NCBI GenBank assembly: GCA_900298995.1
Contig: OMIC01000008.1
Span: 1 to 64,000, forward strand
Origin: Hyphomicrobiaceae bacterium
GTDB taxonomy: Bacteria > Pseudomonadota > Alphaproteobacteria > Rhizobiales > Aestuariivirgaceae
Direction: 5' to 3'
DNA length: 64,000 bases
This document shows, piece by piece, positions 1 to 64,000 of this stretch. The notes under the pieces are model-generated. The model made no database searches. It was not told where the DNA came from and worked only from the letters and a program-made list of their open reading frames with translations. Numbering within the stretch: position 1 is the stretch's first letter; every line of letters starts with the position of its first letter. The position numbers were made by a program, and so were the translations under genes.

Positions 1-2
1 AG

Positions 3-164
3 AATCCGAAGAACCGCACGCCGCCAGAGATTGTCGAGAAGGTACTCTACCTCCGCAAGACCTACCACCTGGGTCCGATGCGCATCGTTTGGTACCTGGC
101 CCGCTACCATGACATCAAGATCGCCGCAGTGGGCTTTTCCGGTATCCTGAACCGCAATGGCCTC
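3..164 (+). pseudogene. IS481-like transposase fragment
   Basis: An open frame from the first bases encodes a stretch with the motifs YLRKTYHLGPMRIVWYLARY and GILNRNGL, which are typical of the N-terminal helix-turn-helix part of IS481/IS3-type integrase-core transposases. The similarity stops abruptly after NGL, where the frame runs into unrelated sequence in front of pxpA. No DDE catalytic core and no terminal inverted repeat is present inside the window. The 5' part of the element lies off the left edge. It is a remnant and marks a past insertion or rearrangement beside the catabolic cluster. The family (IS481) is inferred from motif memory and is moderately certain. Confidence 0.65.
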
Positions 165-289
165 GGGCGGCCGTCTCCGGGGCCGCCAGCGCCGCTTGGG
201 AGGAACCGATTTTCTGAATTTACAACAGTCCATTCCTGCCCCAATCTGCCCTGCGGCGATACTGGAGGAAAAGGACAGGAGAATACCCG

Positions 290-1018
290 ATGACGGTCAT
301 CAATTGCGACATGGGCGAGGCATTCGGTCTCTACAGGATGGGCGATGATGCCGGGCTGATGCCGCTGATCGACGTCGCCAATGTGGCCTGTGGCTTTCAC
401 GCTTCTGATTTCAACCATATGCGCGCCACCGTCCAGCTTGCAAAGAGGCACGGTGTAAAGGTGGGCGCCCACCCCTCGCTCCCCGACCTCCAGGGCTTTG
501 GCCGCCGTGAAATGAAGATCGGCCGGGAAGAATTGGCGAACTGCATCATCTATCAGGTCGGTGCGCTGAAGGGTTTTCTCGAAGCCGAAGGCATGCCGCT
601 CAATCACATCAAGCCGCATGGCTCTCTCTATGGCATGGCCGCGCGCATGGAGGACATGGCGCACGCCGTCTGTGACGCCGCAGACGTGTTCAGGGTGCCG
701 CTGCTGGGAATGATCAATACCTTCCACGAGAAGACCTACACGGCGCGTGGCCACAAATTCATCGCTGAATTCTATGCCGACCTCGACTACCGCGACGACG
801 GCTCGCTCATCATAACGCGTGAACATGAGGCGAAGGACCCAGCCCATGCTGCCGCACTCTGCCTGCGCGCCATCCGTGAAGGCAAGGTGAAAGGCACGGG
901 TGGCGCCGATGTTGCGGTGCGTGCCGACGCCATCTGCGTTCATTCCGACACGCCCAATGCTGTTGCCATCGCCAAAGCGGTGCGCGAAGCTGTGAAACCC
1001 TATATTGCAGCCATCTGA
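290..1018 (+). CDS. pxpA: LamB/YcsF family protein, 5-oxoprolinase subunit A-like
   Basis: This 242-residue protein is full length for the LamB/YcsF (PxpA) family. It opens with INCDMGEAFG, followed by NVACGFHASD and GVKVGAHPSLPD, the family's signature metal/substrate loops. HIKPHGSLYG and the C-terminal CVHSDTPNA are also conserved family motifs. In Escherichia coli PxpA works with PxpB and PxpC as an ATP-dependent 5-oxoprolinase. Here it is the first gene of a tight same-strand run that also holds a biotin carrier, a biotin carboxylase and PxpB/PxpC homologues, so the complex may instead act in a biotin-dependent reaction on a related cyclic amide. The ATG at 290 follows a purine-rich stretch (ggaggaaaaggacaggag), which supports this start. 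Confidence 0.9.
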   Translation: MTVINCDMGEAFGLYRMGDDAGLMPLIDVANVACGFHASDFNHMRATVQLAKRHGVKVGAHPSLPDLQGFGRREMKIGREELANCIIYQVGALKGFLEAEGMPLNHIKPHGSLYGMAARMEDMAHAVCDAADVFRVPLLGMINTFHEKTYTARGHKFIAEFYADLDYRDDGSLIITREHEAKDPAHAAALCLRAIREGKVKGTGGADVAVRADAICVHSDTPNAVAIAKAVREAVKPYIAAI

Positions 1019-1042
1019 TCAATCACGGAAAAGAGCATACCC

Positions 1043-1273
1043 ATGGCCCAGCTGCTGTCTCCTCTTCCCGGCACCTTCTACCGCAGGCCCGCACCCGACA
1101 AGCCAGTCTACAAGAATGACGGCGACAAGGTCGCCAAGGGAGATGTCGTCGGCCTCATCGAGGTGATGAAGTCCTTCACCGAGGTGAAGGCGGATGCCGC
1201 CGGCAGGATCAAGTTCATCGCCGAGAACGAGGAGCCGGTCATGGCCGGGCAGCCGCTGGCGGATATCGGCTGA
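1043..1273 (+). CDS. Small biotin carboxyl carrier protein
   Basis: This 76-residue protein is a stand-alone biotinyl/lipoyl domain. The hammerhead fold begins at LLSPLPGTFY, and the biotin attachment site is Lys43 in the motif IEVMKSF. The second half, with AENEEPVMAGQPLADI, matches the C-terminal strand of the domain. It is far shorter than housekeeping AccB because the N-terminal extension and linker are missing. That is usual for carriers in ycsF-type operons. It lies 24 bases after pxpA and 25 bases before the biotin carboxylase, so it should carry carboxybiotin between that enzyme and the KipI/KipA-like subunits downstream. The substrate of the complex is unknown. Confidence 0.9.
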   Translation: MAQLLSPLPGTFYRRPAPDKPVYKNDGDKVAKGDVVGLIEVMKSFTEVKADAAGRIKFIAENEEPVMAGQPLADIG

Positions 1274-1298
1274 ACGGCGTAAAGAGACGAGACACCCT

Positions 1299-2666
1299 AT
1301 GAAGATCACCAAGCTCCTCATCGCCAATCGTGGCGAAATCGCCGTGCGTATTATCCGCGCCGCGCGGGAGCTCGGGCTCAAGACCGTGCAGGTGCATTCG
1401 GCGGCAGCCGCCGACATGCTGGCGGTCAGGATGGCCGATGAGGCCGTGAACATCGGCCCGCCGCATGCCGCGAAATCCTATCTCAACATCGACAATATCC
1501 TGAAGGCGGCTCGGGAGACGGGTGCTGATGCCGTGCACCCTGGCTATGGCTTTCTAGCCGAAAACGCAGGCTTTGCTGATGCCGTAGAGGCGGCCGGTCT
1601 CGTTTTCGTGGGGCCGAAGGGTGATTCAATCCGCGTCATGGGAGACAAAGTGGCGGCGCGCGTGGCTGCCGAGGCGGCCGGCGTTCCGGTGGTGCCGGGC
1701 TCGGATGGCCGCGTCGACGATCCCGAACATGCCAGGGCAATCGCTCTCGCCATTGGCTTTCCGGTGATGATCAAGGCCGCGGCGGGCGGCGGCGGGCGCG
1801 GCATCCGCATCGCTCACGACATGGCGGAGTTCGAGACATTGATGCCGCAGGCTTCGGCAGAGGCCAAGGCCGCCTTTGGTGATGGCGGCCTTTACATTGA
1901 GAAGGTTATCGACAGAGCGCGTCACATCGAGGTGCAGGTGCTGGGAGATGGTCGGCGCGCCATCCATTGCTTCGAGCGCGAGTGCTCGCTGCAGCGCCGC
2001 CGCCAGAAGGTTTGGGAGGAAGCTCCATCAGCAGTCCTTCCCCAGGCGGTGCGTGAGAAGCTTTGCGCGTCTGCGGTGGCGCTGGCCGAGGCTGTCAACT
2101 ACCGCGGCGCGGGAACGCTTGAATATCTCTATGATGACGAGACGCGACACTTTTACTTCATAGAGATGAACACCCGCATTCAGGTGGAGCATCCCGTCAC
2201 CGAGATGATCACCGGCATTGATCTTGTGCGTGAGATGATTCGCATCGCTGCGGGTGAGCCGCTGCGTTTGCAGCAATCGGATGTGACGATGACCGGCCAC
2301 GCCATCGAGGTCCGGATCAATGCGGAGGATCCGGCCCGGAATTTCATGCCTGCGCCTGGCACGGTGACGGAGCTTCGGGTTCCTGGCGGGCCCGGCACCC
2401 GCTTCGATACCATGCTGTATCAGGGATATCAGGTTCCGCCCTTTTACGACTCGCTGCTGGGCAAGCTGATCGTGTGGGACGAGACCCGTGCGAGCGCCCT
2501 CGGACGCATGGCGCGCGCCCTTGAAGAACTCGAGGTGGGGGGACTTGCCACCACGAAGCCTTTGCATCAGTTGCTTGCCCGGGACGAAAGTGTCGGCAAG
2601 GCCCGGTTCCACACGCGGTGGCTCGAGCCATGGCTTGAGGCCAACGCCCACAGACTATCGACATGA
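1299..2666 (+). CDS. Biotin carboxylase subunit (AccC-like)
   Basis: This protein of about 455 residues has the normal length of biotin carboxylase. It starts with KLLIANRGEIAVRIIRAARE, followed by HPGYGFLAENAGFA, the ATP-grasp glycine-rich loop AAGGGGRGIRIA, and the active-site segment FIEMNTRIQVEHPVTEMITG. It carboxylates biotin on the carrier using ATP and bicarbonate. The chosen ATG at 1299 follows AGAGACGAG, and the open frame upstream overlaps the carrier gene and reads like antisense noise. Its position between the carrier gene and KipI/KipA-like genes suggests a dedicated complex rather than acetyl-CoA carboxylase. Assignment of the enzyme class is firm; the acceptor is not known. Confidence 0.93.
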   Translation: MKITKLLIANRGEIAVRIIRAARELGLKTVQVHSAAAADMLAVRMADEAVNIGPPHAAKSYLNIDNILKAARETGADAVHPGYGFLAENAGFADAVEAAGLVFVGPKGDSIRVMGDKVAARVAAEAAGVPVVPGSDGRVDDPEHARAIALAIGFPVMIKAAAGGGGRGIRIAHDMAEFETLMPQASAEAKAAFGDGGLYIEKVIDRARHIEVQVLGDGRRAIHCFERECSLQRRRQKVWEEAPSAVLPQAVREKLCASAVALAEAVNYRGAGTLEYLYDDETRHFYFIEMNTRIQVEHPVTEMITGIDLVREMIRIAAGEPLRLQQSDVTMTGHAIEVRINAEDPARNFMPAPGTVTELRVPGGPGTRFDTMLYQGYQVPPFYDSLLGKLIVWDETRASALGRMARALEELEVGGLATTKPLHQLLARDESVGKARFHTRWLEPWLEANAHRLST

Positions 2667-2682
2667 GGAGGATGGCACCCAC

Positions 2683-3558
2683 ATGAAAACGCGATATTCG
2701 TACGGAGGCGATGAGCACATCTTCGTCGAATGTGACGAGGAGATGTCGCTTGATGCATTCTTCAAATCACTGTCCATGGCGACGGCTGTCAAGAAGGCGA
2801 AAATCAAGGGTGTCACCGAGATCTGCCCGGCCAACGCCTCCTTCCAGGTGAAATTCGATCCGGACGTCATCAAGCCAGCCGAGATGCTGAAGCGATTGAG
2901 GATGATTGAGAAGGCCGCGGCCAAGGCCAATCCCTTGATCAAGTCGCGGATCATCGAGATCCCGGTGTATTATAATGATCCGTGGACCCGTGAGACGGCA
3001 ATGCGTTTCCGTGATCGCCACCAGGATCCCAAGTCGACCGACATCGAGTATACCGCCCGCATCAACGGACTAGATGGCGTTGATGGATTCATCAGGGCGC
3101 ATTCTGGTGCGCCTTGGTTCGTGTCCATGGTGGGCTTCGTTGCCGGACTTCCCTTCCTCTATCAGATGGTGGACCGCAAGCGGCAGATACAGTCACCCAA
3201 GTATCTGCGGCCCCGCACCGACACGCCAAAGCTCACGGTCGGCCACGGTGGTTGTTTCGCAGCCATCTATTCCGTTCGTGGGGCGGGCGGCTACCAGATG
3301 TTCGGCATCACGCCCGTGCCGATCTATGATCCCAACCAGAAGATCAAGCATCTGAGGGATTTCATGTGCCTGTTCCGCCCCGGCGACATTGTGCGCTTCA
3401 AGCCCATCGGCCGGGAGGAATATGATGAGACCGTCGCGGCGGTTGAAAAAGGCAAGTTCAAACTGAAGATCAAGGACGTGACCTTCGATCTCAGGGAATT
3501 CCAGAAGGACATGGATGGCTACAATGCCAAGCTGATGGGGGCGCTCAATGGCCATTAA
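2683..3558 (+). CDS. Carboxyltransferase-like subunit, KipI/PxpB family (AHS1)
   Basis: This 291-residue protein belongs to the allophanate-hydrolase-subunit-1 family (KipI, PxpB, and part of the urea-carboxylase carboxyltransferase domain). The diagnostic region runs from IEIPVYYND through MVGFVAGLPFLYQM and VGHGGCFAAIY to GGYQMFGITPVPIYDP. It is somewhat longer than Bacillus KipI. The start at 2683 sits 8 bases after GAGGAGGATGG, a good ribosome binding site. It overlaps the next gene by 11 bases. PxpB/PxpC act without biotin in E. coli oxoprolinase, but their urea-carboxylase homologues accept carboxybiotin. The linked biotin carboxylase and carrier favour the latter here, which is inference. 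Confidence 0.85.
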   Translation: MKTRYSYGGDEHIFVECDEEMSLDAFFKSLSMATAVKKAKIKGVTEICPANASFQVKFDPDVIKPAEMLKRLRMIEKAAAKANPLIKSRIIEIPVYYNDPWTRETAMRFRDRHQDPKSTDIEYTARINGLDGVDGFIRAHSGAPWFVSMVGFVAGLPFLYQMVDRKRQIQSPKYLRPRTDTPKLTVGHGGCFAAIYSVRGAGGYQMFGITPVPIYDPNQKIKHLRDFMCLFRPGDIVRFKPIGREEYDETVAAVEKGKFKLKIKDVTFDLREFQKDMDGYNAKLMGALNGH

Positions 3559-4516
3559 AGTCATCAAGCCCGGTCTCTCGACGACGGTGCAGGACCTTGG
3601 CCGTCCGGGCTATTACCATATCGGCATTCCGGTGTCCGGTGGCATGGACCGTTTGGCGCTCAAATGTGCCAACCTGCTCGTCGGCAACAAGGAAGGTGCT
3701 GCCGTTCTCGAGGCCGTGTTCATGGGGCCGGAACTTCAATTCACGGAGGACGCGGTTGTGGCTGTCACTGGCGCAGAGCTGCCACCCCTGGTGAATGGCG
3801 AACCGCGCGAGACCTGGACGTCGTTCAAGGTGAAGAAGGGCCAGACCCTGTCTTTCGGTTTCCTCAAGAAAGGCGCGCGCGCCTATATCGCCATTTCGGG
3901 CGGAATCGATGTTCCGGTTGTGCTGGGTTCGCGTTCCACATACGCCCTTGGTGCATTGGGCGGGTTCAAGGGCCGCAAGCTGGACGTGGGCGACAGGCTG
4001 CCTGTCGGCAAGGGCAGAGTGGTGAAGGAAGGCCGAAGAATTCCTGAAAAGCTCAGGCGTTCGCCAGGCGCGCCGGCAGAATTGCGCATGGTGCCGGGTC
4101 TGTACTGGCACCGGATCACCGAGGCTGCCGGCAAGCAGTTCTTCTCTGACACATGGAAGGTCGCTCCCGAGGCGGACCGGATCGGCTATCGTTTCCGCGG
4201 CGGCAAGCCGCTGGACTTCGTACCGCGTGAGCAGCCGTTCGGCGCGGGTTCCGATCCGTCCAATATTGTTGATGCCTGCTATCCATATGGTTCGATCCAA
4301 GTTCCGGGCGGCACGGAACCCATTGTACTGCACCGGGACGCTGTCTCCGGCGGTGGTTATTTCATGGTCGGGACCGTGATCTCCGCCGACATGGACCTGA
4401 TCGGTCAGTTGCAGCCTCACACGCCGGCCCGCTTTGTCGAGGTCACGATGGCGCAGGCATTGAAGGCCAGGAACGACCAGACGAAACTCTATGACAAGAT
4501 CAAGTCATCTCTTTGA
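3548..4516 (+). CDS. Carboxyltransferase-like subunit, KipA/PxpC family (AHS2)
   Basis: This 322-residue protein is full length for the KipA/PxpC (AHS2) family, which forms the second half of the KipI/KipA carboxyltransferase fold. Family motifs include IKPGLSTTVQDLGRPGYYHI at the start, GIPVSGGMDRLAL, AYIAISGGIDVPVVLGSRST and PSNIVDACYPYGSIQVPGG. In PxpC the matching loops bind the cyclic amide. The ATG lies inside the end of the preceding gene (11-base overlap), which indicates translational coupling and a one-to-one complex. It is followed 10 bases later by the biotin transporter gene. Function is assigned by family; the substrate could be 5-oxoproline, urea or another lactam-like compound. 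Confidence 0.87.
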   Translation: MAIKVIKPGLSTTVQDLGRPGYYHIGIPVSGGMDRLALKCANLLVGNKEGAAVLEAVFMGPELQFTEDAVVAVTGAELPPLVNGEPRETWTSFKVKKGQTLSFGFLKKGARAYIAISGGIDVPVVLGSRSTYALGALGGFKGRKLDVGDRLPVGKGRVVKEGRRIPEKLRRSPGAPAELRMVPGLYWHRITEAAGKQFFSDTWKVAPEADRIGYRFRGGKPLDFVPREQPFGAGSDPSNIVDACYPYGSIQVPGGTEPIVLHRDAVSGGGYFMVGTVISADMDLIGQLQPHTPARFVEVTMAQALKARNDQTKLYDKIKSSL

Positions 4517-4526
4517 GGACACGCGC

Positions 4527-5084
4527 ATGAACGGAAACCTTCTCTCTTCATTGTTCCCCGCTACGCAGGCACGGAGCCTCAGTCAGGTGGCTCTGGCCGT
4601 GGTGGGGGTCGCCCTGCTGACCTTGTCCTCCAAGGTGCAGGTACCCTTCTGGCCGGTTCCAATGACCATGCAGACCATGGCTGTGCTGATGATAGGCACG
4701 ACGGCGGGCGCTCGGTTGGGCGGGGCTACAGTTCTGGCCTGGCTGGGCCTTGGTGCCCTGGGTGTTCCGGTCTTCGCGACGGGTGCCGGGCTTGCCTATA
4801 TGGCCGGGCCGACGGGTGGTTACCTCGCGGGCTTCCTCGTTGCAGCCCTGCTGACCGGCCATCTGGCCGACCGGGGTCATGGCCGCAGCCTTGTCTCGGC
4901 GCTGGCTCTCATGCTTGTGGGCGAGGTGGTGATCTTCGTTCTCGGAACAGCCTGGCTGGCGATGATCATCGGATCCGGCAAGGCAATTTCGGCGGGTCTG
5001 CTGCCATTCATGCCGGCGGAGATATTGAAGTCCGCAATCGGCGCTACTGTGCTTGCCACCGCCTGGAAGCAGGCCAGGCGCTGA
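4527..5084 (+). CDS. bioY: Biotin transporter BioY (ECF substrate-binding component)
   Basis: This 185-residue membrane protein has the BioY signature KVQVPFWPVPMTMQTMAVL near the N terminus, followed by several hydrophobic segments including GPTGGYLAGFLVAALL, which is another BioY hallmark. BioY is the S component of the energy-coupling-factor biotin importer and can also act alone. No bioM or bioN is visible nearby. Its insertion directly after the biotin-dependent carboxylase genes strongly suggests that the operon raises its own biotin supply. The start at 4527 (MNGNLLSS) is preferred over an in-frame ATG 36 bases upstream inside the preceding gene because of the GAGGAC motif just before it. 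Confidence 0.92.
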   Translation: MNGNLLSSLFPATQARSLSQVALAVVGVALLTLSSKVQVPFWPVPMTMQTMAVLMIGTTAGARLGGATVLAWLGLGALGVPVFATGAGLAYMAGPTGGYLAGFLVAALLTGHLADRGHGRSLVSALALMLVGEVVIFVLGTAWLAMIIGSGKAISAGLLPFMPAEILKSAIGATVLATAWKQARR

Positions 5085-5149
5085 CATCAAGCTTTTCAGG
5101 CGTGGATGGGCGACGGCCCATTCATGTCAATTTTCTCTTGGGGAGTAAC

Positions 5150-6916
5150 ATGAAAGCCAAGGCGAGGCGAAAGCCGAACGTCGATCCCATCACACTTTCC
5201 GTCGTGCGCGGCATGCTGGAAACAACCCAGCGCGAAATGACGCTGGCACTGGAAAAGACGGCGCGCTCCTCCGTCTTCAACCTGGCGCATGACTATTCAA
5301 CAGCCCTCTTCAATGCCAGGCCTGAGATGATCCTGCAGGGGCAGGATATCCCGATCCACTTGGGATCGCTGATTCCCGCCATGAAGTCGGTCGCAAAGTT
5401 CTTTGATGGCGACATTCATGAGGGTGACCTGATCCTTCACAACGATCCGGCCTTTGGCGGCAGTCATGCCATCGACACCTGCATGTACAAGCCGGTTTTC
5501 TACCGGGGCAAGCTGGTCTACTGGACGGTGTGCAAAGGCCACCTTACGGATATCGGAGGCCCTGTCCCCGCAGGCTACAACCCCAACGCCAAGGAGATAT
5601 ACGCCGAGTGCCTTCGCATTCCGCCCGTCAAGATCTGGGACAAGGGCAAGCCACGCCACGATGTCATCAACATGATTCTCACCAACATGCGTGCACGGCG
5701 TGACCAGGAAGGGGACTTCAACGCCCTGATCGGCGCCTGCCAGGTGGGTGAACGCAACCTGATCGCCATGCTCGACAAATACGGTCAGAAGACCGTCGAT
5801 GCCTGTATCAACGAGTTGCTCGATCTGGCTGACCGCCACATGCGTTCGCTCATCAAATCGGTGCCTGACGGCAACTATGAGGGTGTTGCCATTCTCGAGG
5901 ATGCAGGTCACGGGTTCGGTGATTTCGAAATCAAGGCGAGCGTCACCATCAAGGGTGACAAATGTCACATCGCGATTTCCTCACCGCCGCAGATTCCCTA
6001 TTTCATCAATTCCTACGAGGGGAATTCGCACTCCGGCGTCTATCTCGGACTCATGATGTTCGCAGCACTGCCGCCTCCTTACAATGAAGGTCTCTATCGC
6101 TGCGTCTCCGTTGACTTCGGGCCCAAGGGCACCATCTGCAATGCCCAGGAACCGGCGCCGCACATGAACTGCACGACAACGCCAATGGAAACCCTGACGG
6201 ACGCGGTGCGCCTTGCCTTCGAGAAGGCAATGCCGTCCAAGGTGGCGGCAAGTTGGGGACATGCGAATGGCCTCAACATTGCCGGTTGGGATTCGCGCAC
6301 CAATGAGGAATTTGTCACCATGGTACTGGCCACCATTATTTCCGGTGGAGGCGCCACGCCCAAGCAGGATGGCTGGCATGCGGTGGGTCCTGAATGCTGC
6401 TTCGGCGCACTCACCTCGGGCGACGTCGAACTGCTCGAGTATTCCTACCCGATCATCATCCATAAGTATTCCTTGATGACCGACTCTGGAGGTGCAGGCA
6501 AATTTCGGGGTGGGTCGGGAACAGCCTGGGAGGTTGAGCCGCTCGACAAGGACATGCTGTGCATTGGCTTCGGCGAGGGACGGCGCATCCCGGCAATGGG
6601 CGCTGCGGGCGCCAGCTCGAGGGATATCGATTCCAAGGTTGGGCGCGTCGAGTTGAAGCGTTCCGGCAAGGTGGATTTGAAACGCACCAACATCATGGAA
6701 ACCATCAAGCCAGGCGAGACTGTTACCAACATGAATCCCGGTGGGGGCGGCTATGGAAACCCATATGAGCGGCCGCTCGACAAGGTGGTTTGGGACGTGA
6801 AGAACGGCCTCGTGTCCATTCGTGGCGCACGGGAAGACTATGGGGTGGTGTTCTCTGATCCGGAAACGCTGGAAGTCGACATGGCTGCGACGCAGCGGCT
6901 CCGGTCGGCTGCCTGA
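5150..6916 (+). CDS. Hydantoinase B/oxoprolinase family protein
   Basis: The 588-residue protein is a member of the HyuB family, which pairs with HyuA in ATP-dependent hydantoinases, 5-oxoprolinase, caprolactamase and acetone/acetophenone carboxylases. It starts with the family feature DPITLSVVRGMLETTQREM. It also contains ILHNDPAFGGSHAIDTCM, DVINMILTNMRARR and the C-terminal MNPGGGGYGNP. Start 5150 is chosen because TTGGGGAGTAAC precedes it; the frame is open to 5102 without a ribosome binding site. It is separated from hyuA by 21 bases. The pair normally activates a carbonyl by phosphorylation (HyuA) and opens the ring or carboxylates it (HyuB). Which member substrate applies cannot be decided here. 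Confidence 0.9.
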   Translation: MKAKARRKPNVDPITLSVVRGMLETTQREMTLALEKTARSSVFNLAHDYSTALFNARPEMILQGQDIPIHLGSLIPAMKSVAKFFDGDIHEGDLILHNDPAFGGSHAIDTCMYKPVFYRGKLVYWTVCKGHLTDIGGPVPAGYNPNAKEIYAECLRIPPVKIWDKGKPRHDVINMILTNMRARRDQEGDFNALIGACQVGERNLIAMLDKYGQKTVDACINELLDLADRHMRSLIKSVPDGNYEGVAILEDAGHGFGDFEIKASVTIKGDKCHIAISSPPQIPYFINSYEGNSHSGVYLGLMMFAALPPPYNEGLYRCVSVDFGPKGTICNAQEPAPHMNCTTTPMETLTDAVRLAFEKAMPSKVAASWGHANGLNIAGWDSRTNEEFVTMVLATIISGGGATPKQDGWHAVGPECCFGALTSGDVELLEYSYPIIIHKYSLMTDSGGAGKFRGGSGTAWEVEPLDKDMLCIGFGEGRRIPAMGAAGASSRDIDSKVGRVELKRSGKVDLKRTNIMETIKPGETVTNMNPGGGGYGNPYERPLDKVVWDVKNGLVSIRGAREDYGVVFSDPETLEVDMAATQRLRSAA

Positions 6917-6937
6917 TCACTGGGGAAGGAACAGCAC

Positions 6938-9022
6938 ATGCGCACCAAATATCGCCTTGGCATCGACGCGGGCGGCACCTTCACCGACTTCGTCGTGGCA
7001 AACCGGCAAACCGGCGAGGTCAAGCTTTTCAAGGCTTTGTCAACGCCCTCTGACCCGACCAAGGCCATTCAGAACGGGTTGAAACTCATTTCTGATGACC
7101 TCGCGATCAGTCCGCGCGAACTCGTCTCCGACTGTGACCTGTGCATCAACGGCACAACCGTCGGTCTCAATGCCCTCATCACGCACAGGGGTGGCAGGAC
7201 GGGCCTGATCTGCACCGCGGGACACGAGGATTCGATCGAGATCCGCAACGGCCACAAGGAAGACGGTTTTCGTTACGATCCCGAGTATCCTGCAGCGACC
7301 ATGCTTGTTCCGCGTTACCTCCGCAAAGGTGTGCGTGAACGAGTCATCTCCGACGGTTCAATCCGCCTCGCGATGGAGGAGGAGGATGTGCGCAGTGCCT
7401 GCGAACTCTTCCGCAAGGAAGGGATCGAGACCATCGCCATCTCCTTTGTCTGGTCGGTGTTGAACCCGGCGCATGAGCACCGCGCTGCCGAGATCGTTCG
7501 CAAGATGATGCCGGATGCGATTCTCACGGTGGGCTCGGAGCTTTATCCGCAGGTGCGCGAATACACTCGGACGTCGACGGCGGTCACCAATGCCTATCTT
7601 GCTCCCGTCATCCGCAAGTATGTGGCGGCGGTTGACAGTTATTTCCGCTCGCTGGGGGCGAGGCAGCCGGTGCGCTACTTCCAGTCGAACGGCGGCCTGG
7701 CCATCGGCCAGGCGATGACCGACCGCTCTGTCTACGCCATCAACTCTGGTCCTGCGTCGGCTCCGCAGGCGGGCCTCTATGTCTGCGCGCCTTTCAAGAA
7801 GAAGAACGTTATCACGGTGGACATGGGGGGCACCTCCTTTGACATGACCCTGACCAAGGACGGCCAGACCAACCTGAACAAGAATATCGATTTCCTGCGC
7901 TACCGGATCGGCGTGCCCATGATCCAGGTGGAAACACTGGGGGCAGGCGGTGGCTCGATCGGCTGGATCGATTCGCTGGGCCTGATACAGGTCGGCCCCC
8001 AGTCAGCAGGTTCGGAACCTGGACCAGCCTGCTACGGCCAGGGCGGTCTCGAGCCCACCACATCGGATGCCAACCTCGTCCTTGGCTATCTGAACCCCGA
8101 AGGTCTGCTCGGAGGAAAGCTTCCGCTGGACCTGGGCAAGGCAAGAGCAGCCATCAAGGCCAGGGTTGCCGACCCGCTTGGCATATCCATCGAGCGCGCC
8201 GCCTACGGCATGTACACCATTGTCAACAACAACATGGTGAATGGCATCCGGCGCGTCTCGGTCGAGCGTGGTTACGATCCGCGCGACTTTGTGCTGGTCG
8301 GTGCCGGCGGCGCGACCGCCGCGCACATCACGGCGCTTGCCCGCGAGATGGGTATCGAAACGATCATCCTGCCGAAGCTTGCCTCGGGGCTCTGCGCCTT
8401 CGGCCAGATCATCTCGGACGTCAAGTACAACTACATGGCAACTGCCCCGGTACGGCTTGACAACGCCGCAGCCTACAGGCGGATCGACAAGCTGTTTGGT
8501 CAAATCGAGGCTGAGGGCGTGAAGCATCTCAAGACAGATGGCTTCAAGCAGTCGCAGATTGACATCAAGCGCAGCCTCGACATGCGCTATGTCGGCCAGG
8601 TTCATGAATGCACCGTCGACATTGGCACTTTCCCGATCAATGACAAGACCATCGAGAAAGTGAAGGAAGCCTTCCATCGCCGCCACGAAGAACTCTACAC
8701 ATATTCGGAGCGCCATAATGCGGTGGAAGTGGTAAACCTCGAATCGACCCTCTACGGCCGCATCGACAAGCCAAAGGCCCCGAAGCTCGCCAGGGGTGCG
8801 CCCGCGGCCAAGGCCCTGAAGGGTTACCGCAAGGCAGTCTTTGACCCGTCCGGACGGCCAGCCAGGACTCCGATCTATGACGGCGCCAAACTGGGTGCCG
8901 GGGCGACTGTCAGAGGCCCCGCCATCATCGAGGAGGTGACGACCACCATCGTCATCGAGCCGGGCTGGACTGCGCGTCTTGATGCCAGCGGCTCCTATGT
9001 CATGACCTACCGGAAGCGCTAA
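6938..9022 (+). CDS. Hydantoinase/oxoprolinase family protein, ATPase subunit
   Basis: The 694-residue protein is full length for HyuA. The N terminus RLGIDAGGTFTDFVV is the phosphate-1 loop of the ASKHA (actin/hexokinase-like) ATPase fold. The second nucleotide-binding motif is ITVDMGGTSFDMTL, followed by VETLGAGGGSIGWID and GPQSAGSEPGPACYG, all standard in this family. The C-terminal part ends with the usual beta-rich domain containing GPAIIEEVTTTIVIEPGW. It phosphorylates the substrate carbonyl using ATP so that HyuB can cleave it. It directly follows hyuB. The ribosome binding site is GGGGAAGGA. The downstream genes encode a binding-protein paralogue and a regulator that probably sense the same compound. 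Confidence 0.92.
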   Translation: MRTKYRLGIDAGGTFTDFVVANRQTGEVKLFKALSTPSDPTKAIQNGLKLISDDLAISPRELVSDCDLCINGTTVGLNALITHRGGRTGLICTAGHEDSIEIRNGHKEDGFRYDPEYPAATMLVPRYLRKGVRERVISDGSIRLAMEEEDVRSACELFRKEGIETIAISFVWSVLNPAHEHRAAEIVRKMMPDAILTVGSELYPQVREYTRTSTAVTNAYLAPVIRKYVAAVDSYFRSLGARQPVRYFQSNGGLAIGQAMTDRSVYAINSGPASAPQAGLYVCAPFKKKNVITVDMGGTSFDMTLTKDGQTNLNKNIDFLRYRIGVPMIQVETLGAGGGSIGWIDSLGLIQVGPQSAGSEPGPACYGQGGLEPTTSDANLVLGYLNPEGLLGGKLPLDLGKARAAIKARVADPLGISIERAAYGMYTIVNNNMVNGIRRVSVERGYDPRDFVLVGAGGATAAHITALAREMGIETIILPKLASGLCAFGQIISDVKYNYMATAPVRLDNAAAYRRIDKLFGQIEAEGVKHLKTDGFKQSQIDIKRSLDMRYVGQVHECTVDIGTFPINDKTIEKVKEAFHRRHEELYTYSERHNAVEVVNLESTLYGRIDKPKAPKLARGAPAAKALKGYRKAVFDPSGRPARTPIYDGAKLGAGATVRGPAIIEEVTTTIVIEPGWTARLDASGSYVMTYRKR

Positions 9023-9125
9023 TGCGCGGTGATCAGGCGTTCACCTGAGAAGCGGAGTGGGTTGCATTGAGGCTCGTCTCCCCCCGTGCCAGCAGATGTC
9101 GATGACTGACGGAGCGTCAGATGTG

Positions 9126-10334
9126 ATGACGGCGCCGGCCGTCGTGCCGCGGCGCACGCTGCGAGTGCTTGGCACGAGCATAACGTTGCTTGAGCTTATT
9201 CGGCGTCGCGCAGAATCTGATCTTGGCTTTGCTATCTCCTTTGAGGTTCACAACTTCGTCGACTGCCAGCGGCGTGCCGCTTTGGAGCCGGCCGCCTATG
9301 ACATCTATGACCAGTGTTTTCATAACATGGACATTGTCTGGTTCTGGGGTTCGTTGCAGCCGGTCGATACCTTTCGCATCACCGACTGGGATATGCTGAG
9401 CGGGCTGACCCGTGAGGGCGGTATCAACCGCTATGCCTCGCGCGGGCATGGCGACCAGCCCGTGCGCAAACTCTACGTCCAGCCGGGCGAGGCCCTGGGC
9501 CCGGCGCCATCGCGCTACATCAGCATGCTGCCGACGGTGCATAACTTCGACTCCTTCGGTTATGACCCCCGGGTATTTGGCGCCGTGGGTCCGCACCGGG
9601 AAAGCTGGTCATGGTTGCTCGACCCGCGTGCCCGCGGTCGGATCGCGGTGGTGGACGAACCCGGCATCGGCATCTTTGACGTGGCACTTGCGGCGGAAGC
9701 CGCCGGTGAGGTGAAATTTGCCGATATTGGCAACATGACTGTGGAGGAGATCGACTCACTGATGAGAGTTCTCCACCAGCACCGCCAGCAGGGCTATTTC
9801 CGGGCGATCTGGCGTGACGGGGAGGAGGCGGCGAACCTTGTGCGCAATGGTCAGGTTGCAGCCCAGAGCATGTGGTCGCCTGTCTATGGAGAGCTCGGCG
9901 AGACAGCGCAGCATTTCGTGGAGGCCAATCCAATCGAGGGCTGGCGTGCCTGGCACGGCGGCATGAGCCTGGCGCGTCATCTCTCAGGCGCCGCTCTTGA
10001 TATGGGTTATGAATACATGAACTGGTGGCTGTCTGGTTGGCCGGGTGCGGTCGTGGCACGGCAGGGATATTACATGTCCGTGCTGGACCGCGTCCGGGAG
10101 GCATTGTCACCTGCTGAATGGCGGTACTGGTATGAGGGTTTGCCCGCCGAGGTGGACCTTCCCGGCCCCTCGGGCAATATCGTGGTGAAGGCGGGCGCGC
10201 GCAGAACCGGTGGCTCATACTGGGACCGTGCCAGCCGCATCGCGGTGTGGAACACGGCCATGGACGAGCACAACTATGCCTGCCGGGCCTGGGAAAGATT
10301 CGTGCGGCAGGTACGGGGCGAGGCGTCATCATGA
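9126..10334 (+). CDS. Signal-less ABC solute-binding-protein paralogue (putative cytosolic ligand-binding protein)
   Basis: This protein of about 403 residues aligns by eye along most of its length with the Tat-exported binding protein at 15880-17109. Paired segments are LPTVHNFDSFGY with VPTVYNYDSIGY, FRAIWRDGEEAANLVRNGQV with FRALWGDFGELVNLLASGEM, NWWLSGWPGAVVARQGYY with DYWLSGPPAITVSEQGYY, and YWYEGLPA with FWYEGKPW. Unlike that protein it has no hydrophobic or twin-arginine signal: similarity begins almost at the N terminus (RRTLRVLGTSITL). The start is uncertain; 9057 (GTG), 9096 and 9102 are alternatives, and 9126 follows GGAG at a spacing of 11. It overlaps the GntR gene by 4 bases. 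A role as an intracellular ligand sensor or buffer is inferred. Confidence 0.75.
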   Translation: MTAPAVVPRRTLRVLGTSITLLELIRRRAESDLGFAISFEVHNFVDCQRRAALEPAAYDIYDQCFHNMDIVWFWGSLQPVDTFRITDWDMLSGLTREGGINRYASRGHGDQPVRKLYVQPGEALGPAPSRYISMLPTVHNFDSFGYDPRVFGAVGPHRESWSWLLDPRARGRIAVVDEPGIGIFDVALAAEAAGEVKFADIGNMTVEEIDSLMRVLHQHRQQGYFRAIWRDGEEAANLVRNGQVAAQSMWSPVYGELGETAQHFVEANPIEGWRAWHGGMSLARHLSGAALDMGYEYMNWWLSGWPGAVVARQGYYMSVLDRVREALSPAEWRYWYEGLPAEVDLPGPSGNIVVKAGARRTGGSYWDRASRIAVWNTAMDEHNYACRAWERFVRQVRGEASS

Positions 10335-11314
10335 ACGCCCGTTCTCCGCAGCCGCCGATGCAGAAGCGCTACGAACTGATCGCAGGTGTGCTCCGGCTCA
10401 ACATCACGACTGGGAAACTCCCGGCGGGTTTCGTTCTCGTTGAAGGGCCGATTGCTGAGCTCATGCAGTCGAGCCGCGCCCCGGTGCAGGCGGCTCTGCG
10501 CATTCTCGAAGGTGAAAACCTCATCCACCGCTTTGCTGGGCGTGGCTTCCTCGTGGGACCAAAGGGATCAGGTGTGCCGCCGATCCGCCAGGGCATTCGT
10601 GACCTCGATCTGCAGATTTCCGTCGAGATCGACGAGGCGCTCCAGAGCCGCGGAACCTGGGAGTTGGTGTATGATCGGGTGGAGGAGCAGGTGGCGTCCT
10701 GCCTGATCTTCGGTGAGTTTCGGATCGTCGAAACAGAACTTGGCGACTATTTGGGGGTCAGCCGCACCGTGGTGCGGGATGTGCTGAGCCGTCTTCACGA
10801 GCGCGGCCTGATCCGCAAGAATCAGAGCTCGCACTGGATTGCAGGACCGCTCACGGCGCAGATGATTCGCGAGAAACTGGCGGTGCGGGCCATACTGGAG
10901 CCTGCGGCGCTGCGACTGGCAGGAGCCGCAATCAATTACACCGAAGTCGAGACCCTGCGGGTGCGACTTGCTGCGGGTGAGGAAATCGAAGGCGAGATCC
11001 TCGAAGCTGCCCTCATGGAGCATTGCATCGCCCGCACGCCCAATCGCGAACTCGTCGGACTCATTGGTAATAATCAATTGCTTCTGACTGCAGCGAACCG
11101 GGCGCTCACCGGTCTAGGCTTGCCGCGTGACCGGGTCGAACACGGCGAATACCGAACCCTCTTCGACCTTCTCTCCCGCCATCTCGTTGATTCTGCTGCT
11201 GAGTATCTCGAGGGCCGGTTGCGGATCCTGGCAGAAAAGAGCCTTGCCCGCCTGAAGATCGTGGCAATCATCACCCAGCCATCCGACATTGCGCCTTTTT
11301 TGACGCCGAAATAA
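10331..11314 (+). CDS. GntR-type regulator with two winged-helix domains and an FCD domain
   Basis: The 327-residue protein is longer than typical FCD-type GntR regulators (220-250 residues). Residues 14-76 read as one GntR winged helix (LRLNITTGKLPAGF, then SSRAPVQAALRILEGENLI and GRGFLVG). Residues 112-172 read as a second one (YDRVEEQVASCLIFGEFRI, then GVSRTVVRDVLSRLHERGLI). Residues 175-300 form the helical FCD effector domain, beginning MIREKLAVRAILEPAALRLA. The start overlaps the upstream binding-protein paralogue by 4 bases (ATGA), so the two are translationally coupled. It probably controls the surrounding catabolic and transport genes. The tandem DNA-binding architecture is seen in sequence; its function is not known. 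Confidence 0.85.
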   Translation: MNARSPQPPMQKRYELIAGVLRLNITTGKLPAGFVLVEGPIAELMQSSRAPVQAALRILEGENLIHRFAGRGFLVGPKGSGVPPIRQGIRDLDLQISVEIDEALQSRGTWELVYDRVEEQVASCLIFGEFRIVETELGDYLGVSRTVVRDVLSRLHERGLIRKNQSSHWIAGPLTAQMIREKLAVRAILEPAALRLAGAAINYTEVETLRVRLAAGEEIEGEILEAALMEHCIARTPNRELVGLIGNNQLLLTAANRALTGLGLPRDRVEHGEYRTLFDLLSRHLVDSAAEYLEGRLRILAEKSLARLKIVAIITQPSDIAPFLTPK

Positions 11315-11354
11315 ATGTATATTGGGGACAAAATTCATTTTTATTGATGACTAG

Positions 11355-11401
11355 AGCTCCTTTTTCAACGAAGTACGAAGGAGTTTGGAGCTTTCCTTTT
11401 T
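11355..11401 (+). terminator. Possible rho-independent terminator after the GntR gene
   Basis: The inverted repeat AGCTCC (11355-11360) and GGAGCT (11387-11392) encloses a nested CTCCTT/AAGGAG pair and is followed by the T-rich tract TTCCTTTTTG. It lies 40 bases after the GntR stop in an AT-rich stretch. The loop is long, so termination is plausible rather than certain. Confidence 0.4.
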
Positions 11402-11539
11402 GTGGTTGCATACGTTAGACAGTTTTGATTACATCCTTCGAAGATCAATGCTCCATGGGAAATCTGATTGTTCCATGTTGCGTAATGGTAACTTGTACGG
11501 GGAGAAAGGCTGCGGAAAGATCGGCGGAGAACCGTCACC
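11402..11539 (+). promoter_or_regulatory. AT-rich promoter region upstream of the ABC importer operon
   Basis: Between the GntR stop and the ATPase start lie 225 bases that are clearly more AT-rich than the flanking genes. This part of the gap contains no credible open frame and is the only sizeable non-coding stretch within the 23-kb + strand cluster, so it probably carries the promoter and operator for the transporter and downstream catabolic genes. Just 5' of the terminator-like repeat, 11317-11341 also holds a short AAATG/CATTT dyad. No exact -35/-10 pair was convincing. Confidence 0.35.
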
Positions 11540-12625
11540 GTGGCGCAGGGCATGAACAGTCAGCAACCGGTATTCCGCCTTGAGGGCGTGAGCAAGTCTT
11601 ACGGATCTGTCACTGCGTTGCGCGACATCACGCTCAGCGTGAATGGCAATGAGTATATTTCCGTTCTTGGGCCGAGCGGCTCTGGCAAGTCAGTTCTGCT
11701 TAGGGTGATTGCGGGCTTTGACGTGCCGGACAGCGGTCGGGTGGTGCTTGAGGGCCGCGATATCACGGATGTGCCCGCTCATGAGCGTGGTATCGGTTTC
11801 GTTTTCCAGAATTTCGCGCTGTTTCCGCACCTGACGGTGTTTGAGAATGTCGCCTTTGGCCTGCGAAACGGCAAGGTGCCCGTTGCTGCGCCGGATGTTG
11901 AGCAGCGCGTCAAGGACATGATTTCGCTAGTTGGTCTCGCGGGCATGGAGGGCCGGGGTGTGCACCAGATCTCCGGCGGACAGAAGCAGCGCGTCGCACT
12001 GGCGCGCACTCTTGTCATGGCTCCTCGCCTTGTCCTGCTGGACGAACCTCTGGGCGCTCTTGATGCCAATCTGCGCCACCGTATGCGCAATGAACTGCGC
12101 GCGATCCGCGAAAAGCTCGGCGTGACGTTCATGCACGTGACCGGAAGCGAAACCGAGGCCCTTGCCATGGGCGACCGGGTTGTGGTCCTCGATCATGGCC
12201 GCATCGCGCAGTTTGCCAGGCCCGACCAGGTTTACGGTCAGCCGGCATCGCCGAGTGTTGCGCACTTCCTGAACCGCTACAACATCTTCGAAGGCGAATT
12301 GTCGGGGAAGCGCTTCACCGGTCCATTTGGAATGATCGACGCTGCCAGCGTGACCCCTGCCGATAAGCCTGCCTGCGCGATCCGTTATGACCGCATGAAG
12401 GTGGAAGAGGAAGGAACTCCAGGCGAGGGTCCGGCAATTTCCGCCAGCTTCGTGGCCAGTGAATATCTCGGGTCCTCCGTCATGTACTTCTTCGAGGCCG
12501 CGGATGGCCGCGTGATTGAGGTCGAGCATCACCTGAGCCTTGGCCAGCCGCAGAGCTTCGAGCCCAAGCGTCGCTACAGGCTGCGGTGGAAACCCGAAGA
12601 TGCAATAGTTTTTGGGCGGGGATGA
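11540..12625 (+). CDS. ABC transporter ATP-binding protein, polyamine type, with altered H-loop
   Basis: The 361-residue protein is a PotA-like ATPase. Walker A is GPSGSGKS (residues 44-51), the Q-loop is FVFQNFALFPH, the signature is ISGGQKQRVALAR and Walker B is RLVLLDEPLGALD. A C-terminal TOBE-like domain fills roughly residues 250-360. The switch histidine of the H-loop, normally in VTHD, is replaced by glycine (VTGSETEAL, Gly202, codon 12143-12145). The other ATPases in the window keep the His. The start is GTG 11540 or ATG 11552. The gene heads an operon with two permeases, two dehydrogenases and a binding protein. A second ATPase of the same operon lies at 17183. The altered H-loop predicts impaired or asymmetric hydrolysis. 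Confidence 0.88.
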   Translation: MAQGMNSQQPVFRLEGVSKSYGSVTALRDITLSVNGNEYISVLGPSGSGKSVLLRVIAGFDVPDSGRVVLEGRDITDVPAHERGIGFVFQNFALFPHLTVFENVAFGLRNGKVPVAAPDVEQRVKDMISLVGLAGMEGRGVHQISGGQKQRVALARTLVMAPRLVLLDEPLGALDANLRHRMRNELRAIREKLGVTFMHVTGSETEALAMGDRVVVLDHGRIAQFARPDQVYGQPASPSVAHFLNRYNIFEGELSGKRFTGPFGMIDAASVTPADKPACAIRYDRMKVEEEGTPGEGPAISASFVASEYLGSSVMYFFEAADGRVIEVEHHLSLGQPQSFEPKRRYRLRWKPEDAIVFGRG

Positions 12626-12631
12626 ACAAAG

Positions 12632-13513
12632 ATGAGTGGCACGGCTGTCAGGCAGGCGCCTCAACAGAAAAGTAGATCTTCCGCGCCCTGGCTCATCGCG
12701 CCGGGTGTGCTGTGGATGCTGGTGTTTCTGGTGACCCCGATCCTGCTTATCGTCTACGTCTCGTTCTGGACGCAGACGACCTTCAAGATTGAACCGACAC
12801 TGACACTGCAGAGCTGGCAGGCCTTTTTCGGCTCCGACACCTATCTGAACTCGTTGTGGACCACCGTCCGCATATGGCTCATCGTTCTCGCATCCACTTT
12901 CATCATCGGCTATCCAACCGCGCTGTTCGTCGGCCTGTTCGTCAAGAACAAAACGCTCTCGACTGTGCTTCTTGTCATCTGCGTCATACCTTTCTGGACG
13001 TCCTTCCTGATCCGCGTCCTGGCCTGGCGGCCGATGCTGGGCAAGGAAGGCGCCATCAACATTCTGCTCCAGAAGTTCGGCATCATCAGTCAGCCAATCG
13101 AAGCCCTGCTGTTCACCGAACTCTCCGTCATCATCGGAATGACGCAGATCTATGTGGTGTTCATGGTTGGCCCGATTGCCTTCATGTTGGGACGCATAGA
13201 CCCGAACATCATCGAGGCGGCGCGAGACCTTGGCGCGGGGTTTGGCCGTATCTTCTGGAAGATCATCTTTCCGCTGAGCCTGCCGGGTGTTGTTGTCGGC
13301 GCCATTTTCGTGAGCGTCATGGTATTGGGAGAATTCGCCACCGCGGCCGCACTGTCCGGACGCAAGGTGAATCTTCTGGGGAACATCATCGTTACCCAGG
13401 TAGGCTCGCTCAAGTGGGCTCTTGCTTCCGTGGTGGGTGTGATCCTGACGATCGTGATGGGTCTGGTGATCGCCGGATTTCTCCGTATCGTCGATCTGAA
13501 GCGGGAGCTTTGA
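12632..13513 (+). CDS. ABC transporter permease, polyamine type (PotB-like)
   Basis: The 293-residue protein has about six hydrophobic segments, beginning with LIAPGVLWMLVFLVTPILLI near residue 25. The cytoplasmic EAA loop is IIEAARDLGAGFGRIFWKII, which docks on the ATPase. This matches the first permease of spermidine/putrescine-type importers. It starts 6 bases after the ATPase gene and ends 4 bases before the second permease. The transported compound is unknown. Proximity to the hydantoinase/oxoprolinase genes suggests that the substrate feeds that pathway. Confidence 0.88.
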   Translation: MSGTAVRQAPQQKSRSSAPWLIAPGVLWMLVFLVTPILLIVYVSFWTQTTFKIEPTLTLQSWQAFFGSDTYLNSLWTTVRIWLIVLASTFIIGYPTALFVGLFVKNKTLSTVLLVICVIPFWTSFLIRVLAWRPMLGKEGAINILLQKFGIISQPIEALLFTELSVIIGMTQIYVVFMVGPIAFMLGRIDPNIIEAARDLGAGFGRIFWKIIFPLSLPGVVVGAIFVSVMVLGEFATAAALSGRKVNLLGNIIVTQVGSLKWALASVVGVILTIVMGLVIAGFLRIVDLKREL

Positions 13514-13517
13514 GATC

Positions 13518-14369
13518 ATGGAATCCCGCGTCCTGAAGCCGGTGCTGGCGGTCTACACGCTGCTCTTCATCCTGTTCCTCTACGCTCCGTTCTTTGTGCT
13601 GGCGATCCTCTCGTTCCAGAGCGGTCCAGAGGGTGGGCCGCAGTTTCCGATCATCGAATGGTCTACCTATTGGTACCGTCATATCTTCGGCATGGTGCCG
13701 CCGTCCCGTGTTGCCCCGCTGCCACTGGGCGAGGCGCTCTTCCGTTCTCTCACCCTGGCCTTCATGACGATGGTCACGTCCACGGTTCTGGGCGTCATGT
13801 CGGCTCAGGCTTTCCGCCGCAAGTTCAAGGGCTCCGGCTTAGCCTTCTATCTCATCGTTCTGGGCATGATGGTTCCGGGCGTGCTGACCGGTCTCGGTGT
13901 GTCTCTGCTCGCCAACAACATACTCGGAATCGAAAGACATTGGTGGAGCACGGGTTTCGTTACCCACGTGGTCTACACCTTCCCCTTTGCGTTCCTCGTC
14001 ATGCTGGCGATCCTCAACCGGTTCGACGCTTCGGTGGAAGAGGCGTCCTGGTCTCTTGGCGTGTCCCCCGCGAGAACCTTCAGGAAGGTCACGTTCCCGC
14101 TTATTTTCCCAGGCGTGCTCTCGGCCATGCTCTTCGCCTTCACGCTGTCCTACGACGAGTTTTCGCGTACGCTCTTTGCCTCTGGCCGTGACCAGACTTT
14201 GCCACTGGCGATCTACGGCACCTTCTCGGTCGAGATCCATCCCAACGTCTTCGCCTTCGGCGTGCTGACAACGGTGTTCTCGTTCGCGTTGCTCTCCGTC
14301 TATGCGATCCTCATGACTCTCAGCGTCCGCCGCGCCAAGAAAGTGGCGATGCAGGAGGATATCGCATGA
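13518..14369 (+). CDS. ABC transporter permease, polyamine type (PotC-like)
   Basis: The 283-residue protein is the second membrane subunit of the importer. It has about six membrane spans starting with VLAVYTLLFILFLYAPFFVL. The EAA-type loop is VEEASWSLGVSPARTFRKVT. The PotC-like order (ATPase, permease 1, permease 2) is kept. The stop overlaps the start of the following short-chain dehydrogenase by 4 bases (ATGA), so transport and oxidation genes are translationally coupled. Confidence 0.88.
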   Translation: MESRVLKPVLAVYTLLFILFLYAPFFVLAILSFQSGPEGGPQFPIIEWSTYWYRHIFGMVPPSRVAPLPLGEALFRSLTLAFMTMVTSTVLGVMSAQAFRRKFKGSGLAFYLIVLGMMVPGVLTGLGVSLLANNILGIERHWWSTGFVTHVVYTFPFAFLVMLAILNRFDASVEEASWSLGVSPARTFRKVTFPLIFPGVLSAMLFAFTLSYDEFSRTLFASGRDQTLPLAIYGTFSVEIHPNVFAFGVLTTVFSFALLSVYAILMTLSVRRAKKVAMQEDIA

Positions 14370-15088
14370 GAACGGCGATCATCACCGGCGCTGGTTCAGG
14401 TATCGGGCGTGCCATCGCGGTGCGGCTCGCGGCTGACGGATACAATGTCGTGGTGAATGACTTTCGCGCCGAGGCTGCAGATCAGGTGGCGCGGGAGATC
14501 GGTGCAAAGGCAATTTCCGTGCAGGGTGACGTATTGAGTGAGGCGGATGTCGCGCGCATCGCAAGCGCCTGTGAAAGGGCTTTCGGCCGCTGCACTCATC
14601 TCGTCAATAATGCAGGCCATGTGCATCAGGCCCGGTTCACCGATCTTGAGCCCGCTGACTTCGATCGCATGTTCGCCGTGCATGTGCGCGGCACCTACCT
14701 CTGCACGCGCGCTGTGTTGCCCGGCATGCTGGCGGCCGGCGAGGGCGTCATAACCAACATCGCCTCGCAACTGGGTCAGATTGGCGGGGTGGATCTCGCT
14801 CACTATTCCGCTGCCAAGGCGGCCATCATCGGCATGACAAAGGCGCTGTCACGGGAAGTCAGCGCCCAGGGTGTGCGCGTCAATGCGGTGGCGCCCGGCC
14901 CGATCAACACCCCGCTCGTCATGGCCCTTTCGGACGGCTGGCGCAAGGCGAAGGCCGCGGGCTTGCCGCTCGGCCGTTTCGGCGAGCCGGAAGAGGTTGC
15001 TGCAACAGTTGCCTTTCTGTGCTCGCCCGCCGCTTCGCTCTTCGTGGGGCAGACCCTGGGTCCCAATTCAGGAGATGTAATGTTATGA
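14366..15088 (+). CDS. Short-chain dehydrogenase/reductase (FabG-like)
   Basis: The 240-residue protein is a classical SDR. The nucleotide-binding motif TGAGSGIGRA is at residues 7-16, NNAG follows near residue 88, and the catalytic region has the Ser in TNIASQLGQ and the Tyr-Lys pair in HYSAAKAA. The C-terminal GPNSGDVML replaces the usual VDGG. It is inserted between ABC permease and binding-protein genes, with 4-base overlaps on both sides. It probably oxidises or reduces an alcohol/ketone arising from the imported compound. Substrate and cofactor preference are not determined; acidic Asp in VVVNDF after strand two hints at NAD(H). Confidence 0.88.
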   Translation: MRTAIITGAGSGIGRAIAVRLAADGYNVVVNDFRAEAADQVAREIGAKAISVQGDVLSEADVARIASACERAFGRCTHLVNNAGHVHQARFTDLEPADFDRMFAVHVRGTYLCTRAVLPGMLAAGEGVITNIASQLGQIGGVDLAHYSAAKAAIIGMTKALSREVSAQGVRVNAVAPGPINTPLVMALSDGWRKAKAAGLPLGRFGEPEEVAATVAFLCSPAASLFVGQTLGPNSGDVML

Positions 15089-15837
15089 CAGAGACCGTCC
15101 TCATCACAGGTGCGGGTATCGGTATTGGTCGCGCGTCTGCCAGGGCCTTCGCCAAGTCGGGCTATCACGTCGTTGTCACCGACATCCTGGAAAACGAAGG
15201 CTCCGCAGTCGTGTCCGAGATAGTTTCCGCTGGGGGCTCGGCGGAATTCATGAAGCTCGATGTGCGATCGACTGAACAAGCCGATGCCGTGGTGGCTGCG
15301 GTCGAGAAGAGGCACGGAGCAATCAACACCGTGGTCGCCAATGCCGGAATTGCACACAAGGTGCCGTTGCCGCAACTGACCGACGAGAAGTGGGACTTCA
15401 CCTTCGACATCGACCTCAAAGGCATCTTCCGCGTGGTACGCGCAGCGCTGCCGGCCATGAAGATGGCGAGGAAGGGCTCGGTCGTCGCTGTCTCATCGAT
15501 CATGGGCGTTGCGTACGGCTGGGACGAGCATGTGCATTATTCCTCGGCCAAGGCCGGGGTTGTGGGGCTTGTGCGCGGGCTTGCAGTGGAACTTGCGCGT
15601 GACGGCATTCGCGTCAATGGCATAGCGCCCGGCTATATCCGCACGGCGCAGTTGCTCTCCAAGGAGCATTCGCTGGGGCCAGAAGCCGACAAGGCCGGAC
15701 AATTCATTCCCATGGGCCGCATCGGCGAGCCTGAAGACATTGCAGACGTGATCCTGTTCCTTGCTTCCAACGCCGCTCGCTACATGACGGGGCAAACGGT
15801 GGTGGTAGATGGTGGCCTGCTCGTCGGCCGTTACTGA
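15085..15837 (+). CDS. Short-chain dehydrogenase/reductase (FabG-like), second copy
   Basis: The 250-residue SDR carries TGAGIGIGRA at the N terminus, NAGIAHKV, the catalytic Ser in VAVSSIMG, the YSSAK-type motif in HVHYSSAKAG, and the C-terminal GQTVVVDGG. Asp in VVVTDI after the second strand suggests NAD(H). It starts at 15085, overlapping the previous SDR by 4 bases; a longer in-frame reading upstream would lie entirely within that gene. The pair is similar in architecture but clearly diverged, suggesting two separate steps or a two-subunit enzyme. The binding-protein gene follows after 42 bases. Confidence 0.9.
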   Translation: MTETVLITGAGIGIGRASARAFAKSGYHVVVTDILENEGSAVVSEIVSAGGSAEFMKLDVRSTEQADAVVAAVEKRHGAINTVVANAGIAHKVPLPQLTDEKWDFTFDIDLKGIFRVVRAALPAMKMARKGSVVAVSSIMGVAYGWDEHVHYSSAKAGVVGLVRGLAVELARDGIRVNGIAPGYIRTAQLLSKEHSLGPEADKAGQFIPMGRIGEPEDIADVILFLASNAARYMTGQTVVVDGGLLVGRY

Positions 15838-15879
15838 CGAGGTCCGAAGAAAAAACACTTACCATGAGGAGACTAGCCT

Positions 15880-17109
15880 ATGAATCACTACAACCTCAAT
15901 CGCCGCCGGTTCCTGCAGGGAACGGCGGGTGGCCTTGCGGTCGCGGCGGGCGCTGTGCCCTTCGCTCCGTTCGGGTCGCAACAGGCCTTCGCGGCCGGTC
16001 TCGCTGACCAGGAACTCCGCACCGTCGGCCTGTCGGTCACGGTGCAGGAGCGTATCCTGAACGACTTCAAGGAGAAGTCCGGCGTGAAGGCGGTGTCGGG
16101 CAAGGCCGACATCTTCCCCAATACCCAGACCGAACTGCTCTCGGGCTCCACAGCCTATGACTGCTGGGAAACCATCGGTGAGCGCCTGCCTGCGGTCATT
16201 GCCACAGAGAAGATCCAGGCAATTCCGACGGCGTCGCTCAAGAACTGGGCCAACATCCGCGATACCTTCACCAAGGGTTCGGACAAGTGGGACAGGAAGG
16301 CTCAGATCGTTGGCCAGATCTGGAAGGATGAAGGACAGACCGAACTGTGGATGGTCCCGACCGTCTACAACTACGACTCGATCGGATATCGTCCGGACCT
16401 CGTCTCGGCTGAGGAAGCCTCGACCTGGACCGCGCTGTTCGACCCCAAGTTCAAGGGCAAGACCGGTCTCAATGTCGATCCGCTCATTGCGTTCGGTCAG
16501 GCTGTGCTGGCGATGAATTCGCTGGGACTTCTGCAGGTTCCGAATCCGGGCAATCCGGACAAGGCGGCCATCGACGAGGCCTCGAAGTTCCTGATCTCCA
16601 AGAAGAAGGAAGGCCAGTTCCGCGCCCTCTGGGGCGACTTCGGTGAACTCGTGAACCTGCTCGCTTCGGGCGAAATGGTGCTGGCGGACGCCTGGCAGCC
16701 TGCCGTCATGGCAGTGAAGGCGCAGGGCGTACAGTGTTCCTATGCGACGGTGAAGGAAGGTTACCGTGGCTGGGCGATTGGCGTGTCTGCCATCACCGGG
16801 ACACCAAACCTCGAGGCCGTGACGGCTTATGCCGACTACTGGCTGTCTGGTCCGCCGGCCATCACCGTGTCGGAGCAGGGCTACTATTCGCCGACCACGA
16901 ACATCAAGGACGTGATGCCGGCCGACAAGTACGCCTTCTGGTATGAGGGCAAGCCTTGGGTTGGCCCGCCCGATCGTGGCATCAAGGAAGGCGACCTCCG
17001 TGACGGCGGATCTCTCGAGACCCGCGCCGCGAACGTTGCCTACTGGCATCAGTGGCCGGACGAGTACGACCACCTCATGCAGAAGTGGGACGAATTCCTC
17101 TCGGCTTGA
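15880..17109 (+). CDS. ABC transporter substrate-binding protein, Tat-exported, PotD-like
   Basis: The 409-residue protein starts with a twin-arginine signal: RRRFLQGTAGG followed by a hydrophobic stretch and the cleavage-type site AFAAG near residue 40. The rest has the layout of spermidine/putrescine-type periplasmic binding proteins (VPTVYNYDSIGYRPDLV in the middle, ADYWLSGPPA near the C terminus). GAGGAGACTAGCCT precedes the ATG. It follows two SDR genes and precedes a hairpin and a second ATPase gene. It shares extended similarity with the signal-less protein at 9126-10334. It would capture the substrate of the 11540-18289 importer in the periplasm. Confidence 0.9.
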   Translation: MNHYNLNRRRFLQGTAGGLAVAAGAVPFAPFGSQQAFAAGLADQELRTVGLSVTVQERILNDFKEKSGVKAVSGKADIFPNTQTELLSGSTAYDCWETIGERLPAVIATEKIQAIPTASLKNWANIRDTFTKGSDKWDRKAQIVGQIWKDEGQTELWMVPTVYNYDSIGYRPDLVSAEEASTWTALFDPKFKGKTGLNVDPLIAFGQAVLAMNSLGLLQVPNPGNPDKAAIDEASKFLISKKKEGQFRALWGDFGELVNLLASGEMVLADAWQPAVMAVKAQGVQCSYATVKEGYRGWAIGVSAITGTPNLEAVTAYADYWLSGPPAITVSEQGYYSPTTNIKDVMPADKYAFWYEGKPWVGPPDRGIKEGDLRDGGSLETRAANVAYWHQWPDEYDHLMQKWDEFLSA

Positions 17110-17123
17110 TCTCCCATCAATGC

Positions 17124-17150
17124 CGGCCGGGGCGCAACTTGCCCCGGCCG
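17124..17150 (+). terminator. GC-rich hairpin between binding-protein and ATPase genes
   Basis: A perfect 10-bp stem, CGGCCGGGGC (17124-17133) and GCCCCGGCCG (17141-17150), encloses the 7-base loop GCAACTT. It lies 14 bases after the binding-protein stop and 32 bases before the next start. There is no clear T-run. It is likely an mRNA-stabilising or partially terminating structure that lets the binding protein outnumber the other subunits. Confidence 0.6.
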
Positions 17151-17182
17151 TGCATCTTCCTCTCACCAGCAAGGTTTCGCGC

Positions 17183-18289
17183 GTGGCTTACGACCTGCAG
17201 CTTTCTCACGTCGGCAAGGTGTATGACAACGGCACCGCCGCCGTCATCGACTTCAACCTCGATGTCGACAGGGGCGAGTTCATTGCCTTCCTGGGTCCAT
17301 CGGGCTGCGGCAAGACAACAACACTGCGCATGATCGCGGGCTTCGAAGACATCAGCTCGGGTGACATTCTGATCCGTGGAAAGCGGATCAACGACTTGCT
17401 GCCCGAACGGCGGCCAACTTCGATGATCTTTCAGAATTACGCACTGTTTCCACACATGACGGTGCGAGCCAATGTTGGCTTCGGGCTCGAGGTCAAGGGC
17501 ACGCCGACCGCTGAGCGCGATGCAAAGGTGACGCGCATCCTCGAAAAGCTTGATCTGCTGAACGTTGCCGACCTGCGCCCCGACAGGCTGTCGGGTGGTC
17601 AGCGCCAGCGTATTGCTCTTGCCCGCTCGCTGGTTGTTGAGCCAGATATCCTGCTGCTCGACGAGCCGCTTGGTGCGCTTGACGCCAATCTTCGCAAGAG
17701 TATCTAGAACGAACTGAAGCTTCTCCAGCGGTCGCTCGGCATAACTTTTGTTTTCGTGACGCATGCGCAGTCGGAAGCTCTCGCGCTCTCCGATCGCATC
17801 GTCGTGATGAACCAGGGCAGGGTGGAGCAAATCAGTGCTCCTTATGAACTTTACACCCGCCCACAGAGCCTCTTCGTTGCCCAGTTCATTGGCCGCAACA
17901 CGCTGATCGCGGGCGTGGTGAAGTCTTGCAGTGACGGTACCGCCACGCTCGATACACCGTTTGGGCAGCTTGCTGGCGCGACTGTGAAGCCGCTCGCTGT
18001 CGGCGCCACGTCCAGCCTTGTGCTTCCGGCAGAGTCCATCGATGTTGTTGCTGGCGGTGAAGGCATGGTCGAAGCCCGGACGCATTACTCCGGCTGTGTC
18101 ATCCCGGTTGCCATCACCCGTTTGCAGCAGGTCGGTCATCTCGTGCAGATGGCTGTGTCCCTTCCCAATGGTGACCAGGTGCAACTCGAAGGCCATGCTG
18201 ACAAGTATGGCGGACGTTTTGCCAGCGGCGAAAATGCCTGCATCGCCTGGAAGCCGCAGGGTGCAACGGTGATATCCCATCAGGGCTGA
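17183..18289 (+). pseudogene. ABC transporter ATP-binding protein interrupted by one in-frame amber codon
   Basis: Read through a single TAG at 17705-17707, this is a complete PotA-like ATPase of 368 residues. Walker A GPSGCGKT, Q-loop IFQNYALFPH, signature LSGGQRQRIALAR and Walker B ILLLDEPLGALD precede the stop. The H-loop [10 protein letters not shown] and a TOBE domain follow in the same frame. The stop falls in NLRKSI-stop-NELKLLQ, where relatives normally have a Gln or similar, so CAG to TAG is the simplest origin. No frameshift is present and both halves look conserved. The start is GTG 17183. It could be a recent nonsense mutation, a sequencing error or a suppressed codon. The upstream fragment lacks the H-loop. 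Confidence 0.75.
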
Positions 18290-18294
18290 GGACG

Positions 18295-19647
18295 ATGAGC
18301 AACAGGTCAGCGGCCGAATTGGCTAGAAAGCTTCGCAAGGGTCAGGCCGATGCGGTGGATGTGGCGGAGGAAGCCTTTGCCCGTATCGAGGCAGTCGGCG
18401 ATCCCGCGATCTTTGTTGAAACGCTCAGGCCGCGGGCCATGGCGGAAGCCCGTGCCGCGCGCAAGCGGCTGAAGGCGGGAACGCCGGCCAGCCTTCTCGA
18501 TGGCGTGCCCGTTGCCTGGAAGGATCTGTTCGATCTGGAACGCCGGGTCACGACTGCGGGATCGGTGGTGCTCAGGTCTGCACCGGCAGCGAGCCGCGAT
18601 GCGGCTCTGGTCGCCGCCGGAAAGGCCGCGGGTCTCGTCAGCATCGGCTGTCTCAACATGACCGAGTTCGCCTATTCGGGGATCGGACTCAATCCTCATT
18701 ACGGCACGCCCCGGAACCCGAACGACAGGCTGGTCCATCGCTCCCCCGGGGGGTCCTCCTCTGCGAGCGGGGGGGTTGTTGCTGCAGGCATCGTGCCGAT
18801 CTCGATCGGCACTGACACGGGAGGTTCGATCCGGATTCCCGCTTCCTTCAACGGCGTCGTTGGCTACAAGAGCTCGACGGGCCATTATCCGATGGCAGGG
18901 GTCTTCCCGCTGTCAAGGACACTCGACACGCTGGGCCCGCTCGCCAACAGCGTCGAGGACTGTGTGCTGGCTGATGCCGTACTCCGTGGCCTGAAGAGGC
19001 CGCAGGCCAGGGCCAGGGATCCGAAGGGTCTGCGGATAATCGTCCCGGAAACATTGGTCTTCGATGATGCGGAAGACGCGGTTGTCCAGAATTTTGAGGG
19101 CTCTCTCCAGCGTCTTCGGCGGGCCGGAGCGAAGATCCGCCGAGTGAAGATGCCGGTGTTTCAACACATTCTCGACCTGGTGGCGGCCCGCGGCCACATA
19201 CTGGGCGCTGAGGCGCTGGCCGTGCATTGGAGCCGGGTGAAAGGCGCGGACGCCGCACGAATGGATGCGCGCGTGGTGAAGCGCATCCTGCTGGCAGAAA
19301 AAATGACGGCTGTGGATCTGGTCGTGGTGATGGAAGAGCGCAAGCGCATGATAGCCGAGGCGGAGGCAATCCTTGATGGCGCGCTCCTTGCCTATCCGAC
19401 CACCCCACATGTAGCCATGCCCATAGCGCCGCTCGAGGCGGATCAAGACGTATTCTTCCGTAACAACGCCAGGACGCTGCGCAACACCATGCTCGGAAAC
19501 TTCCTCGACTGGTGCGGGGTGTCGATACCGAACGGAACCGATGCGGCGGGGATGCCGACCGGCTTTCTGTTGTCGGCTGCGCATGGTCAGGACATGGATC
19601 TGCTCTCGGCCGCGCTCGGAACCGAGGAAATCATCAGGGGATCATGA
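18295..19647 (+). CDS. Amidase (amidase-signature family)
   Basis: The 450-residue protein carries the full Ser-cisSer-Lys machinery of the amidase signature family. Lys76 is in VAWKDLF, the cis-Ser is about Ser154 in the PGGSSSASGG loop, and the nucleophile Ser178 is in GTDTGGSIRIPA. Length and layout suit GatA-like amidases and allophanate hydrolase-type enzymes, but no glutamyl-tRNA context is present. It starts 5 bases after the interrupted ATPase gene and overlaps the following oxidoreductase. It presumably hydrolyses a linear amide or carbamoyl compound made by ring opening upstream. Together with the carboxylase genes the set resembles a dispersed urea-amidolyase, which is speculative. 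Confidence 0.88.
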   Translation: MSNRSAAELARKLRKGQADAVDVAEEAFARIEAVGDPAIFVETLRPRAMAEARAARKRLKAGTPASLLDGVPVAWKDLFDLERRVTTAGSVVLRSAPAASRDAALVAAGKAAGLVSIGCLNMTEFAYSGIGLNPHYGTPRNPNDRLVHRSPGGSSSASGGVVAAGIVPISIGTDTGGSIRIPASFNGVVGYKSSTGHYPMAGVFPLSRTLDTLGPLANSVEDCVLADAVLRGLKRPQARARDPKGLRIIVPETLVFDDAEDAVVQNFEGSLQRLRRAGAKIRRVKMPVFQHILDLVAARGHILGAEALAVHWSRVKGADAARMDARVVKRILLAEKMTAVDLVVVMEERKRMIAEAEAILDGALLAYPTTPHVAMPIAPLEADQDVFFRNNARTLRNTMLGNFLDWCGVSIPNGTDAAGMPTGFLLSAAHGQDMDLLSAALGTEEIIRGS

Positions 19648-20831
19648 TGTCAGACGTCTACAGCCAGCTCTTTTCGCCTTTCCAGCTCGCTGGTCACTCG
19701 ATCCGCAACAGGATTGCCATGGCGCCACTCACCCGCCAGATGGCCGAGGCGGACGGAACGCCAACCGACGAGATGACAGCCTATTACGCTCGACGGGCCC
19801 GGGGTGGCGTAGGTCTCATCATCACGGAGGGAACCTACGAGAACGAACGCTTTGGCGCCAAGGCATATCTCTCGCAGCCCGGTATCACCTCCGCAAGCCA
19901 TGTGAAAGGCTGGAAGAGGGTCGTCGATGCCGTGCATGCACAAGGCGCGAAGATCATCCTGCAACTCATGAGTGGCGGACGTGTGAGTGACCCTCGGGTA
20001 CTGGCCGGTCAGCCGCCCGTGAGCGCGTCTGACACCCAAAGCCCCGGCTGGTCGCTCTACACCGACAGTGAAGACGAGAAAGCCATCCGCAACATCTCGG
20101 GCGCCTGGCCAAAGGTCACTTTCGGAAAGGCGCGGGGGCTGAGCATTGATGAAATTCATCAGGTAGCACAAGGTTTTGCGGACAGTGCATCGCGGGCCAT
20201 GGAAGCCGGCTTTGACGGTGTCGAGGTTCATGGCGCCAACGGCTATCTGATTTCGCAGTTCATTCATCCCAAGACGAACCTGCGGACAGATGAATTCGGC
20301 GGCTCGCCCGAGAACAACATCCGGATCGCCACACTCATCGGCGAAAAGGTGCGGGTAGCGATTGGTGGCGGCAAGATGATGACGCTGCGGCTCTCCCAGG
20401 ATGGGGTGGATGACTTCACCGGAGCATGGCCGGGTGGCACCCGCTATGCGGCCGCCATCGGCAGGGCGCTGCGGGGCTCTGCATATAACGCCTTGCACTG
20501 GGCAAGTTTCAGTTACCTAGATAACCGTGATCCCGCCGACAAGACCCCCATGCCCAAAGTGCTCAAGGAGGCCAGCGGGCTTTCCATGATCACAAATGGC
20601 GGCATCGCCGAGGGCGCCCAGGCTGAAGCCGCGCTGTCCGCCGGAGCTGCTGACATGGTCGCGATTGGAAGGCCACTCTTTGCGCATCCGGACTGGGCTT
20701 ACATCGTCCGCTCCGGCCAGCCCTATGACTGGTGCGCGTTTGACCGCAAGTATGTGGTCCAGCCCCCGATTGACTACGCCTACGCCTATTCGACGGGCCT
20801 CGTCGACCCACGCTGGCCCACGACCTGGTAA
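19647..20831 (+). CDS. NADH:flavin oxidoreductase, Old Yellow Enzyme family
   Basis: The protein of about 394 residues is a flavin-binding TIM barrel of the OYE family. Characteristic segments are [57 protein letters not shown] and [29 protein letters not shown] and [18 protein letters not shown] form the FMN-phosphate-binding end. It probably reduces an activated double bond, as in cyclic enones, maleimides or enamides. The start is ATG 19647 or 19644, 3-6 bases after AGGGG; the amidase stop overlaps it. The downstream gap has a small hairpin before the deacetylase-like gene. Confidence 0.87.
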
Positions 20832-20844
20832 AATCACAGCCGAC

Positions 20845-20860
20845 AGCCGCGGAAGCGGCT
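20845..20860 (+). terminator. Small hairpin in the gap before the deacetylase-like gene
   Basis: AGCCGC (20845-20850) and GCGGCT (20855-20860) form a 6-bp stem closed by a GGAA tetraloop. It lies between the OYE stop at 20831 and the start at 20882. It may attenuate transcription or protect mRNA; it is too short for a confident terminator call. Confidence 0.35.
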
Positions 20861-20881
20861 TCAAACACAAAGGAGCAGAAC

Positions 20882-21784
20882 ATGGCAAAAAAGATTATGT
20901 GTGCCTTCGGAACAGACATTGATTCAGTCGCTGGCTGGATCGGATCTTATGGAGGTGGCGACTCGCCATCAGACATCCAGCGCGGGATCTTCGCCACCGA
21001 AGTGGGCGTGCCCCGCCTTCTGACGCTCTTCAAGCGTTATGGCCTCAAGACCAGCTTCTTCATCCCCGGCCATTCGCTTGAAACCTTCCCCAAGCAGATG
21101 GAGATGATCGTGAAGGACGGCCACGAGGTTGGCGCCCACGGCTATCTGCACGAGAACCCGATCGCCATGACCCCCACTCAGGAAGAGGACGTCCTGGTAA
21201 AGTCGGTTGAACTCATCAAGAATCTGACCGGTCAGTCACCGCGTGGTTATGTGGCGCCCTGGTGGGAAATGTCGAACTCAACTGCTGCTCTGTTGCTCAA
21301 GCATGGTTTCAAGTATGACCACAGCCAGGGGTACCGCGACTTCCAGCCCTTCTATGCCCGCGTCGGTGACAGTTGGAATACCATTGACTACTCGAAGTCC
21401 GCCAAGGACTGGATGCATCCCCTGAAGCACGGTAAGGAGATTGATCTCGTCGACATCGCTGCGAACTGGTATGTCGATGACCTGCCTCCGATGATGTTCA
21501 TGAAAAAGTCGCCCAACAGCCATGGCTTTGTGAACCCGCGCGATATCGAGGAACTCTGGCGCGATCAGTTCGACTGGGTATACCGTGAGATGGATTATGC
21601 AGTTTTCGCATTCACGATCCATCCGGATGTCGCAGGCCGTCCGCAGGTTTTGCTGATGCTCGAGCGTCTCATCGAGTACATCTCCAAACATGCGGGCGTT
21701 GAGTGGGCGACCTTCGAGGACATCGTTGCCGACTTCCGCAAGCGCTATCCGTTTGAGAGTGGCAAGCGGCCGGAAGTGATCTGA
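20882..21784 (+). CDS. Polysaccharide-deacetylase-fold hydrolase (PuuE/cyclic-imidase-like)
   Basis: The 300-residue protein has the NodB-type deacetylase fold. The first metal motif is altered to GTDIDS (Asp12, Asp14), and the metal-binding histidines are in [10 protein letters not shown] (His81, His86, His90). [10 protein letters not shown] and [20 protein letters not shown] are typical of the PuuE/HpPgdA-like branch. That branch includes allantoin-type and cyclic imide hydrolases as well as deacetylases. There is no signal peptide, so it is cytosolic and not a wall-modifying enzyme. In a cluster with hydantoinase/oxoprolinase genes, cyclic amide or imide ring opening is the more likely activity. 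AAAGGAGCAGAAC precedes the ATG. Confidence 0.82.
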
Positions 21785-21854
21785 TCGACAACTGTTGTCG
21801 GGCGGGCGGCAGATCTCATGCCGTCCGCCGGACTTATCTGGAAACAGGTGCCCC

Positions 21855-22148
21855 ATGTGCTCAGCCTGTGGATTTCCCGCTGCTCCCGGCCATTGGACCG
21901 AAGCCGGAGCACCTACCGCACACGATCGTCTGCGCAGCCGTATGCGGCGCGCCGAGGTTCTTCAGGCGGTTCTCCCCTTCTATGGTCTCAAGGCCTATGG
22001 TGGCGGCGAGGTGCCGGGAATTCAGATTTCCGCACTGTCCGGGGGAGAGTCGATCTTGCGGGACCTCGACGAGGTCTGGGCGCTGGCTGAAAAGATGAGC
22101 GGAGGTCCGGTCGACCCGCTGGATCCGCGTTTCATCGGTGATGAATGA
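21855..22148 (+). CDS. Small CxxCG-motif protein of unknown function
   Basis: The 97-residue protein begins MCSACGFPAAPGHWTEAG, a compact Cys-x2-Cys-Gly motif followed by a conserved-looking PGHW segment. The rest is soluble and mixed helix/coil, ending DPLDPRFIGDE. I recognise no named family. Its stop overlaps the COG0523 GTPase start (ATGA), so the two are almost certainly made together. A role as metal-binding client, donor or partner of that metallochaperone-like GTPase is inferred. The frame is open further upstream to 21795, but the CxxC start at 21855 is the more natural one. Confidence 0.7.
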   Translation: MCSACGFPAAPGHWTEAGAPTAHDRLRSRMRRAEVLQAVLPFYGLKAYGGGEVPGIQISALSGGESILRDLDEVWALAEKMSGGPVDPLDPRFIGDE

Positions 22149-23107
22149 ACGCTGCCGAAGGCCGTATCCGCCTGACGGCCTTGGGTGGTTATCTGGGATC
22201 CGGCAAGACGACCTGGCTCCGTCATCAATTACATGAAGGGCGTCTCAGGGGCGCACATGTCATTGTCAATGAGGCCGCAGAGACACCAGTGGACGATGCG
22301 CTTCTGGGGCAGTCGAGCACGCTCTCCGTGCTGGCGGGCGGCTGCGTTTGTTGTGCTGCGCGCCAGGACCTCATTGATCTGCTGCGCCGAATTTCGGACG
22401 AGCGGAGCAAGGTCGAGGGCGGCGCGGCGCGGCTTGAGAAGATCGTTCTCGAAACGAGCGGACTTGCAGATCCCGGTCCCATTGTGGAGGCCATCCGGTC
22501 TGACCCGGTACTTGTCTATCACGTGGTGGTAAGCGAGGTTATTGTCGCGGTCGACGCGCTTCATAGCCTGTCCCAGCTCCGGGGCGAGCCACTCGGTCGC
22601 CGGCAGATTGAGGTTGCCGACAGGCTGATCGTGACCAAGGTCGATCAGGTGGCACAAGGGCCGCTCCAGACACTGCTCGCCACCTTGAGCTGCCTCAATC
22701 CTGGCGCAGGCCTTTCCGGCGCGGTCCGGGGCGTCGACAGCCCGCTGCCGGATTTTTCCGGAGCGGAGCCGGAGCGCTTGCCTGAAACGGACCAACTCAG
22801 CCCGAAAGCGCCCGTGACGCCCGTGCGGCTCCATCTGGATGACAGCATTGACTGGACGGCATTCACCGTGTGGCTTTCGGCTCTGCTCCATGCACGTGGC
22901 GACGACATCGTGCGCGTCAAGGGTGTTGTGCGCACCCCAACGGGGCGGCTCCTGTTGCAGACAGTCCGCAAGGTCGTCCAGACGCCTGAAATCCTACCCG
23001 AGCAGGGCGACATGCGGGAAGACAACATGATCGTTGTCATAGGCCGGGGCTACAAGGCTGAACACCTGCGGCGTTCGCTGCAATACTTCGCGCGGCGTTC
23101 ATACTGA
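22145..23107 (+). CDS. COG0523 (CobW-like) GTP-binding metallochaperone
   Basis: The 320-residue protein has the G3E GTPase pattern of COG0523: Walker A GYLGSGKTT (15-23), the metal-binding CxCC motif GGCVCC (Cys67, Cys69, Cys70), ETSGLADPGPI and the guanine-specificity motif TKVD. The C-terminal CobW_C domain follows. Members deliver metal ions, often zinc or cobalt, to partner enzymes. Here the likely clients are metal-dependent hydrolases in the same cluster, such as PxpA or the deacetylase-fold protein. It is the last gene of the + strand supercluster and faces the convergent transporter operon. Confidence 0.88.
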   Translation: MNAAEGRIRLTALGGYLGSGKTTWLRHQLHEGRLRGAHVIVNEAAETPVDDALLGQSSTLSVLAGGCVCCAARQDLIDLLRRISDERSKVEGGAARLEKIVLETSGLADPGPIVEAIRSDPVLVYHVVVSEVIVAVDALHSLSQLRGEPLGRRQIEVADRLIVTKVDQVAQGPLQTLLATLSCLNPGAGLSGAVRGVDSPLPDFSGAEPERLPETDQLSPKAPVTPVRLHLDDSIDWTAFTVWLSALLHARGDDIVRVKGVVRTPTGRLLLQTVRKVVQTPEILPEQGDMREDNMIVVIGRGYKAEHLRRSLQYFARRSY

Positions 23108-23300
23108 GAACTCACGCATCTGGCTGGCAGGGCCGCACTGGAGCAGGAAGTGCCGCATCTGGCGTTTCACGAGTAGCAGTATCTCCTGGAACTGCCGTCT
23201 GATCCGAGATGCTGCAAGGCCAACACGTAATGTTAGGGACGACCAACACCAAGGCGGTGCAGGCCTGCCTCACGACCAGGTGTCAGGCCATGGTCCGGCA

Positions 23301-24365
23301 TTAACCCTTGAGCACATGCGCATGAGCGGGATCAAATGTGAGAAACAATGGCTGCCCGGGGTCGCGAGAAAACTCTCCCAGTGAGCGCTCCTGAATCTGG
23401 ACCTTGAGTTCCATTCCGCCAGCCGCCTCGAGGAACAGCGTTACCATTGCGCCGACGAATTCCTCCGAAATCAGCTGGGCGGCGATCACATTTCCCGTCG
23501 TCGGAGCGGTGGTGGAGATGCCGAAGCGGTCGGCGGCCACCACGAAGGTCACGTCAGAGCTCGGCGCAAGTTCGTCCGCCAGACGCAGCGTTCCAGCGGC
23601 CGTCACGACTTCGGACCGCGATACCGCCTTGCCGCTGATGATGTTGTTGCGGCCAACGAACTCGGCAACGAAGCGATTGGCGGGCGTTCTGTAGATTTCG
23701 CGTGCGCTGCCGATCTGCGCGATCTCACCTTTGGACATGATGACAACCCGATCGGCCATCGCGAAGGCCTCTGACTGGGAATGGGTCACATAGACGAAGG
23801 TGATGCCGAGTTCGCGCTGCAGCTTCGTAAGGACGCCCTGCATGCGTATGACGAGATGGGCATCGAGAGCCGAGAGTGGTTCGTCAAGCAGCAGGATCCT
23901 GGGCTCGGTAACGAGGGCGCGGGCCAGTGCCACGCGCTGTCGCTGACCTCCGGAAAGGGAGTTGACGTCCCGCTCGGCGAACTCTCCAATGCCGAGCCGT
24001 TCGAGCCAGTCCAGCGCCTTCCTGCGCCGCTTCTCCTTGTCGATCCCGCGCATCTTCAGGCCAAACTCGACATTCTCCCGGGCATTGAGGAAGGGAAAGA
24101 GCGCGAGCGATTGCCACACCATGGGGGTATCACGCTCATGCGGCTTCACATCGACAAGCGACTTGCCCGCAAGTCGGATGTCGCCCTCGCTAGGCCTTTC
24201 AAGGCCTGCGAGCATCCGCAGCGTGGTGGTCTTTCCGCAACCTGAAGGCCCCATGAAAGCGAGGAATTCACCCTCGCGAATCTCGAAGTTCATGCGCTTC
24301 ACTGCCTCGAAATCGGAAAAGCGCTTCACAACATTGTCGAAGACGACGAGAGGTTCAGTCATCAT
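23301..24365 (-). CDS. ABC transporter ATP-binding protein, polyamine type (PotA-like)
   Basis: The 354-residue ATPase has Walker A GPSGCGKT, the Q-loop VWQSLALFPF, signature LSGGQRQRVALARAL, Walker B ILLLDEPLSALD and an intact H-loop YVTHSQSEAF. A TOBE-type regulatory domain fills the C terminus. Its start overlaps the upstream permease stop by 4 bases. It is the last gene of a minus-strand operon (binding protein, two permeases, ATPase). The Q-loop has Trp before Gln (VWQ), a minor variation. The 193 bases between its stop and the convergent COG0523 gene contain no feature I recognise. Confidence 0.9.
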   Translation of the reverse strand: MMTEPLVVFDNVVKRFSDFEAVKRMNFEIREGEFLAFMGPSGCGKTTTLRMLAGLERPSEGDIRLAGKSLVDVKPHERDTPMVWQSLALFPFLNARENVEFGLKMRGIDKEKRRRKALDWLERLGIGEFAERDVNSLSGGQRQRVALARALVTEPRILLLDEPLSALDAHLVIRMQGVLTKLQRELGITFVYVTHSQSEAFAMADRVVIMSKGEIAQIGSAREIYRTPANRFVAEFVGRNNIISGKAVSRSEVVTAAGTLRLADELAPSSDVTFVVAADRFGISTTAPTTGNVIAAQLISEEFVGAMVTLFLEAAGGMELKVQIQERSLGEFSRDPGQPLFLTFDPAHAHVLKG

Positions 24366-25162
24366 GTGGTTTCCGGCTTCTTGGCGCGGCCCATGACGAG
24401 CATCTGCGCAATGACGACCAGGGTGATTGAGACGAGAAACACGGCGGTGCCGATGGCGTTGACCTGCGGGTCGATGTTGCCTGTGAGAATTTCGAGAATA
24501 ACCACCGGTATCGTCTTGTTCAGACCAGAGACGAACCAGGCGACGGCGAATTCATCAAAGGAGACGGCCGCTGTGAGGCACAGGCTGGCAATGATCGAGG
24601 GCAGTGTGAAGGGTATGACCACCGACTTCATGGTTACCCATTCGGAAGCTCCCAGGTTCCAGGCAGCGGGTTCGAGGTTGGGGTCCATCTGGTTGAGTCT
24701 CAGCCGGATCACCGCCATCGCAAAGGGTGCGCAGAGGACGGTGTGGGCGATGATGATTGAGACCGTCATGCCCGAAGCATTGAACATCGACAGCCACCCA
24801 AGCATGGCCAGGGCAAAGATGATGAGCGGGATTGTCGGCGGCAGCAGTGCCAGAACCACGAAGGCCGTCTTGCCGGTGAAGTTGTAGCGATAATCGGTGT
24901 AGGCGGCAGAGAAGCCGATGGCGGTGGAGAGAATTGCGGTGACGGAGGAGACAACAAGGCTGCGCAGCGCCGCGTCCCAGACTTCGGGGTTGCTGAAGGC
25001 TTTCACGTACCACCCGGTGGTGAAGGAGCCGAGAGGAATGGTGGGAAAACGGTCGGAGTTGAAGGAAAACACCAGGCTTGCAACGATGGGCGCAAAGACA
25101 AAGAGGAAGACCAGCGCTGTATAGGAGCGTAGAATCCAGCGGAGCAGCAGATCATCCTTCAT
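24362..25162 (-). CDS. ABC transporter permease, polyamine type (PotC-like)
   Basis: The 266-residue permease begins MKDDLLLRWILRSYTALVFL, followed by about six membrane spans. The EAA loop is LEPAAWNLGASEWVTMKSVV. A longer open frame runs 279 bases further upstream but lies wholly within the preceding permease gene and is not membrane-like, so 25162 is chosen. The start overlaps the preceding gene by 4 bases. It forms the translocation pore together with the product of 25159-26052. Confidence 0.88.
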   Translation of the reverse strand: MKDDLLLRWILRSYTALVFLFVFAPIVASLVFSFNSDRFPTIPLGSFTTGWYVKAFSNPEVWDAALRSLVVSSVTAILSTAIGFSAAYTDYRYNFTGKTAFVVLALLPPTIPLIIFALAMLGWLSMFNASGMTVSIIIAHTVLCAPFAMAVIRLRLNQMDPNLEPAAWNLGASEWVTMKSVVIPFTLPSIIASLCLTAAVSFDEFAVAWFVSGLNKTIPVVILEILTGNIDPQVNAIGTAVFLVSITLVVIAQMLVMGRAKKPETT

Positions 25163-26052
25163 GTGCTGCGCTTCTTGTAGGCAAAGCCGATGGCGGCCAA
25201 GGCAACGGCTAGCAGCGTGACGATCATCGTGATGGCGACCACCGCGGCGCGTGGCCATTGCTGGCCTGATTTTGATGTATCGATGATCAGGATCGACAGC
25301 GTCGGCGGCTTGGAGCCCCCGAGGTAGTAGGGCGAGACGAAGTCGCCAAAGCACAGGATGAAGCAGAACACGGCAGCCACAACGAGGCCAGTCTTGGCGA
25401 GAGGCACGACGACGGTGAAGACAGTTCGCAGCCGCCCGCAACCCAGATTATGCGCAGCCTCCACAAGACGCTTGTCTATGCTGGCTAGCGAGAAGGTCTG
25501 AAGAATGACAGCAAGCGGCAGGCAAAGAACGAGGTAACCGACGATAGTGCCAAACTGGGTGTTGAGCATCTGCCATGGCCCAAGTCCCAGGAACGAGAGG
25601 CCGGCATTGATCACGCCCTGCTGTGCGAGGATGACCTGCCAGGCGAAGATGCGCACCAGGTAGCTGGTGAAGAACGGGATGATCAGGAAAAAGATTGCCC
25701 ACCGTCGTGCGCCGTCGCTGGCCTTGAACGCAAGGAAGTAACTTGCCGGGAAGGCCACCACGCTGGTGATGATCGTCGCAAGGATGGCCAGGAACAGCGT
25801 GAAGAAATAGGCGTCCCAGAAGAAGTCCTTGGAGAGCAAGCGCGACCAGTTGGTGAACTGGGAGGCGGCCTCCATGCGGTAGTTCTTCACGAGGAAGAAC
25901 GACATCGCCACCATGAAGAGCAACGGCCCCACAAAGAACAGCCCTTGCCAGACGATCAGAGGCAGCCGCCAGGCAATTGCGTAATGATCAGACTTGGTGG
26001 CCTCTCTGCTGGTCATCTCAACCTTGTGTTTCGCCTTTGGCGCGCTGCTCAC
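25159..26052 (-). CDS. ABC transporter permease, polyamine type (PotB-like)
   Basis: The 297-residue protein has a hydrophilic N terminus (about 30 residues) followed by six predicted membrane spans starting at LPLIVWQGLFFVGPLLFMVA. The EAA loop is LVEAAHNLGCGRLRTVFTVV. It is separated from the upstream binding-protein gene by 116 bases that hold a mosaic palindromic repeat. Translation of the following permease is coupled by a 4-base overlap. Confidence 0.88.
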   Translation of the reverse strand: MSSAPKAKHKVEMTSREATKSDHYAIAWRLPLIVWQGLFFVGPLLFMVAMSFFLVKNYRMEAASQFTNWSRLLSKDFFWDAYFFTLFLAILATIITSVVAFPASYFLAFKASDGARRWAIFFLIIPFFTSYLVRIFAWQVILAQQGVINAGLSFLGLGPWQMLNTQFGTIVGYLVLCLPLAVILQTFSLASIDKRLVEAAHNLGCGRLRTVFTVVVPLAKTGLVVAAVFCFILCFGDFVSPYYLGGSKPPTLSILIIDTSKSGQQWPRAAVVAITMIVTLLAVALAAIGFAYKKRST

Positions 26053-26062
26053 CTGCTCCCGG

Positions 26063-26143
26063 CGTCACCCCGGCCAGGGCCGGGGTGCAGCTTCGTGTGT
26101 TCGTCATGCAGACAGATGATCCTGGCTCTCGCCGGGATGACGG
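26063..26143. repeat. Mosaic palindromic repeat between binding-protein and permease genes
   Basis: Two hairpins sit side by side. The first is CACCCCGGC/GCCGGGGTG (26066-26074 and 26079-26087, perfect 9-bp stem). The second is around 26119-26139 (ATCCTGGC/GCCGGGAT, one wobble). The outer arms CGTCACCCCGGC and GCCGGGATGACG also pair with each other. This pattern resembles the short intergenic palindromes (REP/RIME-like) common in Rhizobiales. In the transcript it could stabilise the binding-protein message or reduce read-through into the permeases. Confidence 0.65.
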
Positions 26144-26168
26144 CCTCGAGGGTCGGCGTTACACCGCT

Positions 26169-27299
26169 TTACGAGGCGTTCTTGTATTCCTGCCAGAACT
26201 CGTTCCAGTCCTCGAGGCTTTGCTGCTGCGGGGTGTTGCGGTAGTGAATGCGGCCGTCCTTGATCAGCGTGATCGGATCATTCGGCATGCCGTCGACCTG
26301 ACCGGTGCGCTGGGCTTCCTTCGGATCGACCTCGTTGAGCTTGGCGCGGCCCCCCTTGGTGACGCAGAAGGCCGGGTAGGCCAGCATGCGGGCAGAATGG
26401 ACCTGGCCATCGGGCGACATCATGTACTGGATGAATTTCTTTGCGATGTCGGCCTTCGAAGTGCCCTTGCCGATCGAATAGGATTCGGTGAACTGGATGC
26501 CGCCTTCCTTCGGCACAACCGACTTGACCGGAGCACCGTCGCGCTCCAGCACGCCGGTGATCCAGTCGCCGATGCCGGCCATGGCCATCATCTCGTTGTT
26601 CTTCAGTCCGTTGAAGGTACCGCCATAGTCGAAGAAGCCACCGACCTGCGGCCTGAGCGACATTGTGGTTTCCTGGATCTTCTTCCAGCCTGCCTCGTCC
26701 TGGTCCCAGAGCTTTGCACCGTTTCCATTGTAGAGGCTCATCTGTCCGAGGTTCGGCAGATGCCAGTCGAAGTGGCCGACCTTGCCCTTGAGTTCCGGCT
26801 TCCAGAACGCCTTGTAGCTCATGGCTTCTTCTTCGGAAACGGCGGGTGTGTTGTAGCTCACCCCCAGGTGACCGAAGCGCAGCATCACCGAATAGAGCTT
26901 GCCGTCCTTCCAGTGGCCGGGGAACTTCTTGAAGTCGTCATAGAGCATGTCATCGAAGGGATAGTCCGCCGGGTTCAACTCATCGATGTAGCCCGCCGCG
27001 TTGAGTTGCTGCACGAATTCGGCGTCCGACAGGATCACGTCGTAGGTGCCGGGAGGCGACTGGGCGATGAGCGCCATCATGTTGTCTCCGCCGGCATAGT
27101 ACTTTGGCTTGAACTTCACATTGTTGGCAGCTTCGAATTCGCCCACCACGTCCGGTTCGCCATGGCCGTACCAGGCGAGCATGTTGATCTCGACTGTTTC
27201 GGCCCAGGCCCGGCTGACGAAGGGCGTGCAGAGGGCGGTCGTGGCGGCCGCTCCATACTTCAGCACGTCACGGCGGGTGGGTTTCATGATCTTCGGCAT
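26169..27299 (-). CDS. ABC transporter substrate-binding protein, Tat-exported, PotD-like
   Basis: The 376-residue protein has the twin-arginine signal KPTRRDVLKYGAAATTAL with a cleavage-type site SRAWAET. The mature part has the extended layout of spermidine/putrescine-type binding proteins (VEINMLAWYGHGEPDVV, SPPGTYDVILSDAEFVQQL, NGKG-type loops absent). The start at 27299 follows CAGGGAGAAACAC on the minus strand; a longer frame to 27371 lacks a ribosome binding site. It is the first gene of the minus-strand importer operon. The LysR gene lies upstream on the same strand. Confidence 0.9.
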   Translation of the reverse strand: MPKIMKPTRRDVLKYGAAATTALCTPFVSRAWAETVEINMLAWYGHGEPDVVGEFEAANNVKFKPKYYAGGDNMMALIAQSPPGTYDVILSDAEFVQQLNAAGYIDELNPADYPFDDMLYDDFKKFPGHWKDGKLYSVMLRFGHLGVSYNTPAVSEEEAMSYKAFWKPELKGKVGHFDWHLPNLGQMSLYNGNGAKLWDQDEAGWKKIQETTMSLRPQVGGFFDYGGTFNGLKNNEMMAMAGIGDWITGVLERDGAPVKSVVPKEGGIQFTESYSIGKGTSKADIAKKFIQYMMSPDGQVHSARMLAYPAFCVTKGGRAKLNEVDPKEAQRTGQVDGMPNDPITLIKDGRIHYRNTPQQQSLEDWNEFWQEYKNAS

Positions 27300-27471
27300 G
27301 TGTGTTTCTCCCTGAGGCCGGAGGGTTGGACCGGCGGTTGTTTCCCATTCCCTGACTACGCGTGCCAACATGTCTTGTCGCGGTGGTCAAGCGTATTCAT
27401 GCCAAGGCTAGACCTCTGCCGCACATTCGGGAAATTTATGCTGCTAATGCATCCATGATTGTTGCTTATCG

Positions 27472-28365
27472 TCAGGCAAGGGACTTCGACGGCGCAGGCT
27501 CGGCAGCCTCATCCATGCGGGCAATGAGAGAGTCGACCAGCATCAGGCCCGCGCCGGACAGTCTCTGGTGTTTGTAGAAGAGGCCGATACGTATGGATTC
27601 CATTGCCGGGTAACCGTCACGCGCAGCGAGGACACGCATGTCGGGCATCAGGGTCTTCCTGGTCAGCGCGGTGATCCCCATTCCGGCGCTCACGGCGCGC
27701 TGCAGGCCGCCGATGTCGGGCGTGGTGTAGGCCACGCGCCAGTCGCGTCCCTCCGAGCGCAAGGCCGCCGTCATGCGGCGTCGGTATTCACAACCCTCGG
27801 GATGGGTGACGAGCGGCACCACCTGCTGTCGGCTCAGCGCAAAATCCCGCGCCACCGCCCAGATCGGATGCTCCTCCCAGTTGCGCACCAGATAGGGATT
27901 TCTGTCACCGGACAGCAAGGCAATGACAATGTCGAGTTCGTCGGCGTGGAGCAGATCAAGCAATTTGCGCGACAGGTCGCAGGTAATCGACATCGTCACC
28001 CGTGCCTGTTCCGCGGTAAATTCGACGATCGCGTCCTGCAGGAAATTGACCGAGAAATCTGTCGGCAATCCCACGCGGATCTGGCCTTTGGCCGCGCGGC
28101 CCTTGAGTTTCGCCACCGCCTCGTCGTTGAGGCGCAGCAACTGGCGGGCGTACACGGCGAGCGCTTCGCCCTTCTCCGTGAGCTTGAGTTCGCGGCCTTC
28201 ATGGGAGAGGAGCTTGGCGTCCAGCAACTCCTCCAGCCGTTTCATCTGAAGCGAGATTGCAGGCTGGGTGCGGCCGAGGGCATCTGCCGCGCGCGTATAG
28301 CCGCCGAGATCAATGATGCTGACGAAGGCCCGCAGGAGGTCTGTTGGAAGGTTGATCGCTCGCAT
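27472..28365 (-). CDS. LysR-family transcriptional regulator
   Basis: The 297-residue protein starts with a LysR winged helix: LLRAFVSIIDLGGYTRAADA, GRTQPAISLQMKRLEELL and LLSHEGRELKLTEKGEAL. Residues 95 onward form the periplasmic-binding-protein-like effector domain. It is divergent from the BtpA-like/phosphoribosyltransferase/PRPP-synthetase genes across 70 bases, and lies upstream of the minus-strand importer. It most likely regulates one or both units. A palindrome in the shared gap is a candidate binding site. Confidence 0.9.
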   Translation of the reverse strand: MRAINLPTDLLRAFVSIIDLGGYTRAADALGRTQPAISLQMKRLEELLDAKLLSHEGRELKLTEKGEALAVYARQLLRLNDEAVAKLKGRAAKGQIRVGLPTDFSVNFLQDAIVEFTAEQARVTMSITCDLSRKLLDLLHADELDIVIALLSGDRNPYLVRNWEEHPIWAVARDFALSRQQVVPLVTHPEGCEYRRRMTAALRSEGRDWRVAYTTPDIGGLQRAVSAGMGITALTRKTLMPDMRVLAARDGYPAMESIRIGLFYKHQRLSGAGLMLVDSLIARMDEAAEPAPSKSLA

Positions 28366-28390
28366 TGCTCGTCCTTATGGATACATCATC

Positions 28391-28409
28391 ATTATAAATT
28401 TCCGAAATT
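28391..28409. promoter_or_regulatory. Palindromic operator candidate in the LysR/BtpA-like gap
   Basis: AATTTC-C-GAAATT at 28397-28409 is a perfect 6-bp inverted repeat with a single central base. It directly follows the AT-rich ATTATAAA, which could serve as a -10 element. It sits in the 70-base divergent gap and is the best candidate for LysR binding. No second half-site pattern was established. Confidence 0.45.
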
Positions 28410-28435
28410 CGCGCAAGATCTTAATTCTCGACGTC

Positions 28436-29188
28436 ATGAAACGCGCAGAATTCCGAAAGCTGTTCAAAAGCATTGGCCCCGTCGTCCTGCCGGTGATCCA
28501 TGTGACGGACAATGAGCAGGCCGAACGCAATGTGCGCATCCTCGTCGGGGAGGGCGCGCCGGGCTGCTTTCTCATCAATCATGACTTCGGGGTGGACCGC
28601 TTCCTGCCGATCATCGCGCATGTGCGCCAGCGGTTCCCGGCGTTGTGGATGGGCGTCAACTTCCTGGCGGTGACGGGCAAGGATGCCTTCCCGGTACTGG
28701 GTCGGCTGAAGGCGGACGGCGTCCTCGTCGACGGTTACTGGGCCGACGATGCTCGCATGGATGAGCGGCGTGCCGCAGATGACCAGATGGAAGCTACGGA
28801 CATCGCACTGGCTCTCGCCGCCTCCGACTGGAGCGGGCTCTACACGGGAGGCACGTGCTTCAAGAAGCAGCGCGAGGTTGCCCCGGAGCACTACGAATAC
28901 TCCGCCCGCCTTGCGACCGGATTCATGGATGCCGTCTGCACATCTGGCGTTGCCACCGGCAAGGCGGTGGATATCGGCAAGATCACAACCTTTCGCCGGG
29001 CAATTGGTGATCATGCACTCACTCTTGCATCAGGCATCACGCCTGAGAACGCCCATCTCTACATGGACGACGTCGACGGTTTCATGGTCGCGACCGGCAT
29101 CAACCGCGATGGCGACTTCTACAACATCGAGCCCCGAAAACTTTCCCGTCTTCTGAACCTCACCCGCCAACATGGAGCGAAGTCATGA
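28436..29188 (+). CDS. BtpA/SgcQ-like TIM-barrel protein
   Basis: The 250-residue protein resembles the BtpA/SgcQ family. The C-terminal half carries the expected pattern SGVATGKAVDIG, ALTLASGITPENA and DGFMVATGINRDGDFYN, which in TIM-barrel enzymes forms the phosphate-binding end. The N-terminal VVLPVIHVTDNEQAERN matches the family's first strand less exactly. The reaction is not known for most members. It is followed with a 4-base overlap by a phosphoribosyltransferase and then by PRPP synthetase, which suggests a role in nucleobase, nucleoside or phosphoribosyl metabolism. The start at 28436 is preferred over the frame extending to 28313, which would overlap the LysR gene. Confidence 0.7.
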   Translation: MKRAEFRKLFKSIGPVVLPVIHVTDNEQAERNVRILVGEGAPGCFLINHDFGVDRFLPIIAHVRQRFPALWMGVNFLAVTGKDAFPVLGRLKADGVLVDGYWADDARMDERRAADDQMEATDIALALAASDWSGLYTGGTCFKKQREVAPEHYEYSARLATGFMDAVCTSGVATGKAVDIGKITTFRRAIGDHALTLASGITPENAHLYMDDVDGFMVATGINRDGDFYNIEPRKLSRLLNLTRQHGAKS

Positions 29189-29811
29189 GCCGCAACAAGG
29201 GTCCGCGCGAGGACCGCTGGTATCTCAACCTCATGGCGCCCAACACGAAGGGCCCGAAATTCGCGTGGCTTGATCCCACATCGATCTATATCAACGGTGA
29301 GGCATTCCACGACCTGCTCGATGACCTGGTGGCCGACCTCAAGGGGCTCACCGTCGACGTGGTGGGCGGTCTCGATGCCATGGGGTTCGTCCTGGGCTCC
29401 GCGCTGGCCACCAGGCTTGGTGTCGGCTTCCTGCCAATACGCAAGGCTGGCAAGCTGTGTGTTGACACCGACAAGGTCAGCTTCTCCAACTACTCGGGTC
29501 GTACCCAGGACATGGAGATGCGGTTGCCGGCGTTCGCCAAGGGCACCAAGGTACTGCTTGCCGATCAATGGGTCGAAACGGGTGGTACGATGGACGGTGC
29601 CATCCGCCTGATAGAGCGCCAGCAGGGCCAGGTGGTCGCTATCGCTGCTGTCGCGATCGAGGAAAATGACGTTACGAATGGCTATCGGCGCCGCTACAGA
29701 TGCGTGTCGGGTGTTCAGATGGGGTCGCGCTGGCAGGCCGAGTGCAACGCGCAGCAACTGTCCAGCTTCAAGAGTTACAAGCCGGAATTGGCCTTCCCCG
29801 AAATTCGCTAG
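29185..29811 (+). CDS. Phosphoribosyltransferase (adenine-PRT-like)
   Basis: The 208-residue protein has a type I phosphoribosyltransferase fold. The PRPP-binding motif is [17 protein letters not shown], and [17 protein letters not shown] and [11 protein letters not shown] match the flanking loops of adenine phosphoribosyltransferases. The N-terminal 25 residues ([20 protein letters not shown]) and the C-terminal tail are atypical for housekeeping Apt, so a specialised nucleobase is likely. It overlaps the upstream BtpA-like gene by 4 bases and precedes the PRPP-synthetase gene, which could supply its co-substrate. Confidence 0.8.
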
Positions 29812-29828
29812 CTGACGTCCTGACGGTC

Positions 29829-30761
29829 ATGAAGATCATTTCCGGAAACAGCAACCGGCCGCTGGCGGAAGCCATCGCCCAGACCCTGCAAATCGACCTT
29901 GTGCGCTCGAAGGTTCGGCGCTTCGCTGACATGGAGGTCTTCGTCGAGATCGAGGAGAACATCCGGGGCGAAGACATGTATGTGGTTCAGTCCACCTCCT
30001 TCCCGGCGAATGACCATCTGATGGAATTGCTGATCATCATTGATGCCCTTCGCCGTGCTTCGGCCAGGCGTGTGACGGCGGTTCTGCCGTATTTCGGCTA
30101 TGCCCGTCAGGATCGCAAGCCGGGTCCCCGCACACCGATCTCAGCCAAGCTCGTCGCCAACCTTATTACGCGCGCAGGGGCCGACCGGGTGCTGACGGCT
30201 GATCTTCACGCCGGCCAGATCCAGGGATTTTTTGATATTCCAGTGGATAACCTGTTCGCGCGTCCGGTCATCATCGAGGACATCCGGTCGCACAATCACA
30301 TTGACAATGTCGTGGTGGTTTCACCCGATGTCGGCGGTGTTGTGCGTGCGCGCAGTCTTGCCGCTCGAATCGATGCGCCCCTTGCCATTGTCGACAAGCG
30401 GCGCGAGCGCGCAGGCGAATCCGAGGTGATGAACATCATTGGCAATGTTGAGGGAAAATCCTGTCTGTTGCTTGACGATATCGTTGATTCTGGCGGCACG
30501 CTCTGTAACGCGGCCGAAGCCCTGCTTCGCCTTGGTGCAAGCGATGTGACAGCCTATATTACCCATGGCGTTCTGTCGGGCGGCGCAGTATCGCGCATCG
30601 CTCAGTCGAAGCTAAAGGAATTGGTGGTGACCAATACAATTCTCGCCACCGAGGCCGTGAAGATCGCGCCCAACATTCGTGAGCTCAATCTGGCGCCGCT
30701 CATTGCCGAGGCCATGCGGCGCCTGACGGCAGAGCAGTCAGTCTCGAGCCTGTTCGACTAG
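29829..30761 (+). CDS. prs: Ribose-phosphate pyrophosphokinase (PRPP synthetase)
   Basis: The 310-residue protein is full length. The ATP/metal motifs are [18 protein letters not shown] and [11 protein letters not shown]; the ribose-5-phosphate/metal motif is [13 protein letters not shown]; the flexible catalytic loop is in [15 protein letters not shown]; the PRPP loop is [16 protein letters not shown]. It makes PRPP from ribose 5-phosphate and ATP. The gene is linked to a phosphoribosyltransferase rather than to housekeeping genes, so it may be a pathway-specific second copy. The start at 29829 (MKIISGN) fits the family; an earlier frame lies inside the preceding gene. Confidence 0.93.
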
Positions 30762-30874
30762 CAGGCGCAAACGCCAGCGATAATCCCTGAAAACCCAATC
30801 AGCATCTGCGGTCTCTCTCCGGGGCCCAGCCAGTCGAAGGCTGGCGTGGTGATGCCGCTTCACCGTCTCTGACA

Positions 30875-31144
30875 TCAGCACCGGGCGAATTCTTGGAAGC
30901 CTTGGACTGGCTTCGGAACGGACTGATGGAAGGTGTCCGTCCAGGCCAGCAGAAAGGCGCGCTGATTTTCATCAAACGGCTTCCTGTCATTGATGGTCTC
31001 ATGTTCCCGCGGGGATTCAACGCCACTGTGACGGATCGGGCCCACATAAAAACGAATTGTCTGATTACTCTTGAGCACACCCCGCGACATCGCAATGCGT
31101 CCACCGACAGCTCTAATTTCGATCCAGGACCGGCTGATTTGCAT
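30875..31144 (-). CDS. Small hypothetical protein
   Basis: A reading frame of 89 residues from the ATG at 31144 has a natural-looking composition, with spread aromatic and charged residues (MQISRSWIEIRAVGGRIAMS, AFLLAWTDTFHQSVPK). The frame is open to 31258 but would then overlap the channel gene upstream. No family is recognised. It lies just downstream of the interrupted channel gene on the same strand. It may be a real small gene or the remains of a longer one. The rest of the 400-base gap after the PRPP-synthetase gene shows nothing else. Confidence 0.3.
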   Translation of the reverse strand: MQISRSWIEIRAVGGRIAMSRGVLKSNQTIRFYVGPIRHSGVESPREHETINDRKPFDENQRAFLLAWTDTFHQSVPKPVQGFQEFARC

Positions 31145-31166
31145 CGTACCATATGCCCTGAGCGCA

Positions 31167-32792
31167 TCAGCGCTCTGACACTCTGCCAGTCCTTTTCCAG
31201 CGGAACTTGATTGCTTTCCATCCAAGGTAAACAGCAGCAAGGCGGGTGACGAATACACCGATGAGTGTCACGATCGTCGCGACGCCGATCTCTTCCGGCG
31301 TGAACATGCTGGGTCGGGTCAGCAGAAACACAGCGAGACCCAGACTCCAGAGCAGCGGGATTTCGGCATAAAAGCTATCCCTTAGGGCGCTGACATTGCC
31401 TGATTGGCGAACCGTGTCGCGCAGGATTCCGCCTCCCGCGGCCGTGAGCATGGCCGATATCGGCCCCCACAGCCACAGTGGATCAGAGCCTACGGCGAGT
31501 GCGACTGCAAATCCTGAGATCGTAAATGCCGCAAGCCCCGCGGCGTCACAGAGTTCCTGGATGGCCTTGAATGAAAGAAGGCCAGCGTTGTGCAGGGCGA
31601 GGGGTGGCTCCGCCTGCCGCCGGGCAAGGATCTGTGATGCCGAAGTGATGATAAACCCGATGAGTACTGTGGCGACAACCAGCATGATGCCGAGGGGATT
31701 GGCGACGGCACCGATGGGCGATCTGTCAAACAGCACATCCCGCAAGGCGCCGCCGCCGACGGCTGGAAGTGCCGAGAGCACCAGCGCACCGAACAGGCTG
31801 AAGTCTTCGCGATAGGCGATCATGACGCCTGAGACAGCAAAGGCTACCGTACCGACGATACCCAGCACAAGAAACATCGTGCTTGCGAGTGCATAGTCCA
31901 TGACGACTGAGAAAATGACTCGGCGAAGCCGCTTCTGCAATTCGCCACTGTCCTCGAGCGACTGTATAGCAACATTGATGCGGGATAGCGTTTCAGCTGA
32001 AACAGTCTTCTTGCTCAACAGGATATGTACCGTTGATGAGCCAGGCAGCTGGATCTCCACGACATCCAAATCGAGACCGAGGGCCAGAGCGGTCGCCGCC
32101 ACACCAAGCCTGTCGCCGATGAAGCCGTCAATCTGTCCGCGGACGAGGTTTTCCAGATTGTCGCGCTCGGGCTAAGTATGGACAATGCGGCCAGACTGCG
32201 CTGCGCGCGCGATACTCTCGTTGAGCCCTTCATCCTGGAAGAGACGGCCTTCTATTGTTCCAAGCTTGAAATCTGGTTCATCAGTGATGAGTTGGTTCAG
32301 GTCTCGACTGCCAATCCTGCCCTTGTCGTCCGTTCTGATGAAGAGTGAGAGGCGGGCTGAGCGATAGGGCAGGGAATAGAAAAAACGATCATCGCCATTT
32401 GCGGGCTTGAAGGCGCCAAGGGCCAGATCCAGCCGTCCGTCGATGAGGTCCTTGAGCTGTGCTGACCAGACCTGTTTGTGGAGATGCGTCTCCATGCCTG
32501 CCAGCGCCAGCACATCGACGAGGATGTCGATATCGAGTCCCTCCGGCCCCTCGCTTCGGTCGCCTGCCGTATATTGAAAGGGCCTGAACTCACTCCAGCC
32601 ACTGCGCAGGTTTTGCTGCGACACCGCCTCGGCCGATGCCTGCGCAGACAGGCCGCCTTGCTTGAGAAGGACAAGCAGGACGCCGCACAGGATCGCAACC
32701 ACCGGATTTCGGATGGTCCGTACCAAGGCCTCCACTGCTGGGAACTGTATTTTGAAACTCTCGCGCATAGACGTCTTGGCCATCTCGTTCAT
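31167..32792 (-). pseudogene. Ligand-binding domain fused to a TRIC/UPF0126 channel, interrupted by one amber codon
   Basis: Read through the TAG at 32172-32174, this is a 541-residue protein. Residues 30-50 are a signal/anchor (VVAILCGVLLVLLKQ). Residues about 60-300 form a family-3 solute-binding domain (GPEGLDIDILVDVLALAG, LKDLIDGRLDLALGAFKP, LVRGQIDGFIGDRLGVAA). The C-terminal 210 residues are two UPF0126/TRIC repeats, each with a glycine-rich helix break (VGGGALRDVLF and AGGGILRDTVR). The stop lies inside the binding domain (GRIVHT-stop-PERDNLENLV). Both sides remain in one frame and look conserved. A recent mutation, sequencing error or suppression are the options. The architecture suggests a ligand-gated cation or solute channel. 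Confidence 0.7.
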
Positions 32793-33546
32793 AATGCATC
32801 AGACCAGACAACCAAATCCAGATTGATGACAGGCGTGTGTTTTGATCAGAAACCCCAAGCAGCATTCGGGTTTGAAGTTAGTTTATAAATGACTTGGGCG
32901 CCAGCATGGGCGGCGCGGCCAATCGAGGCAGCACAACTGCCGACCGTGCCCAGCGCAAGTGATCCGCCGGATTTGGGGGATGCTTATCCGGATACAGTGC
33001 ATGCAGATAAGCCTGTTCCAGACGTGAGGGATCGGGAAACCTCCCCGTCAGTTTCGGGCCATGAGAATGGCGGCACAGACACCAGCCAGAATTGACTGAA
33101 GTGGCGCTGGCGAAGTCTCGGTTCCTTCCCTGTTTGATCAGTTGGGTCTGGAATATGCAGACCTTAATTGTAGCGCCGAGCCAAGATGTGCTGGTTGCGA
33201 CGGACTGAAGCGACATGTCGGATTGATTTGGCGGGTTGAGCAAAACGTCCGTATCGGTGAGATGCTGGCAGAAACTCGGACTGCTGCCCAAGTGCGACCC
33301 TGTCAGGACATCGGTGGGTCCCGGCATGTCGCGCGGGGCCGCGTGTCGGACGGGCTTGAGCAGGCGACCCAACGGCCTCCCCCGACCCGGCTAGAGATGA
33401 TGGTCAACCGCGAGTTCTTCAGGCTCGGGCATCTCCAAACTCACGACGATGTTTGGACCGTCGTTGAGAGCTTGCATGGCCTTCAGCGCTTTCGGCTGCT
33501 GTCACATCCTCGTCGTGGGCTGTTGGGGGAAACAGAGTGCCACCGC
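32793..33546. other. Gene-poor, possibly decayed stretch
   Basis: No convincing coding sequence is seen in these 754 bases. Several medium-length open frames exist on both strands but have Pro/His/Arg-rich, low-complexity translations and no starts with ribosome binding sites. A short minus-strand piece near 33396-33480 (MQALNDGPNIVVSLEMPEPE) looks protein-like but stops after about 28 residues. The base composition is slightly lower in GC than the flanks. It may be gene decay between two minus-strand units. Confidence 0.4.
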
Positions 33547-34065
33547 TCACGGGTTGTTGGTCTTTGCAGCGATGACAGCGGTTGCCACGTCCCGCAGTGC
33601 CGCGACATAGCGTACATAGCCTGAGCACCGGCAGATGTGATCCCCGAGCGCGCTCACAATTGCGGCGTCGAGGTCATCGGGTGGAGGTGCAAGCGCGAGG
33701 CCATCAAGGAAGATCTTCGAGGCCATGACAAATCCGGGCGTACAATAGCCGCACTGAAACGCGAAGTGCTGCAGGAAGGCCTCCTGAACCGGAAGCAGTT
33801 GTGGTCCGGCGGAAACCCCCTCGATCGTCGTGACTGCGGCACCGTCCAGACCGGAGAGCGGCGTGGAACATGCTGCGGCCGGTTCCTCCGCCTCGCCTTG
33901 TGATGCTGCGATCGCAACGGTGCAGGCCCGGCATACGCCCACGCCGCAGCAAAGCTTGGTGCCCGTCAGGCCCAGATCATCGTGCAGGAAGTCGATGAGC
34001 AACTCGTCGCCACGGCTGGCGGGTACCTGCCACGGTGTTCCGTTGACTGTGAAGGTGATGTTCAT
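33547..34065 (-). CDS. (2Fe-2S)-binding subunit of a molybdenum hydroxylase
   Basis: The 172-residue protein has the two-cluster layout of CoxS/IorA subunits. The plant-type ferredoxin cluster uses Cys40, Cys45, Cys48 (LCCGVGVCRAC) and Cys66. The second cluster uses Cys105 and Cys108 (FQCGYCTPGFVM) and Cys145 and Cys147 (HICRCSGY). It passes electrons from the molybdenum site to an external acceptor. Its start overlaps the catalytic subunit's stop by 4 bases. It has no signal peptide, so it would be exported in complex with the Tat-signal-bearing large subunit. No FAD subunit gene follows. Confidence 0.93.
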   Translation of the reverse strand: MNITFTVNGTPWQVPASRGDELLIDFLHDDLGLTGTKLCCGVGVCRACTVAIAASQGEAEEPAAACSTPLSGLDGAAVTTIEGVSAGPQLLPVQEAFLQHFAFQCGYCTPGFVMASKIFLDGLALAPPPDDLDAAIVSALGDHICRCSGYVRYVAALRDVATAVIAAKTNNP

Positions 34066-36836
34066 CGGGCCAGTTCCTGGAGAATCTTGGACGGTGTGAT
34101 GGGCAGGGAGGAAAAGCGTCGGCCGGTGGCATCGCGCAGGGCATTTGAAATCGCCGGCGCAACCGCTGTCATCACGGCCTCAGCGATGCCGCGCCCGGTC
34201 CCGCCGTCTTCGGGCACCTCGGGCAGGATGATGAGCTCCTGCGCACGGCCGCCGGGCTGATAAGAGGTTGCCAGCGGAACGTCCTGCATCCGCGCCACCT
34301 GGTAGCCCGTGAGATTTACCCCGCCGCCAGCGGGGCCATCCATGCCGTCGGCAAGTTCCTCAAGCAACGCATAGGACAGCGCCATGGCGATGCCGCCCTG
34401 AGACTGACCCAAAACGAGCTCCGGAACATGGATCCGTCCGGCATTCAGTATGGTGACGACATTCTGGATGTCGACCTGTCCCGTGGCGTGGTCGACAGTC
34501 AGGGCAACAATGTTAAGGGACGGCGCGAAGAGGGTGCGCACATAGCGTTTGGCGGCGGCGCCCGTGCCTGATGCGTTCTGGCGCAGGGCCATAACCGGTG
34601 GTGCGTCGGCGGTCCCCGAATAGAAACTCAGTCCATCGAGCCTCAGGTGCAATGTTCCGGCTGGTGACGGAAAGTCCGCTTCGGCCCAAGATCCCTGATA
34701 GAAACCATGTCCCAAGGCCCCGTGCGGGAGCCCCTCGGTATGAATGACCGCCGCCAGCTGGGGCAGGGACAGCGGCTTCAGGTTGCCCTCTGCGGCAAGC
34801 AGAAGCCCGTCTTTCCAGGCAACTGTCTCTGAAGACAGTTCGGGCCTCTGCCAAAGCAGCCGCGCGGCTGCCATCAGGCTTCCCTCGAACAGGGCGCGTG
34901 CTGTTTCCTGGACGGCATGCACCTGATGAAAGGCCGTCAGGCATGCCGATGACGAACTGACGGACTTCGGCGTCCATTTCGGATCTTGCCAGCCCAGGCC
35001 GTGTTCATCATCGACCGTCAATCCGGTTTGGTCCCACAGCCGATAGCCTGCCGTGACGACCCGGCTCGCGTTGACGCCGAGGACCGAAGCCACAACCACG
35101 GCCAGGGTGGTGGCCGATCCATTGCCCATGTCCACGCCACTGGTCTCCACCCGCACGCCTCCATCGGGTTCAAGATGGACTGCCGCAACAACCCCGTTAC
35201 CTGAAGAACCATAGGCCTGCATGGACAGCGCAAGCCCGGTTCCGTAGCTGCGCCCGCTCTTGGTATTCGATGCCTTGAGGGAGTCACGCTCCTTCCAGAG
35301 CGGATGCGCCTCTGCGGCATCGAGCATCTCGTCGAAACGCAAGGACTGCAACACCGGCCCGCCCGCAATCGTCTGGTCGCCCGTGCCAAGAACATTGGCG
35401 CGCCGCAGCGCAATCGGGTCCCAGCCCTGGCGGGCTGCAAGCTCATCGAGCGCAGTTTCTATTGCAAAGACGCCCTGTGGGCCGCCAAAGCCGCGCATCG
35501 AGCCTGCGCTGACATTTGCACTTTGAACCGCTCGCGACGAAATATCGGCCATGGGCAGCCGGTAGCCGCTACCCATGGAAAATGCGGCGAGACCGGCCAC
35601 CGAAGAGCTGAGATTGCGCCGTCCGCCGCCATCAAGTTCCAGCTCAGCCTCAATGGCACGCAACTTCATGTCAGGCCCGGCGACAACCCGTCCCGTGACC
35701 TTCGCGGCGTGGCGCTTCAAACCCGTCCGAAACTGCGTGTACCTGTCCAGTTCAAGGCGCACGGGGTTGCCATCGGAAAATGGCGCGGCGAGTGCGAGCA
35801 TCAGGGAAAAGGGCGATGAGTCACGTCCGCCAAACCCGCCGCCCGGAAAACAATTCGTCAGGTTGACCGCGCCAATCTTCACAGGCGCGTCGGTTGCGCC
35901 AAACATGACGGCAAGATCAGAAACGTCACCATCCGGTGACTGGCTGCCCAGCACGATGTTCAGGGTCTGCTCATGGCCATCATACCACGCAAGGCCAGTC
36001 TCAGGCTCCATGAACATCGGATCAACCGCACCCATGTCACAGGCGATCGGCTGGCTCACGAGGCTGGGGTCGCCGGCAAGGGCTTGCGCAATCTTCCGAC
36101 GAAAGCCGGGCGATTCTGAAAGATAGGTTTCGGCATCGGCGGCGGCATAGCTGAAGTTGATCTCGCCGCTCTGATACTTCACGTAGATCGTCTCTGGCGG
36201 GTAGACCTCGCCCATGCCCGCAGATTGCGATGTCTCCGTCGCGTAGCTCTGGAACGCTGCGTCATTGAACTGCATTTCTGCGCGGGCCGCCCGGAATGAC
36301 GCGGCAGAATCAAACAGCAGAAGTGCAACGGGCTGGCCCAGATAGTTCGGCACATGGCCAGGCCTCACCATCAGATCGCATTCGAGATCAAGCGGGCGGT
36401 TGAATTCAACACGGGCAGGTCCCGCGTCTGCCCGTGGCTGTTCACCGCTCTCGGGGGAGGCGCTTGCCGCTGAACCAGCGGGAAGGGCAGGGGAGCTTGT
36501 GAATTGATCTGCCAGAACGATCCGCCGCGGACGGCTTACCTGAGAGAGGCTCGAGAGATCCACCCCCAGAAAGACATGCTCCGTGCTCAGCGCATGAAGA
36601 TAAAGCCCATACCATTGTGAGCGCGGCCAGCCCGCCATGTCCCGCGCATGAAAATCACGCGCATAGATCTTCTGCCCGGTTACCTTTGCCCGGCCATCAA
36701 TGCGTTCTGCCGCAATGCCCGGTCGCGAAGGTGCCGAGTCCCGAGACGTGGCATTGGCCGATGTGGGCAGGCCGGATACCCGGCAGACAACGATGCCCAT
36801 CGCAGTCTGGATGAGACGTCGCCGGGTCAGAGACAT
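34062..36836 (-). CDS. Molybdopterin-binding subunit, Tat-exported aldehyde/isoquinoline-oxidoreductase type
   Basis: The protein of about 924 residues begins with a twin-arginine signal (MSLTRRRLIQTAMGIVVCRV). The N-terminal a/b hammerhead has IDGRAKVTGQKIYARDF. Molybdopterin contacts include FPGGGFGGRDSSPF, AGSMRGFGGPQGVFAIE and, near the C terminus, GQSQGGIAMALSYALLEELA. Size and signal match the single-chain IorB/aldehyde-dehydrogenase type that pairs with an [2Fe-2S] subunit and donates electrons to cytochromes in the periplasm. The reading frame is open to 36974, but 36836 places the RR motif at the N terminus. Substrate is probably an aldehyde or N-heterocycle; it is not determined. 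Confidence 0.9.
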   Translation of the reverse strand: MSLTRRRLIQTAMGIVVCRVSGLPTSANATSRDSAPSRPGIAAERIDGRAKVTGQKIYARDFHARDMAGWPRSQWYGLYLHALSTEHVFLGVDLSSLSQVSRPRRIVLADQFTSSPALPAGSAASASPESGEQPRADAGPARVEFNRPLDLECDLMVRPGHVPNYLGQPVALLLFDSAASFRAARAEMQFNDAAFQSYATETSQSAGMGEVYPPETIYVKYQSGEINFSYAAADAETYLSESPGFRRKIAQALAGDPSLVSQPIACDMGAVDPMFMEPETGLAWYDGHEQTLNIVLGSQSPDGDVSDLAVMFGATDAPVKIGAVNLTNCFPGGGFGGRDSSPFSLMLALAAPFSDGNPVRLELDRYTQFRTGLKRHAAKVTGRVVAGPDMKLRAIEAELELDGGGRRNLSSSVAGLAAFSMGSGYRLPMADISSRAVQSANVSAGSMRGFGGPQGVFAIETALDELAARQGWDPIALRRANVLGTGDQTIAGGPVLQSLRFDEMLDAAEAHPLWKERDSLKASNTKSGRSYGTGLALSMQAYGSSGNGVVAAVHLEPDGGVRVETSGVDMGNGSATTLAVVVASVLGVNASRVVTAGYRLWDQTGLTVDDEHGLGWQDPKWTPKSVSSSSACLTAFHQVHAVQETARALFEGSLMAAARLLWQRPELSSETVAWKDGLLLAAEGNLKPLSLPQLAAVIHTEGLPHGALGHGFYQGSWAEADFPSPAGTLHLRLDGLSFYSGTADAPPVMALRQNASGTGAAAKRYVRTLFAPSLNIVALTVDHATGQVDIQNVVTILNAGRIHVPELVLGQSQGGIAMALSYALLEELADGMDGPAGGGVNLTGYQVARMQDVPLATSYQPGGRAQELIILPEVPEDGGTGRGIAEAVMTAVAPAISNALRDATGRRFSSLPITPSKILQELAR

Positions 36837-37036
36837 CAAGCCTGGGGCCTCGCATTCGAGGTCTTGGCCGGGTGGGGTCTTCTGCATGGAAAAAGAAAAC
36901 AACAGTCTTTGAAGCTGATCCAGCTTAGAAGGACCAGGACAAAGCAGCAACTGAAGATTGCCGTTGCTTGGCATGCCTCGTGCGTTGCCTGGCCGGCCAG
37001 ATCGGGCCCGGCTGCGCAGAGCGCAATATCTTCCGG

Positions 37037-39148
37037 CTATTCCGGGATGATACGGCCGGGTTCCGCCTCATAGGGATCAGCAGGTGTGGCCATGGCCGTA
37101 TCCGTGCTGGCCTTGGTCCCCGGCATGATCTCAAAGCGCGGGTCGAACTCCACCATCGCGGCTGCCAGCCTGGTGAGAATGCCGACATCGCCATCGGCCC
37201 TGGCGGTGCCGTCCTTCAGCTGATCCTCCAGCTTCTTCGCGCCCATCATGGTGAGTTCGAGATCGGCGCGGTTGATGGTGAGCGTGAGGTCGGCCTTTTC
37301 TGCCCGAAAACCCTGGATGTTGGTGAGCGTGGCATTCTCGAGCTCAACGATGAATTGTTCGCCATTGTCGGGCGTCACGAGATTCATGGTGAAGCGCAGG
37401 CCTTCGACCTTGCGGCTGTCCATGCGGATGGCGAGGAAATTCAGGAACAGCTCGGTGGACATGGCGCGGATCACGTCCGGGCTGCTGGAGCTGGCGGTCT
37501 CGCCCTGCGGGATGCCGGTCCTGAGCTCATAGGCGGCGGCGAGGAAACTGTTGCGCAAGCCGGGGTTTTCCTGCTGGTAGCCCAGCTGCTCGAAGATATC
37601 GGCCAGCAGATCCTTGGCCTCGGTATTCCCCGGTTCGGCCTGCACCAGCTTGTGGACGATCTCGGTGGCCAGCAGATATTGGCCGGTGTCGTGGAGTTCG
37701 CGGCCGCGGGCGATGATCTTCGCGGCGCCGCCCATCATCTCGACATAGAGTGGTGCCGAATCCTCCGGCGACAGCGGAATGAGGGTTGCCGGGTTGCAAT
37801 CCCAGAAGCCGAGGTAACGCTGGATCACGCCGCGGGCGTTGTGTTCGGGCGAGCCGTGATAGCCGCGGCAGTGCCATTTCTGCAGGATGCTCTCGGGCAG
37901 CCGGTAGACATTGTGGATCTGGTTGATGGTGACGCCCTGATTGGCCAGATGCAGCACCTGGTTGTTCATGTGAGCATAGAGGTCGCGCTGGTCGCGGAGC
38001 ACCTCCTGGATGCGGGCATTGCCCCAGCGAGGCCAGTGGTGCGAGGCGAACATCACCTCGGCCTCGAAGCCAAAGAGGTAGAGCGCCTCGGCGATGTACT
38101 TCGACCAGCGCAGCGGGTCGCGCACGGGCGCGCCGCGGAGCGTGTAGATGTTGTGCAGCGTTGCCGTGACATTCTCCGCCATCCACAGAGCCTTGAGTTC
38201 GGGAATGTAGGTGTTCATTTCCCGCGGGGCCTCGGTGTTGGGCGTGTTCTGGAAGATCATCCGCACGCCGTCGACTTCGAATTCCTCGATCGGGTCCTTC
38301 ACGTAGCGGGTGGGAGCGATAAGGCCGGGAGTGCCGGCCGAGACACCCTGGCCCAGTCCCTGGCCGACATAGCCATGGGGGCTTGCTGGCAGCAGCAGGC
38401 CATACTGGTAGAACAGACGGCGGTTCATGGCGTTGCCGGCATAGACATTCTCGGAAATCGTGAAGTCCATGAAATCGGCGGGTGCGATGACCTCGACCTT
38501 GCCGGCGCGGACATCGTCCTCTCTGATCAGGCCGCGCACCCCGCCCCAGTGATCGCCATGGGTGTGGGAGTAGATGACCGCAGTGACCGGCAGGCCGCCG
38601 CCCACATGCTTCTGGAACAGTGCCCAGGCAGCGCGTACCGGCTCGGCGCTGATCAGCGTGTCGAACACGATCCAGCCCGTCTTGCCGCGCACGAAGGTGA
38701 TGTCCGCGAGATCGACGCCGCGCACCTGGTAGATGCCGGGGACCACCTCATAGAGGCCGTAGTTATTGTTGAGCCGCGAGATGCGCAAAAGCGAGGGGTG
38801 GATGCTGTCGAATTCGCGGTCCTCGTTGAGGAACTGGAAGCGCTCCATGTCCCAGGCGACGTGGCCGCCGTCTGCCATGATCTTCAGGTCGGGCATCGGG
38901 GCGATGAAGCCCTTGTTGAGTTCCTCGAAGTCGCGCTGGTCGGCAAAGGGAAGGTTGGCGGAAGATTTCCGGATGGCGTCGAGCGTGAAGGCTGATGGCG
39001 CCTTGCCCCTGGGATGGAAGTGGCCGGCGAGCGGCGGTTGGGTGTCGGCGGCGCGGGCCGGGCTCTCGTCGAACAAGGCGCTGCCGGCAACGGCGAAGGC
39101 GGCTCCTGTTGCGGGAATGGAGGTCAGCAGATCTCTGCGGGTTGCCAT
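37037..39148 (-). CDS. Alkylsulfatase (SdsA1/BDS1-like metallo-beta-lactamase fold), Tat-exported
   Basis: The 703-residue protein starts with a Tat-type signal (MATRRDLLTSIPATGAAFAV, then ARAADT). The zinc-binding HxHxDH motif is SHTHGDHWGG (His195, His197, Asp199, His200). Downstream zinc and substrate loops include FASHHWPRWG. The dimerisation domain contains RGYHGSPEHNARGVIQRYLG, and the C-terminal 130 residues form the SCP2-like domain that binds the alkyl chain. It cleaves linear alkyl sulfates such as dodecyl sulfate to alcohol and sulfate. GGAGAG precedes the start. It is divergent from the META-domain gene across 176 bases. The alcohol product could be oxidised by the adjacent molybdenum enzyme after conversion to aldehyde (inference). 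Confidence 0.92.
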   Translation of the reverse strand: MATRRDLLTSIPATGAAFAVAGSALFDESPARAADTQPPLAGHFHPRGKAPSAFTLDAIRKSSANLPFADQRDFEELNKGFIAPMPDLKIMADGGHVAWDMERFQFLNEDREFDSIHPSLLRISRLNNNYGLYEVVPGIYQVRGVDLADITFVRGKTGWIVFDTLISAEPVRAAWALFQKHVGGGLPVTAVIYSHTHGDHWGGVRGLIREDDVRAGKVEVIAPADFMDFTISENVYAGNAMNRRLFYQYGLLLPASPHGYVGQGLGQGVSAGTPGLIAPTRYVKDPIEEFEVDGVRMIFQNTPNTEAPREMNTYIPELKALWMAENVTATLHNIYTLRGAPVRDPLRWSKYIAEALYLFGFEAEVMFASHHWPRWGNARIQEVLRDQRDLYAHMNNQVLHLANQGVTINQIHNVYRLPESILQKWHCRGYHGSPEHNARGVIQRYLGFWDCNPATLIPLSPEDSAPLYVEMMGGAAKIIARGRELHDTGQYLLATEIVHKLVQAEPGNTEAKDLLADIFEQLGYQQENPGLRNSFLAAAYELRTGIPQGETASSSSPDVIRAMSTELFLNFLAIRMDSRKVEGLRFTMNLVTPDNGEQFIVELENATLTNIQGFRAEKADLTLTINRADLELTMMGAKKLEDQLKDGTARADGDVGILTRLAAAMVEFDPRFEIMPGTKASTDTAMATPADPYEAEPGRIIPE

Positions 39149-39324
39149 GACAGTCTCTCCATGCCGGTTTGCAGCTTCGCTGGAATGGTAGAGTGGGGGT
39201 CGTGACGCCTGTACTATTCAGAAGATGCAACAACGATATTGATTCAACCTTCACGGGTTGCCTCGGACATCATTTGGCCTTGTTTCCGGTATAGGAATAA
39301 AAACAGCAAAGGACTGGAGGAGAG

Positions 39325-40020
39325 ATGATGTTTATCCATTGCGCAGCCGCCCTGATCCTGCTTGCGGCGGTCGTGGCGCCGGCCCTGGCGAATGGAGTTG
39401 GTTCCTTCCGGGCGCAGGGCAATGAGCCTTTCTGGTCGCTGGGGCTGGGCGAGGGTGAAATCATTTTCCGTCCGATGGATGGCGCCGAGGTCCGCGTGAA
39501 GCCCATCCCCCAGCCGCGTCAGGATGGAGGGGCGACGGTCTATGAGGCCACGTCGGACGGGACTGATCTCACCGTCACGATCTCACCGGTCCTCTGTTCC
39601 GACACGATGTCGGGGAAGCCGTTTCCGAACACCGTGACGGTGGCGCATGGCGGCAAGACCTTCAGCGGCTGCGGCGGTGAGCCTGCCTCCCTGCTTCTGG
39701 GCGAGTGGGCCGTCACGGAATTGGCCGGCAAGCCGGTGATCGCGGATTCCGTGCCCACGCTGAAGTTTGGCGATGCCGGCAAGATCAGCGGCAAGGCGTC
39801 CTGCAACCGATATTTCGGCGGCTACACCCTGAGCGGAGAGGGCCTGGCGGTGGGCGAGCTGGGAAGCACGAAGATGCTGTGCGAACCCAAGGTCATGGAT
39901 CAGGAGCAGGCCTTTCTGGCGGTTCTCAAGGCGACCACCGGTTTTGCGATTGGTGCAGACGGTCACCTCACCCTGCGGAGCAGTGATGGGCAGACGATCG
40001 TCGCCCGGCCTCTGAAATAG
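39325..40020 (+). CDS. Secreted META/HslJ-domain protein
   Basis: The 231-residue protein has a Sec signal (LILLAAVVAPALANG). Residues 27-115 form a COG3650-type domain (FRAQGNEPFWSLGLGEGEII, TISPVLCSDTMSG). Residues 124-230 form a META/HslJ domain (LLGEWAVTELAGKPV, GKASCNRYFGGYTLSG, KMLCEPKVMDQEQAFL). Such proteins are linked to envelope stress or novobiocin/heat resistance but lack a known activity. GGAGGAGAG precedes the ATG. The gene is transcribed away from the alkylsulfatase and may respond to the same detergent-like stress, which is speculation. Confidence 0.85.
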   Translation: MMFIHCAAALILLAAVVAPALANGVGSFRAQGNEPFWSLGLGEGEIIFRPMDGAEVRVKPIPQPRQDGGATVYEATSDGTDLTVTISPVLCSDTMSGKPFPNTVTVAHGGKTFSGCGGEPASLLLGEWAVTELAGKPVIADSVPTLKFGDAGKISGKASCNRYFGGYTLSGEGLAVGELGSTKMLCEPKVMDQEQAFLAVLKATTGFAIGADGHLTLRSSDGQTIVARPLK

Positions 40021-40111
40021 GGGCTGCCTCCGGTCGCGGTCCGTCCGCCGATCCCCGGCTTCATCCGCGCGGGCCTATCGGCCTGCGCCCCGGCCTCCCG
40101 GGCACTGCAGA

Positions 40112-40140
40112 TTGACAGGTGCCAAGTTGTAGGATGATAT
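40112..40140 (+). promoter_or_regulatory. Sigma-70-type promoter overlapped by a GntR-type operator candidate
   Basis: TTGACA (40112-40117) is followed after 17 bases by TGATAT (40135-40140), a near-consensus -35/-10 pair. TTGTAGGATGATAT (40127-40140), which resembles FCD-family GntR half-sites (TTGTA-type), covers the -10 element. The GTG start of the regulator lies 22 bases downstream, behind GAGGAGCACTGAGGGGG. Autoregulation of the GntR gene and its operon is likely. Confidence 0.55.
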
Positions 40141-40161
40141 GAGGAGCACTGAGGGGGTGCT

Positions 40162-40926
40162 GTGGGCAGGCGTTCGGCGGACATCGGCGTGACCGAAAAT
40201 CTTCCCCAGAGGGTGGTGGCGCTTCTGGTGCGCGACATCGAGGGCGGCACACTGGAACCCGGCAGCCGGCTTCCGACCGAACAACAGCTGTCCGCCAAGC
40301 TCGGCGTGAGCCGCAACGTCATCCGGGAAGCCATCGCCCAGCTCAGGGCGGACGGGCTGGTTGAAGCCAGGCAGGGCGTGGGCGCCTTTGTTCTGGCGCC
40401 GGAGCAACGCGCGGCGATCCGCATCGACCGGCAGGCGTTGCTCGAATCCGACAACATCGAGCGTCTGTTTGAACTCCGGAGCATACTGGAAACCGAAGCG
40501 GCCCGGCTCGCCGCCAAGCGTCACACCACCGACCAGCTTGTGGCCATCAAGGCCCATCTCGACCGGATGAGCGGCGAGGAAAGGTGGGAGGACGGCAGCA
40601 TCGATGCCGATCTCGCCTTTCACAGGGAGGTCGCCCGGGCAACCGGCAACAGCTACATCCTCACCTTCATCGCCTTTGTCTGTGAGCAGATCCGGCAGAC
40701 GATCTATATCGCCCGCCGCACAAATCCGCTGCATGATCTGGTGCGGGTGAATGTCGGCGAGCATGTCCGCATCTTCGAGGCGCTGCGCGCCCGCAACGCC
40801 GAGGCCGCCGCCGAAGCCATGCGGGACCACATCCGGGGCGCTGCCGCCCGTGCCGGCGTGAAGATCGCCGGGGAGAGACGAATGCCGGACCAGTCGCAAC
40901 CGGCGGGGAGGGAAGTGAATGGCTGA
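40162..40926 (+). CDS. GntR-family regulator (FadR/FCD type)
   Basis: The 254-residue protein has a standard GntR winged helix (LVRDIEGGTLEPGSRLPTEQ, GVSRNVIREAIAQLRADGLV, GVGAFVLAP) and an FCD domain starting near residue 95 (ERLFELRSILETEAARLAA, with the metal-binding His in LAFHREVARATGN and REH-type helices). The start is GTG. It overlaps the following VOC-fold gene by 8 bases. It heads an operon with an ABC importer and probably represses it until the imported compound binds the FCD domain. Confidence 0.9.
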   Translation: MGRRSADIGVTENLPQRVVALLVRDIEGGTLEPGSRLPTEQQLSAKLGVSRNVIREAIAQLRADGLVEARQGVGAFVLAPEQRAAIRIDRQALLESDNIERLFELRSILETEAARLAAKRHTTDQLVAIKAHLDRMSGEERWEDGSIDADLAFHREVARATGNSYILTFIAFVCEQIRQTIYIARRTNPLHDLVRVNVGEHVRIFEALRARNAEAAAEAMRDHIRGAAARAGVKIAGERRMPDQSQPAGREVNG

Positions 40927-41365
40927 TCTACAAATGCGAATTACCGATGTGTGCCTGCTTGTCGAGGACATCCAGCGGACCGTCGATTTCTATACGCGGA
41001 TTCTCGGTTTCCGCCTGCGGCGGCGCGCCGAGGGATTCGCCGATTTCCACAGCGAGGGCGTGACGCTGGCCGCCTGGGAACTCGATCACATCAACCGTCA
41101 CTGCGGTGTATCCAACAAGCGCGCGCCAGCTGGCGCCCACAAGGTCTGCGTGGCGGTGAGACTGCCGACGCCGGCGGATATCGACGCCATGCATCAGCGG
41201 CTCACCGCGCAGGGCGTCAGGTTCGTCAGCGCGCCGGGGGATTATCCCTGGAACGCACGTTGCGCCTATTTTGCGGACCCCGACGACAATGTCTGGGAGA
41301 TCTATGCCTGGTATCCGGAGGGGCCGAAGCACGACTTCGACAGTTCCGATGAGACGACCACCTAA
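40919..41365 (+). CDS. VOC (glyoxalase/dioxygenase) superfamily protein
   Basis: The 148-residue protein has two beta-alpha-beta-beta-beta modules of the vicinal-oxygen-chelate fold: RITDVCLLVEDIQRTVDFYT and ILGFRLRR in the first, and HKVCVAVRLPTPADIDAMHQ and YFADPDDNVWEIYAW in the second. Members include glyoxalase I, ring-cleaving dioxygenases and isomerases; the last Glu in NVWEIY is a typical metal ligand. The exact reaction is unknown. It sits between the GntR regulator (8-base overlap) and the binding-protein gene, so it probably acts on the transported compound. Confidence 0.85.
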   Translation: MADLQMRITDVCLLVEDIQRTVDFYTRILGFRLRRRAEGFADFHSEGVTLAAWELDHINRHCGVSNKRAPAGAHKVCVAVRLPTPADIDAMHQRLTAQGVRFVSAPGDYPWNARCAYFADPDDNVWEIYAWYPEGPKHDFDSSDETTT

Positions 41366-41395
41366 CCAATCCTAAACGCGAGCAGGGAGGAAACC

Positions 41396-42427
41396 ATGAC
41401 ATACTCGCACATTTCCAGACGCAAGTTCCTGGCAGGAGGCGCCGTCATTGCCGGCGCGCTCGGCGGCGGCATCGAACTGATCCTGCCGGATCCGGCACGC
41501 GCTGAAAACGCCAAGGTCATCATCAAGCTCGACTGGCTGATCTCCAATGGTCAGATCGGCGACGTGATGGCCGCGCAGCAGGGCTTCTTCAAGGAAGCCG
41601 GCCTCGATGTCGAATTCAATCCCGGCGGACCCAATTCGGCAACCGTGCCGCCGGTCGTGTCGGGCGAGGCGACGCTTGGTCAGTTCTCCGAATCGACGCA
41701 GCTGGTCGCGGCGCGGGCATCCGGTGTTCCGGTGAAGATCCTGGCCTGCGGTTTCCGCACCGGTCCCTATGCCCTGGCATCCCTGCCCAAGGCTCCCGTG
41801 AAGAGCGCGGCCGACATGATCGGCAAGAAGATCGGCATACAGCCGACCGCGCGCGTCGTGATCGATGCCATCATCGCCAAGAACAATCTTGATCCGTCAC
41901 AGATCACCGTCGTCAATGTCGGCTTCGACAAGGCGCCGCTGGAGCGTGGCGAGGTCGATGCAATCGGCGGCTGGATCACCAACACCCAGGCGCTGTCGGT
42001 TCTCGGGCCGGACCGCATCGATCTCCTCGTCAGCGACATGGGCCTTCCCTCCTACGCCAATGTCTATTTCGCGACCGACGAGGCCATCGAGAAGAACGCC
42101 GAGACGCTGGCGAAGTTCATCGGCGCCGTCTCCAAGGGCTGGGAGTGGACCAAGAACAATCCGCAGGACGCCGTCAAGAAGACGGTCGAAGCCTATCCGG
42201 ACATGAGCCTCGAATGGGAACTGAAGACGATCGACCTGGTTCTCAAGCTGAGCTTCGATGCCGCCACCGCGAAGGATGGATGGGGAACTTTCGATCCCGC
42301 CAAGATCGAGGAGCAGATCGCGATGTTCGATGCCCTGAAGCAGTATGAGCAGGGGCGGCCGAAGCTCGAGGATGTGTATACGCTGAAGATCCTCGACATG
42401 ACGAAGGACGTCCGGCCGAAGATCTGA
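41396..42427 (+). CDS. ABC transporter substrate-binding protein, NitT/TauT (NMT1) type
   Basis: The 343-residue protein has a Tat-like signal (SRRKFLAGGAVIAGALGG, then ARAENA). The mature part shows the NMT1/SsuA layout: KLDWLISNGQIGDVMAAQQG, FFKEAGLDVEFNPGGPN, and GVPVKILACGF. It follows GCAGGGAGGAAACC. Substrates of this class include sulfonates, thiamine precursors and aromatic acids; the sequence does not reveal which. It is linked with ATPase and permease genes downstream by short gaps of 7 bases. Confidence 0.9.
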   Translation: MTYSHISRRKFLAGGAVIAGALGGGIELILPDPARAENAKVIIKLDWLISNGQIGDVMAAQQGFFKEAGLDVEFNPGGPNSATVPPVVSGEATLGQFSESTQLVAARASGVPVKILACGFRTGPYALASLPKAPVKSAADMIGKKIGIQPTARVVIDAIIAKNNLDPSQITVVNVGFDKAPLERGEVDAIGGWITNTQALSVLGPDRIDLLVSDMGLPSYANVYFATDEAIEKNAETLAKFIGAVSKGWEWTKNNPQDAVKKTVEAYPDMSLEWELKTIDLVLKLSFDAATAKDGWGTFDPAKIEEQIAMFDALKQYEQGRPKLEDVYTLKILDMTKDVRPKI

Positions 42428-42434
42428 CCTGCCG

Positions 42435-43220
42435 ATGACTCAGGACCGCCACAGCCTTGCCATTGCGGCAAGAGGGCTGACGCTGGGCTACAGAAGCCCG
42501 GCGGGCGACGCCGTGGCGGTCCTGAACGACTTTGATCTGGATGTGGCGCGTGGCGAGTTCCTGACCATCATCGGGCCTTCAGGCTGCGGCAAGTCGACCT
42601 TTCTCAGGGCCGTCGCCGATCTCCTGCAGCCTCTCAAGGGGCAACTCGGCGTTCTGGACGGTTCGCCCGCCGAGGCGCGGCAGCGCCGCGACGTTTCCTT
42701 CGTGTTCCAGGACGCAACATTGCTGCCGTGGCGCACGGCCCTGCAGAACGTCATGCTTCCCGATGATGTCGGCCGGCGCGCCCCCCGGCAGGATGCGCCG
42801 CCTGCCATGGAGCTTCTCGAACTGATGGGTCTGCGGGGTCTTGAAAATCGCTATCCCGCGCAGCTGTCGGGTGGCCAGCGCCAGCGCGTCGCCATCGCCC
42901 GGGCGCTTCTGTCCCGGCCGCGCATTCTGCTGATGGATGAGCCCTTCGGGGCGCTCGACGAGATCACCAGGGACCGGCTCAACGACGAACTCCTGAGGCT
43001 GTGGCGAAAGACGGAGACCACCATCCTGTTCGTCACCCATTCCATCATGGAAGCCGCCTATCTGGGCCAGCGCGTGATGGTGCTGGCGGCGAATCCCGGA
43101 CGCATCCATGCGCTCCATGACTTGCGCGGTCTGAAGGCTACAGAAACAGGCCTGAGGCGCGAGGACCCGCAGCTGATCGCCGAAATGGCGGACCTGCGGC
43201 GCGAGCTGGAAAGGTGCTGA
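42435..43220 (+). CDS. ABC transporter ATP-binding protein, NitT/TauT type
   Basis: The 261-residue ATPase has Walker A GPSGCGKS, the Q-loop VFQDATLLPWRT characteristic of the nitrate/taurine subfamily, signature LSGGQRQRVAIARALL, Walker B ILLMDEPFGALDEITR and an intact H-loop FVTHSIMEAAY. There is no TOBE extension, as expected for the class. It lies 7 bases after the binding-protein gene and 7 bases before the permease gene. Confidence 0.92.
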   Translation: MTQDRHSLAIAARGLTLGYRSPAGDAVAVLNDFDLDVARGEFLTIIGPSGCGKSTFLRAVADLLQPLKGQLGVLDGSPAEARQRRDVSFVFQDATLLPWRTALQNVMLPDDVGRRAPRQDAPPAMELLELMGLRGLENRYPAQLSGGQRQRVAIARALLSRPRILLMDEPFGALDEITRDRLNDELLRLWRKTETTILFVTHSIMEAAYLGQRVMVLAANPGRIHALHDLRGLKATETGLRREDPQLIAEMADLRRELERC

Positions 43221-43227
43221 TCCGGAG

Positions 43228-43989
43228 ATGAAGCAGGACATTCCACAGCCCCTGAACGGCCTGCTTGCCGCTGGCGGGGCCCTGTCCATCATCATTGCAT
43301 GGCAGTTTCTTCTGCCGCTTGCGGGCGTGCCGTCCTACATCCTTCCCACACCGGTCGAGATCGCGCGGATCTTCACTAAGGAAGGCGCGCTCCTGTGGAC
43401 CAATTTCTGGCCGACCGTCTATGAGGCGGTGATGGGCTTCCTGCTCGGAAATGGCGTGGCAGTGCTCCTTGCCGTGATCTTTGTCCTCAACCGCTACATC
43501 CAGGCGGCCTATTTCCCGGTGATCCTCTTCCTCAATACCATTCCGGTCCTGGCGCTCGCGCCGGTGATCGTGCTGATCTTCGGTCTCGGCGTGCTTCCGA
43601 AGATCATCATTGCCGCCGTCATCTGCTTCTTTCCGACGCTCGTGAACATGATCCGCGGACTTGAGTCGCCGAACTCCAGCGAAATCGAGCTGTTCCGCGT
43701 CCTGTCGGCGTCACGGCTGGAGACCATGTGGAAACTGCGCCTGCCGCGATCCATGCCCTTCCTCTTCGCCTCGCTGCGCATCGCGTCGGCAACAGCTGTC
43801 ATCGGCGCCGTGGTCGGCGAATGGATCGGATCCGACAAGGGACTGGGCGCCATGATCATCCAGGCAACCTTCAACTATCAGTCAGGCCGGCTCTATGCCG
43901 CCATCACGCTCTGCTCGCTTCTGGCCATTGTCCTGTTCCTCATCGTGGTGTCGGTCGAGAGGCTTGTCCTCAGATATGAGCGTCACTAG
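43228..43989 (+). CDS. ABC transporter permease, NitT/TauT type
   Basis: The 253-residue protein has six predicted membrane spans beginning with GLLAAGGALSIIIAWQFLLP. YILPTPVEIARIF and the EAA-type loop LFRVLSASRLETMWKLRLPR are diagnostic for this permease subfamily. IGAVVGEWIGSDKGLGAMI is another family hallmark. It completes the importer, and ends with TAG. The next gene, a small secreted protein, starts 127 bases later and is probably a separate unit. Confidence 0.92.
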   Translation: MKQDIPQPLNGLLAAGGALSIIIAWQFLLPLAGVPSYILPTPVEIARIFTKEGALLWTNFWPTVYEAVMGFLLGNGVAVLLAVIFVLNRYIQAAYFPVILFLNTIPVLALAPVIVLIFGLGVLPKIIIAAVICFFPTLVNMIRGLESPNSSEIELFRVLSASRLETMWKLRLPRSMPFLFASLRIASATAVIGAVVGEWIGSDKGLGAMIIQATFNYQSGRLYAAITLCSLLAIVLFLIVVSVERLVLRYERH

Positions 43990-44116
43990 GGCAACATCCC
44001 TCCAAGCTGTTTGCCTGGCGACAATCAGCGGAAGCTTGACAATCGCCCGACTGCCTGTGAACACGGGCGTGGCCGCTCACGATGCCAACGACCGCGACGC
44101 CAAAGGAAGATCCCGC

Positions 44117-44527
44117 ATGCGCAAGCAACTTTTATCCGTAACCGTGCCGCTGATGCTGATCGGCAGCATGGGGCCCGCCCTGGCGGAGGAGCCCTGCAGT
44201 GTCGCGACACTCTCGGGCACCTACATCTTCTCGGCCCTTGGCGTCGCTGGTGACGCGGTCTCGGCCTATGCGGGCATGATCTCCTATGATGGACGGGGCG
44301 CCTACAAGATCCGCATGCATTTCGCAGGCCCTTCGGAAAAGACCCGGCAGGACAGCGGCGTCTACTCGCCGTCGGGCAACTGCCAATTCGAGGCCGTGTC
44401 TCAGTCCGGACGCAGTGCGGTCTATTTCGTGAACCCTTCGGGGGATGGGTTCAAGTTCGTCCTCAGGGATGGCGGCAATGCGGTCGGCGAAGCCGAGCGC
44501 GTGACGCGGGCGCTGCTCGTGGAGTGA
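44117..44527 (+). CDS. Small secreted protein of unknown function
   Basis: The 136-residue protein has a Sec signal (LLSVTVPLMLIGSMGPALAE) and a mature domain of about 112 residues with two Cys (EEPCSVATLSGTY, SGNCQFEAVS). The pattern LSGTYIFSALG, AYAGMISYDGRGAY and YFVNPSGDGFKFVL suggests an antiparallel beta-barrel of a lipocalin-like or DUF-type periplasmic protein; I do not recognise the family. The start at 44117 follows AAGGAAGATCCC; the frame is open upstream into the permease gene. A weak promoter (TTGACA at 44036) may precede it. Confidence 0.7.
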   Translation: MRKQLLSVTVPLMLIGSMGPALAEEPCSVATLSGTYIFSALGVAGDAVSAYAGMISYDGRGAYKIRMHFAGPSEKTRQDSGVYSPSGNCQFEAVSQSGRSAVYFVNPSGDGFKFVLRDGGNAVGEAERVTRALLVE

Positions 44528-44663
44528 GTGCGACGGGGAGCGTTGTCCGCAGCTCTCAGGCCAAGCTGGCCGCGCGTTGTGGATCTTGCCGTTTGCAGGT
44601 TATCCATGTAGCCCTTCTGGAACCATCATCAGATGATGGTGACACGTGAGTGGAGTTGACGCG

Positions 44664-45635
44664 ATGCGGATGCTGGCGCTGTTCCTCTGCCTGATTTCCT
44701 GGATGGGCCCCGCCGCTGCCGCGCCGGCACGCGTGATCGTGATTGCCATGGAAAACAAGGATGCGCTGGCCAGGGGCTTCAGCGGTCGCAATTACATCTA
44801 TGGCAACATGCGCGATGCCCCTTACATCAACGGCGTGCTCGCCGGACAGGGATCGCGCGCCACCAGGTTCACGGACGAACTGAGCAAGGACTGGAGCCTG
44901 CCCCACTACATTCTGATGGAGGCGGGGCGCACGGTGTTTGATGACGCGCATTTCACTTGCGACAATGATCCCGGCCAGAGTTGCGAACTCTTGTCCGGGC
45001 GGCCGAACTGGACCCGCAGCCGGGAGCATCTCACCGCCCAGATCGAGGCGGCGCGGCATCCCGCCCTGAGCTGGATGACCTATCAGGAAGGCATCGATCC
45101 CGCGACGACGGGCGCCTGCCCGGTGCGCAGCGCCGGCCGCTATGCGGCCAAGCACAACCCGTTCGTCTATTTCTCGGATGTAGCCGGTGCGCCCCCGGAT
45201 CCCGGCAATGCCCATTGCATCGCCCACACCCGCAACTTCGGCCGGTTTCTCAAGGACATGCATGCAGGCTCCCTGGCCAGCTACGTGTTCATCACGCCCG
45301 ATCTCTGCCACGACATGCATGGCGGGGACGGCTGTCCGAAGAATGAGGTTGCGGCCGGTGATGCGTTCCTGAAGTCCTTTCTTCCCGAGGTCATATCCTG
45401 GGCCCGCGAGAACAGGACGGTCGTCTTCGTCGTATGGGATGAAGGCAGTGCGGGTACGACCATTCCGTTCTATGCGGCAGGCTTTGGCATCAAGGTGAAC
45501 CACGAGAGCAAGGTGCCGGCGTCGCACCGCGCGCTGCTCAAGACCATCGAACGGATCTTCGGGCTCCCCGTTCTGGATGCTGTCCGGGATGCGCCGGACC
45601 TTGCCGACATGTTCGAGCCCGGCGTGCTGCCGTAG
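44664..45635 (+). CDS. Secreted phosphoesterase (phospholipase C/acid phosphatase-like)
   Basis: The protein of about 323 residues has a signal peptide (MRMLALFLCLISWMGPAAAA) and resembles the PF04185 phosphoesterase fold. The first metal motif is VIVIAMENKDAL, the substrate loop includes PHYILMEAG, and the second metal motif is VVFVVWDEGSAGTTIPFYAA. SELHADN-type loops of true phospholipase C are not obvious, so acid-phosphatase- or nuclease-like activity is possible. GTG 44646 is an alternative start, but ATG 44664 puts the signal at the terminus and has GGAG upstream. The gene converges on the GNAT/cNMP gene. Confidence 0.78.
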   Translation: MRMLALFLCLISWMGPAAAAPARVIVIAMENKDALARGFSGRNYIYGNMRDAPYINGVLAGQGSRATRFTDELSKDWSLPHYILMEAGRTVFDDAHFTCDNDPGQSCELLSGRPNWTRSREHLTAQIEAARHPALSWMTYQEGIDPATTGACPVRSAGRYAAKHNPFVYFSDVAGAPPDPGNAHCIAHTRNFGRFLKDMHAGSLASYVFITPDLCHDMHGGDGCPKNEVAAGDAFLKSFLPEVISWARENRTVVFVVWDEGSAGTTIPFYAAGFGIKVNHESKVPASHRALLKTIERIFGLPVLDAVRDAPDLADMFEPGVLP

Positions 45636-45685
45636 CAGTCCGGGCCGGCCTCAGGACACGCGTTGCGCGGAACCAACCGCATCCG

Positions 45686-46780
45686 TCATTCTGACAGCCG
45701 CCCGGCAAGAAGCCTTGCAAGGTTGGTGGCAAGCCTGACACCCGGCTCCGGGTTCTTCTGCATCCACTGGAACAGGCGCTCGGCTTTCAGTGCCGCGACA
45801 TGACCATCTGCCGTGGCCGTGATGGTTTCGGTCCGGGCCGTTCCGGAGAGATGTTCGATCTCGCCGAAGAGGTCGCCCTCGACCAGTCGTCGCACCCTGC
45901 CATCGCCGCCGCGACGTGCATCAAAGACGCCTGACACGATCAGGAACATGTCGTCGCTGGTCTCGCCCTGCCGCGTCATGACTTCACCGGACCTGCAGGA
46001 AATGACGCTTGCCATCTTCATGATCTGGCGGACGCTGTCCTCGTCGATGCCGTCGAACAGTCGCGGCGTTGCGCGTTCGACAAAGCCAGCGCCGCTCTCC
46101 AGCCAGAGATCGTCATTGGCGAGGATCTGGCTTGCCTGAAACAGGTCGATGACCGGTTCGATGCGCAAGCGCACGGCGTCGGCGCGTTCATCGCCACCAT
46201 TGCGCAGGAGAATGCGCAGAAAGGGCGAGCGGCAGGCCCGCAGCCGTGACCCGTCGCGCATGACCAGCATGATCGGGCAGCGCAGACCAAGTCCCTTCAG
46301 GTTTGTGGCGTGGCTGTACTGCTCGAGTCCGAGGCGCTCGTAGAAGGATACGAGCCCCGGACGGCAGAAGGTCAGCATCAGCTCGATGCCTTGCTGGAGC
46401 AGCAGTTCGTAACAGGCGGACAGGAGCGTCGGGACGGCTGTCGATCCTGCATGAGCCGGATCGACCAGCAGCCAGTTTATGAAACCGATGCGCTCGGCAG
46501 CGACGGCCTGCCGGAGCCGTGCCACACCGAGAAAGTCGAAAAGATCGGGCGGCACATGCTCGCCATGAAGCGGCGAGACGGTGACGGCCGCGAGTGGCGC
46601 TGCAGGCTCCCCGAGATAGAAATGCGTGGAGACATGGTCCATCTCGTCGGTGAGGATCTGCCGCTCGCGATCCAGCCCGTCGAGATCGTCGCGGTGGAGG
46701 TGCTCGGCAAAGACACGGTAGCGAAAGCGGTAGATGCTTTCTATCTCTTCGGGGGTCAGGGCTTTTCGCAGATCCTGCAT
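45686..46780 (-). CDS. GNAT/autoinducer-synthase-like acyltransferase fused to a cyclic-nucleotide-binding domain
   Basis: The 364-residue protein has an N-terminal acyltransferase part of about 190 residues: IYRFRYRVFAEHLHRDDL and ERIGFINWLLVDPAHAGS resemble the LuxI/FeeM-like branch of GNAT enzymes. Residues about 235-355 are a cNMP-binding domain: SVISCRSGEVMTRQGETSDD, MFLIVSGVFDARRG and VEGDLFGEIEHLSGTARTET, including the phosphate-binding cassette. Allosteric control of acyl transfer by cAMP or cGMP is inferred. It lies 34 bases downstream of the ThDP enzyme gene and probably shares its transcript. The acyl donor and acceptor are not known. Confidence 0.8.
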   Translation of the reverse strand: MQDLRKALTPEEIESIYRFRYRVFAEHLHRDDLDGLDRERQILTDEMDHVSTHFYLGEPAAPLAAVTVSPLHGEHVPPDLFDFLGVARLRQAVAAERIGFINWLLVDPAHAGSTAVPTLLSACYELLLQQGIELMLTFCRPGLVSFYERLGLEQYSHATNLKGLGLRCPIMLVMRDGSRLRACRSPFLRILLRNGGDERADAVRLRIEPVIDLFQASQILANDDLWLESGAGFVERATPRLFDGIDEDSVRQIMKMASVISCRSGEVMTRQGETSDDMFLIVSGVFDARRGGDGRVRRLVEGDLFGEIEHLSGTARTETITATADGHVAALKAERLFQWMQKNPEPGVRLATNLARLLAGRLSE

Positions 46781-46814
46781 GATGGCTCTGTCATTGTCTT
46801 GAATCGGGTGTCGT

Positions 46815-48434
46815 CTAGACGTTCCGTGCGAGCGCCGCTGTCAGCCGGGCGAGGGCGGCGCTGGGCTGACGCTTGGGCACGCGCGCGCGAATGATGGAGA
46901 ATTGCGCCGACGCGACGGCGGCCTCGAGGGCACGGTGGAGCTCGGCCTGCGTCATGCAGAGATATCCCGTACCCGCGCCGATCACCTCGGTCAGCCGCTC
47001 AGTCCGGAGCGAGGGAATGTCGTTGAAGGGGCCGTCGAGCATCGGGCGCTGGGTTCCGTATCCGTCATTGTCCAGTATGACGACGATGGGCTCGATGCCA
47101 TGATAATGGGCCGCGGCCAGTTCGAGACCGGTCATCAGGAAGGCGCCGTCGCCCGTGAGGACCACCGGGCGCCGCGTCGGATCGGCCTTGCCTGCCCCGA
47201 GCGCTGCCGGAAGGCCATTCCCCATCGTGGCATAATATCCGCTCGCCAGGCCCCAGCTGGGCGCGGAGAGCTCAACCGAGGCGAACAGGCTGTCGCCCGG
47301 TTCAAAGATCAGGCCGTGCCGCTCATCGAGCGCCGCCTCCAGGCAGTCGACGACGATCTCCACCGTCAGCGGGCTGTCCGTCAGCTCGCAGGCGAAGGTC
47401 CTGAATTCATGGCGGCGGTCGGGCACCGTTCGGCGTACCCTGAGCGCCTGCAGAAGTGCGGGAAGGAATGCCTGCAGTGGAACATCTTCATAGGTCGCAA
47501 GGCCGATGTGAAGCCGGGTATCGGTCGCGTGGATGATGCGCGTCCGGTCGAGCTTCGCGGTGAAGCCGCCCATGGTGAGATCGGTATAGAGCGCGCCAAA
47601 GGCGAGGAGCGGGTCCGCCCCTTCCACGACTCGGACGGTTTCTTCGGGGCTCACTGCGCCCATGTAGACCCCGCGTGACAGCGGATGACGCTCGGGGAAG
47701 AAGCCCTTGGCAAGCGACGTGGTTGCGACGGGGCAGTCGAGCAGTTCACAGAGTTCCCTGAACGGGTCGTGAAGCCGGCGACGCACGGCCATGGCGCCGG
47801 CCGCCAGCACACAGTTCGTCGACGCCTCGATCCGCCCGACGACCTGGCGCACGGCTTCGTCAAGCCGGGCCTTGTCGATCATGGGCATGAATGGCGGGAG
47901 TGGCCCGTCGACGCCGTCGATCTCGACATTCACCATGTCGCGCGGCACTTCGATGTAGCCTGGCCGCTGCGTGGCGATGCAGGCCTGGATCACGCGGTCG
48001 ATCTCGCGCGCCGCAGTCGCAGGTTCGGAGAGCACGGCCTGGGCGATGGTGAGGTCGCGGAAAACATCCAGCTGGGTTTCGAAGGTCTTGACCTTATGAT
48101 GCAGCATGGGGTCGTTCTCGCGCTCCTTCATCCCCGGCGCACCGCTGAGCACGAGAAGCGGAACCTGCTCCGCCCAGGCGCCGGCGGTTGCATTGGCGAT
48201 CTTGAGGCCGCCGACGCCATAGGTCACGGCGACGACACCAAATCCCCGCAGGCGTGCATAGGCGTCAGCGGCGAAGGCGGCGCCCTGTTCATCGGCAGTC
48301 ACGTGGATTGGGAAGCCCAGCTCATCGATGCGGCCAAACAGCTTGAGGATGAAGTCACCCACGATGCCGAAGCCTTCCTGGACATCAAGCTCGCGGAGCC
48401 GCCGCACGAGATGCGAAGCGATGGTGGTTTTCAT
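46815..48434 (-). CDS. ThDP-dependent 2-oxoacid decarboxylase (pyruvate/indolepyruvate decarboxylase family)
   Basis: The 539-residue protein has the three-domain layout of thiamine-diphosphate enzymes. The N-terminal glutamate lies in HVTADEQGAAFAADAYAR; the His-His pair typical of decarboxylases is in PMLHHKVKTF. The ThDP/Mg motif runs from LTGDGAFLMTGLELAAAHY to ILDNDGYGTQR. VTYGVGGLKIANATAGAWAE is typical of PDC/IPDC rather than acetolactate synthase (no FAD site). It decarboxylates a 2-oxoacid to an aldehyde. Start 48434 follows GGGGAGAGA. A 31-residue open frame directly upstream (MRLTLETDENIAAS) is probably not a gene. Confidence 0.85.
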   Translation of the reverse strand: MKTTIASHLVRRLRELDVQEGFGIVGDFILKLFGRIDELGFPIHVTADEQGAAFAADAYARLRGFGVVAVTYGVGGLKIANATAGAWAEQVPLLVLSGAPGMKERENDPMLHHKVKTFETQLDVFRDLTIAQAVLSEPATAAREIDRVIQACIATQRPGYIEVPRDMVNVEIDGVDGPLPPFMPMIDKARLDEAVRQVVGRIEASTNCVLAAGAMAVRRRLHDPFRELCELLDCPVATTSLAKGFFPERHPLSRGVYMGAVSPEETVRVVEGADPLLAFGALYTDLTMGGFTAKLDRTRIIHATDTRLHIGLATYEDVPLQAFLPALLQALRVRRTVPDRRHEFRTFACELTDSPLTVEIVVDCLEAALDERHGLIFEPGDSLFASVELSAPSWGLASGYYATMGNGLPAALGAGKADPTRRPVVLTGDGAFLMTGLELAAAHYHGIEPIVVILDNDGYGTQRPMLDGPFNDIPSLRTERLTEVIGAGTGYLCMTQAELHRALEAAVASAQFSIIRARVPKRQPSAALARLTAALARNV

Positions 48435-48927
48435 TCTCTCTCCCCGCAGACAAGCCAGACGATGCCCATTCGGCGCATGACGGCCGAGGCAGCGATGTTC
48501 TCATCTGTTTCTAGCGTCAATCTCATGGCTTGGTAAGCAGATCCGGTCACGGTGGATATCCCGTCCATGGCTTCGGCCGCGCCACGACCAATGATCAACG
48601 ACAGGGTGCAGCGGAAGGCCGGCAAGACAGGCTGCCTTGCGGGAAAGAGAGTTTGGTTTGTCACGGATACACCGGTATGAACCTGCGAGAACCTGCCGGA
48701 AGACACGGCAGCCGTACCAGCGGACCTGACAACTGATGACACCCGGCAGGGTCCCTTGCAGTCACACCTGAACGCGCAGGCGCCTGTCAGCCCAGGTCAC
48801 GTCTGGTGGGCCTCTGCGGCAGGAAAGCCGCGCGTTCAAGATCATGGAGCCCATCCGCAATGACCTGTGATCCAAAGCGCCGGACCTGCAACCGTGATGC
48901 AGATACAGCGACAGGCGGGCCCTCCTC
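48435..48927. other. Intergenic region between the ThDP enzyme and the TauE/SafE gene
   Basis: The 493 bases hold the divergent promoters of the flanking genes. No open frame with a convincing start or recognisable product was found. A short minus-strand frame next to the ThDP-enzyme start and a 104-residue minus-strand frame near 48787 look like chance. No strong hairpin or -35/-10 pair stands out. Confidence 0.4.
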
Positions 48928-49761
48928 ATGATGGGGACTTTTCTCGCTGTGACTCCCTTGATGCTGGGGCTCATCGTCGGTGGTGGCCTCATTGCCGGGC
49001 TCATGACCGGATTTCTCGGCGTCGGCGGCGGGGTGGTGCTGGTGCCGCTCTTCCTTGTGATCTTGCCCGGTCTCGGCGGCCAGCCGGAGTTCATCATGCA
49101 TCAGGCGGTCAGCACGTCGCTTGCCGTGATGATCTTCAGCTCACTCTCAGCAGTCATCCGGCAATACAGCAGTGGCCAACTCGATGTGCAGCTGTTTCTG
49201 CGCTGGTGCCCCTTCGTGCTCCTCGGCGTTCTGGCCGCGAGCACAGTCTTTCCGCTCATTCCGGATTTCGTCCTGGAACTGGTGTTCTTCGTTTATCTTC
49301 TGGGTTGCGCCGCATACATGGGCCTCAGGGCGCGAGAGCATGATGAACCGTCCAGCCCACCCCGGCCAATCTCATGGCCCGTCACTGCGGCGGGCGGTTT
49401 GTTCGTAGGGGCCTTGTCGAGACTGCTTGGTATTGGCGGCGGGACATTCACAGTGCCGTATTTCAAGTTCTTCAACCACGACATCAAGACCGCCATCGCG
49501 GTATCGGCGGTGACCGGACTGCTGATCAGCGTCAGCGCGACGGCAGTGGATCTCGTGAAATTAGCAGGTCCGGATGCAAGCTCCGCCAAATCGCCCGGCT
49601 ATATCAGCTTCACCCTGCTGGTTCTGATCACGCCACTCAGCATGCTGGCGGCAAGCCTGGGGGTTGCGCTCAACAAGCGTGCGCCCGAGAGCCTGGTCAC
49701 ATGGCTCTACGTGCTCTGCCTTCTTGCCGCTGCCGCGAGCATCGTCGTGAATCTCATCTGA
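48928..49761 (+). CDS. TauE/SafE (sulfite exporter) family membrane protein
   Basis: The 277-residue protein has about eight membrane spans in two repeats. Each repeat begins with the TauE-type glycine-rich helix: GLMTGFLGVGGGVVLVPLF in the first and GALSRLLGIGGGTFTVPYF in the second. Members export sulfite, sulfoacetate or other organic anions. A link to the alkylsulfatase or to sulfonate transport is tempting, but these genes are 10 kb away. The gene converges on katG, from which it is separated by a strong bidirectional hairpin. Confidence 0.9.
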   Translation: MMGTFLAVTPLMLGLIVGGGLIAGLMTGFLGVGGGVVLVPLFLVILPGLGGQPEFIMHQAVSTSLAVMIFSSLSAVIRQYSSGQLDVQLFLRWCPFVLLGVLAASTVFPLIPDFVLELVFFVYLLGCAAYMGLRAREHDEPSSPPRPISWPVTAAGGLFVGALSRLLGIGGGTFTVPYFKFFNHDIKTAIAVSAVTGLLISVSATAVDLVKLAGPDASSAKSPGYISFTLLVLITPLSMLAASLGVALNKRAPESLVTWLYVLCLLAAAASIVVNLI

Positions 49762-49770
49762 GGGCAGGGC

Positions 49771-49799
49771 GCCCCCGCATGAATCTGCCATGCGGGGGC
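49771..49799. terminator. Bidirectional terminator-like hairpin between TauE/SafE and katG
   Basis: GCCCCCGCATG (49771-49781) and CATGCGGGGGC (49789-49799) form a perfect 11-bp stem with the 7-base loop AATCTGC. It lies between two convergent genes, 9 and 11 bases from their stops. No T-run follows, so it may be an intrinsic terminator of the alphaproteobacterial type or a mRNA 3' end stabiliser. Confidence 0.75.
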
Positions 49800-49810
49800 C
49801 AGTCTCGTGG

Positions 49811-52137
<2,327 letters not shown>

Positions 52138-53100
52138 ATGAACAACCTCACTCTCCGTCAACTCCGCTATTTCGAGGCTCTGGCCCGGCACGGGCATTTC
52201 GGCCGCGCTGCGGAGGCTTGTGGCGTGTCCCAGCCCGCGCTCTCCATTCAGATCCGGGAACTGGAGGACATGCTCGGCAGCCCGCTGCTCGAGCGCACCG
52301 CCCGCCAGGTGCGGCTTACCGGCATCGGCGAGGTCTTCCTGATGCGGACCCGCGACATCCTGCGATCGGTCGAGGAGCTGGCCGCGCTGACGCGCACGGC
52401 GGGCGAGCAGCTGACCGGCAGGCTGAGACTGGGCGTCATACCAACCGTCGCGCCCTACCTTCTGCCGCGGGTGATCCACGGCCTGTCGGATCGCTTTCCC
52501 GGTCTCGACCTGCGCCTGCGCGAGGTGGTAACGCGGAAGCTTCTGAGCGACCTCGCCGAGGGTCGCCTCGATGCCGCCATCGTGGCCCTGCCGATCTCGG
52601 AGCCATCGCTCGTGGAACATCCTCTGTTCACGGAGGAATTCGTGCTGGTGCGGCCCCTCGCCGATGCCGCGCGCCCCGTGCCGAAGCCCGAGACCCTGCG
52701 CGAGATGCGCCTGCTGCTGCTGGAGGAAGGCCACTGCTTCCGCGATCAGGCGCTGTCCTTCTGCCGGATCCCTGCAACGGGCGCGCGCGAACTCATGGAG
52801 GCGAGTGCGCTCTCGACGCTTGTGCAGATGGTTGCCGCGGGGATTGGAGTCACCCTCATTCCCCAGATGGCGATCGAGACTGAAACGCGCTCCGCCGCGG
52901 TTTCGGTCGCCCGCCTCGGGGCGCCGAGGCCCGAGCGCACCATCGGGCTTGTCTGGCGCAAGACCAGCCCGCTCGGCAGGCAGTTCGAGACGCTCACCGA
53001 CATTGTCAGGGAGGCGGTCTCCTTCCCGCGTCAGGGATCGGCCAACGTGAGATTGTCATTGCCCCTGGATAGCCAGCTGCAGGACACGCAATTCAGCTGA
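52138..53100 (+). CDS. oxyR: OxyR hydrogen-peroxide-sensing LysR regulator
   Basis: The 320-residue protein has a LysR winged helix (LRQLRYFEALARHGHFGRAA, VSQPALSIQIRELEDMLG). The redox-sensing pair is Cys200 and Cys209 in EEGHCFRDQALSFC, matching Cys199/Cys208 of E. coli OxyR. The conserved effector-domain segments GVIPTVAPYLLPRVI and EASALSTLVQMVAAGIGVTL complete the assignment. It activates katG, from which it is divergently transcribed, when peroxide forms the disulfide. The C-terminal 25 residues are an extra tail. Confidence 0.97.
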   Translation: MNNLTLRQLRYFEALARHGHFGRAAEACGVSQPALSIQIRELEDMLGSPLLERTARQVRLTGIGEVFLMRTRDILRSVEELAALTRTAGEQLTGRLRLGVIPTVAPYLLPRVIHGLSDRFPGLDLRLREVVTRKLLSDLAEGRLDAAIVALPISEPSLVEHPLFTEEFVLVRPLADAARPVPKPETLREMRLLLLEEGHCFRDQALSFCRIPATGARELMEASALSTLVQMVAAGIGVTLIPQMAIETETRSAAVSVARLGAPRPERTIGLVWRKTSPLGRQFETLTDIVREAVSFPRQGSANVRLSLPLDSQLQDTQFS

Positions 53101-53168
53101 CCGCTGCAGATCTTGCTCCGCCTGATCGACCCGCAACTGCAAAACCAGCCCGGCCGAAGCCGCTCACA

Positions 53169-54734
53169 TCATTCGACGGGCAATGGAGTGAGCTTCACCA
53201 AAGTGCCTTCTCCACCGGGGAAGAACACGCTGTCGCCATATCCGGGCTGCACGGCGCTTCCCTGTGTCATGAACGGCAGCTTGCCCGAGACAGCAAGAAG
53301 CCGACCTGTCACGGCGTCTCGGAAGACAACGCGGTCTGTCTTGTTGTAACCCGGGATTTCATCCACCGGAATGTCTGTGCCGACCCATACGCGCTTCTTC
53401 GCTGGGCCAATCAGTGTTGCCCACTCAGTGGTCGTCTGATCTTTTTTCCAGACTGTCTCAATGCCCGTGTCGGTGAGCCTGAACGCCGCAATCTTGCGTG
53501 CAAGCGTCTCCACTCCATAGAAGAGCCCGTTCTCGACATCAGCCTCGAGAGACATGCCAGCCCAACTGACAGCCTGTTGACCTCCAGCCGCAGTGGCAAA
53601 GGCCTTCTTGAGGACCGGGGGGATCGGATCATCGATATAAGGTTGCAGCAAGAACACCTTCGATGCGTTGTTCTGCTTGATGGCAAAGACGGTGAGTGCA
53701 CCAGTGGCCGGAACGCTGTTGGTTGCACCAACAATCCATTCGCCGAAGACGATCACGGACCCGCCCGTCGTCTGGCCGGCATAGGGCACCGGATCAGGTT
53801 GCCAGGATGTATCGAGACTGAACTTGCCACGTCTTACCGCATAGCGCACCACATTGGACGTGCTCTCCAGCAGGTAGACGTAGTCAACGCCCCGGTAGTT
53901 CGTAATTGTTGGACGCGCTCCCGCAAAGGCCGGCAGGGTGATGTTGTCAATGACCTTCATGGTCCTGGGATTGACAGTTATCAGGATCGACGCCGGGACA
54001 TCGCGAGTTTCGGGGCAGTCGAGAATTGCTGATGGGCCCTGAAGGGTGCAGCCGGCTTGCCGATACAGTGACTTCAGGACGATTGTTCCATCAGGAAGCG
54101 CATTGATGCCATTGTATGCCGTATTCGGCGCATTCTCCGTTGGGGTCGTGTCATACGTCGCTGGCGTCACGGGGTAGTTGTTGCGCATGTAGACGAGTGT
54201 CGGCAGCTTGAGATTGGCGATGACCTTTCCCGTTGCCGGGTCGACCTTGTACAGCCGGTATCCAGACACCACGTAGATATTGCCGTCGTTCATGATTGCC
54301 ATGGCGCCTGGATAGTCCCAGTCCCCGGTCTTGGTCGTGTCTGCAAGCTGCTTGTACCAGACGGACTTCAGGGTCTTTGGATTAACCCTCGCGACAAACG
54401 GTCCTATGGAATTCTTATAGTTGCCATAGCTGCCACCCTGGATGTAGGCGGCACCCTCGTTGAGATATGACATATTGTAACCGGATGGATAGGCGCCGCT
54501 CGCAGAGCGCAATTCGGGAACCTCATTCCGGCTGAAAAAGGATCCGCCAAACCTCGCCTTGGAAAACACATGTGACCGACCGGAGTCATAGTGCTCGAAC
54601 GCCTGGAGAGATGGATACCAAGGCGGGTTCGGGCCGGGGAACGCTTCGTCCGCCTGCGCATGTTGCAGGAAACCTGAGCTGCTTACTGTGAAAGCAACAG
54701 CAACGCCGAAGAACAAACGTCTCATGCCAATCAT
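53169..54734 (-). CDS. Secreted beta-propeller-like protein of unknown function
   Basis: The 521-residue protein has a signal peptide (LFFGVAVAFTVSSSGFLQ, then AQADEAF). The mature part contains repeated strand patterns with Tyr/Val-rich blades such as NDGNIYVVSGYRLYKVDPAT, LPDGTIVLKSLYRQAG, ILITVNPRTMKVIDNITLP and GEWIVGATNSVPAT. This suggests a PQQ- or YVTN-type propeller that may bind a polymer or cofactor. Two Cys (CTLQGPSAILDC) could form a disulfide. No enzymatic motif is recognised. The start is 54734 or the internal Met at 54725. It is surrounded by other secreted-protein genes. Confidence 0.65.
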   Translation of the reverse strand: MIGMRRLFFGVAVAFTVSSSGFLQHAQADEAFPGPNPPWYPSLQAFEHYDSGRSHVFSKARFGGSFFSRNEVPELRSASGAYPSGYNMSYLNEGAAYIQGGSYGNYKNSIGPFVARVNPKTLKSVWYKQLADTTKTGDWDYPGAMAIMNDGNIYVVSGYRLYKVDPATGKVIANLKLPTLVYMRNNYPVTPATYDTTPTENAPNTAYNGINALPDGTIVLKSLYRQAGCTLQGPSAILDCPETRDVPASILITVNPRTMKVIDNITLPAFAGARPTITNYRGVDYVYLLESTSNVVRYAVRRGKFSLDTSWQPDPVPYAGQTTGGSVIVFGEWIVGATNSVPATGALTVFAIKQNNASKVFLLQPYIDDPIPPVLKKAFATAAGGQQAVSWAGMSLEADVENGLFYGVETLARKIAAFRLTDTGIETVWKKDQTTTEWATLIGPAKKRVWVGTDIPVDEIPGYNKTDRVVFRDAVTGRLLAVSGKLPFMTQGSAVQPGYGDSVFFPGGEGTLVKLTPLPVE

Positions 54735-55080
54735 GTTTTGTCCCCAAAGACAAAGGATCTATCCTCGCGGACCACGAGGAGTCAACGAGCCGCAACTTAC
54801 TGCAGACCTCAGACAAATGGATGGCTATTCGAACTTCCAGCACGATGTTGTCGGCAACCAGCCGAACCTGGCTCTCTCGCCCTGCCTGCGCTCTCTGCTG
54901 CATCTGTCCCGGCTAAAATTCCGATCTTTGGAATGGGCAATGGAATGTCCGTGGGCAATGCGAACAGACAGTCCGAGGTTCACGATGTCAGGAAACTGAG
55001 ACAGCCATCAGCGCGAACACCATCATGATCGCGCACCTGATAAGCGTTTCACGTGAGCATGAAATGCAGACTGTGGGCGT
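54735..55080. other. Intergenic region upstream of the beta-propeller-like gene
   Basis: This 346-base gap between two minus-strand genes shows no recognisable coding frame, strong hairpin or promoter motif. The open frames present are short and lack starts with ribosome binding sites. It probably contains the promoter of the 53169-54734 gene. Confidence 0.4.
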
Positions 55081-57417
55081 CTAGCGGAATTGTGCCGTCA
55101 CGCGCTTGCTGGCGCTCAGTGTCACGGTGCAACTTGGCAACCTGCCGGTGCAGGCGCCGCTCCATCCGTTGAATGAACGGCCGCTGATGGGGGTCGCCGT
55201 GAGTGTGACCTGCTGCCCTGCATTGAACTGAACAGTCTGGGTCGTGCAACTGGTTGAACAGCTGATCCCGGACGGCGCACTGGTGATGCTGCCATAGGCG
55301 CGGTTGCCTGATTTCACGAGTTGCAGAGACACCTTGGGCAGGCTGGCCGGCGGCGTCAGGGTCACGAGATCGACGAAGCCCGCGTCCTGGCCGCTCTGCA
55401 CGCTCCAGTCCTTGCGGTAGACCCAGCGGAGCGTGTGCGTGCCCTGGGGCAGGGCGAACTGACGCTGCGCCCAGCCCGCCTCGCCGCTGATGGACCCCGC
55501 CTGGCGCACGCCGTTGACCCAGAACTCAAGGAAATCATAGTTGGCCTCGGAGGACACCGACCAGAAGAAGCTGAGCGTGCCGGGGCCGGTCACGCTCGTT
55601 TCCATCGATGAGGTCTGGCTGTCTGCGAGCGGGCCGCTCATGGCATAGCCCGTCGTGTCTCCTGTCCGCAGGGAGCGGTTCTGGCCATACCAGGCCGCCG
55701 CGTCGCCCGTCATCGGGCTGGTCCAGGCAAGGCGCGAGTCCAGAGCAGTTGCCAGCGGCACGATCCAGCTGGCCGGAGCAAAGCTGGCCTGGGCCTGGGT
55801 GTCCTGCGTCATGGTGAGCGTGCAGGAGCTGCTGGCGCCGCAGCTTGCCGCTCCGCCGCTCCAGCCGGTGAACATGGCATTGGTCGAGGGAACCGCGGTG
55901 AGCGTCACGCTCTGACCTTCTGAGAACCTCGCGCTGCAGGACGTGCCGCAGGTGATCCCGCCGGGCGTCGAGCTGACCGTTCCGGCCCCCGTCACCTGCG
56001 TGCTGAGCGTGAAGGACCGCAGGCCATTGAGAATGCTGATGGCGTTGGCGACATTGATGAGGGGCACGCTGTAGAGGCCGCCGGAGCGGGTATCTCTCAC
56101 CTGACTCCCGGAGGTCTTGAGCGCCGTTTCGATCTCGCTGGCGCTGGCCGCGGGTTTGACGGCACGCAGCGCCGCGACCGCGCCAGCCACATGAGGGGCT
56201 GCCATCGAGGTGCCGCAATAGGCTGCGTACTGGCCGTCCATGACCGAGGAGACGATGCAGCCGTTGGCGTCGAAATCGCCGCCGGGCGCTGATACGTCGG
56301 TGGTGCGGCTGATGTTGCTGTAGCTCGAAATGATCCCGGTCTTCGATGTGGCGGCCACGGAGAAAACGCTGGAGATGCAGGCAGGCCAGGACATGCCGTC
56401 ACGGTTCGAGCCATTGCCTGCGGCCACGGCCGTGATCACGCCGGCTGCGCGCAGGCGATCGATCACATCCTTCTCGGACGCCACATCGCAATCCCCGCTG
56501 GACATGCCGCCGCCGAGGCTCATGTTGATGGCGTCGATGCGCAGTGGATTGGCATTCGTGATCACCAGGCTGTAGACATGTTCGAGCGCCTGAATGATGT
56601 CACTCGTGTAGGCGCCGCCCTGCGAACCGAAGACATTGATCATCACGAGGTTTGCCCCGCTGGCCACCCCGCGGTTGACGGGTGAGCCGGACTGGAACCG
56701 TCCCATCACGATGCCGGAGACATGCGTGCCATGCGGTTGGCCAGCCGCCGGTGTGGCGGCGCCCGGGCCGATCTGGTCGTAGCTGCCGTTCGGGCAGAGC
56801 GCAGACGACAGGAAGCAGGCTTCCGCCACCACGCGCTGGGAGCCGATGAACGGATGGCTGGCCTGCACCCCTGTGTCGATGACGGCGACCGCGCGGGGAT
56901 TCGCGCCGGATCCATCGGTGCCATTGGGCTGGGCATCCATGACGGTGGTCTGGCCGATCAGCGGCAGGCTGGCGTTGAGATTCGTCGTCCGGAAGGCGTC
57001 GATCTCGATCCGCAGAATGCGCGGGTCCTTTTTCATCCGCTCGAGATCGGCAGCCGTCACATCGGCGGCGAAGGCGCCGAGAGCATCAATGCTCTTGACC
57101 GCGCGGCCCAGCTTGGCGCGCCCGCCGGGAAAATAGGACAGCATCACCGGTTCGATACGGGCGCGAAGACTTCTGATCGTGGCGCTGCGAAGCTTGCCGT
57201 CGCGCAGGGCCTTGCTGAGTGCACGCCGCTCAAGGCCCGTCGCCACATGGACGATTACCCGGCTGCGCCCCGTGGCAGCCAGCGCGGACTCGATCTGCGC
57301 TGCGTTCACGAGCTTGGTTGGTTGCTCGGCGGCGAAGGCCTGCGGCACCAGCAGGAGCATCACGGCGCCGGCACATGCCTTGAGAACCCGCCACCAATTT
57401 GCTCTGCTCAGTCTCAT
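55081..57417 (-). CDS. Secreted subtilisin-like (S8) serine protease with C-terminal Cys-rich repeats
   Basis: The 778-residue protein has a signal peptide (AGAVMLLLVPQAFAAEQ), an I9-like propeptide (about 50-140) and an S8 catalytic domain. The triad is Asp181 (VAVIDTGVQ), His229 (PHGTHVSG) and Ser404 (CGTSMAAPHV), with oxyanion Asn335 (VAAGNGSN). Two bacterial repeat domains follow, at about 470-545 (GGITCGTSCSARFSEGQSVT, then MFTGWSGGAASCG) and 705-778 (SGISCSTSCTT, then SFNGWSGACTGRLPSC). Between them is a lectin-like module with WVNGVRQAGSISGEAGWAQR. It is presumably exported to degrade proteins outside or at the surface. It is the longest secreted enzyme in the window. Confidence 0.92.
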   Translation of the reverse strand: MRLSRANWWRVLKACAGAVMLLLVPQAFAAEQPTKLVNAAQIESALAATGRSRVIVHVATGLERRALSKALRDGKLRSATIRSLRARIEPVMLSYFPGGRAKLGRAVKSIDALGAFAADVTAADLERMKKDPRILRIEIDAFRTTNLNASLPLIGQTTVMDAQPNGTDGSGANPRAVAVIDTGVQASHPFIGSQRVVAEACFLSSALCPNGSYDQIGPGAATPAAGQPHGTHVSGIVMGRFQSGSPVNRGVASGANLVMINVFGSQGGAYTSDIIQALEHVYSLVITNANPLRIDAINMSLGGGMSSGDCDVASEKDVIDRLRAAGVITAVAAGNGSNRDGMSWPACISSVFSVAATSKTGIISSYSNISRTTDVSAPGGDFDANGCIVSSVMDGQYAAYCGTSMAAPHVAGAVAALRAVKPAASASEIETALKTSGSQVRDTRSGGLYSVPLINVANAISILNGLRSFTLSTQVTGAGTVSSTPGGITCGTSCSARFSEGQSVTLTAVPSTNAMFTGWSGGAASCGASSSCTLTMTQDTQAQASFAPASWIVPLATALDSRLAWTSPMTGDAAAWYGQNRSLRTGDTTGYAMSGPLADSQTSSMETSVTGPGTLSFFWSVSSEANYDFLEFWVNGVRQAGSISGEAGWAQRQFALPQGTHTLRWVYRKDWSVQSGQDAGFVDLVTLTPPASLPKVSLQLVKSGNRAYGSITSAPSGISCSTSCTTQTVQFNAGQQVTLTATPISGRSFNGWSGACTGRLPSCTVTLSASKRVTAQFR

Positions 57418-57580
57418 GGGGTCCTCCGCCCGTCAGCCCACGCATGAAATGCGCATTGAGCGTGCATGACATCTTCTTGTTCAATCCTAGGTGAAACCCT
57501 CGCTCCCGCGCAATCTACAAATTAAAATAAATGCGGTATCTGGCAGGACTCGCTAGGGTTGAAGGACATCTGGGCGCCGC

Positions 57581-58465
57581 TCAGCGCCGGAAGACCTCGA
57601 TGAGGCCGGCGCTCACGATGAGGGCGGTGCCGATCGCCGTGGAAAGCCCGAAGGGTTCGCCTGACAGCAGCGCCGCAGACAGGGTTCCGAACAAGGCTTC
57701 GGTCATGAGAAGAATGCCGACCCGCGCCGGGTCGATGCGTTGCGCAGCCCACAGCACCAGAAAATTGGGTGGCACGAAGAACACCAGCCCGAACAGCACG
57801 ATCCATGGCAGCATGGCCAGCATGTCACCGACCTGCGCCAGATGGGCGCCGATGGCGGCAGCCACGGCGAGAATGATGGCGGAGGAGATGACCCCGCCGA
57901 GCGAGAAGGTGAACACCGGCAGCGCGATACGGTCCGACGGACGGCGGAAGCTGCGGATCGTGCCTGCAGCCCAGAACATGCCGCTGACCAGCGCCACGCC
58001 GTCGCCCGGGTTGCGGGGCAGGGGCAGGCCGCCGGACACGCCCAGAACCGCCCAGAGCCCGCCCAGTCCCATGACGATGGCCAGCACGCGGCCGAGATCC
58101 AGTCGCTCGCGGAACAGCAGCCAGCCTGCCAGCGTGCTCCACACGGGCGTCATGTAGAACAGCAGGATGGCGTGGATGACATCGGTCATCACCAGGCTTA
58201 CCGTGTAGAGCGAAAACGCCGTTCCCAGCAGCAGGCCATTGATCATCTGATCGGAGAACCCGGCCCATGCGTTCCGGCGCATCAGCCACGGCAGCGCGGA
58301 GAGAAGGCCGAGGGCATTGAAGATGAGGGAGATCCAGCCGCCGCCCACGCCTTCTGCCTCGATGGTGCGGAGCGGCAGCCAGAATATGCCCCACATTGCG
58401 CCGCACAATGCGACGGCGGCGGCTGGCAGGAATTGCCGGTTGGCCTGGATTTGGGACACCGTCAT
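57581..58465 (-). CDS. DMT-superfamily (EamA) transporter
   Basis: The 294-residue protein has about ten membrane spans in two EamA repeats. The first starts with FLPAAAVALCGAMWGIFWLP and the second near VFTFSLGGVISSAIILAVAA. Charged residues at repeat ends (GLLLGTAFSLYTVSLV, ALFGTLSAALLSGEPFG) fit drug/metabolite exporters. Substrate is unknown. It is divergent from the third polyamine-type ABC operon across 144 bases. Confidence 0.88.
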   Translation of the reverse strand: MTVSQIQANRQFLPAAAVALCGAMWGIFWLPLRTIEAEGVGGGWISLIFNALGLLSALPWLMRRNAWAGFSDQMINGLLLGTAFSLYTVSLVMTDVIHAILLFYMTPVWSTLAGWLLFRERLDLGRVLAIVMGLGGLWAVLGVSGGLPLPRNPGDGVALVSGMFWAAGTIRSFRRPSDRIALPVFTFSLGGVISSAIILAVAAAIGAHLAQVGDMLAMLPWIVLFGLVFFVPPNFLVLWAAQRIDPARVGILLMTEALFGTLSAALLSGEPFGLSTAIGTALIVSAGLIEVFRR

Positions 58466-58529
58466 TCAGCCCCCGAGAACACTGATTGTCCCGCAGTGCA
58501 GCAGAACGTCGGCCATGTCCGGCATATTT

Positions 58530-58558
58530 CCTTGACCCCCCCGAAACAGGTTTGTTTA
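58530..58558 (+). promoter_or_regulatory. Promoter candidate for the third polyamine-type ABC operon
   Basis: TTGACC (58530-58535) and TTATAT (58553-58558) are spaced by 17 bases in the AT-rich gap between the divergent DMT gene and the binding-protein gene. GGAGGAAACA forms a strong ribosome binding site directly before the ATG at 58610. Confidence 0.5.
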
Positions 58559-58609
58559 TATCAGCTTCCGGACATACAACACTGAAATCACCGGGTTACG
58601 GAGGAAACA

Positions 58610-59737
58610 ATGACCAAGACCATCAGCGGACTGCCGACCAGCCGCCGGACATTCCTGAAGCGCGCCGGCCTCGCCGTCGCCATGCCGGCCATCATCGGAC
58701 GTGCGTCCGTCACCACGGCAAAGGCCGCCTTCGAGGGCGAGAGCCTCATCGCCGTGTCCTGGTCGGGCAATTACGAGCAGGTGTTCCGCGAGACCATCAT
58801 CGATCCCTTCAACGCCAAGTACAACACCAAGGCTGAAACGGTGGGCGGCTGGGACCAGATCGTCAGCCAGATCAAGGCCGCACCCGCCGACAACCCGCCC
58901 TTCGACGTCACGGTGGCAGAGGAATACATCTCCTCATCGGGTCTTGCCGAAAACCTCTATGTGAAGACGGATCGTGCCAAGATCCCCAACCTCGACGCCG
59001 TCTATCCATGGTTCTACGAAACGCGGCCGGACAAGGCGAAGGACTATGGCATTCCCTTCGGTGGCGGCACCTGCATGCTGCTGATCCGCAAGAGCCTCGG
59101 CATTGCGCCCGATTCCTGGGGCCTCCTGTGGGATGACCGGCTCGCCGGCAAGGTGACCGCCGACAGCGCGGCCTGGTGGTGGACCCTCTCGGTTCCCGCC
59201 GTGATGGATCAGACCTCTCCGGGCCTCGACGAAATGTACGACATGGCGACTGCCGAGCCGCTGTTCCAGAAGCTCGACACGCTCAAGGTCTCGAAGTGGT
59301 TCAAGGACGGCGCCGAACAGGCCAACATCCTGAACCAGGAGGAGGCCGATGTCGCGATGAGCTATTCCTCGGATGCCTACACCTTCCTCAGCCAGAGCCC
59401 GGACACCTATTCGATTGCTGTCCCCAAGGAAGGCGTGTCGGCCTGGGCGGACTGGTACTTCAAGGTGCGCGGAACCCGGCACAGCGACCTCGCCGACCTG
59501 TTCATGAACTACATGCTGGAAAAGGAAACGCAGGACCGCTTCCTGTCGAAGTCCCTGATCTTCATGGCGCGCAAGGATGTGACGGTACCGGCACACTGGA
59601 GCGGCTATCCGACGTCGAACGAGGACTATCACAAGATGTTCCAGATCATCACTATGGATGGCTGGGACAAGATCAACGCCAACTACCAGGCCTATGACGA
59701 CCGCATGAAGCAGACGGTCGCCAGGACCTCGGGCTGA
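58610..59737 (+). CDS. ABC transporter substrate-binding protein, Tat-exported, PotD-like
   Basis: The 375-residue protein has the Tat signal TSRRTFLKRAGLAVAMPAII with a later cleavage site (TTAKAAFEG). The mature part has the polyamine-binding layout (SLIAVSWSGNYEQVFRETII, NPPFDVTVAEEYISSSG, YMLEKETQDRFLSKSLIFMA). It has the strongest ribosome binding site of the window and a predicted promoter. A GC-rich hairpin follows its stop. It is the first gene of an operon with ATPase, two permeases and a dehydrogenase. Confidence 0.92.
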   Translation: MTKTISGLPTSRRTFLKRAGLAVAMPAIIGRASVTTAKAAFEGESLIAVSWSGNYEQVFRETIIDPFNAKYNTKAETVGGWDQIVSQIKAAPADNPPFDVTVAEEYISSSGLAENLYVKTDRAKIPNLDAVYPWFYETRPDKAKDYGIPFGGGTCMLLIRKSLGIAPDSWGLLWDDRLAGKVTADSAAWWWTLSVPAVMDQTSPGLDEMYDMATAEPLFQKLDTLKVSKWFKDGAEQANILNQEEADVAMSYSSDAYTFLSQSPDTYSIAVPKEGVSAWADWYFKVRGTRHSDLADLFMNYMLEKETQDRFLSKSLIFMARKDVTVPAHWSGYPTSNEDYHKMFQIITMDGWDKINANYQAYDDRMKQTVARTSG

Positions 59738-59750
59738 GGAAGCGCTGCAG

Positions 59751-59773
59751 GGCCCGCGCCGCCGGCGCGGGCC
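59751..59773 (+). terminator. GC-rich hairpin between binding-protein and ATPase genes
   Basis: GGCCCGCGCC (59751-59760) and GGCGCGGGCC (59764-59773) form a perfect 10-bp stem with a 3-base GCC loop, 13 bases after the binding-protein stop and 30 bases before the ATPase start. It has the same position as the hairpin at 17124-17150 and probably biases expression toward the binding protein. Confidence 0.6.
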
Positions 59774-59803
59774 TTATCACTTTGGGGAGGGCAGTGAGGC
59801 GGG

Positions 59804-60850
59804 ATGGTTGCTCCGGCGCTTGAACTCAGGAACGTCGTGCGGCGCTTCGGCTCCGTCGTCGCCGTCAACGACGTGTCGCTGTCGGTCGCGCGTGGCGAGT
59901 TTCTGACCCTTCTCGGACCCTCGGGCTCCGGCAAGACCTCCACCCTGCGGCTTATCGGCGGCTTCGAGGATCTCAACAGCGGGGCGATCCTGATCGATGG
60001 CCAGCGCATTGATCATCTGCCCGCCTATCAGCGCGACACGGCCACCATCTTCCAGTCCGGCGCCCTGTTCCCGCACAAGACGGTTGCCGAGAATGTTGCC
60101 TATGGTCTGCGCATGCGCAAGGTGGCGCCGCCGGACATGGAGCGGCGCATCGCCGAGGCGCTCGACGTGGTGCGGCTGCGTGGCTTCGAGCAGCGCTATC
60201 CGGCGCAATTGTCAGGCGGCCAGAAACAGCGCGTCGCGCTGGCGCGCTCACTGGCCGTGCGCCCGGCGATCCTGCTCTTCGACGAACCACTCTCCGCGCT
60301 CGACCTGTCGCTGCGGCTGCAACTGCGCGCCGAAATCAAGCGTCTGCACGACGAACTCAGGTTCACCGCCATCTACGTCACCCATGACCAGGGCGAGGCC
60401 ATGGCCATGTCGAGCCGCGTGGCGGTCATGAACAGCGGCCGCATCGAACAGGTCGACGCACCGGAAAAGATCTTTCACGCTCCCGCAAGCGAGTTCGTCT
60501 ACACCTTCATTGGCGAAAGCTGCTGCCTGCCGGTCGAGGTCGGTCCGTCGGGCGTGGCAGACAAATCCGGCGCGCTGCTGCCGCTCCATCTCGGCCAGTC
60601 CCAGCCGACGGGCAAGTCAAGGCTCTATGTCAGGCCCTCAAGGTTCCGGCTGGCCGCAGAGGCGGCAGCACTCCCCAACCGTCTCAGGGCACGCGTGCAT
60701 TTCATCGAGTTTCTGGGCGATGTCTACCGCTATCACCTGAAGGCCGGCGCGCTCGAACTGGCGGCGGATCATCCGGGCGCCATTGGCGTCAAGGCCGGCG
60801 AAGAGATCGATGTTGGCTGGCGCAACGAAGACATGAGCGTCTTCCGGTGA
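59804..60850 (+). CDS. ABC transporter ATP-binding protein, polyamine type (PotA-like)
   Basis: The 348-residue ATPase has Walker A GPSGSGKT, Q-loop IFQSGALFPH, signature LSGGQKQRVALARSLAV, Walker B ILLFDEPLSALD and an intact H-loop YVTHDQGEAM. The C-terminal TOBE domain spans about 250-348. It starts after GGGGAGGGCAGTGAGGCGGG and overlaps the following permease gene by 4 bases. Unlike the 11540 ATPase it keeps all catalytic motifs. Confidence 0.92.
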   Translation: MVAPALELRNVVRRFGSVVAVNDVSLSVARGEFLTLLGPSGSGKTSTLRLIGGFEDLNSGAILIDGQRIDHLPAYQRDTATIFQSGALFPHKTVAENVAYGLRMRKVAPPDMERRIAEALDVVRLRGFEQRYPAQLSGGQKQRVALARSLAVRPAILLFDEPLSALDLSLRLQLRAEIKRLHDELRFTAIYVTHDQGEAMAMSSRVAVMNSGRIEQVDAPEKIFHAPASEFVYTFIGESCCLPVEVGPSGVADKSGALLPLHLGQSQPTGKSRLYVRPSRFRLAAEAAALPNRLRARVHFIEFLGDVYRYHLKAGALELAADHPGAIGVKAGEEIDVGWRNEDMSVFR

Positions 60851-61758
60851 CGGCCGTGGCGTCAGAGTCCGAGGCCACCTTTGCCGCCCAGCGGCAGGCC
60901 GAGCTGCGCCGCCGGGCGCTGGCGCCCTGGATCCTGATGCTGCCCGCGCTGCTGATCGTCGTCATCTTCTTTGGCCTGCCAATGCTGCTCATGGCGCGCA
61001 TGAGCTTCAATCTCCATATCGACCAGCGTCTCTATGTGCCGGGCTTCACCTTCGAGCACTATGTCAACCTGTTCTCCAACCCGCTGTTCACCAATGCCAT
61101 CTGGACAACCGTGCAGCTCTCGGTCCTGGCCTCGCTCGCCACCGTCTTCATCGGTTATGTCTTCGCGATGCTGGTGTGGCTCAAGCCGCCGCGCTGGCGG
61201 CTGCTGATGATCGGCCTTGCGCTTTGCCCGCTGCTGATTTCGGAAATCGCCATCATCTTCGGCTGGTGGATGTTCTTTCCCAAGAATGGCCTGCTCAGCT
61301 TCGCACTTTTGTCGTCGGGCCTCATCTCGGACAAGATCAGCCTGATGTATACCGAGTTTGCAGCCTTCATCGGGCTGATCTACGTCACGCTGCCCTTCTG
61401 CTTCTTCATCCTGCTGTCGATCTTCGATGGCCTGGACAAGCGCCTGCTCGAGGCCAGCGCCGATCTCGGCGCCTCGCCCGTCACAACCTTCCGTGAGGTG
61501 CTTCTGCCGCTCACCTGGACCGGAATTCTGGTGGCCTTCTCGCAGTCCTTCATCTGGACGATCGGAACCTATGCGACACCATCTGCCCTCGGCCCCGATA
61601 CGCTCTGGACCATGGGCTTCCTGATCCAGGAGCAGATGCTGGGCAAGCACAACTGGCCCATGGCCTCGGCCTTCGCCGCCGTTCTCGTCATCGGCGTGGC
61701 CTGCGTCATGGCCATCACCCGCAGCATGCAGTCGAAACGGACTGCCTTCCATGCCTGA
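60847..61758 (+). CDS. ABC transporter permease, polyamine type (PotB-like)
   Basis: The 303-residue permease starts with GTG at 60847 within the end of the ATPase gene (GTGA overlap). After a charged N terminus of about 28 residues come six spans beginning APWILMLPALLIVVIFFGLP. The EAA loop is LLEASADLGASPVTTFREVL. It overlaps the next permease gene by 8 bases. Confidence 0.9.
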   Translation: MTAVASESEATFAAQRQAELRRRALAPWILMLPALLIVVIFFGLPMLLMARMSFNLHIDQRLYVPGFTFEHYVNLFSNPLFTNAIWTTVQLSVLASLATVFIGYVFAMLVWLKPPRWRLLMIGLALCPLLISEIAIIFGWWMFFPKNGLLSFALLSSGLISDKISLMYTEFAAFIGLIYVTLPFCFFILLSIFDGLDKRLLEASADLGASPVTTFREVLLPLTWTGILVAFSQSFIWTIGTYATPSALGPDTLWTMGFLIQEQMLGKHNWPMASAFAAVLVIGVACVMAITRSMQSKRTAFHA

Positions 61759-62590
61759 GGCCGCCATCCGCCGCAGTGCCGAGCCCTTCCTGTTCCGAAC
61801 GCTGGCCATTGCCTTCACGGTGTTCATCGTCGGCTACATTCTGGTGCCGATTCTCGTCACGCTGGTCATGTCGTTCAATGACGCGGCGATGATCCGCTTT
61901 CCCATCACGGTCTGGTCGCTGCGCTGGTATGCGGACTTCTTCGGCAGTGCGCAGTGGACGGATGCCCTGCGCAACAGCATCGTGATCGCCGCGGGAACCG
62001 CCGTGATCTCGACCTCCGCCGGAATACTCTGCGCCTGGGCCTTCCAGCGCTTTCCCATTCCCGGTCGCGATGCCCTGTATGTGCTCATCATGCTGCCGCT
62101 CTTCATGCCGGGGGTGGTGCTGGGCCTTGGCGTTGCCATAGCCTTCGGGGGTCTGTCGATTGGCGGCTATTCCTTCTACGGATCGCGCGCCATGGTCATG
62201 CTGGCCCATTCCCTGTGGGCCATGCCGCTGGTGTTCATGCTGATGGAGGCCACTTTCCGCACGGTGGACAACCGTATCGTCGAGGCCTCCTATGACCTCG
62301 GCGGCGGCCCGGTCCGCACCTTCTTCGAGATCGTCCTGCCCATGGTGTCGACCGGCATCGTCTCATCCCTTCTCTTCGCCTTCGTCATCTCGCTCAATGA
62401 ATTCGTCATGGCGCTCTTCCTCACGGACCGCGACACCCAGACCCTTCCGGTACTCATGTGGCTCAGCCTGCGCTCCGCAGGAACGCCGCGCCTCGCGGTT
62501 GCGTCCGTCATCCTTGCGCTCACCGTCTTCGCCTGCCTCAGCCTCATCATGCTGTGGTACATCCGGCAGCTCAGAAAGGTATCGCAGTGA
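61751..62590 (+). CDS. ABC transporter permease, polyamine type (PotC-like)
   Basis: The 279-residue permease has six spans starting TLAIAFTVFIVGYILVPILV and the EAA loop IVEASYDLGGGPVRTFFEIV. Its stop overlaps the following dehydrogenase's GTG start by 4 bases, so transport and metabolism of the compound are coupled as in the first importer. Confidence 0.9.
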   Translation: MPEAAIRRSAEPFLFRTLAIAFTVFIVGYILVPILVTLVMSFNDAAMIRFPITVWSLRWYADFFGSAQWTDALRNSIVIAAGTAVISTSAGILCAWAFQRFPIPGRDALYVLIMLPLFMPGVVLGLGVAIAFGGLSIGGYSFYGSRAMVMLAHSLWAMPLVFMLMEATFRTVDNRIVEASYDLGGGPVRTFFEIVLPMVSTGIVSSLLFAFVISLNEFVMALFLTDRDTQTLPVLMWLSLRSAGTPRLAVASVILALTVFACLSLIMLWYIRQLRKVSQ

Positions 62591-63585
62591 AGATCAGCGC
62601 AATTGTTGCAACGGCAAAGGGTGGCCCGGAGGTTCTCCGCCTGCAGGATGTCGATCTCGCCTGGCCGCAGGGTCCTTCAGACGTTCTGGTGTCATTGCGC
62701 GCCGCCGCGCTGAACCCGGCCGACGTGTTCTTCCGGCAGCTTGGCGGTTACATAGATGGGCCCTTGCCCTTCGTGCCCGGCCATGACGGCATGGGCGTTG
62801 TCACGGCGGTGGGTCCGGCGGTGAGCGGCCTGAAGCCGGGCGACCGCGTGTGCTTCTGCAATGGCGGTATCGGTGGCGCCTTCGGCACCTATGCGGCGGC
62901 GGCGGTCGTCCCCTCCTGGCAACTGGCACGCGTGCCCGACACGGTGGATGACGCAACGGCTGCCGCCCTGCCACTTGTCGCCATCACCTGTTGGGAATCG
63001 CTGTATGACCGCGCCAATCTCCAGGCGGGCGAGCATGTGTTGATCCACGGCGCTGCGGGCGGCACCGGACATGTGGCGGTGCAACTGGCCAGACTGCGGG
63101 GCGCAAAGGTCGCCGGAACCATCAGTTCGCCCGAGAAGGCCAGGATCGCCGCAGATGATGGCGCCGAATGTCTCATCAACTATCGCACATCCGACTTCGC
63201 CGGAGAGGCGCTCCGCTGGTCCGGGGGACTGCAGGTGGCGCTCGACAATGCGGGTGCCGAGGTGATGCAGCAAACCTACCGCGCCATGGCACCCTATGGC
63301 CGCATCGTGACGCTGATGGGCATTGCGCCCGATGATGCCGATCTCAATGCCTACAATCTCAATCTGACGCTCCACAATGTGATGATGCTTACACCCATGT
63401 GGAAAAACCTGACGGATCGCCTGCGGCAGCAGGCGGCGATTGTCGCCGAGGCTCTGAAACTGGTTGCTGCGGGTAAACTCAAGATTCGTATTGCCGAAAG
63501 CTTCGCGCTGGCTGATGCTGGCAGAGCTCAGGCCTGTCTCGAAAGCGGAAAGGCTTTGGGGAAAGTGATTTTGCGGATGTCCTGA
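62587..63585 (+). CDS. Quinone-oxidoreductase-like MDR dehydrogenase
   Basis: The 332-residue protein belongs to the medium-chain dehydrogenase superfamily, quinone-oxidoreductase branch. Residues near the N terminus (AAALNPADVFFRQLGGYID, FVPGHDGMGVVTAVGPAVSG) and the nucleotide-binding segment VLIHGAAGGTGHVAVQLARL are typical. The structural and catalytic zinc ligands of alcohol dehydrogenases are missing, so it is zinc-independent and likely uses NADPH. The GTG start at 62587 overlaps the permease stop; longer frames lie inside that gene. The substrate is inferred to be a metabolite of the imported compound. Confidence 0.87.
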   Translation: MKISAIVATAKGGPEVLRLQDVDLAWPQGPSDVLVSLRAAALNPADVFFRQLGGYIDGPLPFVPGHDGMGVVTAVGPAVSGLKPGDRVCFCNGGIGGAFGTYAAAAVVPSWQLARVPDTVDDATAAALPLVAITCWESLYDRANLQAGEHVLIHGAAGGTGHVAVQLARLRGAKVAGTISSPEKARIAADDGAECLINYRTSDFAGEALRWSGGLQVALDNAGAEVMQQTYRAMAPYGRIVTLMGIAPDDADLNAYNLNLTLHNVMMLTPMWKNLTDRLRQQAAIVAEALKLVAAGKLKIRIAESFALADAGRAQACLESGKALGKVILRMS

Positions 63586-63586
63586 C

Positions 63587-64000
63587 GTGCCTGTCACCCG
63601 AACCCGAATTGAGTCCATCCGACGGCGTGATCTGATAGAGGCTGCGTACCAGACATTTCTTGAGCATGGCCTGAACGGCATGACCATGGCGCGCATCAGC
63701 AAGCGCTCGGGGCTTTCACAGGGTGTCGTCAACTATTATTTCAAATCAAAGGATGAATTGATCTTCGCGGTCGCCGTCAAGGTTTATTCCATCACGGTGG
63801 CGGATACATCCCGTGGCCTTAAGCTGGCAAAATCTCCGAGGGACCGAGTGAATGTCATCATCGAGGCCAACATCAACAACAGGATTTTCACGACTGATGG
63901 CGCCAGGGCATGGGTCGAGTTCTTCGCTGCCCTGTGGCAGAAGCCTGACCTGGCGCGTTTGCAATACATGTTTGATCGTCGAATAATAAGCAACCTGGTT
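63587..64000 (+). CDS. TetR-family regulator, BetI-like (partial)
   Basis: The first 138 codons are present and the gene continues past the right edge. The N-terminal helix-turn-helix reads ESIRRRDLIEAAYQTFLEHG, MARISKRSGLSQGVVNYYF and KSKDELIFAVAVKVY, which matches BetI/TetR regulators. The C-terminal ligand-binding domain begins around residue 60. The GTG start lies 1 base after the dehydrogenase stop, so it belongs to the same operon and likely represses it. Being truncated by the window, its full length is unknown. Confidence 0.85.
   Translation, partial: MPVTRTRIESIRRRDLIEAAYQTFLEHGLNGMTMARISKRSGLSQGVVNYYFKSKDELIFAVAVKVYSITVADTSRGLKLAKSPRDRVNVIIEANINNRIFTTDGARAWVEFFAALWQKPDLARLQYMFDRRIISNLV

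Follow-up and report, generated by a model that had tools for sequence, protein, structure and literature searches.

A solute-binding protein gene without an export signal and its probable sensory link to a neighbouring GntR-type regulator

What does a solute-binding protein do if it carries no export signal and its gene overlaps that of a DNA-binding regulator? The question is raised by a locus in a 64,000-nucleotide stretch of the Hyphomicrobiaceae bacterium assembly GCA_900298995.1 (contig OMIC01000008.1, positions 1 to 64,000; hereafter the window), in which such a gene, cSBP, and the regulator gene GntR2 lie ahead of an importer operon with a Tat-exported binding protein of its own, tSBP (Table 1). 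A sequence-only reading of the window had proposed that cSBP is a retained paralogue of tSBP, sensing the same ligand inside the cell or carrying it as a co-inducer.

Table 1. Coordinates of the cSBP gene and of the surrounding features in the window
Feature	Position	Strand	Basis or remark
capB-like	5150–6916	+	NCBIfam caprolactamase beta, above cut-off
capA-like	6938–9022	+	NCBIfam caprolactamase alpha, above cut-off
cSBP, solute-binding protein of 402 aa lacking a signal peptide	9126–10334	+	ATG 9096 is a possible alternative start
GntR2, double-winged-helix regulator whose C-terminus is FCD-like but degenerate	10331–11314	+	Pfam, model, ATGA overlap with cSBP
Candidate operator/promoter element GTTGCATACGTTAGACAGTTTT	11405–11426	+	Inferred; 5′ of transporter operon
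ATP1, ABC ATPase, PotA-like	11540–12625	+	
perm1, ABC permease	12632–13513	+	
perm2, ABC permease	13518–14369	+	
SDR1 dehydrogenase	14366–15088	+	
SDR2 dehydrogenase	15085–15837	+	
tSBP, Tat-exported solute-binding protein of importer	15880–17109	+	
ATP2, second ABC ATPase	17189–18289	+	In-frame stop in window sequence
Amidase	18295–19647	+	
Polysaccharide-deacetylase family protein	20882–21784	+	PuuE-like below cut-off
hyp110, small conserved protein	21855–22148	+	31% identity to rhizobial one
CobW/COG0523 GTPase	22145–23107	+	

A binding-protein fold without an export signal

The cSBP reading frame runs from ATG 9126 to a stop at 10332–10334, and the coordinates and frame given in the sequence-only reading are correct. 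Further in-frame starts lie 5′ of this ATG (GTG 9057, ATG 9096, ATG 9102 and GTG 9123), among which ATG 9096 may be the true one, going by the N-termini of orthologues. The product aligns along its length with tSBP, as had been claimed (BLASTP, 27% identity over 386 columns, 139 bits, E = 1e-41), with the aligned blocks LPTVHNFDSFGY/VPTVYNYDSIGY, NWWLSGWPG/DYWLSGPPA and YWYEGLPA/FWYEGKPW, and the two proteins are the sole matches at E ≤ 0.001 in the window's own genome. An AlphaFold2 model of cSBP (mean pLDDT 91.5) has the two-lobe binding-protein fold, with its first strand from residue 11. The best structural matches of the model are PotF, YdcS and PotD, and the best PDB profile matches are YdcS, PotF and PotD. 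Pfam gave no match for the window protein, and SBP_bac_8 or SBP_bac_6 matched some of its relatives; an enzyme-family match for cSBP and its relatives, sought in Pfam and NCBIfam, was not found. As modelled, cSBP keeps an intact binding-protein fold, and sequence and model together describe a complete fold that lacks an export signal.

The absence of a signal peptide, also part of the sequence-only reading, holds for every in-frame upstream start of the window gene when judged by eye. Scanning 84,980 species genomes returned 454 relatives, and the best 80 of these (55–74% identity) were kept, all of them signal-less; this status applies to the 80 and not to the 454 as a whole. A convincing signal was likewise sought by eye in 85 cSBP upstream frames, three genomes being represented twice (L035/L047, L036/L066 and L037/L067), and none was found. 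The upstream frames of the window gene and its relatives rule out a signal supplied from an upstream start. In a crude automatic scan of upstream frames, Tat-like stretches were flagged for 68 of 80 tSBPs, 28 of 37 ABC-linked and 17 of 17 kinase-linked relatives but for 5 of 105 cSBPs, where the twin arginine always lies 5′ of the first methionine shown. Its other criterion, a hydrophobic 12-mer, flagged three further cSBPs out of the 105, together with 23 of 80 tSBPs, 14 of 37 ABC-linked and 9 of 17 kinase-linked proteins. The open frame ahead of the mature core spans at most 25 aa in 26 of the 105 cSBPs. Cytosolic retention of cSBP as a clade-wide trait is supported by this comparison of sequences. 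Some cSBP genes are annotated 'extracellular solute-binding protein'; if our reading is true, their products are cytosolic sensors.

Phylogenetic analysis places the change in export once. Of the 78 proteins in a first tree, the 32 without a signal all cluster as a single group (SH-aLRT 100). A second tree, enlarged by 17 closer exported relatives, again unites its 35 signal-less proteins (SH-aLRT 87) and makes them sister to those 17 (99). Both groups are nested within the ABC-linked exported proteins, tSBP forms the outgroup, and the export-signal trait changes once on both trees, which are quick searches with long branches for L230, L232, L234, L264, L265 and L266. The cSBPs are 27–29% identical to tSBPs, compared with 31–41% to other exported proteins. 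Because cSBP is nearer to other Tat-exported proteins than to its neighbour, it is not a tSBP copy that lost its signal; the trees and identities rule out a recent duplicate of tSBP, and the label 'paralogue' fails in that sense.

The 17 Tat-exported sisters (L270–L286) come from other classes of the phylum. A histidine-kinase homologue was found by BLAST beside 16 of them, one at only 26% identity, and at the seventeenth locus the start of a membrane protein stands at the kinase position; three of the adjacent kinases, checked by Pfam, are HAMP-HisKA-HATPase-receiver hybrids. A kinase-linked exported branch next to a GntR-linked cytosolic branch suggests one sensory clade within the importer family. 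In their own right, the 17 are a possible binding-protein/kinase sensory family.

Gene company across locus types

In the window, an ATGA at 10331–10334 is common to the end of cSBP and the start of GntR2, and the coupling of a binding-protein gene to a regulator gene reported for this DNA stands. Several other features of the stretch were recorded. The in-frame stop of ATP2 lies about 180 residues into the gene, to which related loci have long matches; it may reflect a genuine loss or a fault of the assembly. The hyp110 product (also at 8606–8938 of L032) is about 100–110 aa long and starts MCSxCG...HW, and its longer frame had no match in Pfam or NCBIfam; the hyp110 and CobW families are both present at 35 of 36 type II and 8 of 8 type V loci (types defined below), and hyp110 is a possible metal client or partner. 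Next to the locus, at 23301–27371 on the minus strand, lies a second ABC operon with its own binding protein, twin-arginine-like by eye.

The company of cSBP varies between loci. Type I, the window type, reads cSBP–GntR2–ATP1–permease–permease–SDR–SDR–tSBP–ATP2–amidase–deacetylase; capA lies close by on the upstream side in 23 of the 45 loci fetched. In the rhizobial type II, GntR2 is divergent from ATP1–permease–permease–SDR–SDR–tSBP–ATP2–deacetylase–hyp–CobW–cSBP–amidase; cSBP follows CobW and is coupled to it, not to GntR, and GntR2 is about 11 kb away. Type III has GntR2 and cSBP tail-to-tail with the importer adjoining. At type IV loci, a GntR2–cSBP pair adjoins other systems: hydantoinase A/B (4 of 6 loci), other ABC systems with their own binding proteins (some annotated, one recognized by eye) and, at the Agrobacterium locus L230, genes for an aspartate/glutamate-racemase-family protein and a Zn hydrolase. 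Type V has an MFS carrier in place of the ABC importer, in Acidiphilium, Paraburkholderia, Pantoea, Klebsiella, Halomonas (where the carrier was recognized by comparison with Pantoea) and three further genomes, and no permease or exported protein of the importer system was detected within about 10 kb. In Aminobacter, cSBP and GntR2 are divergently oriented and adjoin a BMP-type ABC system. The Methylocapsa locus reads GntR2–amidase–deacetylase–hyp–CobW–cSBP; it has ATP1 as a fragment only and neither permease nor SDR genes. A reduced importer without cSBP lies elsewhere in that genome (L209). This importer and those of L208 and L210 read ATP1–permease–permease–tSBP–ATP2, without cSBP, GntR2 or the SDR pair, distant SDR homologues following a few kilobases on in L209; each has two ATPase genes for one permease pair and tSBP.

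GntR2 was found near cSBP at 46 of 46 type I, 3 of 3 type III, 6 of 6 type IV and 8 of 8 type V loci and at the single Aminobacter and Methylocapsa loci. The count for type II, 7 of 36, is low since the two genes are some 11 kb apart and the flanks mostly end at 10 kb; plasmid records were therefore taken in their stead. Among controls, GntR2 was found at none of 10 ABC-linked loci, which are those with long flanks among 37 (L232 not being one of them), and at none of the 17 loci of kinase-linked exported sisters. Some of the homology queries came from loci that were scored (L204, L227, L230, L231, L233, L234 and L236), and the GntR2 of these loci was also found with queries from other loci. 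For plasmids, we paired the best 60 of 139 records with cSBP with 60 of 69 records with GntR2, and GntR2 lies at most 11.2 kb from cSBP in 53 of the 60. The remaining seven are five Klebsiella records outside the 60 GntR2 records (one that was fetched has GntR2) and two Rhizobium records without GntR2 in the stretch read; conversely, seven of the 60 GntR2 records listed have no cSBP among the 60 cSBP records listed. An order-wide draw of 397 genomes included 13 with a GntR2 at 50% identity or more, and each of these also has a cSBP at 55% or more. A fourteenth cSBP genome, G717, carries its 55% copy close to the end of a contig and has no close GntR2. Of the 18 genomes of this draw that have tSBP, 16 have cSBP. 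GntR2-like proteins at 31–37% identity often occur there without cSBP, so the regulator family as such does not need it.

The arrangement of the pair also varies. GntR2 directly follows cSBP in all 45 fetched type I loci, and when the GntR2 start nearest to a 4-base overlap is chosen, the two genes overlap in 44 of these, in 43 by 4 bases. Elsewhere GntR2 precedes cSBP, adjacent or overlapping (reversed, with overlapping frames, in L226), or the genes lie tail-to-tail or divergent. Coupling to the regulator therefore describes the window and type I but is not a universal trait, as the rhizobial cSBP adjoins CobW with GntR about 11 kb off. Two rhizobial genomes are exceptions to the linkage itself: Rhizobium sp. 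SU303 (L262) keeps cSBP with no GntR2 found in the 17 kb read, and Rhizobium RCAM05350 keeps it with none found in 24 kb. The stretch read from SU303 also lacks ATP1 and both permeases, and has a long SDR frame and PxpA and LysR genes. Apart from these two, and with the genes about 11 kb apart in type II, a conserved regulator gene accompanies cSBP. As judged from gene neighbourhoods, GntR2 is the steadiest partner of cSBP while the other neighbours change between locus types.

Two other assignments were rejected. As a steady partner, CobW is ruled out by the 5 of 6 type IV and 2 of 3 type III loci at which it was not found, and the MFS loci together with the importers without cSBP rule out a subunit of the transporter. 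Compared with the binding protein of an ABC importer, cSBP lacks, by its sequence, the export signal and, at type V and Methylocapsa loci, the permease and ATPase neighbours. Separately, ABC-linked Tat binding proteins that are 38–40% identical to cSBP adjoin deacetylase, hyp110 and CobW genes at L229 and L232, and L232 holds both an exported ABC-linked protein and a cSBP–GntR2 pair.

The regulator, the pocket and the role of cSBP

Pfam recognized two GntR winged helices in the window GntR2 and detected no FCD domain. In the model (pLDDT 85.4, pTM 0.62), the helical C-terminal part resembles FCD structures, and the FCD-type regulators VanR Atu1419 and Tm0439 are among the best Foldseek matches. 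FCD scored above the Pfam cut-off in five of six other regulators scanned (the sixth, L118, reached 22.8 against 24.3 bits) and in L227, and GntR2 can be placed in the FCD family by its winged helices and FCD domain. The window protein departs from that family at the metal site: M, Y and R occupy the columns of the three histidines (H1–H3), which we take to be metal ligands. H1 is absent from 46 of 46 type I and 5 of 5 type II regulators; in type I, H2 is a tyrosine in 45 of 46 and H3 is kept in 41 of 46. The full histidine set is kept in 4 of 4 type III, 4 of 5 type IV and 4 of 5 type V regulators. For types I and II, this loss fits dependence of the regulator on a sensor outside itself, but replacement of the FCD sensor by cSBP would not be general, because several regulators with an intact FCD also have cSBP.

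An element resembling 11405–11426 is present in all 46 type I GntR2–ATP1 intergenic regions, all scoring above 8 (26.8 in the window; 99.9th percentile of shuffled sequence, 13.9) in a model trained on the same 46 loci. At 14 other loci, seven beat the best of 40 shuffles of their own, and three of four type III loci did not. A search for inverted repeats near promoters gave nothing decisive.

We compared pocket positions by aligning cSBP with PotF and taking PotF mutation numbers from PDB titles, so these are positions in sequence rather than coordinates. H66, N67 and S248 of cSBP align with PotF pocket residues; H66 is kept in 105 of 105 cSBPs and N67 and S248 in most, and the N-lobe residues H66, Y61 and Q63 are near invariant across the clade. 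In tSBP, the same pocket positions hold E, R and D in all 79 aligned. Because these residues differ, a ligand common to cSBP and tSBP, as the sequence-only reading had assumed, is not supported. The ligand of cSBP could as well be an intermediate of the pathway or a chemically distinct form as the compound bound by tSBP. The capAB-like genes, whose caprolactamase family is described in excerpts of PMC8453981, point to a cyclic amide as the pathway substrate.

Taken together, these data make it probable that cSBP acts in the cytosol as a ligand-sensing subunit of GntR2, its double-winged-helix neighbour, because GntR2 stays while other neighbours change and because the exported sisters adjoin histidine kinases. 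The proposal that a retained binding protein serves as an intracellular sensor is in this way upheld for retention and, through neighbourhoods and trees, for a regulatory role with GntR, but not for the shared ligand. An imported compound or an early breakdown product would close the two lobes of cSBP, and the free and loaded forms would differ in their effect on GntR2 binding at the promoter of the transporter or catabolic operon. Such a scheme presupposes physical contact between cSBP and GntR2, binding of a ligand by cSBP, a direction of control and use of the 11405–11426 element, all of which we infer. At window-type loci, where the FCD-like domain would have lost its usual metal or effector site, sensing may have passed to cSBP.

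Catabolic genes recur around cSBP, leaving room for an enzymatic role, and enzymes have evolved from binding proteins in other lineages. A cytosolic pathway enzyme of such descent, linked to GntR2 only through a shared substrate, would fit the recurrence of SDR, deacetylase, amidase, CobW or hydantoinase A/B genes, the near-invariant H66, Y61 and Q63 of the N-lobe and the coupling of rhizobial cSBP to CobW instead of GntR. We consider it unlikely, however: no single enzyme gene is common to all locus types, whereas GntR2 is (SU303 and RCAM05350 excepted), the closest exported relatives adjoin kinases and so point to sensing, and no enzyme family matched. The intact fold, the conserved pocket residues and the position beside CobW or amidase in type II could also belong to a cytosolic carrier or buffer that keeps an imported substrate or a reactive intermediate for the enzymes, but the steady linkage to GntR2, in both gene orders and with overlapping frames, would then go unexplained, and we regard such a role as quite improbable.

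Tat moves folded proteins, tSBP has a Tat signal and both proteins are encoded in one locus in types I–III; cSBP might then leave the cell bound to tSBP, as a second periplasmic receptor without a signal of its own. This route is very unlikely: tSBP is missing from the neighbourhood of cSBP at the type IV, type V and Methylocapsa loci, and some importer loci do without cSBP. Loss of the signal is also the usual first step of decay, and a functionless remnant could have been kept by chance beside the regulator. Nine cSBP members nevertheless share a mean column identity of 75%, and the best 80 of 454 relatives remain signal-less at 55–74% identity with H66 in every one of the 105 cSBPs; we find a remnant scarcely credible.

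Relation to known sensory binding proteins

Searches of open-licence PMC articles for a cytosolic solute-binding protein of this sort or for this gene set returned nothing relevant, and no report on the Rhizobium 3841 genes, looked up under guessed old locus names, was found; the excerpts of PMC7689651 that were returned say 'cytoplasmic' of ordinary ABC proteins only. We know of no earlier cytosolic binding-protein sensor with a DNA-binding (GntR) partner. The receptor–regulator pair, its exported kinase-linked sisters and the transporter-swapping loci offer a natural series for the question of how a transport protein becomes a signalling protein, and the pair might serve as a practical readout for lactam, hydantoin or cyclic-imide type catabolic clusters of unassigned substrate.

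Stand-alone cytosolic sensors with a binding-protein fold are a known kind, given the precedents of NasS–NasT and AmiC–AmiR. According to excerpts of PMC3795266, NasS of Paracoccus denitrificans is an NrtA-like nitrate-binding protein without a signal sequence, predicted to be cytoplasmic, which binds the ANTAR protein NasT in a complex that nitrate or nitrite takes apart; the same excerpts name AmiC–AmiR as a parallel. As in cSBP–GntR2, a stand-alone signal-less fold related to a periplasmic transporter protein (NrtA) is encoded with an adjoining regulator (PMC3795266, in excerpt). In the Pseudomonas aeruginosa amidase operon, AmiC is the binding-protein partner of a regulator of amide catabolism in a ligand-responsive complex, and a survey of binding proteins that cites AmiC–AmiR counts cytosolic single-domain proteins with other functions among them (excerpts of PMC3795266 and PMC9602780, the latter being the survey).

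The differences lie in both partners. NasS is NrtA-like and NasT an ANTAR RNA-binding antiterminator, whereas cSBP is PotF/YdcS-like and its partner a GntR-type DNA-binding protein. AmiC has a type I, Leu/Ile/Val-binding-protein-like fold and AmiR is an ANTAR protein; GntR2 has GntR winged helices, and Pfam found no ANTAR domain in it or in the regulators of other members. Judged by Pfam and PDB profile matches, cSBP falls outside the AmiC (Peripla_BP) and NasS/NrtA (NMT1-like) families. The regulator shares with VanR Atu1419 and Tm0439 a winged helix and an FCD-like helical domain, but has two winged-helix domains and, in types I and II, has lost the metal-site histidines. Periplasmic binding proteins that activate sensor kinases are, in excerpts of PMC11113362, encoded beside their signalling partner, as cSBP is, and its sister clade looks like that kind; those proteins work outside the membrane, whereas cSBP has no export signal and a DNA-binding partner.

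The sequence-only reading had called such a use of a binding protein unusual outside fusions with kinases or regulators. As a general statement this has to be narrowed in view of the published stand-alone case of NasS–NasT and its parallel AmiC–AmiR (excerpts of PMC3795266), while the lineage and the GntR partner look new. What appears new here is the PotF-like lineage, the DNA-binding GntR partner, the breadth of occurrence and the exported kinase-linked sisters. More tentatively, at somewhat short of an even chance, cSBP represents a third independent lineage of stand-alone cytosolic sensors, in which a PotF-like ancestor gave rise to one sensory clade of exported kinase receptors and signal-less GntR2 receptors, and in which the window-type receptor replaces a decayed effector domain. 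By analogy, cSBP most likely works in the way of AmiC–AmiR and NasS–NasT, from a different binding-protein lineage and with a partner that binds DNA.
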